DNA of 35,602 nt from Methanobacteriota archaeon (GTDB lineage: Archaea > Halobacteriota > Methanosarcinia > Methanosarcinales > Methanosarcinaceae): the NCBI GenBank assembly GCA_016841265.1, contig JAENZL010000039.1, positions 1-35,602 on the forward strand, read 5' to 3'. The notes beneath the pieces were generated by a model that worked only from the letters and a program-made list of their open reading frames with translations, did no database searches and was not told the DNA's origin. Position numbers and translations under genes: made by a program. How positions within the stretch are numbered: the stretch's first letter is position 1; every line of letters begins with the position of its first letter. Below are positions 1 to 35,602 of this stretch, one piece after another.

Positions 1-2
1 GG

Positions 3-329
3 ACAGCCTGTAAAGGACGGGGTATTCGTGACCCTCCGCGCTCCCGATGTAATAAGGAATATCTGCTGATGGTATTGACTTTTCCAGAAATTCCACTGCA
101 TAACAATGCAGCAGAGTTAGCGGCGAGAGCAAAGGTCAGAAAAAGAGATGTGAGCCTTCAAACAAGAACAGAAGAAGGAACGAAGTCAAATGACACATTC
201 ATGACAATCGTTCAGACAGCAAAGAAACTGGGTGTAAGTGCATATCAATACATATTTGATAGAGTGAGCAACAAATTTGAGATGCCTTCATTGGCTCAAA
301 TCATCAGAGAAAAGAGCTTAATGAGTTGA
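3..329 (+). pseudogene. 3' end of an IS66-like transposase gene (5' part outside the window)
   Basis: The frame is open from the first bases of the window to a TGA at 327-329, so the ATG at 69 is probably internal. The residues around PEIPLHNNAAELAAR resemble the IS66 transposase C-terminal core, where a proline-rich turn precedes NN-x-x-E/A-x-x-x-R, and the later ETAKKLG-like segment (here QTAKKLGVSAYQYIFDR) also fits. This is family knowledge applied by eye. The gene ends 65 bases before the truncated tRNA, so it lies on the chromosomal side of the island boundary. Whether the complete transposase exists upstream cannot be seen. An alternative is another DDE transposase family found in methanogens. 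Confidence 0.65.
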
Positions 330-393
330 AAGCGATAGCTTTCCACTCAATTTGAAGAGGATACAGATTTAGGTTTTTCTAAGTTTAAAAAAA

Positions 394-446
394 TGCGAGG
401 GGTGGGATTTGAACCCACGAAATCCTTCGATACCAGATCTTAAGTC
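394..446 (-). tRNA. 3' part of tRNA-Leu(UAA), displaced attachment site
   Basis: Read on the minus strand this gives an anticodon loop CTTAAGA (438-444, anticodon UAA), the 3' side of the anticodon stem, a long variable arm, a T stem GTGGG/CCCAC with loop TTCAAAT, the acceptor 3' strand CCCTCGC and discriminator A at 394. The 5' side of the anticodon stem should be CCAGA, but the sequence departs from it after two bases (446/447), and no D arm or 5' acceptor strand follows. A tRNA cut at the anticodon loop next to an integrase gene is the classical att site of a tRNA-integrating element. The broken side faces right, which puts the element to the right and the original chromosome to the left. 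Confidence 0.85.
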
Positions 447-460
447 CTGTCTGAATTACA

Positions 461-486
461 ATACAAGACTTTAAATACTCTTGTAT
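461..486 (+). promoter_or_regulatory. Integrase promoter: TATA box inside an inverted repeat
   Basis: The arms ATACAAGA (461-468) and TCTTGTAT (479-486) form a perfect 8-base inverted repeat. The ten bases between them contain the TATA-like TTTAAATA. The TATA box lies about 25-30 bases before the ATG at 500, which predicts a leaderless or near-leaderless transcript. A dimeric repressor bound here would block TBP, so this is a likely operator. The protein that binds is not identified; the two winged-helix proteins at 3010 and 3323 are candidates only by proximity. Confidence 0.6.
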
Positions 487-499
487 CATAACACATCAT

Positions 500-1669
500 A
501 TGAGAAAATTACCGGAGTTTACGGGGTCAAACAAGGAAATTCTCGATCTGTATATGAAGCACATGAAGCTCATAAGTAAAAAGGAGAGGACCATATACGG
601 GGAGATGTGGAACATCAAGCCTTTCGTGGACTATTTCAAGAATAAGCCGTTACCGGAGATAACGCAAGGCGATATGGAAGAGTATATCTTTCACAGGATA
701 GAAACCAAAAGCCCCACTACGGTACACAATAATGTGATAACGCTGAGGTCTTTTTACAAGTGGCTTGATCTTCAGGAAACCAACAATCTGGAAAATGGGG
801 ACGAGTCCATTTGGGAAAAGCTTTTTAAAAACATCAAAACCAAGCAACCCAAAAATAATTTGCCGGTTACGGAGCTTGTTTTACCTGAAGATGTCGGGAA
901 GCTCCGGGAAGCAGCAAACACACAGAGAAACCGGGCGATTATAATGCTCTTTTGGGACTCTGCAGTTAGAAAGGGGGAGTTGCTAAATACAAATATCGGA
1001 GACATCCAGTTTGACAAATACGGAGCTGTTGCTATCGTGGGAGGTAAAACAGGTATGAGAAGGATTAGGCTCATTGATTCTGTCCCCGATCTGCAACTTT
1101 GGCTAAACATGCATCCCCTCAGGGATGAACCAACTGCCCCATTGTTTATAACAGACAGACGTTACGATGGTGAATACAGGCGACTGAATAGCCAGACCAT
1201 TAATAACATGCTCAAGAGTGTGGCACAGAGGGCTGACATAAAGAAAAATATTCACCCACATGTTTTCAGGCATGGAAGATTAACGGATCTTGCCAAGAGG
1301 GGATTCAATGAGATGGAGCTCCGAATTTTTGCTGGATGGGAAAGGAGTAGTAATATGCCTGCGATATACCTGCATCTGTCCGGGGCTGACATTGAAAAGA
1401 AGATTCTTATCAAAAATGGAATAATCGAAGACGACTCCAAAGAAAGGGATGAAAAGCTTAAGCCCATTGAGTGTCCTCGATGCAAGACTAAGAATCCCTA
1501 CGATGCAAAGTATTGCTCAGAGTGTTCCATGATACTTGATCAGGCAACTGCAATCAAGGTGGATGAAGAAAACAAATCAACGAATGAAAAACTCCAGAAC
1601 CTGCTGAATTCAAAAATCGACGAACTAGTGGAAGCAAAACTTGATGATTTACTGCAGAATTTCAAATAA
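500..1669 (+). CDS. Tyrosine recombinase/integrase with C-terminal zinc ribbon
   Basis: A 389-residue site-specific recombinase that would integrate and excise the island at tRNA-Leu. The N-terminal part (about 10-100) is a SAM-like core-binding domain; the catalytic domain follows. Visible catalytic residues are R157 (AVRKGELL), K183 in the beta hairpin (GGKTG), H254-x-x-R257 (HVFRH), W280 in the usual His/Trp position, and the nucleophile Y290 (AIYLHL). A zinc ribbon sits at 325-342 with C325-x2-C328 and C339-x2-C342, followed by a charged helical tail; this tail is common in methanogen integrases. The gene starts 54 bases from the truncated tRNA, as expected for an att-linked integrase. 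All key residues are present, so the enzyme is probably active. The ATG at 500 fits the TATA position and has no obvious Shine-Dalgarno site, consistent with a leaderless message. Confidence 0.93.
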   Translation: MRKLPEFTGSNKEILDLYMKHMKLISKKERTIYGEMWNIKPFVDYFKNKPLPEITQGDMEEYIFHRIETKSPTTVHNNVITLRSFYKWLDLQETNNLENGDESIWEKLFKNIKTKQPKNNLPVTELVLPEDVGKLREAANTQRNRAIIMLFWDSAVRKGELLNTNIGDIQFDKYGAVAIVGGKTGMRRIRLIDSVPDLQLWLNMHPLRDEPTAPLFITDRRYDGEYRRLNSQTINNMLKSVAQRADIKKNIHPHVFRHGRLTDLAKRGFNEMELRIFAGWERSSNMPAIYLHLSGADIEKKILIKNGIIEDDSKERDEKLKPIECPRCKTKNPYDAKYCSECSMILDQATAIKVDEENKSTNEKLQNLLNSKIDELVEAKLDDLLQNFK

Positions 1670-1800
1670 GATTTGAAGTCGGAAAATTAAGTTCTTCATA
1701 CGAAGGCAGTGTACCGAATTCGCTGTAAATATAAAGCCGAATTTTTGAGTAAGCCTGTTGTTTGGCTCTTTACAGAAAATTAGGGATACCCTCAACTGTC

Positions 1801-1943
1801 TTCTTTTAGATAATAAAATCTGAGATATCGGAAGAAAGTGGGTTGACTGAACAATCGGCTTTCTGAAAGCCTCACCATTGAGATTTCTTATGAAGTCGCT
1901 TGTGTTCCATCCTCTCAATCAGAAACTCGGCTGTAGAGCCTCA
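1801..1943. repeat. 143-base dispersed repeat, copy 1
   Basis: This segment aligns over its whole length with 17225-17367, same orientation. The best stretch is a 21-base perfect match at 1894-1914 (AGTCGCTTGTGTTCCATCCTC, here 20 of them: AGTCGCTTGTGTTCCATCCT), and both copies end in AGAGCCTCA. On the minus strand both copies can be read with the short peptide core GGWNTSD or RGWNTSD and later RKPI-x-Q, but neither has a convincing complete gene. It starts 131 bases after the integrase stop. It may be an unrecognised mobile repeat, the fossil of a common 3' region, or a small RNA gene. Confidence 0.75.
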
Positions 1944-2209
1944 AGGAGAGCCATTTGAAAATGGGATAAAGAACATAGGTTTTGGCTGATTTAACAGGGA
2001 TTTTATCCCCATAGAAGCCCCCTAGAGTCCCTGAAAATCCCTTTCTGTATCCGTTCTTTAATCTTTATATATCCCAAAAAAAACGCTATAAATATCGTTT
2101 TCATAGCTTTTCTTATACCTATCTGGTAATAGGCAAAAGCTTATATTCTCCCCCTGCGAATAGAAGATTATAGAAAAAAATGGGAAAAGTAATGGGAGTG
2201 TGGAAATAA
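1944..2209 (+). promoter_or_regulatory. Spacer with promoter for the DUF6908-like gene
   Basis: No gene is visible. Two TATA-like elements occur: CTTTATATAT near 2061-2070 and CTTATATT at 2140-2147. The second is about 65 bases before the ATG at 2210 and would leave a leader of roughly 35-40 bases carrying GGGAGTG as a weak Shine-Dalgarno site about eight bases before the start. A small hairpin GGGAT-TTT-ATCCC lies near 1996-2008. The stretch 1670-1800 between integrase and repeat also shows nothing coding. Confidence 0.4.
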
Positions 2210-2761
2210 ATGGTCAAAGGAATATTCGGGGAAACCCGCAGACGTTCAGTATATGAAATGATCTTCGAGAGGCTACTGAAGCTCGGGATCATAAATGCAG
2301 AGGGTAAAATCCTCTACTCGTACATGAAATTCGAGGCAAGCGGATTCATGCCGCTGCATGTGGATTGGATCGATGACGACAAAATATCGATTGCCCACAA
2401 CGGCATTCAAAACGGGGATGTAATGGCAGATCCGGATATGATCGTCCGTGTAGTGCCAGAGATGAAAATGGCGGAAGCTTTGACCTTTCAGAATGACTAT
2501 CTTGGGGTCTTTCAGGAAGTGTATCCTGAGCCTGGAAAGTTCTATCCGAAACTGAAAACAGAACTCAATTCCTTCCTGAACTCATGGCTCAAGAGGGTAA
2601 TCGAAGATCAGGGGCATGTTTTGACTGTTACGAAACCTCTCTACGGAGAGGAGGATGAAGAGGAAGAGCCAGACGAAGAGGAGCAAGGGGAAGAAAAGGC
2701 AGCAGAGCCGAGGCAGGCAACCCTTGATGGGATTGAGGCTTTCAAAGGCTTCGGGACATAG
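2210..2761 (+). CDS. DUF6908-like domain protein with acidic tail
   Basis: A 183-residue soluble protein without signal peptide or membrane segment. Residues about 15-130 match what I recall of DUF6908: HNGIQNGDVMADPDM, then a segment with AEALTFQNDYLG and QEVYPEPGK. The tail is strongly acidic (about 148-165, nearly all E and D) and ends in ATLDGIEAFKGFGT. The function of the family is not known to me; it turns up in archaeal plasmids and integrated elements, so a role in element maintenance is possible but only inferred. The gene begins the cargo after the integrase and is followed, after a 248-base gap, by two winged-helix genes. The ATG at 2210 has a weak purine-rich site (GGGAGTG) upstream. 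Confidence 0.75.
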   Translation: MVKGIFGETRRRSVYEMIFERLLKLGIINAEGKILYSYMKFEASGFMPLHVDWIDDDKISIAHNGIQNGDVMADPDMIVRVVPEMKMAEALTFQNDYLGVFQEVYPEPGKFYPKLKTELNSFLNSWLKRVIEDQGHVLTVTKPLYGEEDEEEEPDEEEQGEEKAAEPRQATLDGIEAFKGFGT

Positions 2762-3009
2762 ATGTACGGAAAATAAAAGGAAACCGAAGGGATGGAGAAA
2801 AGGGGACCGTAGGTTCAAAGCTCCCGAACACGGGGGGTTTGAGTCCCCCTGTAGGAAGCCGTGCTGCAAACACTTCCTGGCGGTTTCATGCGGCTTGCAT
2901 GCGGTTTCCTCTACAATCCCGGACATATCAGGCAGGAAACCGAAGCTGATAACATGTACTAAAAAAAATAGCACTATCCTGAAACCGTGCCAGTCAAGGA
3001 AATAAGATT
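2762..3009. other. Spacer with repeated GAAACCG words and tRNA-arm-like hairpin
   Basis: No credible gene. GGAAACCGAAG occurs at about 2779-2789 and again at 2935-2945; GAAACCG recurs near 2980, and its complement CGGTTTC twice near 2880-2910. ATGCGG appears twice in short succession (2889-2914), with GGCGG before it. At 2835-2852 there is a hairpin GGGGG-TTTGAGT-CCCCC resembling a tRNA T arm, but no acceptor or D arm accompanies it. The stretch just before 3010 contains AAGGA, which can serve as the ribosome site of the next gene. Confidence 0.35.
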
Positions 3010-3264
3010 ATGCCAGAAATACCAGAAGAAACAAAAGCCACGATACCCCGTGGTAAGAACGGGAGATGGATGGCACAGATAACGCCCGACCTGGTCCTTT
3101 CTCACGTCACGACTGAGTGGGCTTCCACCAGCGATATCGCCAGAAAAACAGGGTTTTGCAGCCACGGGGTTATAAGGGTCCTCAAGTCGCTTCAGAAAGC
3201 AGGGAAAATCGAGAAAGGCGATTACGGGAGTTTCTTTCTATGGAGGCTAAAGCCGGGTCAGTAG
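3010..3264 (+). CDS. Small winged-helix DNA-binding protein
   Basis: An 84-residue protein. Residues about 35-80 form a predicted winged helix-turn-helix: EWASTSDIARKTGF (first two helices), SHGVIRVLKSLQKAGKIEK (recognition helix and wing), then a short strand ending in FFLWRL. It is paralogous to the downstream product at 3323: both contain a W-x-S/T-T-S-x-I-A core, a recognition helix with IRV, and an aromatic-LW end after the wing. It likely regulates the element's own promoters, for example the palindromic integrase operator, but the target is not shown. The start ATG at 3010 is preceded by AAGGA nine bases upstream. Confidence 0.7.
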   Translation: MPEIPEETKATIPRGKNGRWMAQITPDLVLSHVTTEWASTSDIARKTGFCSHGVIRVLKSLQKAGKIEKGDYGSFFLWRLKPGQ

Positions 3265-3322
3265 AGGAAGGAAGAGGAAAAGTAAAGAGGGTTGCTTTTC
3301 TAACTTTAATTCTTACCCATCT

Positions 3323-3655
3323 TTGAACATCTCGAAATTGATCCGGAGAAATTCCCTTACAGAAGCCCTACCGCATCCAGGAGAGGAGGTGGTTACTATT
3401 AAAGACAGACCGAAAAATGCAAAGGGAAAATGGATTCGTATATTCACCGACAAGAAAATACTTGGGACGCTATCGGAAGAGTGGAAAACCACGTCGATGA
3501 TCGCGAAGCAATTAGGTTGCGGGTCAAGAATTATCCGGGTAAGACTAAATGCCCTGTATGAGGAGGGGAAGGTTAAAAGGAGGGTTGTGGGAAAAGCCTA
3601 TTTGTGGGCTGTTGAGGATTCAGAGGGTGGAAAAGGAGGGGATGAAAGGGGGTGA
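3323..3655 (+). CDS. Winged-helix DNA-binding protein, paralogue of the preceding gene
   Basis: Up to 110 residues if translation begins at the TTG at 3323. An in-frame GTG near 3388 (VVTIKDRP), preceded by GGAGAGGAG, is an equally good start, giving about 88 residues. The winged-helix part follows the pattern EEWKTTSMIAKQLGC then SRIIRVRLNALYEEGKVKRR, and ends in KAYLWAV, matching the 84-residue neighbour. The last part (VEDSEGGKGGDERG) is low-complexity and charged. A copy of its 3' end, about 65 bases, recurs at 10860-10926 without the rest of the gene. The role is inferred to be transcriptional control within the element. Confidence 0.65.
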   Translation: MNISKLIRRNSLTEALPHPGEEVVTIKDRPKNAKGKWIRIFTDKKILGTLSEEWKTTSMIAKQLGCGSRIIRVRLNALYEEGKVKRRVVGKAYLWAVEDSEGGKGGDERG

Positions 3656-3891
3656 AGCAGAAAGAAAAATAGAAAAGAAGAATTTGCAGGCACCCCCGGC
3701 AAATGCTCCCTCTGCGGCTCAAAAACCGATCTCTACGCTGTAGAGATGCATATCCCCAACTTCTCAAAAGGTGTCATGACTGAAAACGCCATGCTCTGCG
3801 AGAAGTGTTTAAAAGCAGCTGGTTAAAAGCAGCTGATGAAAGCTACGTGAAGTTTAAAAAAGAACAGTACGCGGGACACGGGCATCATTAA
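3656..3891 (+). pseudogene. Small zinc-binding protein gene broken by a 14-base tandem duplication
   Basis: The frame reads GKCSLCGSKTDLYAVEMH and then a CEKC motif before a TAA at 3824-3826. The 14 bases at 3809-3822 (TTAAAAGCAGCTGG) are repeated, with one change at the end, at 3823-3836. Removing one copy restores reading through CLKAADESYVKFKKEQYAG to the end GHGHH and a TAA at 3889-3891. The intact protein would have two CxxC knuckles, a zinc ribbon. No ATG, GTG or TTG lies in frame before the first knuckle, so the start is also lost or unusual; the frame begins directly at the stop of the preceding gene. A short product from the ATG at 3746 is possible but would lack the first CxxC. Confidence 0.65.
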
Positions 3892-3894
3892 GTA

Positions 3895-3955
3895 AAATTG
3901 AAGCTGCTTTTTAAAGTGGCTTTTCCTTTTCTATTTTTAATTTTTTTCTGGGTGC
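3895..3955 (+). terminator. T-rich termination region after the winged-helix/zinc cluster
   Basis: A weak hairpin (AAGCTGC ... GTGGCTT) is followed by several T runs (CTTTTCCTTTTCTATTTTTA and TTTTTTTC). Archaeal transcription commonly ends at such oligo-T tracts. It sits directly after the last codon of the broken zinc-protein gene. Confidence 0.45.
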
Positions 3956-4470
3956 TGCCTTTTTGGTGGTGGCTGTTAGTTGTTTTTTATTTCGTTTTCT
4001 CGACTGGTTTGTTTTATTATCAATATTAAAGACATTTCTATAATTGTTATTTCTATATTTTATGACATTTTAGTAAAAAAAGAAACTTTTATCTATTCTT
4101 CTTCCATATGACAATATGAAATATTTTATTTATTATATACATATTTTTTATATGAGTACTGTAAGTAGGGTTTGTAAAAGTGGCGGGATATGAAAGTGAG
4201 GTCGGAAAGGAAATTTGGTTCTATGGAGTTCACGGTTCAATGAGATAAAGAGGTACGGTTTTTCGGGATGAATCTAGATACGATATTTTCAGTGAGCTAT
4301 GGTTTGATTGGTTTTAAAAATGAGAGGATGAGGATTTGGAAATCTGAGTGGTCAGAGAACCGAATCTTCTCTAATTTTTGTAAAACAATTTTATGTTCTG
4401 ATTAGGTACTGAAATTTTATGACTAAACAGTGTTTGTGGTTTTGATCTTCTGAAGTAGGGGTGGTATTTG
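3956..4470 (+). promoter_or_regulatory. Long AT-rich spacer and probable promoter of the giant surface protein
   Basis: No gene is visible in about 515 bases. A strong TATA-like TTATATAC lies near 4133-4140 in a very AT-rich stretch; if it is the promoter, the leader before the ATG at 4471 would be about 300 bases, unusually long. Less striking AT-rich elements nearer the gene (4370-4425) could instead be used. The Shine-Dalgarno-like GGGGTGG at 4458-4464 is about six bases from the start. Confidence 0.35.
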
Positions 4471-7400
4471 ATGAATATAAATAGACAAATAATTTTTTCA
4501 TTTCTATTTGTTGTTTTTGCGGCGATGATTATAGGAGTTTCGACAGCTGAAGACGACAATATGAGTTTCGTGGGTCACATTGGCGGCAGTATAAGCGATG
4601 TTGCCGTGGTCGGAAATTATGCGTATGTTGGAGAAGGCCAAGATTTTGTCGTGTTGGACATTACGGATGTTAATAACCCGATAGAAGTGGGAAAAATAGC
4701 TACGCCAGCATTACTAAACGATATCTCTATATCAGGTGATTATGCCTATATAACGGAAAAGAGTAGTATGGTGATTGTGGATATTTCCAATCCATCATTG
4801 CCAATAAATATAGGCAGCTATAGTTTGACCAACAGTTTAGCTATGAGCGTTACGGTATCAGGGGATTACGCTTATGTAAGCTGTCTTGCGGGTTTTGTAG
4901 TTTTGGATATTTCCAACCCGTCGACACCAACATTAGCAGGGAGGTACACTTACACTACTTATCCTGCAAGTTATACATCTGATATTATCATATTAGGCAA
5001 TTATGCCTATGTACCCTTCGGAAACTATGGTCTTCACATCGTTGATGTCAGTAATCCACCGTCGCCAACACGTATAGCTATATTTAATACGGACGTGTCT
5101 CAGGTCGCAATATCAGGCGATTACGCCTATGCAACCTGTGGTGATAAAGGTCTTGTTATAATTGATATCAGTAATCTTTCATCACCAACGCTTGTGGGGA
5201 GTTACAATCCCTCCGATGCGCGTCCAACCGGCGTTGCAGTATCAGGCAATTATGCATATATAGCCAATGCAAACAGTGGAGACAACGGACTAACTGTCAT
5301 TGATGTCACCAATGTTTCCTCGCCAAAATTGGTTGGGAAGTATGCGACGGGTTATTCAACTTATGTTGCGCTCTCTGGCAATCAAGCCTATGTAGTTAAT
5401 AGTCGGACAGGTCTTGCTATAGTAAACATTGCCGACGTTTCCTCGCCGAAGCTTTTAGCCAGTTATAATTCCATCGGTGAGGCGCGTGATGTTTCAGTAT
5501 CGGGCAATTATGCATACGTACCTGAGTCCGGCGGTCTTTCAGTTATCGACATTAAGGATCCATCTTCGCCAAAATTTGTAGGTGATTATTATAACGGTGG
5601 TACTTCATACACTGTTGCATTATTGGGTAATTATGCCTACTTGGCCAGTGGAAACCGCAGTCTTGTGATTGTCGATATCTCAAATCCATCTTCACCGAAA
5701 TTTGCGAGCAGTTGTGATACAGGTTTTTCATTTTATTCTACTGATATAAACTTAGCAAACAACTATGCCTACATTGCCTATAATGGCGGTCTTGCAATCA
5801 TAGATATCGCGAATCCTTTGTCGCCAAGACTAATGGGTCAGTACAGAAATGCTAATGTTTTTGCGACTGGTGTCGTCGTAGAAGGTAACTATGCTTATGT
5901 AGCCGTTCGCGACAGTGGTCTCATCATTCTTGATATCGCAGACCCCTCCGCGCCTACTCTGGTAGGAAGTTATAGCACTGGGGGCTTAGGTTTAACTGAC
6001 GATATCGCGGTAGCAGGCAATTACGCATATTTAGCTAATGGCGGTCTTTCGGTTGTTGATGTCAGCGATCGTTCAGCGCCATCGTTGATAAGCAAGCTTG
6101 CTGTTACTGCGCAAAGTATTGATGTGTCGGGTAATTATGCATATGTAGGCGGTCTCTTCAATGGTTTTTACGTTATTGACATCACAAATGCATCCTTGCC
6201 GACAATTGTAGCTCACTATGGCACTGCTGGCATACCATATAATTCTTACATAAAAGGCGATTATGTCTATGTGGCTGATGAGAGAAACGGTCTCGTCATT
6301 TTGAAAACAGATATCCAGAATCAGGCGCCAATAGAAGAATCTTTGGTCCAAGTAGAAGGCAGCCCGGATGTATACCTTATCGAAAATGGAGAGAAACGCT
6401 ATTTTACTTCCCCTGAAGCCCTCGAATGGAACGGGTACAGTTTCAGTGATGTAACCTATGTTTCAAGCGAGACATTAACTTCCATCCCGAATGGTGCCGA
6501 CATCAGCATTTCCCAGGCAATAATCGACAAATATTATGCACTTGATGGTTCTGCCACATTCGGACAGCCGGTAGGTACAGGTGAGCTGAATGGTGAAGTG
6601 GATCAAGATGGAATTTACTGTTCCTATGTCAATTTTGAGAAAGGTGCCATTGAATGTTTCGCGAACGGACCTAATGCAGGAAAATCCTATGCGATAGTTG
6701 ATCAATTTTATACAAAATGGGCTTCAATGGGATATGGTGCAAGTGTTCTAGGGTATCCGATAGGTGATATGTCTGAAGAAAAGACATCTAGTAAGAATAC
6801 ACCTTATAAATATCAGCTTTTCACAAATGGAACACAACTTGGTGCGCTTGAATGGAATTTAAACGCCAATCAGATATGTGAGGTTCATGGCGCTATTTTT
6901 GCAAAATGGGCTGAAATAGGATTTGGGTCTAGTGTTTTAGGGCTTTCCACCGGAGATGAGCAGGATATAGCCAGTTCTAAATATGGAACAGTTGGTCGAT
7001 ATGGTACTTTTGAAAATGGGCACATCCACTGGAATCAAGCAACTGGACTATCTTTTGTAACCCACGGCGCTTTGAATGAATGCTACAATAATATTCAAGG
7101 AACTCAAAGTGATTTGGGTTTCCCGATAATGAGTCAGGTAGGAACAACTGATGGACACGATTACTGTGAGTTTGAGAAAGGTTACATTGAATGGAATGCA
7201 AATTCAGGTAAGTATGAACCAAATTACAGCCCCAATATTAATCAAAAAATAAATACTCGCCTTAAAAAGAAACCTCAATTTCCTCCTTATCTTCTTGATC
7301 CAAATTATGTGGGGTCAACTTCTGTACTGTGGATGCAATTTAGTAATTTTGCCTTAAATACTGATTTGACGAAAAAATATGACGAGTTTTATAAAAATGG

Positions 7401-10400
7401 GATATACTACTACAATCTTGAGACTTCCTGCCTTTTCTATGCTAAAAAAAGCTTGAGCAATAATGATATTTCAAGCGCCGAAAAATTTGTTCAAAAAGCA
7501 GATAAGATGCAGAAGTTATCCGATATGAGCTTTTGTGCTGCCAATGATGTTTTTCTAGGGAACATAGATTCTGCTGAGCTTTTTGCCAAATTTATAAAAG
7601 ATGAGTCTGAGACAATTTTGAGTGTTTTGGCAGCATCATCTGGTGCCACAATTCCTAGCACAGCAATAAAAGTATCTCAGGTTTTGACTCCTCTATATAT
7701 AGCAACTGATTATTGGAAAGATATACAGATTGAAGGACTTGATCAGGCAAATAAAAATGCAATGATCGCTATATTTATTCAGGTGACGATCCATAATATT
7801 GATTTCAATGATCTGAATGGGAAAACTGTCGAAGAATTCATAAATGAACCTATTAATAATATCCCATCTGAATTGCTTCGCCAACAATTAAAAGATGCAG
7901 CAAAAGAAACTGGAGTAACTGTTTCAGAAAAGGCTTTAGATTATATGATAAATTCATACCGTGAAATAATGTCACAGAATGTATTTTTATCCTCATATGA
8001 GACAGTAACAGCCAGATGCCCCGTAGAGCTTCAGGTTTACGATTCTAAAGGAGACGTAACAGGGACTGTTAATGGAACAATTAAAGAAGAAATACCCAAT
8101 TCCATCTACGACAATGATACTAAAACTGTTTTAATCTATATGGCAAACGACACCTATAGCTACGAAGTTGTAGGTACATCTAATGGAACTTATGATCTGG
8201 AAATAGTACATAGTGAAAATGCAACAGATAAAAGGACGACAATAGAAAATGTAACTATATCCACTAATTCCAGAGATAGATACACCATTTATTGGCCCCA
8301 TGTAACTACTGATAAGGAGGTCGTGCCCTACATTCCTGTAATTAATTTCAGTAGCAACGTCACCGAAGGTTATGCTCCTCTCTCAGTCCAGTTTACAGAT
8401 CTTTCTGAAAATGCAACATCGAGGAAATGGGACTTTGGAGACGGATATAATTCAACCGAGCAGAGTCCAACGCATACATATCCCTTTGCAGGAATCTATA
8501 CCGTTAACCTGACAATAAGCAATGCAAACGGTACGGCTTCAAAACTTACCACAATAAATGTTTTAGAAAATCATGTAATCCCCCCTCAATCAATCAGTGA
8601 TGTTCAATCTACAATTGGAACAACCTGGATAAACTTCACCTGGACTAACCCCAGCGACTCAGATTTCAACCACACTGAAATCTACCTCAACAACATCTTC
8701 CAGACCAACACCTCTGCCGAATACTTCAACGCCACCGGCCTCGAACCCGAAACAGATTACACCATCGGTACGCGCACGGTGGATATTTACGGGAACGTGA
8801 ATGAGACGTGGGTCAACTTGACTGCCACAACCAAAAAAGCACCGATAATTGTTGAAGCAGGAACTGACCAGACGATGGAGGAAGGAATCAGTGTGGACTT
8901 TGGAGGGAGCTTTACGGCTTCTGGGACACATACCTATTCTTTCCACTGGGACTTTGGCGATGGAGCCAATGAATCCGGTTCTTTGACTCCCTCTCATGTT
9001 TATGAGGACGATGGGATCTATGAAGTTACCTTAACAGTCACCGATGATGAAGGCGATATTGATACTGACACTCTCAATGTCACCGTTACTAACGTCGCTC
9101 CTTCAGTTGATGCTGGAGATGACCAGATTGCTGATGAAGGTTCTTCTGTTATATTCTCAGGCAATTTCATAGATAGGGGTGCCGATGACATACATACTAC
9201 TGATTGGGATTTCGGCGATGGAGCCAATGCTTCCGGTTCACTTGTCCCTGTTCATGCATATGGGGAAAACGGTACATACACAGTAACTTTAACAGTTACT
9301 GACGACGACGGGGGGATTGGAACCGATTTCCTTACGGTCACAGTAAGAAATGTTCCTCCACAGGTGGACGCAGGAGACGATTTTTCAGCTTTTGAGGGCA
9401 ACTCAATTGATTTCTCGGGAAGCTTTACTGATCCGGGAATTTTCGACACACATACAATTCTCTGGGATTTCGGAGATGGTTCGACGGTTACCGGAGACCT
9501 CGTCCCCTCACATACCTATGCAGATGATGGAGTGTATGCTGTGACCCTCGCAGTTAAGGATGATGACGGTGGAGCTTCCGTTGATAGCCTTAATGTTACT
9601 GTAAATAACGCTGTTCCAGAGGTAGAGGCAGGAAACGACTTTTCGGCAGTTGAAGGTGACCCAGTTGATTTCTCGGGAAGCTTTACTGATCTTGGAGTCA
9701 GAGATACACACACTGTAATGTGGGACTTTGGTGACGGATCAACTTATTCAGGGGACCTGAACTTTTCACATACCTATGCCGACGACGGACTGTATACTGT
9801 GACTCTTAATGTTATGGATGACGACGGTGGGATTGGAACTGATATCCTCAACGTTACCGTAATCAATTCCAAGCCACTGGTAGTGGCAGGTCCGGACCTT
9901 GAAGTTACAGCCGGAGATCAGTTCTCCTTTGAAGGCACTTTTACTGATGCTGGGTGGCTGGATACACATACAGCAGAGTGGTCCTTTGGAGAAGGAATCA
10001 CGATAGAAGGTTCACTATCTGAAGAAAATGGGAACCCCGAATCCAAAGGAACGGTTTCCGATGTTTTCACTTACTTTGAGGTCGGTGTACATACTGTAAC
10101 CTTAACTGTCACAGACGATGACGGTGGAATCGAGCTGGATCAGTTCACAGTTACCGTTAACCCGATTGTTGCAACTGTTGACTTCGGACCTGATACCCTG
10201 AACCTGAATAGCAGAGGAAAATGGGTTACTGCATACATCGAACTTCCTGATGGATATGATGTTTCCAAAATTGATGCAGGCAGTGTGGTTCTGAATGATG
10301 AAGTGAAGGCAGTTACAGATCAGGAGTTAGATTTTGTCATCAACGAAGATGAGTACATAACAGATGATGACGAAAATGGAATTCCTGAGAGGATGGTCAA

Positions 10401-10578
10401 GTTCAGCCGGACAGATGTGGGAGATCTCCTGAAAGTAGGTGATGCCGTAAAAGTTACTATCAGTGGAAAAGTTTGGTATGACAATGGGATCGATGCGGGC
10501 TTTGCCAGTTTTGAGGCTATTGATACGGAAAGAGTTATGGAATCTCCCAAGAAAGAAAAAGGGGGGAAGAAAAAGTAA
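4471..10578 (+). CDS. Giant secreted surface protein: LVIVD propellers, LGFP repeats, PKD domains
   Basis: 2035 residues. A Sec signal peptide (IIFSFLFVVFAAMIIGVST) is followed by fourteen LVIVD-type repeats at about 35-617, each with a GNYAYV and a VIDI-like strand; fourteen would make two seven-bladed beta propellers. About 671-917 holds four LGFP-type repeats (VLGYPIGD, LGFPIM). A helical stretch follows (930-1170). Then a PKD domain (about 1288-1367, WDFGDG), a fibronectin-III-like domain (1370-1460), five further PKD domains (1461-1897), and a terminal module (1899-2035) ending in a very basic tail. Many N-x-S/T sequons suggest glycosylation. It should be exported to the cell surface for adhesion or S-layer interaction. 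No C-terminal membrane helix or sorting signal is visible. The ATG at 4471 is preferred over TTG at 4468 because of the GGGGTGG site. Confidence 0.9.
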   Translation: MNINRQIIFSFLFVVFAAMIIGVSTAEDDNMSFVGHIGGSISDVAVVGNYAYVGEGQDFVVLDITDVNNPIEVGKIATPALLNDISISGDYAYITEKSSMVIVDISNPSLPINIGSYSLTNSLAMSVTVSGDYAYVSCLAGFVVLDISNPSTPTLAGRYTYTTYPASYTSDIIILGNYAYVPFGNYGLHIVDVSNPPSPTRIAIFNTDVSQVAISGDYAYATCGDKGLVIIDISNLSSPTLVGSYNPSDARPTGVAVSGNYAYIANANSGDNGLTVIDVTNVSSPKLVGKYATGYSTYVALSGNQAYVVNSRTGLAIVNIADVSSPKLLASYNSIGEARDVSVSGNYAYVPESGGLSVIDIKDPSSPKFVGDYYNGGTSYTVALLGNYAYLASGNRSLVIVDISNPSSPKFASSCDTGFSFYSTDINLANNYAYIAYNGGLAIIDIANPLSPRLMGQYRNANVFATGVVVEGNYAYVAVRDSGLIILDIADPSAPTLVGSYSTGGLGLTDDIAVAGNYAYLANGGLSVVDVSDRSAPSLISKLAVTAQSIDVSGNYAYVGGLFNGFYVIDITNASLPTIVAHYGTAGIPYNSYIKGDYVYVADERNGLVILKTDIQNQAPIEESLVQVEGSPDVYLIENGEKRYFTSPEALEWNGYSFSDVTYVSSETLTSIPNGADISISQAIIDKYYALDGSATFGQPVGTGELNGEVDQDGIYCSYVNFEKGAIECFANGPNAGKSYAIVDQFYTKWASMGYGASVLGYPIGDMSEEKTSSKNTPYKYQLFTNGTQLGALEWNLNANQICEVHGAIFAKWAEIGFGSSVLGLSTGDEQDIASSKYGTVGRYGTFENGHIHWNQATGLSFVTHGALNECYNNIQGTQSDLGFPIMSQVGTTDGHDYCEFEKGYIEWNANSGKYEPNYSPNINQKINTRLKKKPQFPPYLLDPNYVGSTSVLWMQFSNFALNTDLTKKYDEFYKNGIYYYNLETSCLFYAKKSLSNNDISSAEKFVQKADKMQKLSDMSFCAANDVFLGNIDSAELFAKFIKDESETILSVLAASSGATIPSTAIKVSQVLTPLYIATDYWKDIQIEGLDQANKNAMIAIFIQVTIHNIDFNDLNGKTVEEFINEPINNIPSELLRQQLKDAAKETGVTVSEKALDYMINSYREIMSQNVFLSSYETVTARCPVELQVYDSKGDVTGTVNGTIKEEIPNSIYDNDTKTVLIYMANDTYSYEVVGTSNGTYDLEIVHSENATDKRTTIENVTISTNSRDRYTIYWPHVTTDKEVVPYIPVINFSSNVTEGYAPLSVQFTDLSENATSRKWDFGDGYNSTEQSPTHTYPFAGIYTVNLTISNANGTASKLTTINVLENHVIPPQSISDVQSTIGTTWINFTWTNPSDSDFNHTEIYLNNIFQTNTSAEYFNATGLEPETDYTIGTRTVDIYGNVNETWVNLTATTKKAPIIVEAGTDQTMEEGISVDFGGSFTASGTHTYSFHWDFGDGANESGSLTPSHVYEDDGIYEVTLTVTDDEGDIDTDTLNVTVTNVAPSVDAGDDQIADEGSSVIFSGNFIDRGADDIHTTDWDFGDGANASGSLVPVHAYGENGTYTVTLTVTDDDGGIGTDFLTVTVRNVPPQVDAGDDFSAFEGNSIDFSGSFTDPGIFDTHTILWDFGDGSTVTGDLVPSHTYADDGVYAVTLAVKDDDGGASVDSLNVTVNNAVPEVEAGNDFSAVEGDPVDFSGSFTDLGVRDTHTVMWDFGDGSTYSGDLNFSHTYADDGLYTVTLNVMDDDGGIGTDILNVTVINSKPLVVAGPDLEVTAGDQFSFEGTFTDAGWLDTHTAEWSFGEGITIEGSLSEENGNPESKGTVSDVFTYFEVGVHTVTLTVTDDDGGIELDQFTVTVNPIVATVDFGPDTLNLNSRGKWVTAYIELPDGYDVSKIDAGSVVLNDEVKAVTDQELDFVINEDEYITDDDENGIPERMVKFSRTDVGDLLKVGDAVKVTISGKVWYDNGIDAGFASFEAIDTERVMESPKKEKGGKKK

Positions 10579-10617
10579 ACCTTGATAAATAAAAACCTAT
10601 CCGTTTTAGATAGAAAG

Positions 10618-10638
10618 TGCGGGTTCAAGTAACCCGCA
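10618..10638 (+). terminator. Hairpin terminator after the giant surface protein
   Basis: TGCGGGTT (10618-10625) and AACCCGCA (10631-10638) form a perfect 8-base stem with a 5-base loop, 40 bases after the stop codon, followed by a T-rich stretch. It probably ends the long transcript. Confidence 0.6.
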
Positions 10639-10859
10639 TTTGGTATTTTAGGTAGATAGTAATAAAGGATTATTATTTCAAGTTATATTTCGACTGTATT
10701 CATCCAGAAATAATTTTTAAATGTTTAACTCGTATCTTATTATGGAGCCTATGCGTATTTTACCTCGTCCACACTCCTTCACAGGCGGTCAGTTTGAACG
10801 CTTCTGCGATTTCAGCAAGCGTTCCACTTTTCTCATCTCCCTTTTTCCAGCCCAGGGGA

Positions 10860-10926
10860 ATGGTTGTGGGGAAAGCCTATTTGTGGGCTGTCGAGGATTC
10901 AGATGGTGGGAAAGGAGGGGTATGGA
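10860..10926 (+). repeat. Copied 3' end of the winged-helix gene at 3323
   Basis: About 65 bases match 3583-3649 with only a handful of differences, including the words GCCTATTTGTGGGCTGT and GAGGATTCAGA. In the gene this encodes KAYLWAVEDSEGG; here nothing upstream belongs to that gene, so it is a fragment. The two copies are direct repeats flanking the segment that carries the zinc pseudogene and the giant surface protein gene. Confidence 0.75.
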
Positions 10927-11037
10927 AGAGCGTTCTTTCTCACACTGCATAACTTTATTTAGTAGTAAAGGCAATTTATTTATGTACCAGTTTCATAAAT
11001 CGTGTCTTGTCCACCGCCTTTATTATGAATCTGGTTT

Positions 11038-11055
11038 ACTTTTATCCATAAAAGT
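11038..11055 (-). terminator. Possible terminator of the second integrase
   Basis: ACTTTTA (11038-11044) and TAAAAGT (11049-11055) form a perfect inverted repeat with a 4-base loop, 27 bases past the end of the minus-strand integrase. The stem is AT-only and weak, so a binding site is an alternative. Confidence 0.35.
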
Positions 11056-11081
11056 ATTTATTTAATCCGAGACTTTCCTTC

Positions 11082-11711
11082 TCAAGCCCCTCTTTTTTGC
11101 CTCAGGATTCCCCATTCCTGCAACTTCACTTCAATCTCTCCTTTTTCCCGGGCACTGAATGTGTTGCGGCGGTAATGACGCATGGAGGTTAAGCTATCGT
11201 GCCCTTGCCTCTCGCAGATATCCATAGTCGGAACCTGGGCGGCATACATCCATGATTCAATAGTTTTCCTGGTAGTTTTTGCACTCACGCCGTAAGGTTT
11301 TATCCCGACCTTCTGAATCCATCTCTGAAGGTTCTTATTCCAGGTCGCTTCCTGTGGTGGCCTGGGTCCCTGGGTGAACGCCTTAAAGGTATCCTCAAAC
11401 ATGGAGGGTAAGGGGGTGATGGTCCTCTCTCTCATGGACCGTTTCCCCTTCTTCTGGGCCTCCTCTGGCAGGTGAATCAGATTTTCTTTCCGGTTGTACC
11501 ACTCCGGATGATCGTATAACCTCAAAAATTCGATATATCGCAGCCCGGTTATTGTCAGGATCTTAAAATTCGTTACATGATGCTCTTTTGGGATCACGTC
11601 TTTAAGCTGGTCCCATTCCTGGGGAGTTAATATCCGAATATTGTTAATGTACCTGTGGAGAGCCTGAGGGTCCTTTTCGAAGCCTGATTTAGGGTACTTC
11701 TTGTTTTCCAT
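11082..11711 (-). CDS. Archaeal-type tyrosine recombinase (second integrase)
   Basis: 209 residues, shorter than bacterial phage integrases and lacking an obvious N-terminal core-binding domain; the length and layout resemble the catalytic part of SSV/plasmid-type archaeal integrases. Visible active-site residues: R58 (TGLRYIEF), K145-x2-R148 (SAKTTRKT, with Lys in place of the usual His of H-x-x-R), H171 (RQGHDSLTS) and the nucleophile Y180 (RHYRR). The second integrase implies that a second element, or the remains of one, is nested in the island. No tRNA fragment accompanies it in the window, so its attachment site is unknown. The region upstream carries two palindromic repeats that may be operators or arm sites. 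The start ATG (11709-11711) lies in an AT-rich region and no strong Shine-Dalgarno site is seen. Confidence 0.85.
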   Translation of the reverse strand: MENKKYPKSGFEKDPQALHRYINNIRILTPQEWDQLKDVIPKEHHVTNFKILTITGLRYIEFLRLYDHPEWYNRKENLIHLPEEAQKKGKRSMRERTITPLPSMFEDTFKAFTQGPRPPQEATWNKNLQRWIQKVGIKPYGVSAKTTRKTIESWMYAAQVPTMDICERQGHDSLTSMRHYRRNTFSAREKGEIEVKLQEWGILRQKRGA

Positions 11712-11751
11712 GAGATTCCCTCATCATATATTATTTTTTTACATTGTATAG

Positions 11752-11778
11752 TGCATAGATTTTATTTAAAACTATGTA
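11752..11778. promoter_or_regulatory. Palindromic repeat 1 upstream of the second integrase
   Basis: TGCATAG (11752-11758) and CTATGTA (11772-11778) form an imperfect inverted repeat around an AT-rich centre with TTTAAAA. It is about 40 bases from the integrase start, near where its promoter should be. A second copy lies at 11834-11862. Confidence 0.55.
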
Positions 11779-11833
11779 TAAGATGATGAAGAAGTCAAAA
11801 ATAAATAAAAAAGAAAGCAAGAATCAGTAAAAA

Positions 11834-11862
11834 TGCATAGATTTTATATTAAAACCTATGCA
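11834..11862. promoter_or_regulatory. Palindromic repeat 2 upstream of the second integrase
   Basis: TGCATAG (11834-11840) and CTATGCA (11856-11862) are perfect inverted arms around an AT-rich core (ATTTTATATTAAAA). It is the same site as 11752-11778, 82 bases further out. Paired sites suit a cooperative repressor or recombinase arm binding. Confidence 0.55.
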
Positions 11863-11923
11863 TAAAAAAGAGTTTGATATTCCTGGCACAAATTTCGAGT
11901 CTTTTGGGTTTGGTGTCACCTGA

Positions 11924-12115
11924 TCACCTGTTTTTGTTTTTGAGGAACGGGTCTTCGAAAATGTCACAAATATGGGGAGCATCACGCGGGCATATCCGGA
12001 TCACGCTGTTTTTGAGAGAAGAGATAGCGTTCCCTGCTTCGGAAAACGGCACACCCCAGCCGTTTTTATTGAGTTCTCCGAGGGGAAAAGCGATGCCTTC
12101 AATGAAGAGAGACAT
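11924..12115 (-). pseudogene. Possible remnant of a small protein gene
   Basis: A 63-codon minus-strand frame reading NGWGVPFSEAGNAISSL and VIRICPRDAPHICDI has the look of a real protein (mixed hydrophobic pattern, W and C residues), unlike the plus-strand frames over it. There is an ATG at its head but no recognised family and no clear ribosome site. It may be the internal part of a decayed gene. The remainder of 11863-12329 shows no gene apart from the inverted repeat at 12204-12245. Confidence 0.3.
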
Positions 12116-12203
12116 TTCTTAATATTGTCGACGGCGTTAACATATAAAAATATTGTTTATGTCGGCTTACTCAAGGATCTAATTATAATCCATCACATGG
12201 GGT

Positions 12204-12245
12204 CTGTGCGAGTTGTTGAGAATTAGAATTTTAGCACTCGCACAG
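12204..12245. repeat. Perfect 10-base inverted repeat
   Basis: CTGTGCGAGT (12204-12213) and ACTCGCACAG (12236-12245) are exact reverse complements separated by 22 AT-rich bases. It lies about 85 bases past the end of the minus-strand SEC-C gene, where it could act as its terminator in RNA form, or as a protein-binding or recombination site. The GC-rich arms stand out against the AT-rich surroundings. Confidence 0.6.
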
Positions 12246-12329
12246 TTCAGAGGGGATATAGGTATCTTCAAAAAACGCAACAATTAGTTTATTTTGAAAA
12301 TTATGTCATTTGCCATATAAATGAATATT

Positions 12330-13751
12330 TCAAAAGATTATTCTTGCATCCTCATCATCCCCTGTAATGAAGGTAATGTCAATTTCCTTTTTTCTAGAAA
12401 TCTCTTTCTTCAATTGTACGATATTCTCTCGAATAAAAGCTTTCTTAAATAATACTCTCCCCATACCCATATCAATTTTCTTTCCAAAGAGGTCATAAGA
12501 TATTGGTATTTTAGCGTTTAAATTGTCAAAATATCCTTTTTCCTCATATTTCGTTATTAATTTATCTAATTCTTCAGAAACAAAACTTGATTTTGCATCC
12601 GTTATTTGCATGTATTTATTTTCTATGATGAAAACAATCTCATTGATTTTTCTAATATCTTCATTTGTAACATTTTCAGGAAAAGTAAAACCTGTATAGT
12701 AGACCCTATCAATCATTGCAAGCTTCCTAATAAAGTTTGCCATTGTGGTATCGATAACAAAATTAGGGATTTCATATGTTTCTAAAAAAGTAGTTCCTCT
12801 TTTTGAATCCTTTATCACCAATTTATTTCCATCATTCAATGCGGACAAAAATTGCCAAAATTTATCTAAATCTAGAATAGTATTGTTTTCAAATTCTACA
12901 TGAAGCTTTATTGTCAGTTTTTGTACATCTGGCCTTAGTCTTAAAAGTATCTCAAAAGGTAAGTTTGTAGAAACTAATGTGGCTTCATTCTCATCCTTGT
13001 AGATTTGACCCATTTTTACATTATGATAGGCTATTTCTGTATTTTCAACAATAAATGAAAACTCAAATGGTATCTGCTCTATTTGGGGCATAAATTTTAG
13101 TTCACGAAATCTAGGATGAGAATCCCAAAATTGTCTAATTTCGGCATCTAAATACGTGAAGGATTCTATTTCATCTTCTGTAAAAATTACTGATTTTCCT
13201 TCCTTGATTTTATTTTCAATTAGTTCTTCTAAACTAGAGAGCCCTTCAAGTTTTTCCGTTGGCACTTTAAGTCTAACATTTACTTCAATTGAGTCTTTTT
13301 TCGGTGTTATTCTTAGGGTTTTTTTGTTTTGATTTGTGATAATTTCAATATCATATTTTTTATTATCTTTTATTGTGGAACTTAACATATTTGCTAATTC
13401 GTAAATTTTATTCAAGGAAGGTTTTTGAACGAAAATCGGTACTAAATTATTAATATTTGAGACACAATCCAAGGTTGTAGACGTTGTTTCATTTATTTGG
13501 GCTAGTTCTTTGTCTAATTCTTCTTTTTCTTTTTCTTCTTTGATATCATCAAATGCACCTACAACACTATTAAGAACAGGTACGTTGTCAGCAATTACTC
13601 TTTTCCCAAAAGCTGTCCCTAAGTTTACCATCCATTTTATTGTAGAAATGTTCTTTTTCATGCAACATTTTTTATATTTTTTCCCACTCCCGCAAGGACA
13701 AGGATCATTTCGTCCGATTTTTATAGGCTTACTTGAATCATCTATAAACAT
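12330..13751 (-). CDS. SEC-C motif protein of unknown function
   Basis: 473 residues. The N-terminus holds a clear SEC-C zinc motif: [18 protein letters not shown] with C18, C20, C29 and C30. In SecA and other proteins this motif binds zinc and mediates protein contacts. The remaining 440 residues match no family I can name; they are rich in alternating charged and hydrophobic residues, with no membrane segments. The base composition is AT-rich, in contrast to the operon from 17.7 kb. SEC-C proteins of this size are frequent in mobile islands and next to defence genes, so a role in defence or protein quality control is possible but unproven. It is divergent from the NERD helicase at 14509, with a decayed gene in between. 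The TATA palindrome at 13771-13784 is placed for a leaderless message. Confidence 0.8.
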
Positions 13752-13770
13752 ATTTCAAAAATTAACTGCG

Positions 13771-13784
13771 ATCTATATATAGAT
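13771..13784 (-). promoter_or_regulatory. TATA box/palindrome of the SEC-C gene
   Basis: ATCTATATATAGAT is a perfect 14-base palindrome containing a TATA box, 20-33 bases before the ATG of the minus-strand SEC-C gene. The distance predicts transcription starting at or close to the start codon. Confidence 0.55.
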
Positions 13785-13813
13785 GTTTAACAAGTGGATT
13801 TTAAGAATAAAAG

Positions 13814-14290
13814 TCAAAGGAAGGTAGTCAACTTCCTCACATCCTTTTTCTTGAAATTGAATTTCCCATTACTCAAAATTCTGTCTTTCATCTGTATCAG
13901 AGTATTCCTATGAATCTACCCCATATTCCCTTGCTTCCTTGAAAGTTAAAGCCAGTATCTTTTGCTTAATCTCTTCCTTATTAATGAAAATTTCACCGTT
14001 CTCCTGAAAACTCTACCTGTATCCCGAGCTTTTGCAGCCTGGCTTCCAAATCCTCGTCAAGAATGAACTGATCGATGGAATATTTCTCCCTGAAGGTGTC
14101 GATGTCCTGCAGGGCCCTGTCCACTACCCCGGAGTCTGCCCGGTCGTCCAGGAAGCTAAAGTCCCGGTCCATCTGCCGGGAAAAGTCGCGGTTTTCGATG
14201 CGGGTCTTTGGGTCTACGGTCCTGGTGATGGGAACGGGAAGCAGGTCACTGCGGCAGTGGAAGTGAAGCTGAAGCTATCTTTACGGCAAC
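13814..14290 (-). pseudogene. Decayed protein-coding gene with at least two frameshifts
   Basis: Reading minus, one frame runs from about 14285 to a TGA at 13993 (DLLPVPITRTVDPKTRIEN ... LQKLGIQVEFSGER). The next frame continues at once with ENGEIFINKEEIKQKI and LALTFKEAREYG up to a TAG at 13908, and a third frame carries on with HRNTLIQMKDRILSNGKF to a TGA at 13814. The segments join smoothly, so a single protein of at least 155 residues was broken by two indels. The first part has GC-rich codons like the operon at 17.7 kb. I do not recognise the family. A further frame on the same strand (about 14290-14460, with GRLDILYAILRNYRG) may be its earlier part. The spacer up to 14508 holds nothing else except the helicase promoter. 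Confidence 0.6.
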
Positions 14291-14508
14291 TATTCTTCTT
14301 TTCTTTTTGGTAGTATCTGGGCCATTTGACGGTACCTCGATAGTTCCTCAAAATTGCATATAAGATATCGAGTCTCCCGGATAGCTGAATTGCCTCTAAT
14401 AAATTGGAAAAAGGCTCACAGTTAGAAAAGTAATAAATAGTAAAGCTTCTAAACTCTAATCATATTTTCATTTTTTTGACAAACTTGAGTCGAGGGGGAT
14501 TATTAAAA

Positions 14509-16743
14509 ATGGGCTTGATAATAATTTCAAATAACATTTCAAATTTGGAGCCTGGGGAAAGAAAGGTTATAAACAAATTAAATTCGGTGTATTCCAATGT
14601 TGACTATGATTGCTACCTATATGTCCAACCAAGATTAAAAAAATTAAATCCAGACTTTATTTTAATTGATGCCTACAAAGGAATTTGCATTATAGAGGTA
14701 AAAGATTGGAGTAGAGGCTATATAAAAGGAATAAATAACTCCTATGTCATCGATATAAAAGATAGACGAGTCAATAATCCAGTCTTCAGAACCAATCAAT
14801 ACTTTAATTTTGCAAAGAGAATTCTACAATCTGAACCTTTTTTTATAGATGAGAGAGGATATTTTAAATTGAACCTTTACTCCAAGGTTATATTTCCCAA
14901 TATAAATTCCAAAGAGCTTGAGAGTTTAAATCCTCATTTGTATCAGCTACCCACAGAGTGCATTGCCTCTGAACAAATCCGAGATATTTCGTTTGATACC
15001 TTATTCTCTACAGATACCCGTTTCCTTGATGAGAATACTATCTCTGCGATCAGGGGGACACTTTTTCCTGAGATAAGAGTTAGACCTGTACAGACGGAAC
15101 TGTGGGAGTTTAACAGGGAAAACCCCTTGGAAAATCGAATTACAAGCACTCTTGATGCAGAACAGGAAAAATTCGCCCGTAAAGTACCTTATGGCCACTA
15201 CATGATAACCGGGGTTCCCGGGAGTGGAAAGACAGTAATTCTCTTATCTAGAGCTATTCACCTGATTAAAGAAAACCCAACATGGAAAATCAGGATTTTA
15301 ACCTACAACAGATCCCTGGCAAGAAAACTGCAGAACAGGTTTGAAAGTCTATACGAAAAGTTGGAATTAATGGGGGTTAACTACCAGAATATTGAGATTT
15401 CAACATTCCACAGCCTTGCAAGTGAAGTTTCAACCATAACACCTCCACCCAAAAAAACCCAGGAATACTGGGATATCCTTCTCCCTTTTAATGCAATTGA
15501 AAATGCAAAACCTAGCTACGACGCGATTTTGATTGATGAATATCAGGATTTTCCGGACGCCTGGATAAAACTGTGCCTCTTGATGTGCAATAAGCATGAG
15601 TATAATGGGCAGGAAACTGAAAATTTGTTCCTGGCAGGCGACAGGTTACAAAGCATCTACAACGATAAGGATAGCAGCTGGAAAAGCCTGGGTGTCAACA
15701 TTGTAGGTAGATCAAAGTTATTGAAAACCTCATATCGATCCGGAAGTACTCATATCAATCTTGCTCTGGACTACCTTATGAAGGATGAAAAACTGAAAAA
15801 AGAGGTAGAAAAATTTTATGAGGGGAGAAACGGGATCTGCTGCAATTATAAAGCTGAGAACAGTGTCGATTTTATCAGTGGAAGCATGGGCAGTGTAAAT
15901 GAGTACCTAAATGATCTTTTTTTAAACCAAAAATACAACCCTGAAGATGTGCTTGTCCTGGTACCTAACAGAAAAGGGCCGAATAATATTAATGAAATAT
16001 ATAAAAAATTGGATTCTCAACTAAAATCGATAAGTGTTGCCTCTACAAAAGTTGAGCCTGATAAGATGACTATTACAACTTATCACTCAGCCAAAGGCTT
16101 GGAATGCAGGGTCTGTATCCTTCTAAACGTTGAGAACTTAAATGACAAAAAACTGCTATACGTCGGAATGACAAGGGCTTCTGAGAAACTGTGTATTCAC
16201 TCATTTTCACCTGGTGGGGGAGAAACTTCCAAAGAACTGTTATCCTGCTATGAGGAGATGACAGCTCCAATTAAAAGTGATATACTGACCTACAGTTTTG
16301 ATTCGGCTATGGAAGAAGAAAAGCCTGTTTCTGTCTATAATATCCGAAAAGAGCATCCAAATGCGTATAAACTATGGGAAAGGGAAGAAGAATTAGAGTT
16401 AATTGATTTATATAATTCAGGGAAGAGTATCGAAGAAATAGCTGAATCTCTTGGAAGAAATAAAGGTGGTATCAAAGCAAGAATCGGGAAATTAGGTATT
16501 ATATCTGATGATCTTGAGTCTACAAAGAAACGTGTCAATGGCGAAAGTAAATATCCGGTGAAAAATGAGCATTTAATTGAACCTAACCTGTGGGGAGAGG
16601 AAAAGAAATCAAGATCTATTGATGTGGGTACTCCAAAAGAGAACGAAGCTCCTGCAAGTCTGCCTGTGATTCAAAAAGGTGGTATCAAATCAGCATTCAG
16701 AAAATTAGGCAAGCTTATCAGTAAAGTTGGATCTGGAAAATAA
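14509..16743 (+). CDS. NERD-domain nuclease fused to UvrD-like helicase
   Basis: 744 residues from the ATG at 14509, preferred over the upstream TTG at 14476 because GGGGGAT precedes it. The N-terminal NERD domain (about 10-120) has the PD-(D/E)xK-like residues D49 (PDFILID) and E63-V-K65 (IIEVKDW), predicting DNA cleavage. The superfamily 1 helicase follows: Walker A GVPGSGKT with K241, Walker B DEYQD at 343-347, a TSYRSGS motif, TTYHSAKGLE and YVGMTRASEKL near the end. A helix-turn-helix of the GcrA/Myb-like kind (about 622-664, SIEEIAESLGRN) closes the known parts. It probably unwinds and cuts DNA in defence or repair. Its stop overlaps the next gene by 17 bases in the +1 frame. Codon use is AT-rich, unlike the operon downstream. 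Confidence 0.88.
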   Translation: MGLIIISNNISNLEPGERKVINKLNSVYSNVDYDCYLYVQPRLKKLNPDFILIDAYKGICIIEVKDWSRGYIKGINNSYVIDIKDRRVNNPVFRTNQYFNFAKRILQSEPFFIDERGYFKLNLYSKVIFPNINSKELESLNPHLYQLPTECIASEQIRDISFDTLFSTDTRFLDENTISAIRGTLFPEIRVRPVQTELWEFNRENPLENRITSTLDAEQEKFARKVPYGHYMITGVPGSGKTVILLSRAIHLIKENPTWKIRILTYNRSLARKLQNRFESLYEKLELMGVNYQNIEISTFHSLASEVSTITPPPKKTQEYWDILLPFNAIENAKPSYDAILIDEYQDFPDAWIKLCLLMCNKHEYNGQETENLFLAGDRLQSIYNDKDSSWKSLGVNIVGRSKLLKTSYRSGSTHINLALDYLMKDEKLKKEVEKFYEGRNGICCNYKAENSVDFISGSMGSVNEYLNDLFLNQKYNPEDVLVLVPNRKGPNNINEIYKKLDSQLKSISVASTKVEPDKMTITTYHSAKGLECRVCILLNVENLNDKKLLYVGMTRASEKLCIHSFSPGGGETSKELLSCYEEMTAPIKSDILTYSFDSAMEEEKPVSVYNIRKEHPNAYKLWEREEELELIDLYNSGKSIEEIAESLGRNKGGIKARIGKLGIISDDLESTKKRVNGESKYPVKNEHLIEPNLWGEEKKSRSIDVGTPKENEAPASLPVIQKGGIKSAFRKLGKLISKVGSGK

Positions 16744-17158
16744 TAACAGCGATAATGAACTTAGAAACAGGATTGTATCTGAGAGTTCTCAAGATTGGGT
16801 TTTTGATTTGATACGTCCACTTAAAAGTAATAGAAGATACCAGGCCAGCACTACTGCAGAAAATACTTATGATCTTATCAAAAAGGGATACGATATTGAT
16901 GAGATTGCAAAAATGCGCAATTTAAAGGTCGGGACAATAACAAGACATATAATTTCACTTTCTTTATCAGGCAAAGAAATCCCACACACCCTGGTGGATA
17001 AGAACATACCACTGGACCAACAAATGAAAATTATCAAAGTATTAAAGGAAAATGGTTCGTTTTCCAAAAAAGCTGTTAGAAATGCACTGGCAAATAAATA
17101 TACTTATAGCCAAATAGATTTGGTGATTGCTTTAATGATCTCGTACAATAGAAAGTAA
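16727..17158 (+). CDS. Helix-turn-helix (HTH_40-like) protein overlapping the NERD helicase
   Basis: 143 residues if it starts at the TTG at 16727, inside the helicase gene. Residues 35-85 (STTAENTYDLIKKGYDIDEI then AKMRNLKVGTITRHI) match the helix-turn-helix found at the C-terminus of RecQ and other helicases (HTH_40). In those proteins it is part of the helicase polypeptide; here it is in the +1 frame. Losing one A from the GGAAAAT run just before the helicase stop would fuse the two into one protein. The alternatives are translational coupling from the overlapping stop, a programmed frameshift, or a recent mutation or sequencing error. The start TTG has no good ribosome site, which favours one of the first two or a broken fusion. 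Confidence 0.65.
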   Translation: MDLENNNSDNELRNRIVSESSQDWVFDLIRPLKSNRRYQASTTAENTYDLIKKGYDIDEIAKMRNLKVGTITRHIISLSLSGKEIPHTLVDKNIPLDQQMKIIKVLKENGSFSKKAVRNALANKYTYSQIDLVIALMISYNRK

Positions 17159-17224
17159 CAGTTAATGAGCTGGTCCAAAAACTCAAATTTGCTATTTTGA
17201 ATCTCTTATCAAGTGAATTACTGA

Positions 17225-17367
17225 CTTCTTTTGGAGAATAAATTCAGAGAAACTGGAAAAAACCGAATAACTGAATAATTGGCTTTCTGAGAACCCCACT
17301 ATTAAATATTCTTTGGCAGTCGCTTGTGTTCCATCCTCCCAGCCAGAAACTCGATTTTAGAGCCTCA
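17225..17367. repeat. 143-base dispersed repeat, copy 2
   Basis: The same length and orientation as 1801-1943; the conserved 21-base core is at 17318-17338. It begins 66 bases after the helix-turn-helix gene and lies about 320 bases before the large operon. Divergence outside the core is roughly one base in four, with small compensating gaps, so the copies are old. The pair brackets the integrase-to-helicase part of the island. Confidence 0.75.
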
Positions 17368-17685
17368 TATGAGCTTTCATAGATTATGAGGAAAATACAA
17401 GACGAAAGGGTTTATGAAGTGGGGAAAAGCAGGACTTAAAGCAGGAAATATTCTTTTACTAAGGTTGAAAGGTCAATTCAAAAACATTTGTTATTGTTAT
17501 TTCCAGAATTTACATAAGATGGTGACCCTTAAAAGCAAAGGTTGATACAAGATAATGAAATCTACCCTTAAATTTGAAAAAATTATGAAAAAGAGCAAAA
17601 GTTAAAAAGATTAATGAGTATACTTGAATAGAAAATCTTTAAAGAATAAAAATTGAAGGTAAGTGAATCTTTCAGGTAAGCGACC
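17368..17685 (+). promoter_or_regulatory. Promoter region of the four-gene defence operon
   Basis: No gene is visible. The stretch is AT-rich, with TATA-like words at about 17616-17622 (GTATACT) and 17636-17645 (ATCTTTAAAG), 40-70 bases before the ATG at 17686. A modest GGTAAG lies seven or so bases before that ATG. No operator-like palindrome was found. Confidence 0.4.
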
Positions 17686-20600
17686 ATGAGCAAACTCGAA
17701 GACCTAAAACCCAATGCAGCTGTACGCGGTATTCTTACGGATGGCTTAGTGACTGTCGTGAATGTGGAATGGTATGGTTCGGAAGCCCTTGATTTAACCT
17801 ACAAAACTCCCGACGGCAAGCCAGCAAGTGAACTTCTCTACCGTCATGATGAGGCAAGAGTTGAAGTTGTTGAGCAGGGAAGGCCATGGAGTTTCGATGG
17901 GGATGGTAAACTTTTTCGGCTGGTTTCGGAGGCACACCGTATCCGCCTTGCGCATCTGTTCGATCCGGTTCTGGCCGTCCACACCTCAGTTGTCGAGCCA
18001 CTTCCACACCAGATAACGGCTGTCTACGATGCAATGCTGCCCCGCCAACCGCTTCGTTTCCTGCTGGCCGATGACCCGGGGGCTGGCAAGACAATTATGG
18101 CCGGACTCCTGATGAAGGAGCTAATCGTCCGGGGGGACTTGCAGCGCTGTCTTGTTGTCTGTCCAGGAAGCCTGGCCGAACAGTGGCAAGACGAGCTTTA
18201 CCGACGTTTTAATTTGCCTTTTGAGATCCTCACCAACGATAAGCTGGAAGCCGCTCGGACCGGGAACTGGTTCATGGAGACGGACTTTGTCATCGCAAGG
18301 CTTGATAAACTCTCACGCAACGAGGACGTGCAGGAAAAACTAAAGGCTCCTGACTGCCGCTGGGACCTTGTAGTCTGTGACGAGGCGCACAAGATGTCGG
18401 CCACGTTTTTTGGGGGGGAGATTAAGTACACAAAACGCTACAGGCTCGGGCAGCTCCTCTCTACTCTGACCAGGCATTTTCTCCTGATGACGGCAACCCC
18501 GCATAACGGGAAGGAAGAAGACTTCCAGCTCTTTATGGCTCTTCTGGACGGGGACCGTTTCGAGGGCCGTTTCCGTGATGGGGTCCATGCGGCGGATGTA
18601 TCGGACCTGATGCGGAGGATGGTCAAGGAGAACCTGTTCAAGTTCGACGCAACGCCTCTTTTCCCTGAACGCATTGCTCATACCGTATCTTATAAACTCA
18701 CGGATGCCGAGGCTCAGCTTTACAGAGAAGTTACCAATTATGTGCGGGAGGAGTTTAACCGGGCCGAAGCACTCCAGAACAATAAACGGGCCGGAACAGT
18801 TGGTTTTGCGCTGACCATCCTGCAGCGCCGCCTAGCCTCTTCCCCAGAGGCCATTGCCCAGTCCCTGCGCCGTCGCCGGGAACGCCTGGAAAGCCGCCTC
18901 CGGGAAATGGAACTGCTCCAGCGCGGAGGAATGGTCTCTGTTAATGGCTCTGTTAACGGTTCTGTATATACCGGGATGGTGCTCGATGCAGAAGATGTTG
19001 AAAACCTGGAAGATGCCCCGAACAGCGAAGTCGAAGCCGCCGAGGAAGAAATTTTGGATCAGGCCACGGCGGCCCGCAGCATCCCGGAGTTGAAGGCGGA
19101 AATTGAGACACTAAAACGCCTGGAAACTCTTGCTGGAGTCGTTCGCCACAGTGGAGAAGATAAAAAGTGGCGGGAACTTGCAAGCCTGCTTGAAGAGATT
19201 TTCACCCCGTCAACCATGGTCGGGCAGATGGCCGATGGTCAGGAACCCGATGGGACAAAGCAGGACCCTAAGCCTGTGCCGTCGCCCCACCAGAAGCTGG
19301 TCATTTTCACAGAATACCGGGATACGCTGAGTTATCTGGAGGATCGCATCACTACTTTGCTGGGTCGAAAGGAGGCTGTTGTCACAATCCACGGGAGCAG
19401 GGGCCGTGAGGAACGGCTGAAGGCTCAGGAAGCGTTCAAATACGACCCTGAGGTTAAGATCCTGCTGGCGACGGATGCGGCTGGGGAAGGAATTAACCTG
19501 CAGCGGGCTCACCTGATGGTAAACTATGACCTGCCCTGGAACCCCAACCGCCTTGAGCAGCGTTTCGGGCGTATCCACCGTATAGGCCAGACCGAAGTCT
19601 GCCATCTCTGGAACCTTGTGGCCGAGGAAACCCGGGAAGGGGACGTCTACCGCACTCTCCTGGTGAAGCTTGAGCATGCCCGGCAGGCCCTCGGAGGACA
19701 GGTTTTTGATGTCCTGGGCAAGCTCCATTTCGACGGCAAACCGCTGAGGGAATTGTTGTTGCAGGCGATCCGCTATGGGGAACAGCCTGAGGTGCGGGCA
19801 AAGCTTACGGAGGTTGTGGACAATGCCTTTGATCGGGACCAACTCCAGGCCTTGCTTGAGGAAAAAGCCCTTGCCCGTGACTCAATGGACGCGAGCCGGG
19901 TTCACCGCATCCGGGAGGATATGGAGAGAGCCGAGGCTAGGAGACTCCAGCCGCATTTCATTGAGTCCTTTTTCCTTGAAGCATTCCAGCGCCTGGGAGG
20001 GACCTTGAAGCAGCGGGAGCCGCGCCGTTATGAAATTAAGCATGTGCCGGCCCCGGTCCGGAACCGTGACCGCCTGATAGGTATGGGGGAGCCGGTGCTG
20101 CCGAGGTACGAGAGGATTGCTTTTGAGAAGCCGCTGATAGCGCCTCAGGGGCAGCCACTTGCGGCTTTTGTCTGTCCGGGCCACCCGCTTCTTTCTGCTA
20201 CCATAGACCTTACGCTGGAACGGCACCGGGACCTTTTGCGCAGGGGCACGGTGCTTGTAGACGAACAGGACCAGGGGCTTGAGCCGCGTGTAATTTTCTA
20301 TCTTGAACACGCCGTCCAGGACGCGAGCCGCACACGTTCTGGAGACCGGCGGGTGATTTCCAAACGCATGCTCTATGTTGAACTGGACTCGGAAGGGGGC
20401 ACCCGACACCTGCAATATGCTCCTTACCTTGACTACCGTCCCCTCGGGGCAGGAGAGCCGGGGGTGGAAGAGATTTTTTCCAGATCGGAGTGTGCCTGGA
20501 TCAGTAAAGAGCTTGAACAGAGGGCTCAGGGCCATGCTGTGGCTAACGTCGTACCGGAGCACCTTGCGGAGATCCGTTCGAACAAGTTTGAGCTTATTGA

Positions 20601-21282
20601 CAGGACCGAGGCTGCGGTGAAAGACCGGCTTACGAAGGAGATTATTTACTGGGATCACAGGGCTGAAGAGCTGAAACTTCAGGAACAGGCGGGCAAGGTT
20701 AATGCAAGGCTGAACTCCGGGGAGTCCCGCAAGCGTGCCGATGCCCTGCAGACCCGGCTCCAGAAGCGGATGGAAGAACTGAAACTGGAGAAGCAGATTT
20801 CCGCTCTTCCTCCGGTCGTTATCGGGGGCCTGGTGGTAGTGCCTGCCGGCCTGATTGCCGCAATGACCGGAAAGCTGCTCCCTGAAGTTTCGCACCCGAC
20901 AGATACCCTGGCCTCCGCGGCCAGGGCCCGGGCTGTCGTGATGGAAACGGAGCGCAGGCTCGGGTTTGAACCTACCGACCGCGAGTTTGAAAAGCTCGGT
21001 TATGATATCGAGAGCCGCATCCCGGGCACGGGCAGGCTGCGTTTTATTGAGGTAAAGGGTCGGGTTTCCGGAGCGCAGACCGTAACAGTCACTAAAAATG
21101 AAATTCTCTACTCTCTCAATAAACCGGAGGACTTCATCCTGGCGATTGTTGAGTTCCTGCCGGATGGACTTCACAAAGTCCATTACCTGCGCCGGCCCTT
21201 CCAGCGCGAGCCAGACTTTGGGGTGACGAGCGTAAACTATGGCTTTGCCGAAATGCTGGTAAGGGCAGAGGAACCACGGTAA
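17686..21282 (+). CDS. SNF2-type helicase with C-terminal DUF3883 nuclease-like domain
   Basis: 1198 residues. A short N-terminal beta domain is followed by the SNF2/HepA-type helicase: Walker A ADDPGAGKT with K135, DEAH at 232-235, MTATPHNG, then a coiled insertion (about 380-500) and the C-terminal helicase lobe with GEGINLQRAHLM and RFGRIHRIGQ (626-635). The last part, about 1080-1185, is DUF3883: an ESRIPGTGRLRFIEVKG segment with E1122-x-K1124, then KNEI. DUF3883 resembles PD-(D/E)xK nuclease folds, so it may cut DNA. SNF2 proteins of this group include DrmD of DISARM and the COG0553 helicases paired with DUF1156 and DUF499. It is first in the operon, with GC-rich codons unlike the AT-rich helicase upstream. 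The likely task is translocation along foreign DNA with cleavage by the tail or a partner. Confidence 0.88.
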   Translation: MSKLEDLKPNAAVRGILTDGLVTVVNVEWYGSEALDLTYKTPDGKPASELLYRHDEARVEVVEQGRPWSFDGDGKLFRLVSEAHRIRLAHLFDPVLAVHTSVVEPLPHQITAVYDAMLPRQPLRFLLADDPGAGKTIMAGLLMKELIVRGDLQRCLVVCPGSLAEQWQDELYRRFNLPFEILTNDKLEAARTGNWFMETDFVIARLDKLSRNEDVQEKLKAPDCRWDLVVCDEAHKMSATFFGGEIKYTKRYRLGQLLSTLTRHFLLMTATPHNGKEEDFQLFMALLDGDRFEGRFRDGVHAADVSDLMRRMVKENLFKFDATPLFPERIAHTVSYKLTDAEAQLYREVTNYVREEFNRAEALQNNKRAGTVGFALTILQRRLASSPEAIAQSLRRRRERLESRLREMELLQRGGMVSVNGSVNGSVYTGMVLDAEDVENLEDAPNSEVEAAEEEILDQATAARSIPELKAEIETLKRLETLAGVVRHSGEDKKWRELASLLEEIFTPSTMVGQMADGQEPDGTKQDPKPVPSPHQKLVIFTEYRDTLSYLEDRITTLLGRKEAVVTIHGSRGREERLKAQEAFKYDPEVKILLATDAAGEGINLQRAHLMVNYDLPWNPNRLEQRFGRIHRIGQTEVCHLWNLVAEETREGDVYRTLLVKLEHARQALGGQVFDVLGKLHFDGKPLRELLLQAIRYGEQPEVRAKLTEVVDNAFDRDQLQALLEEKALARDSMDASRVHRIREDMERAEARRLQPHFIESFFLEAFQRLGGTLKQREPRRYEIKHVPAPVRNRDRLIGMGEPVLPRYERIAFEKPLIAPQGQPLAAFVCPGHPLLSATIDLTLERHRDLLRRGTVLVDEQDQGLEPRVIFYLEHAVQDASRTRSGDRRVISKRMLYVELDSEGGTRHLQYAPYLDYRPLGAGEPGVEEIFSRSECAWISKELEQRAQGHAVANVVPEHLAEIRSNKFELIDRTEAAVKDRLTKEIIYWDHRAEELKLQEQAGKVNARLNSGESRKRADALQTRLQKRMEELKLEKQISALPPVVIGGLVVVPAGLIAAMTGKLLPEVSHPTDTLASAARARAVVMETERRLGFEPTDREFEKLGYDIESRIPGTGRLRFIEVKGRVSGAQTVTVTKNEILYSLNKPEDFILAIVEFLPDGLHKVHYLRRPFQREPDFGVTSVNYGFAEMLVRAEEPR

Positions 21283-21339
21283 GGTCTGAATGCAAAGTTT
21301 CCTTTAAGAAATTTAGAACCACGAAGAGCACCGAAGAAA

Positions 21340-21388
21340 GATAGAAAAGGTGATTGGGGTACTTGATATAATCCATCACTTTTCTATC
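21340..21388. promoter_or_regulatory. Large hairpin between operon genes 1 and 2
   Basis: GATAGAAAAGGTGAT (21340-21354) pairs with ATCACTTTTCTATC (21375-21388) except for one bulged G, around a 20-base loop. It lies 58 bases past the helicase stop and could attenuate transcription, protect the upstream message or separate two transcripts. It has no T-run directly after it, so it is not a typical terminator. Confidence 0.5.
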
Positions 21389-21669
21389 GCACAAACGTTG
21401 TAATCTATCACGTTGACATCAGCTATTTCAGGATCTGCTTCATCGAATTTGACGGGTATTTCTATATCTCGACAGAATATTTTGATATCTGGAAAATCAA
21501 CCTGCAAGAATACAGAGGTAAATGAAATGAATTATCTATCACTTCTCTCTCACAAAAACGCTGCAGTCAAGCTTAAGCTTCCCTGGTCGTTACAGTGCGA
21601 TCCGGGCTTAAGGGCTTTGAGCGCGAATCATGAATTATCAAATATGACGGCACGGGAGAGGGTTCCCCA
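21389..21669. other. Operon gap with a minus-strand coding remnant and a possible small ORF
   Basis: The gap between the helicase and the GHKL gene is 387 bases, large for this operon. On the minus strand, from about 21525 down to a TGA near 21378, a frame reads LQVDFPDIKIFCRDIEI, then PVKFDEADPEIADVNVIDYN and CAIEK. It looks like real protein but has no start codon. On the plus strand an 86-codon frame (21413-21673) ends in a GTGA overlap with the next start; its sequence is unremarkable and partly antisense to that remnant. A short product from the ATG near 21530 cannot be excluded. I favour a decayed insertion over a working gene. Confidence 0.4.
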
Positions 21670-24600
21670 GTGATACCACAACCTGAGTATTTTAAGCGTA
21701 TTCGTGAAGGTGCAGCAAAGCGGTGGGATCAACTTGAACAGGATCCCGAACTCGCTGGACCATGGCATCAACTTTTCAAGCAGGTCCAGAGTCCCAGACA
21801 TATACTATCTGAACTTCTCCAGAATGCCGATGATGCAGGTGCCACAGAAGCCTCTGTTCATGTTGAAAACGGGGTTTTTGTTTTCAAACATAACGGAGAG
21901 GATTTTACTGCAGAACATTTTGCTTCATTGTGTCGCTTTGGATATTCGAATAAGCGGGCCCTTCATACGATAGGTTTCCGCGGGATTGGCTTTAAGAGCA
22001 CCTTCAGTCTGGGGGACAGGGTGGAACTCTTCACTCCTTCACTTTCAGTTGTATTTGATCGTCACAGGTTTACCGAACCCGTCTGGATTAAAACCCCTCT
22101 TCAGGCTGATGACTTTACCCGGGTGCGGGTGGCAATCCGGGACCAGCGCCGCCAGAAGGAGGTTGAGAGGAACCTTCAGGAATGGCTAAAGAGCCCGGTC
22201 TCTCTGCTTTTCTTCAAAAGTATTCGCAGGCTTGTCATCCAGGACGAGGTGGTTGAATGGAAGAGCCTCGGGCCAGGCCCGGTTGAGAATACCGAGTGGG
22301 TTGAGCTTGTTGATAAGGGAAAAAAGCCTTTTTTGATTGCCAGGTCTTCTTTTGAACAGTTCCCCGAAGAGGCTCTGAATGAAATCAAGGAAGAACGTAT
22401 GCTCACTGCCGGGGAAGATGCTGATTTTCCGCCCTGTCAGGTCGAACTGGTCCTCGGGGCAAAAGGCCGGCTCTATGTTGTGCTTCCAACAGGGGTTGAG
22501 ACTTCTCTTCCTTTCGCCTGCAACGCCCCGTTTATTCAGGACCCGGCCCGCATGAAGATCAAGGAGCCGGAAACTTCCCCGACAAACCGCTGGCTGCTTG
22601 AGAGGGTTGGAAAACTGGCAATTTCGGTGATGCTCAGGTGGATGGAGAATGAAAGCCTTGAGCTTTCCGAAAGGGCTCAGGCCTATTCCCTGTTGCCGGC
22701 AGCAGGTACAAACAACAATTCATTAGAAGGAATGTGTGCATCTATTGTTGGGAACGAATTTGATTCTCTCAAGTATAAGGCATGTCTCCTTACAGACAGG
22801 GGGATTCTTGAGGTAGCAAATCAGAGCATCATTATTCCAGAAGAGCTCCTTGATGTATGGCCCACTGAAAATATATCATCTATTCTGGACATTTTAAACC
22901 GTCCTGCTCTCTCGCCTTATGTATCCAGTGCTGACCGGAGAATTCTGGTCAACAGGGATTTAATAGAAGAAATCACCAAAAATCAGGTTCTCGATATCCT
23001 GGAAAATAAACACCTTCCAAAGCCTGAAAGCTGGGAGCGCCTGCTTAAGCTGTGGGTTTACATTGCTTCAGAACTTACGGGATACAGATATAATCCAAAC
23101 AAAGATAAAGTTAGCATTGTTCCGGTGATAGGAAAAGAAGTGCTTTATTCTGCCAGTGAAGTGTTTAGGTTAGGAGATAAGAAAATAATTCAATCCAGCG
23201 AAGAGTGGGAGTTTCTGGCAAATTACCTTCTTGTCTTTAATAATGATTGGGCTCGATTTCTTGCGGATCTGAGGCAAAATGCCAAAGGAAGTGAATATGG
23301 GTCTTTTGATGTAGAAACAGCTTATACAGTTATGCGTGCTATAGGTCTTGAAGGTTCCAGTGACTCAAATCCGTTGGTTGAAAGAGTCTCTTCGGAATTC
23401 TTCAGTCAGGAAAATCACTCTGCATTAGATTGCATAAAACTTGCTCAGATCGCGGCTAAACTTGGAGCTACTGTCCGTAAGCCTTTTTACTTTGTCACTC
23501 AAGACACATATCTACGTTCTACTGAGGACATTATCCTTTTCGACGAAGATGGCACTTTAGAGTACCTGTTGCCTGATGATTGGAGCCATAATCATGTGCT
23601 GCATCCTGATTATTCTACGTTCAATTTTTGCACTAAGGAAGAGTGGATTCAATGGATATATTCGGGGCGTGCCGGAGTCTATACCTTTGTACCACCCGTA
23701 CAGAAGAGTTTGTCTGTAATAGGGAATCAAAATATCGAGCACAAGCTCCATTCTCGTGGATATAAAGGGCCGATCAATTTCCCATACGTATCGAATCAAT
23801 TCATAATTGATGATTGGGATTTCGAAGAGGTGCACTGGAATCGCTGGCAATCTCTGGCAGAAGATGATGACAATCTCTGGGGGCGTCTTGTCGAGCTTAT
23901 CCTGGTCCAGCCGGAAACCTTCAGGTCAAAGATCACAAGTGCAAAGGCTTTCCAAATTTCTAAGAAAGGCAAAAGGAAACAAAATACCAGGGGGTCGTTA
24001 ACTCCGGGTTGGATTTTGAAACTGCGTGAGCTTCCCTGCCTCCTTGATACCCGCGGATTTTATCGAAAACCGGCTGAACTCGTAAGAAGGACACCGGAAA
24101 CCGAAGCTTTCATAGACGTGGAGCCGTTTATACATAGAAGGCTGGACACTGAGTCCAACCGCCAGTTGCTTGACCTTCTGGGGGTATCTTCCATCCCTAT
24201 GGGGCCGAAACGCCTGTTAGATTGTCTTAAGACGCTATCCAGGTCCGAGAAACCTCCTGTATCTGAGGTGGAGAAATGGTACCGCAGGCTTGATCTTATG
24301 GCAGATACCTGTTCAACGGCTGACTTCCTCAACATCAAGAACGCTTTTTATGACGAAAAGCTCATTCTGACAGAAGATACGGCCTGGGTCCAGGCCCAGG
24401 ACGTGTTCCTATCTTCCGATGAAGAGGATGTGCCGGGTGTTGCGGTTGTCCGGGCTTCGGTTAGGGACCTGGTCCTCTGGCGAAAAATGGAAATTCCTGA
24501 AAGGCCCACAGTGGACCTTGTCATCAAGTGGATGCAGGGCATGCCTTCGGAAAAGGTGCTCTCACAGGAGAATGCACGCCGGGTCCGTGCACTTCTTGGG

Positions 24601-26193
24601 CGCCATGCTTTACATATCTGGGAAGAATGCGGGCACTGGATTAACCTTGCAGGGGAATGGGTCCCGGTAGAGAAAATTAGCTACGCCCTTACGATGCAGT
24701 CGCTTGTCCCCTGGAGCCATCTGCACAAATGGGTCAGGCAGAAGACTGTGGACTTACGTATGCTGGGAGCGATCACGCAGGAACCTCCATTTTCAGAAAT
24801 CCCTCCTCTGGCCATCCATATTGAGGAACGTTTCCATCAACCTCTTTCTTTTAAAGGCCAATTTGAAGAAAAACCCTGGCTTAATAGGCTGGGGTCGGAG
24901 CTTTGCTGCATTGTTCTTGACAACGAGGAGAACACCGCTCGCATAAGGGCTCTTGCTGAAGACCTTGCCGAGACAAAATGGCAGACAACCGGTGGACTTG
25001 AAACCATTCCCTATATAGAAGGAACCCCGGCCGGAACACCCAGAAGTGTTGAGGTCATGTGGCTTGATAGGGTACTTTACGTCGATGACCTTCCGAATGC
25101 GAAACTAGCGCGTAAAGTGCCTGAAAAACTTGGCAAATTTTTTAATCACCAGGACATTAACGCTGCGCTCAATTATTGTTATGGCCGTTCTCCTGAGGAT
25201 GTCACCGAATATATCGAAGAGAATTTTGAGCTTCTGGAAATAGAAGAGGACGAGCCACCGGTTGCAGAGGAAGTCGAACACGCGATTGCAGAGGAAGTCG
25301 AACTTCCGGTTGTAGAGGAGACCAAAACCCAGGTCGCAGAGGAAGCTGCGGCCCCGGATGGAGATATTTTACAGGAGGGACAGGTTTCACATGATTCCGA
25401 ATTTGAAGATGTATGCCCGACTGTGGCTCAGGCCGTTTCGGTGGAGAAAATGGCTACATCAGATCCTGATGAACACCTGATACCTGCATCCGAACCGAAA
25501 GAATGTGAATCTGAAATAATTTATGAAGAACTTCCCTCCGAGGTCGTGAAACCCAAAAAACCTCATATTTCTAAATCACCAAAGATGGGCTTCATTGGCA
25601 GGTTCGCCCAGCGCCTGGGTTATAAAAAGAATGAGGATGAATCCTCTTCTGATGGTCTCCCACTACTTGCAGCCGAATTGGAAGACGGAGAAAACGGAAT
25701 AACAGGAGAAGAACCTCCTGCTGAGGCCCCGGAAACCAAAAAAGCCCACACATCAAAACCAAACAATCCGAGCATCATCGAGCGGTTCGCTCAGATTATG
25801 GGCTACAAAAAGGATGGGGATAAGTTCTATCATGCCGATGGAAGCTTTATTTGCAAGTCGAATGACAGTATTTTTTCATGGGAGATGTGGTCGGCTTCAG
25901 GGGAACTGGTCCGCTCTTACTGGCCCAAAGACCACTGCCTCCAGATGGAACCCCTCCAGCTTGATGCCGAGGTATGGGGACTTGTTGACAGATTCCCGCA
26001 AACCCATACACTTATTCTCTCCAACCCGGAAGGGGAACCCGTTGAACTGCCGGGAGAAGCCCTCCGAGCCATGCGCGAAGAAGGTGAGATTACCCTTTAT
26101 CCGGCAACCTATAGAATCGTTTATGAACCTGATCAGTATAACCCCGACAAGGAAATCTCTCAGAATCTTTCGATTTGCGTAAAACAAGAGTAA
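21670..26193 (+). CDS. Sacsin/HSP90-like GHKL ATPase, 1507 residues
   Basis: The N-terminus carries a GHKL (Bergerat) ATP site: ELLQNADDAGA with N52 and D55, HNGEDF at 74-79, and GFRGIGFKS at 102-110. This is the sacsin/HSP90-type ATPase often found in defence islands. The large middle (about 250-1180) has no family I can name. It is followed by an acidic linker (1195-1240) with repeated VAEEVE-like units, then a duplicated short module (GRFAQRLGYKK near 1315, ERFAQIMGYKK near 1375) and a C-terminal domain of about 120 residues with WEMWSASGELVRSYW. The start is GTG at 21670, preceded by GGGAGAGG eight bases upstream. Its job could be an ATP-driven clamp that senses foreign DNA or regulates the nuclease, which is inferred. 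The middle has visibly AT-richer codons (about 22690-23860) than the ends. Confidence 0.85.
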   Translation: MIPQPEYFKRIREGAAKRWDQLEQDPELAGPWHQLFKQVQSPRHILSELLQNADDAGATEASVHVENGVFVFKHNGEDFTAEHFASLCRFGYSNKRALHTIGFRGIGFKSTFSLGDRVELFTPSLSVVFDRHRFTEPVWIKTPLQADDFTRVRVAIRDQRRQKEVERNLQEWLKSPVSLLFFKSIRRLVIQDEVVEWKSLGPGPVENTEWVELVDKGKKPFLIARSSFEQFPEEALNEIKEERMLTAGEDADFPPCQVELVLGAKGRLYVVLPTGVETSLPFACNAPFIQDPARMKIKEPETSPTNRWLLERVGKLAISVMLRWMENESLELSERAQAYSLLPAAGTNNNSLEGMCASIVGNEFDSLKYKACLLTDRGILEVANQSIIIPEELLDVWPTENISSILDILNRPALSPYVSSADRRILVNRDLIEEITKNQVLDILENKHLPKPESWERLLKLWVYIASELTGYRYNPNKDKVSIVPVIGKEVLYSASEVFRLGDKKIIQSSEEWEFLANYLLVFNNDWARFLADLRQNAKGSEYGSFDVETAYTVMRAIGLEGSSDSNPLVERVSSEFFSQENHSALDCIKLAQIAAKLGATVRKPFYFVTQDTYLRSTEDIILFDEDGTLEYLLPDDWSHNHVLHPDYSTFNFCTKEEWIQWIYSGRAGVYTFVPPVQKSLSVIGNQNIEHKLHSRGYKGPINFPYVSNQFIIDDWDFEEVHWNRWQSLAEDDDNLWGRLVELILVQPETFRSKITSAKAFQISKKGKRKQNTRGSLTPGWILKLRELPCLLDTRGFYRKPAELVRRTPETEAFIDVEPFIHRRLDTESNRQLLDLLGVSSIPMGPKRLLDCLKTLSRSEKPPVSEVEKWYRRLDLMADTCSTADFLNIKNAFYDEKLILTEDTAWVQAQDVFLSSDEEDVPGVAVVRASVRDLVLWRKMEIPERPTVDLVIKWMQGMPSEKVLSQENARRVRALLGRHALHIWEECGHWINLAGEWVPVEKISYALTMQSLVPWSHLHKWVRQKTVDLRMLGAITQEPPFSEIPPLAIHIEERFHQPLSFKGQFEEKPWLNRLGSELCCIVLDNEENTARIRALAEDLAETKWQTTGGLETIPYIEGTPAGTPRSVEVMWLDRVLYVDDLPNAKLARKVPEKLGKFFNHQDINAALNYCYGRSPEDVTEYIEENFELLEIEEDEPPVAEEVEHAIAEEVELPVVEETKTQVAEEAAAPDGDILQEGQVSHDSEFEDVCPTVAQAVSVEKMATSDPDEHLIPASEPKECESEIIYEELPSEVVKPKKPHISKSPKMGFIGRFAQRLGYKKNEDESSSDGLPLLAAELEDGENGITGEEPPAEAPETKKAHTSKPNNPSIIERFAQIMGYKKDGDKFYHADGSFICKSNDSIFSWEMWSASGELVRSYWPKDHCLQMEPLQLDAEVWGLVDRFPQTHTLILSNPEGEPVELPGEALRAMREEGEITLYPATYRIVYEPDQYNPDKEISQNLSICVKQE

Positions 26194-26214
26194 TTTATGG
26201 AGCTATACTAATTC

Positions 26215-29091
26215 ATGACTTACAAGAAAAAACTCATCGAAGTTGCCCTCCCCCTTGAAGCTATCAACAAAGCCTCCGCCCGAGAAAAATCCATCCGCCA
26301 CGGGCACCCCAGCACCCTGCACCTCTGGTGGGCACGCCGCCCCCTTGCAGCAGCCAGAGCCGTGATCTTTGCCCAGATGGTGGACGACCCATCAGCCCAC
26401 CCCGAAAAGTTTCCGACCGAAGAAGCCCAGGAAGAAGAACGCCAGCGGCTCTTCCGGTTAATCGAGGAACTGGTGCTCTGGGAAAACACCACCAACAAAA
26501 TAGTGCTCGGTCAGGCAAGGGAAGAAATCCGTAAAAGCTGGTTTTCCACCTGCGAGGAAAACAAAGCCCACCCGCAGGCAGCAGAACTCTTCAACCCCGA
26601 TAAACTCCCCGCTTTCCACGACCCCTTCGCGGGAGGTGGAGCTCTCCCCCTCGAAGCCCAGCGCCTAGGTCTGGAAAGCTATGCCAGCGACCTGAACCCC
26701 GTGGCCGTCCTCATCAACAAAGCCATGATTGAAATCCCTCCGAAGTTCGCGGGCCGGCCCCCGGTAAACCCTGATTCCAGAAAGCAAAAAGGGATAACTG
26801 CCGGCGGCTGGAAAGGTGCACAGGGACTGGCTGAAGACGTGCGCTATTATGGGAAATGGATGCGCGATGAAGCTGAAAAGAGAATTGGCCACCTCTACCC
26901 AAAAGTAGAAATTACAGAGGAAATGGCTCAGGAAAGGCCTGATCTCAAAAAATATCTCGGGCAGGAGCTTACTGTTATTGCATGGCTCTGGGCTCGTACT
27001 GTGAAGAGTCCAAATCCCGCTTTTGCACATGTGGACGTGCCGCTTGCTTCTACTTTCATGCTTTCAACTAAAAAAGGTAAGGAGGCGTATGTTGAACCTG
27101 CAATTGAGGGGGATAGCTACCGTTTTACCGTGAAGGTTGGTAAACCGGAGGATTTGGAAGAGGTTAAAAACGGAACGAAGGCAGGAAAAAGAAATGGATT
27201 TCGTTGCTTGTTTTCGGATGTACCCCTTCCTTTCGATTATATACGAACAGAAGCTTCTTCTGGAAGAATGTCAGAACGCTTGATGGCAATAGTTGCGGAA
27301 GGTAATCGAGGGCGGATATATCTACCACCTATTCCAGAGATGGAAGCTGTTGCTAAGCAGGCGGAACCAACATGGCTGCCAAACACTGAGACACATGGCA
27401 AGTGCAGAGTGAACATTGGCCTCTATGGAATGACCACCTGGGATAAACTTTTCACCCCCCGCCAGCTCGTAACTCTTACCACCTTCTCCGACCTGGTGCA
27501 GGAAGCGCGTGAAAAAGTGATGCAAGATGCACTCGCCGCCGGAATGAGTGATGATAGTATCGGTCTTAATGATGGTGGGAAAGGTACTCAGGCGTATGCA
27601 GATGCGGTGGCGGTGTATCTGGCATTTGCAATCTCAAAGGTGGCAAATATTGGCTCATCGATTGCATCTTGGATGAGTGACCGTGGAGCCTTCCGTGAGA
27701 CTTTTGCTCGGCAGGCAATCCCGATGGTCTGGGATTTTGCAGAAGCGAATCCCTTTGCTGATGCCGGTGGAAGCCTTGGAACTGCACTTAAAAAGGGTGC
27801 AATGGCCATCGATTCATTCCCAGCTGATATACATGGTCAAGCTTTCCAAGCGGATGCAGCCTCACAGGGCTTATCATCGGCAAAGATTGTATCCACGGAC
27901 CCGCCATACTATGACAATATTGGTTATGCAGATCTGTCTGACTTCTTCTATGTATGGCTGCGACGCTCTATGAAACCAGTCTTCCCCGAATTGTTTGCCA
28001 CATTAGCCGTACCCAAGGCTGAGGAGTTAGTAGCAACACCTTACCGCCATGGAAGTAAGCAGAAGGCAGAGGCTTTCTTCTTAGACGGCATGACCCAAGC
28101 CATGCACAGGCTGACTGAACAGGCGAATCCAGATTTTCCGGTTACTATTTACTACGCTTTCAAGCAATCGGAGACAGAAAAAGAAGGTACTGCCTCCACC
28201 GGATGGGAGACTTTCCTTGAAGCAGTAATCCAAGCAGGCTTTGCTCTTACAGGCACTTGGCCGATACGTACAGAAGGTGCTGGACGTATTATTGCAAAAG
28301 GAAACAATGCCCTTGCCTCAAGTATAGTTCTAGTCTGCCGCCAGCGTGAAGCAAACGCATCCACAGCCACCCGCCGTGAGTTCCTGAACGCCCTCAAGTC
28401 TGAGTTACCAGAAGCACTAGCTCATCTACAGCACAGCAACATCGCCCCCGTAGACCTGGCACAGGCAGCTATTGGCCCCGGAATGGCGATCTACACCCGT
28501 TACGCGAAAGTTCTCGACGCCCAGGGCAACGCACTGACCGTGCGTGAAGCTCTTACACTCATAAACCAGATCCTTGACGAAGTGCTGGCTGAGCAGGAAG
28601 GGGACTTCGATGCAGATAGCCGCTGGGCACTTGCGTGGTTTGAGCAGTTTGGATTTGCTGAAGGCGAATATGGGGTTGCTGAGACACTCTCCAAGGCAAA
28701 GAACACGAGCGTTTCAGGGATGGTGGAAGCAGGAATTTTAACCTCGAAAGGCGGAAAAGTGCGCCTGCTCAAACCCGACGAGCTTCCTGAGGACTGGGAC
28801 CCGGAAAAAGACTCCCGGCTGACAGTCTGGGAGATGGTGCATCACCTTATCCGCGTGCTTGAAGCTGGCGGTGAGGGGGGTGCTGCCGAATTGGTTGCAA
28901 AGCTCGGAAGCAAAGCGGATACTGCCAGGGAACTTGCTTACCTTTTATACACCCTCTGCGAGAGGAAGAAGCGGGCTCAAGAGGCTCTGGCTTACAATGC
29001 GCTGGTGCAGAGCTGGCCTGAAATTATGCGGCTCTCAAGGGAGGAAAAAGCCCTGCCGAAAGGACAAACACGAATTATTGAGGAGGAATAA
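26215..29091 (+). CDS. DUF1156 adenine-N6 DNA methyltransferase
   Basis: 958 residues. The N-terminal DUF1156 domain is recognisable from [20 protein letters not shown] and [16 protein letters not shown]-binding motif I is [14 protein letters not shown] (136-149), and the catalytic DPPY (562-565, [10 protein letters not shown]) marks an amino-methyltransferase acting on adenine. The class belongs to COG1743; NCBI family naming includes anti-phage-associated DUF1156 proteins. It should methylate host DNA to mark self, or act as a sensor. It begins 21 bases after the GHKL gene and is followed four bases later by the DUF499 gene, so the three are probably co-translated. Codon composition alternates between C-rich blocks (26215-26950, 27420-27540, 28360-29091) and AT-richer blocks, unlike a gene of one origin. 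No zinc ribbon is obvious. Confidence 0.92.
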
Positions 29092-29094
29092 AGC

Positions 29095-32000
29095 ATGTCA
29101 ATGAGCAACCACGAACGTGTGGGAAAGGCGCTGGAACTGCTGAAGGACAGCCTCGGGTCGTTCGTCGAGAGGGAAATGGAAAATACCTATCATGAGCAGG
29201 CACGGACAAAGATGGCAGATGTCCTGGGTCAGGACTGGATCTTTGCGGGAAAGCCCATTTCCGACCTTGATACGGCAGGGCTGTTCAAACTCATGTGGGA
29301 TAACTGGAATGAAGTTTTCCGGGTAACCCTGGGTTTTGCGGAGCGCAGTCTGGTAAGTGAACTCCGGGACGTGCGAAATAAGTGGGCGCATCAGCAACCA
29401 TTCTCCAGTGACGACGCCGACCGGGCCCTAGACTCGGTAGAGAGGTTATTGACAGCGATTTCTTCCCCGCAGGCCGACGAAGTTCACAAAATGAAAATGG
29501 AGCTTCGACGCCTGATCTTTGACGAACAGGTGAGAAATGAGAGGCGCAAAGCTTCGAAAACGGTCATCGAAAGTGCATCCAGCAACCTCCTCAAGCCCTG
29601 GAGGGAAATTGTCACTCCGCACGTGGACGTTGCAAGCGGACGCTACCAGCAGGCTGAGTTTGCAGCCGACCTCTGGCAGGTCCACCTTGGACAGGGGACG
29701 GATGAGTACCGGAACCCGGTCGAGTTCTTCAGGCGCACATACCTTACCGAAAGCCTCAGGGGCCTCCTTATAAACGGATTGCAGCGGCTCTCTGGACAGG
29801 GAGGAGATCCCGTGGTGCAGCTCCAGACAAACTTCGGAGGCGGAAAGACCCACTCGATGCTGGCTCTCTACCACCTTTTTTCCGGAAATGCGAGTGGAAG
29901 CGAGCTTCTGGGAATTGAAAGTGTGCTCATGGAGGCTGGAGTTCCCAAGATTCCTAATGCGAAGTGTGTGGTACTCGTGGGCAACAAGATCTCCCCCGGC
30001 AACCCCGTGACCAAACCCGACGGGACAGTCGTGCACACCCTCTGGGGAGAACTTGCCTGGCAGCTTGGAGGAAAAGAAGCATACGAACGTCTGCGTGCGG
30101 ACGACGAGAAAGCGACAAGCCCTGGTGATGTCCTTCGGGAACTTTTCTGTGAATACGGCCCCTGCATCGTTCTTATCGATGAGTGGGTTGCCTATGCCCG
30201 CCAGCTCCATGACCAGAGCGACCTGCCTGCAGGCAGTTTCGAGACCCAGTTCACCTTTGCCCAGGCCCTCACCGAGTCTGCCAAGCTTGCCGGGAACTGT
30301 CTGCTTGTGATCAGCCTGCCGGCCTCAGACACTGCCACCTCTATTCATGCCCAGGCCGATGACGTGGAAGTGGGAGGACAGCGCGGAAGAGAAGCCCTTG
30401 ACAGGCTGAGAAACGTAGTCGGACGTGTGGAGTCTTCCTGGCGGCCTGCAAGTGCGGAAGAAGGGTTCGAGATCGTTCGCAGGCGGCTTTTTGAACCCAT
30501 GACGGACCCGGAGCAGTTCAAGGACAGGGACGTTGTTGCCCGGGCTTTTGCCGACCTTTACCGTTCACAGAGCCAAGAATTTCCCCCGGAGTGCTGGGAC
30601 TCTGATTATGAAAAACGCCTCAAGGCAGCCTATCCGATTCACCCGGAGGTCTTTGACCGGCTCTACACTGACTGGTCCACACTTGTAAAGTTCCAGCGCA
30701 CCAGAGGCGTGCTGCGCCTGATGGCTGCGGTCATCTACAGCCTCTGGGAAAAAGGGGACAAAAACCCGCTCATCCTTCCGGCCAACATTGCCATAGATGA
30801 CCAGCGTGTGCAGTCAGAACTTACCCGCTACCTCTCCGACAACTGGACTCCAATCATCGAAAAAGATGTGGAAGGCCCAAGCTCACTGCCCCTGCGCATT
30901 GATTCGGATGTACCAAACCTTGGCAAGTTCGCCGCCTGCCGCCGGGTAGCCCGCACCATCTATCTGGGCTCTGCCCCCATCCAGACAGCTTCCAATCGCG
31001 GCCTTGAAGACCGGCGTGTGAAACTGGGTTGTGTGATGCCTGGAGAATCTCCTGCCATCTTCGGTGACGCCTTAAGGAGGCTGGCAGCAGCAGCAACCTA
31101 TCTCTACCAGGACGGACCTCGCTACTGGTACTCAACCCAGCCCACTGTAACCAAACTGGCCGAGGATCGCGCCGAGCAGCTCAAACGCGACCCTGACAGA
31201 GTGGTCAAAGAGCTGGACAAACGCCTGCGTGCAGACCTGCGCCATCAGGGAGATTTTAGTCGTGTGCACCCTCTTCCGACTTCCAGTGGCGATGTGCCCG
31301 ACGACCTGGATGCACGTCTGGTGGTGCTGGGAATCGAACAGACTTACAGCAAGGAAGCAGGAAACGCCGCCGAAAAAGCTGCCAGGTTAATTATGGAAAC
31401 CCGCGGAAACAGCCCACGTCTCTACCGCAATACCCTTGTCTTCCTCGCACCTGACAAGATGCGTTTGCAGGACCTCGACGAAGCTGTGCGCAAGTACCTG
31501 GCATGGGAGTCTATCCTCGAAGAAAAAGACACCCTTGACCTTTCACCCCACCAGGTAAAGCAGGCCCAGACGCAAAAAGAGAATGCAAACAGCACCGTGA
31601 CAGCCCGGCTGCCCGAAGCATACCAGTGGCTACTGGTACCCACACAGGAAAAGCCTCAGTCTCCGGTTGAGTGGCAGGCAATTCGCCTTTCAGGCCAGGA
31701 CCCCCTTGCAGTGCGGGCCAGCAAGAAGCTCAAAAACGAGGAATTACTGATAACTGCACTTGCAGGCACTAGGCTGCGCATGGATCTTGAACGCATCCCG
31801 CTCTGGCGTGGGGATAACGTTGCAATCAAGCAGCTCGCAGAAGATTTTGCTTCCTATCTCTACCTTCCCAGACTAATAGAACCTTCAGTGCTCATCGGTG
31901 CGGTTTGTGATGGGCTCAGACTGCTTACGTGGATGGAGGAATCTTTTACTTACGCCGATAGTTTCGACGGAGCTGAGGGACGATACCGGGGACTTCGTTG

Positions 32001-32472
32001 CGGGCAATCTGTAGACCTCTCGAAAGATAACCTTTCAGGTTTACTGGTGAAGCCGGAAGTGGCTGTAAATCAGCAGAAAGCAGAAACACCATCCACTCAG
32101 GCAGTTCCCAAAGAACCCACACAAGTTACGGAAACTGGCTCAACATATGGATCGCCAGGTGGAGGTGTGACTACGGGAACTGGAACGGACGTTGGAACTG
32201 GAACCGGAACCACAACCAGACCACCAGCAGAACAACCTCCCAGACGTTTCCACGGCAGTGTGACCCTTGACTCTACCCGTGTGGGCCGTGACGCAGGGAA
32301 AATCGCTGATGAAGTAATCTCGCACCTTGCCGGGCTGGTGGGCTCAACGGTGACAGTGACACTGGAAATTGAAGCAGATATTCCATCTGGAGTCCCGGAC
32401 AACGTTGTAAGGATCGTTACCGAAAACGGTAGAACACTGAAATTTACGAACCAGGGATTTGAGAAGGAATAA
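29095..32472 (+). CDS. DUF499 AAA-type ATPase with N-terminal Swt1-like HEPN domain
   Basis: 1125 residues. Residues 1-130 look like a Swt1-type HEPN domain with R94-N-K-W-A-H99, an R-x4-H motif that in active HEPN proteins cuts RNA. The DUF499 ATPase follows with Walker A FGGGKTHS (K251) and Walker B LIDEW (D362-E363). A Thr/Gly-rich linker (about 1013-1045) precedes a C-terminal domain of about 75 residues (DEVISHLAGLVGSTVTVTLE) seen at the end of several defence ATPases. DUF499 (COG1483) is a known partner of DUF1156. Within a defence system the HEPN domain is the best candidate for a suicide or RNA-cutting effector, the ATPase for a sensor. The ATG at 29095 is preceded by AGGAGG (29081-29086), the best ribosome site in the window, which sits within the end of the DUF1156 gene. 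Confidence 0.9.
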   Translation: MSMSNHERVGKALELLKDSLGSFVEREMENTYHEQARTKMADVLGQDWIFAGKPISDLDTAGLFKLMWDNWNEVFRVTLGFAERSLVSELRDVRNKWAHQQPFSSDDADRALDSVERLLTAISSPQADEVHKMKMELRRLIFDEQVRNERRKASKTVIESASSNLLKPWREIVTPHVDVASGRYQQAEFAADLWQVHLGQGTDEYRNPVEFFRRTYLTESLRGLLINGLQRLSGQGGDPVVQLQTNFGGGKTHSMLALYHLFSGNASGSELLGIESVLMEAGVPKIPNAKCVVLVGNKISPGNPVTKPDGTVVHTLWGELAWQLGGKEAYERLRADDEKATSPGDVLRELFCEYGPCIVLIDEWVAYARQLHDQSDLPAGSFETQFTFAQALTESAKLAGNCLLVISLPASDTATSIHAQADDVEVGGQRGREALDRLRNVVGRVESSWRPASAEEGFEIVRRRLFEPMTDPEQFKDRDVVARAFADLYRSQSQEFPPECWDSDYEKRLKAAYPIHPEVFDRLYTDWSTLVKFQRTRGVLRLMAAVIYSLWEKGDKNPLILPANIAIDDQRVQSELTRYLSDNWTPIIEKDVEGPSSLPLRIDSDVPNLGKFAACRRVARTIYLGSAPIQTASNRGLEDRRVKLGCVMPGESPAIFGDALRRLAAAATYLYQDGPRYWYSTQPTVTKLAEDRAEQLKRDPDRVVKELDKRLRADLRHQGDFSRVHPLPTSSGDVPDDLDARLVVLGIEQTYSKEAGNAAEKAARLIMETRGNSPRLYRNTLVFLAPDKMRLQDLDEAVRKYLAWESILEEKDTLDLSPHQVKQAQTQKENANSTVTARLPEAYQWLLVPTQEKPQSPVEWQAIRLSGQDPLAVRASKKLKNEELLITALAGTRLRMDLERIPLWRGDNVAIKQLAEDFASYLYLPRLIEPSVLIGAVCDGLRLLTWMEESFTYADSFDGAEGRYRGLRCGQSVDLSKDNLSGLLVKPEVAVNQQKAETPSTQAVPKEPTQVTETGSTYGSPGGGVTTGTGTDVGTGTGTTTRPPAEQPPRRFHGSVTLDSTRVGRDAGKIADEVISHLAGLVGSTVTVTLEIEADIPSGVPDNVVRIVTENGRTLKFTNQGFEKE

Positions 32473-32511
32473 GTTAACAGTAATTTTGGAGGGATTTCGG
32501 GACAAAACAGA

Positions 32512-32545
32512 AGCCTGGTTACCTCAAATGGGGTAATCATAGGCT
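32512..32545 (+). terminator. Hairpin terminator of the defence operon
   Basis: AGCCT and GGTTACC pair imperfectly with GGGTAA and AGGCT around a short loop, 40 bases after the DUF499 stop, followed by TTTACTCCTTT. It lies between convergent genes and may serve both. Confidence 0.45.
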
Positions 32546-32553
32546 TTACTCCT

Positions 32554-32937
32554 TTAAGGTTTAGGCTCAAAAGATTTACAAATGGATCTTGGAACAACTT
32601 TTTTCCCCTTAAGGGTACATTCCGGCCTTAAGTAATAAGAACATGTAAGGCAACAGTAGTCTTTTTTTTCGAGGTGATCGCTAATTCTCCGCAGTTCGAG
32701 AGAGTATAACCCTTTTCCCCGATTATATTTGAAGAGATTATAAGGAATATTTTTGATTTTACAGTACAGGGTGGAGGGAGATGGAGGATTCCAATCTTCA
32801 TACTCCGATTCCGCCACTAAATTTGCTTTATTGGAAGAGGATTTGGAAGGTAAATCGGGATAAAGCATTTTATGGCATTCTGGACAAAATATATATTTAT
32901 TCTTATATTTTTTATTGCAACTTTTGCATATTTTCAT
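32554..32937 (-). CDS. Cys-rich zinc-ribbon protein
   Basis: 127 residues. The N-terminus is a zinc ribbon with C4-x2-C7 and C18-x2-C21 (KICKSCNKKYKNKYIFCPEC). The C-terminal third has another cluster (DYCCLTCSYYLRPEC, then C in SICKSFEP) with the spacing of a second metal site. No membrane segment or known enzyme motif. It may be an RNA- or DNA-binding accessory protein. It converges on the DUF499 gene with an 81-base gap. A TATA box at 32963-32974 suits a leaderless message from the ATG at 32935-32937. I do not recognise a specific family. Confidence 0.75.
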   Translation of the reverse strand: MKICKSCNKKYKNKYIFCPECHKMLYPDLPSKSSSNKANLVAESEYEDWNPPSPSTLYCKIKNIPYNLFKYNRGKGLYSLELRRISDHLEKKDYCCLTCSYYLRPECTLKGKKVVPRSICKSFEPKP

Positions 32938-32962
32938 ACATCAGTTATTTGGTTTACACTCG

Positions 32963-32974
32963 TATATAATAACA
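32963..32974 (-). promoter_or_regulatory. TATA box of the zinc-ribbon gene
   Basis: Read minus, GTTATTATATAC lies 26-37 bases before the start codon, the usual archaeal distance for transcription beginning at or just before the ATG. Confidence 0.55.
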
Positions 32975-33111
32975 TAAGTTATAATATTTAGGCTTTATAG
33001 AGATCTTTCATTAGTTGCAATTATCATTAAAGTGGTGAGTAAAATCAACATCTAGGGCACTTTTGTAGAAAATGCCTCTCAACTCACAGCCCACCCTCAA
33101 CCTCTCTCCCC

Positions 33112-33501
33112 TCATTCAAAACTCCCCAAGGTTGACTGGACTTTTCCCTTCATCGGATTTTTCCCCTGCTTGAATTCTTCGATTCTGTCCGGGTTGTTAG
33201 CCAGGAATGCCAGTATATCCCCATGGCATTGATCAGACCAGCACCAGCATACGAGGACTTTGCCAGACAATTCTCCGGGAATCGCCCTCAGGAGGTCAGG
33301 TCTCGTTCTCAGGTAGTCCCGATGCTTTTGGATTACTTCTTCCCTGCTTCCGTCCTTGCCTAATGCAAAGGGGCTTCCCCATTTCGTTGTGCGGTCGATT
33401 GTGACGGCGTTTTCTTCCCCATAGATCGCCTTGCAGCGCTCAAGTTCTTTGAGCTGGGTTTTCCTTTTGCTTCGGACGATGGTTTCTTTGACTTCAGGCA
33501 T
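33112..33501 (-). CDS. DUF4326 domain protein
   Basis: 129 residues. The DUF4326 signature is clear: RTTKWGSPFALG, SREEVIQKHRDYL, then GKVLVCWCWSDQCHGDIL, with three cysteines and a histidine that could bind metal. The family occurs widely in phages and mobile elements; its biochemical role is not established to my knowledge. The first 30 residues are charged and lie outside the domain. The gene sits between the zinc-ribbon gene and the HEAT-repeat gene on the same strand, but each has its own promoter-like sequence, so no operon is claimed. The ATG at 33499-33501 has a TATA-like element about 30-40 bases upstream. Confidence 0.85.
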   Translation of the reverse strand: MPEVKETIVRSKRKTQLKELERCKAIYGEENAVTIDRTTKWGSPFALGKDGSREEVIQKHRDYLRTRPDLLRAIPGELSGKVLVCWCWSDQCHGDILAFLANNPDRIEEFKQGKNPMKGKVQSTLGSFE

Positions 33502-33531
33502 ATTATCTACAAGTAGGGTTTATGTTTACCT

Positions 33532-33543
33532 GGAAATATAAAC
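33532..33543 (-). promoter_or_regulatory. TATA box of the DUF4326 gene
   Basis: Read minus, GTTTATATTTCC lies 31-42 bases before the start codon. Near it TTTACCT and AGGTAAA words recur in opposite orientation (about 33516-33524 and 33621-33628), a possible operator. The rest of 33502-33767 shows no gene. Confidence 0.5.
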
Positions 33544-33767
33544 TTTGGGCTCTGTGGTTTATAAATAGAATAGGGGGTTTCAATCGGAGGGGCGGGGAAA
33601 AGGTTTATGTTTTAACTTAAAGGTAAACCTGAAATCGAAGTTACAGTGATTGGAAGAAACAGAGACATAATAGCTCGGGTTTGGAATTGTTCAAGTGGGT
33701 TGTAAGTTAGAATTAGAAAAACAGAGGATTCAAGTCAACTTTTCAAGGAAATTCTTTATTTCTTATA

Positions 33768-35602
33768 TTATTTTGCCAACCCCCTCACGAGATCCATAAT
33801 TTGAGGAGGAATTGGGACTCCCAGAGTTGCCATCGACACTAACTGGAAAACAAGCTCCATGATTTCGTTAGCGGCATAACAGACAATAATTTCGTTTGTA
33901 ACATCTTTCCCGAATGATTTTATTGGATGCTTCACTTTATCGAGTATTGACCTTACTTTCGAAACATTACTTTTTGATTCGTCCTTTTCTTCCGGAGGTG
34001 CAGAAGAGTTTTCTATTTCTTTAATTAGTACATCTTCATTTTTAAGTACCTCTTCAAGGAAACCCTTAAGAACTTCTTTATCCCCCTTTTCGGTGAGTTC
34101 AAGAATCCTTCTTGAAAAGGTTTGGATGAGCTCTCCTTCTTTCCCTCCGACTTCCAGAGACAGAATATCCAGCTTTTCAAGACCTCTACCCAACTCTTTT
34201 TGGAGTAAGCCCAATTTCTTATCAATGCTGACGGTTTTATTATAGATGAGATCCAACTTGAGAAGTTTATTATCCAATTCCTTCTCTGATATTACATTCA
34301 TCGTGGGGATTTGTCCGATCACAAAAAGTAGGGCTTCATATTGTTTTGTTAGATCTCCTTCATGCCTCATTGCTTCAATCTTGTTCAGAACATACTCTTT
34401 TTCGGATAGATCTGCTACTTTCGTTTTCAAAATATAAACAATGTCCTCTACTTTTTGTGTCATTTCTTCTTGACTACCAATTTCCCATTTCTGAACTTTC
34501 TTACTGACAGCACATGCAATTTCTTCTGCATTAGTTCCTTTCGATTCCTCGCATACAATACTTGCTTTTCTTTTGATCTCTTCAAGAAGATCTCTTATAT
34601 TTCTATCCAGGATCGGCAGCCCTTTTCTCATAGCTATTGTCGCAAAAGGTGCTGTTTCTTTAGTATCTCTCAGGAGTTCTGCTGCATGATCGCAGTATTT
34701 TCTATAAAAATTGAGTTCACCTTTTTTTTCCTGTAAGTCCATATCATCGAGGTTTTGAACCTCTTTTAATGCATTTGCAAGGTTTTCAACAGCTTCAAAA
34801 AGCAGTTCTTTACTCTTCGAGCCTTTAACTGCATCCTTTGCATCTGCCAGGTATTTGTCCACTTCTTCTTTTGCTTCCTGTTTTTTGAAAATTATTGTAT
34901 GGAATGAACGGTAAAAAGGAAGGCAAAATTGAGAAGGACTATACCATGTAGATTCCTTTGTTGCTTTTTCAAAAAACTCAATTGCCTTTTCCAATTCCTT
35001 TTTATAATCCTCTTCTTTTTCTGTTTGGGAAGCCTTGAATATGGAAACTTTTCCAAGAGAGTGATTTGCATTGACTCTCACATAACTGTTTTTATCACTG
35101 GTCAGTTTAATTAAGTCGTTCCATGCCTGCTGTTTATCTGGCACTTGAGAAAACGAAGAAACAAGGGTACCGGCGGCCCAAAACCTCACATCACTGTTTT
35201 CATCACTGGTGAGTCTATGTAAGTCGTTCCATGCCTGCTGTTTATCTGGCACATGAGAAAACGCAGAGCCAAGGGCATCGGTGACCCTAGACCTCACATA
35301 ACTGTTTTCATCACTGGTCAGTTTAATTAAGTCGTTCCATGCCTGCTGTTTATCTGGTACATAAGAAAACGAAGAAACAAGGGTACCGGCGGCCCAAAAC
35401 CTCACATCACTGTTTTCATCACTGGTGAGTCTATGTAAGTCGTTCCATGCCTGCTGTTTATCTGGCACATGAGAAAACGCAGAGCCAAGGGCATCGGTGA
35501 CCCTAGACCTCACATAACTGTTTTCATCACTGGTCAGTTTAATTAAGTCGTTCCATGCCTGCTGTTTATCTGGTACATAAGAAAACGAAGAGCCAAGGGC
35601 AT
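33768..35602 (-). CDS. HEAT-like repeat protein, 5' part outside the window
   Basis: At least 611 codons; the frame stays open to the window end, so the apparent start at 35513 is an internal GTG and the true start lies beyond. The visible N-terminal part consists of 36-residue HEAT-like units of the pattern VPDKQQAWNDL then LTSDENSYVR, about five units in alternating types. The C-terminal part (about 400 residues) is highly charged and helical with coiled-coil character and ends in a hydrophobic stretch (MELVFQLVSMATLGVPIPP). Such proteins in Methanosarcina often carry a signalling or effector domain at the other end; that part is not seen. Repeat copy number may vary. A role as a scaffold or sensor in defence is possible but unproven. 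Confidence 0.8.
   Translation of the reverse strand, partial: ALGSSFSYVPDKQQAWNDLIKLTSDENSYVRSRVTDALGSAFSHVPDKQQAWNDLHRLTSDENSDVRFWAAGTLVSSFSYVPDKQQAWNDLIKLTSDENSYVRSRVTDALGSAFSHVPDKQQAWNDLHRLTSDENSDVRFWAAGTLVSSFSQVPDKQQAWNDLIKLTSDKNSYVRVNANHSLGKVSIFKASQTEKEEDYKKELEKAIEFFEKATKESTWYSPSQFCLPFYRSFHTIIFKKQEAKEEVDKYLADAKDAVKGSKSKELLFEAVENLANALKEVQNLDDMDLQEKKGELNFYRKYCDHAAELLRDTKETAPFATIAMRKGLPILDRNIRDLLEEIKRKASIVCEESKGTNAEEIACAVSKKVQKWEIGSQEEMTQKVEDIVYILKTKVADLSEKEYVLNKIEAMRHEGDLTKQYEALLFVIGQIPTMNVISEKELDNKLLKLDLIYNKTVSIDKKLGLLQKELGRGLEKLDILSLEVGGKEGELIQTFSRRILELTEKGDKEVLKGFLEEVLKNEDVLIKEIENSSAPPEEKDESKSNVSKVRSILDKVKHPIKSFGKDVTNEIIVCYAANEIMELVFQLVSMATLGVPIPPQIMDLVRGLAK
35067..35602 (-). repeat. 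216-base tandem repeat encoding pairs of HEAT-like units
   Basis: The word GTGACCCTAGACCTCACATA begins at 35281 and again at 35497, so the period is 216 bases, or 72 residues, equal to two 36-residue units. Successive copies are almost identical at the DNA level including silent positions, which marks recent expansion or gene conversion. The array continues past the window edge. Confidence 0.85.

What the first reader, a model, noticed from the sequence alone, without database searches (positions are those of the whole stretch)
394..500. Truncated tRNA-Leu(UAA) marks the left end of an integrated island
The tRNA stops at the anticodon loop, with an integrase 54 bases away on the broken side. 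The geometry predicts that the island extends to the right, carrying the defence operon, and that an intact tRNA-Leu(UAA) ends it beyond the window.
Basis: partly seen in the sequence, partly recalled or inferred. Interest (0 to 1): 0.6.

Follow-up and report, generated by a model that had tools for sequence, protein, structure and literature searches.

The report
Mobile island swaps host's leucine tRNA
A family of mobile, defence-carrying DNA islands in methane-producing archaea cuts a leucine-tRNA gene of its host in two and supplies its own complete, slightly altered copy instead of patching the old one, so the host probably depends on the island for that tRNA.

Summary
In detail: 394-444(-) is the 3' half of a tRNA-Leu(UAA), broken at the anticodon loop, next to an intact tyrosine integrase (500-1669). 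The island extends rightwards and carries the Hma defence operon. The mechanism is not the textbook one. The island does not rebuild the tRNA from an att-borne half. It splits the host gene through a 9-13 base core and brings a complete replacement tRNA-Leu gene just inside its far end. In this genome the other half of the broken tRNA is on contig C25 (43637-43677); joined to the window fragment it gives exactly the tRNA-Leu(UAA) of a congener (85/85 bases). The replacement follows 101 bp later. Thirteen of 13 testable relatives have a complete tRNA-Leu of the same isoacceptor (UAA, UAG or CAG) on the predicted side and strand; ten still show the detached 5' half. Replacement tRNAs differ from native ones mainly in the anticodon stem (34/90 versus 37/612 positions), where the integrase should bind. 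At least seven of 13 islands carry restriction, CRISPR, DISARM-like, Druantia-like or Hma-type genes. The 2021 review I read says integration restores the tRNA from the att site. C25 and the window are not physically joined; nothing was tested at the bench.

The parts
394..444 (-). Native 3' half of the host tRNA-Leu(UAA) (attR side), from the first base of the anticodon loop to the discriminator base
   Evidence: joins with C25 43637-43677 to a complete tRNA identical to that of congener G002
438..446 (-). Shared core GACTTAAGA (anticodon loop plus two stem bases), present at both broken ends
447..499 (.). Island end (P arm) between core and integrase start; TTGTATTGTA resembles the TAGTATCGTAT-type sequence at this place in related islands
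500..1669 (+). Tyrosine integrase of the island, intact frame (non-suicidal type)
14476..16743 (+). NERD + UvrD-type helicase, defence-like cargo
17686..21282 (+). HmaA helicase
   Evidence: full-length profile match; 82% identity to the gene inside the G089 island
21670..26193 (+). Sacsin-type ATPase gene (TmtA-like N-terminus) lying inside the Hma operon
26215..29091 (+). HmaB adenine methylase
29095..32472 (+). HmaC ATPase (with N-terminal Swt1-like HEPN domain)
32554..32937 (-). 127-aa ORF; its homologue (69%) follows HmaC close to the tRNA end of the G089 island

Best explanation
The fragment is attR of an integrated island whose integrase (500-1669) recombines a short core in the anticodon stem-loop of a host tRNA-Leu gene. 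Integration cuts the host tRNA gene in two: the 5' half stays at one end of the island (C25 43637-43677) and the 3' half at the other (window 394-444). The island carries no 3' half with which to repair the gene. Just inside its far end it carries a complete, separately evolved tRNA-Leu gene of the same isoacceptor (C25 43779-43866), which takes over decoding. The replacement is recoded mainly in the anticodon stem. The island carries cargo (here the Hma defence operon) and is probably hard to lose, because imprecise loss would remove the only tRNA-Leu(UAA). Shown by sequence: split halves, complete replacement, unbroken sites in relatives, isoacceptor matching, stem recoding, defence cargo. 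Inferred: that the replacement is expressed and essential, that precise excision restores the native gene, that stem recoding prevents re-targeting, and that C25 and the window are the two ends of one island.
For: Own genome: C25 matches the unbroken congener locus G003 up to 43677 inside the tRNA; the joined halves equal a congener tRNA 85/85 and ARAGORN calls the join but neither half. Filled versus empty: G064 against G024, both flanks aligned, 26.7 kb inserted with a complete tRNA inside. Family: 13/13 same-isoacceptor complete tRNAs on the predicted side; detached 5' half in 10/13 and upstream of 1/37 native genes. Pairing 55/55 for the rejoined halves, 37/55 for mixed halves. Stem recoding. 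Defence cargo.
Against: C25 and the window are separate contigs with no overlap. The island-like genes next to the replacement on C25 (65-aa ORF, MCM) lie near the integrase end in G083, so C25 could hold another island. No 5' half was found in G083, G095 and G074. The chromosome beyond the window's IS66 remnant is unidentified. No expression or recombination data.
Confidence: 0.88

Rival explanations
1. Textbook integration: attP carries the tRNA 3' half, integration regenerates one intact tRNA at one end and leaves a 51-base copy at the other.
For: General rule in the literature; a fragment and a complete tRNA do lie at the two ends. For G083, G095 and G074, where no 5' half was found, it is not excluded.
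Against: An orphan 5' half lies beside the complete tRNA in the own genome and 10/13 relatives; the 5' part of the complete tRNA also differs from the native one; island and native halves do not pair well when mixed.
Confidence: 0.05
2. Split-and-replace is right, but C25 and the window belong to two different islands stacked in the same tRNA gene, so the window's own replacement tRNA is elsewhere.
For: Stacked ends are suggested in G085 (second complete tRNA beyond the fragment) and G079 (decayed native-like tRNA beyond the fragment); gene order on C25 is unlike that in G083; contigs do not overlap.
Against: Only one complete tRNA-Leu(UAA) and one matching 5'/3' pair are found in the assembly, and they rejoin perfectly.
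Confidence: 0.2
3. The two halves are a working split tRNA that is transcribed separately and trans-spliced, as in Nanoarchaeum.
For: The halves are well conserved and fully complementary in the stem; the sequences next to the two halves show some inverted similarity (by eye).
Against: A complete tRNA of the same isoacceptor lies about 100 bp away; inverted arm sequences are expected of integrase sites; the 3' half has only an integrase end upstream.
Confidence: 0.02
4. The integrase is decayed or unrelated and the tRNA fragment is a chance remnant of an old event.
For: An IS sits at the flank and the contig is cut off.
Against: The integrase frame is intact, and fragment plus integrase occur together across several genera with matching far ends.
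Confidence: 0.02

Closest known systems
tRNA-gene genomic islands with tyrosine integrases (Islander type, anticodon-centred subsite; Hudson, Lau and Williams, PMC4383910)
   Same: Tyrosine integrase at one end, displaced tRNA fragment beside it, crossover in the anticodon loop, complete tRNA at the other end.
   Different: Here the island does not restore the target from an att-borne fragment; the target stays in two pieces and a whole replacement gene is carried.
Archaeal non-suicidal (pNOB8, PYG1 and SNJ2-type, 'classical') integrases (review PMC8371274)
   Same: Integrase gene stays intact and lies beside the att site; target in a tRNA gene.
   Different: The review states that an uninterrupted tRNA is restored in all integration events; here it is not.
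Caldiarchaeum tRNA-Thr disruption by a mobile element (Sugahara et al. 2012, PMC3293823)
   Same: A 5' tRNA fragment is left behind next to mobile DNA with a recombinase gene.
   Different: There the 3' part acquires a new 5' part; no complete replacement tRNA is described in the part I read.
Hma defence system (PADLOC)
   Same: HmaA, HmaB and HmaC in order, full-length profile matches.
   Different: A 1507-aa sacsin-type gene lies between HmaA and HmaB here but not in G089.

Membership tests
tRNA-targeting integrative island (broad sense) | Tyrosine integrase gene at the island end | tested here: met
tRNA-targeting integrative island (broad sense) | tRNA fragment at one end and complete tRNA of the same isoacceptor at the other, in the right orientation | tested here: met
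   13/13 relatives; own genome on two contigs
tRNA-targeting integrative island (broad sense) | Unoccupied site in a close relative | tested here: met
   G024 against G064; G003 against C25 and window
Islander-type island that regenerates its target | attP carries a tRNA fragment that restores the disrupted gene | tested here: not met
   Host 5' half remains orphaned next to a separate complete tRNA
Archaeal suicidal (SSV-type) integrase | att site inside the integrase gene, which is split on integration | tested here: not met
   Intact 389-aa frame beside the att site
Hma defence system | HmaA helicase, HmaB methylase and HmaC ATPase together | tested here: met
Hma defence system | Protects against viruses | not testable with these tools
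   needs an assay
Split tRNA (trans-spliced) | Both halves transcribed and joined through a bulge-helix-bulge | not testable with these tools
   needs tRNA sequencing
Tycheposon | Hallmark recombinase and a tRNA at the island border | not tested
   Primary paper not held; only second-hand mention

The most novel reading that the evidence does not exclude
The carried tRNA is a combined addiction and self-immunity module. Because the host gene is broken, the island's tRNA-Leu is the only one of its isoacceptor, so imprecise loss of the island is lethal. Because its anticodon stem (the integrase's own binding site) is recoded with compensating changes, it is a working tRNA that this integrase family can no longer cut.
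Probability: 0.4. Interest if true: 0.85.

Novelty: new variant of a known kind. Interest (0 to 1): 0.72.

Why it matters
Island finders and textbook models assume that a tRNA-targeting element repairs its target. This family breaks it and replaces the whole gene, across UAA, UAG and CAG leucine isoacceptors and several genera of methanogens (for CAA only the fragment was seen). It shows horizontal replacement of a host tRNA gene by a mobile element, suggests how a defence-carrying island could become indispensable, and gives natural before/after pairs for testing what an anticodon-loop integrase recognises. It also explains tRNA fragments that annotation programs may misread.

Tried and rejected
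Joining C25 and C37 by end overlap: none of more than 12 bases and no shared 20-mers. Locating the native downstream flank in the own genome with G001 DNA: absent apart from scattered short matches, so the far chromosomal side is not identified. Empty-site test in g8 with the G089 flank: swamped by a multi-copy sequence. Circular or viral form of the element: no relative in viral contigs; listed plasmid hits only distant (about 30% or less). First thought, that compensatory mutations followed a textbook integration (note), was dropped once the detached 5' halves were found. G001 and G002 at first counted as empty sites; both have a 5' half before a complete tRNA and look like scars of lost islands, so only G003 is used as the unbroken congener. 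The 1-55 match to contig C65 is an assembly repeat border, not a join.

Full report
OBSERVATION. Window 394-444 (minus strand) is a clean 3' half of tRNA-Leu(UAA) beginning at the first base of the anticodon loop, and the start codon of a 389-aa tyrosine integrase lies 55 bases further on the broken side. No complete tRNA lies in the window. The window is the whole of contig C37 (35,602 bp) of a 67-contig draft genome. Named relatives of the integrase come mostly from Methanosarcina, Methanococcoides and Methanomicrobiales, so the host is taken to be a methanogenic archaeon.

GEOMETRY IN RELATIVES. Close homologues of the integrase (43-69% identity) carry, antisense and directly upstream of the gene, a tRNA-Leu 3' half that starts at the anticodon loop; one homologue (G073:C7) does not. 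The isoacceptor varies: UAA (window, G083, G085, UBA5, G033), CAG (G089, G095, G073:C8), UAG (G045, G050, G064, G066, G074, G079, G040, G043) and CAA (G075, read from the anticodon loop CTCAAGA); target choice therefore moves among leucine tRNAs. In 13 of 13 loci with enough contig, a complete tRNA-Leu of the same isoacceptor lies on the integrase side, on the strand of the fragment, 14.5-45.5 kb away. A generous estimate for such a placement by chance is about 1% per locus.

THE HOST tRNA IS BROKEN, NOT REGENERATED. In genus g3 the locus is unbroken in G024, G035, G011 and G057. Aligned to the filled genome G064, G024's upstream region plus the tRNA 5' half match G064 483002-487877; the 3' half and the downstream region match pieces between 514607 and 517834; the 26.7 kb in between is foreign and contains a complete tRNA-Leu(UAG) at 487972-488057, 94 bp after the orphan 5' half. 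The two broken ends share only about 12-13 bases (GGGCTTAGGACC). The same layout, a 5' half ending at the anticodon and a complete tRNA 78-146 bp (start to start) later, is found in 10 of 13 islands (not found in G083, G095 and G074). As a control, a 5' half lies within 500 bp upstream of 1 of 37 native-type tRNA-Leu(UAG) genes, but of 10 of 16 replacement-type genes (p 4e-6). Five of the 16 replacement-type genes, all in one genus, have no 5' half and may descend from old events.

THE OWN GENOME. The only complete tRNA-Leu(UAA) found in the assembly is C25 43779-43866. C25 is syntenic with the unbroken congener locus G003 up to base 43677 (42763-43677 at 96%), where an orphan 5' half (43637-43677) ends in CTTAAGA. 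Joining this half to the window fragment gives a sequence that ARAGORN calls tRNA-Leu(UAA), while neither half is called alone; the joined gene is identical over 85/85 bases to the tRNA-Leu(UAA) of congener G002, 79/85 to G003 and 77/85 to the own replacement. Beyond the replacement, C25 carries an IS1-type transposase, a 65-aa ORF and an MCM helicase, both of the latter with homologues in related islands, and a second transposase. The two contigs cannot be joined directly. The chromosomal side of the window fragment is hidden by an IS66-type remnant, but the first bases after the fragment (TTTTTTTAAA) match G003, and in G083 about 100 bp beyond the fragment match G003's native downstream flank.

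PAIRING AND RECODING. In 11 loci the anticodon stem of 5' half plus 3' half is fully paired (55/55), as is that of the replacement (55/55); mixing a native half with the replacement gives 37/55. So the orphan halves are parts of one former gene, and the replacement is a different gene. Between native and replacement (9 loci), 34 of 90 anticodon-stem positions differ against 37 of 612 elsewhere, and none of the loop bases (odds ratio 9.4, p 7e-15; the loci are not all independent). Native tRNA-Leu(UAG) genes surveyed have the stem CAGGG/CCCTG; the replacements in the UAG islands all have ATGGG/CCCAT. The stem flanking a 7-base loop is the place where a tyrosine integrase is expected to bind and cut (review PMC8371274), so recoding may protect the replacement from the island's own integrase. 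That is inference.

SCARS. G001 has a 5' half, about 100 bp of island-like sequence, and then a tRNA whose 5' half looks replacement-like and whose 3' half is native, with an A-C mismatch in the stem, followed by a flank homologous to G003's. G002 looks similar without the mismatch. These read as deletions between the replacement tRNA and the native 3' half, that is, traces of lost islands (inference).

CARGO. The window carries HmaA, HmaB and HmaC within 17686-32472. The 17.9 kb island of G089, a single-contig genome, carries the same three genes (82, 75 and 82% identity) between its tRNA-Leu(CAG) fragment and its replacement tRNA-Leu(CAG), which supports the view that the window's operon is island cargo. 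Other islands carry DISARM-like and Druantia-E-like genes (G083), type I restriction-modification genes (G064; G040), type III restriction-modification (G043), CRISPR-Cas I-B genes Cas8b and Cas3 (G045; G066 and G074 share at least part of this region by DNA alignment and ORF sizes) and HmaA/HmaB-like genes (G079). Only the larger ORFs were scanned.

WHAT IS KNOWN. Islander (PMC4383910) defines such islands by an attP fragment that restores the target; the 2021 review of archaeal recombinases (PMC8371274) states that integration restores an uninterrupted tRNA. The nearest precedent found is a Caldiarchaeum tRNA-Thr whose 5' part was displaced by a mobile element (PMC3293823). Nine full-text searches found no description of an element that carries a complete replacement tRNA; the library is incomplete. 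From memory, tycheposons carry a tRNA at one border; the primary paper was not available and this was not tested.

VERDICT. It is a new variant of a known kind: it works like a tRNA-targeting integrative island, but fails the defining repair feature.

Noticed in passing
window 11082-11711 (-): Second, shorter integrase-like ORF (209 aa, catalytic part only) with homologues inside the G083 and G045 islands (48-49%); may mark a composite island.
   Followed up: partly
window 1-369: Remnant of an IS66-type transposase (C-terminal part) directly next to the fragment; bases 1-55 are a multi-copy repeat and also end contig C65, so the contig breaks at a repeat.
   Followed up: partly
window 4468-10578 (+): 2036-aa protein of LVIVD and PKD repeats, a likely surface protein, as island cargo.
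   Followed up: no
window 21670-26193 (+): 1507-aa sacsin-type ATPase gene (TmtA-like) inserted between HmaA and HmaB; absent from the Hma operon of the G089 island.
   Followed up: partly
window 33768-35513 (-): HEAT-repeat gene at the contig end; the repeats probably broke the assembly. Similar HEAT genes lie downstream of the tRNA-Leu in G001.
   Followed up: partly
L287 (G047:C13 191136-194418): Replacement-type tRNA-Leu(UAG) with a 5' half before it and, 2.1 kb further, a complete native-type tRNA with a damaged D arm.
   Followed up: partly
L242 (G079:C1 246254-246332): Decayed native tRNA-Leu(UAG) with bases missing around the anticodon, 3.5 kb beyond the island's fragment; may be an excision scar of a stacked island.
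   Followed up: partly
L139 and L141 (G085:C21 15094-51953): Several complete tRNA-Leu genes (UAA twice, CAG twice, CAA) in and around one island; suggests stacked islands each with a tRNA.
   Followed up: no
L015 14864-17262 (C25 45863-48261): MCM helicase and a 65-aa ORF lie near the replacement-tRNA end here, but near the integrase end in G083; the module seems to have changed ends.
   Followed up: partly
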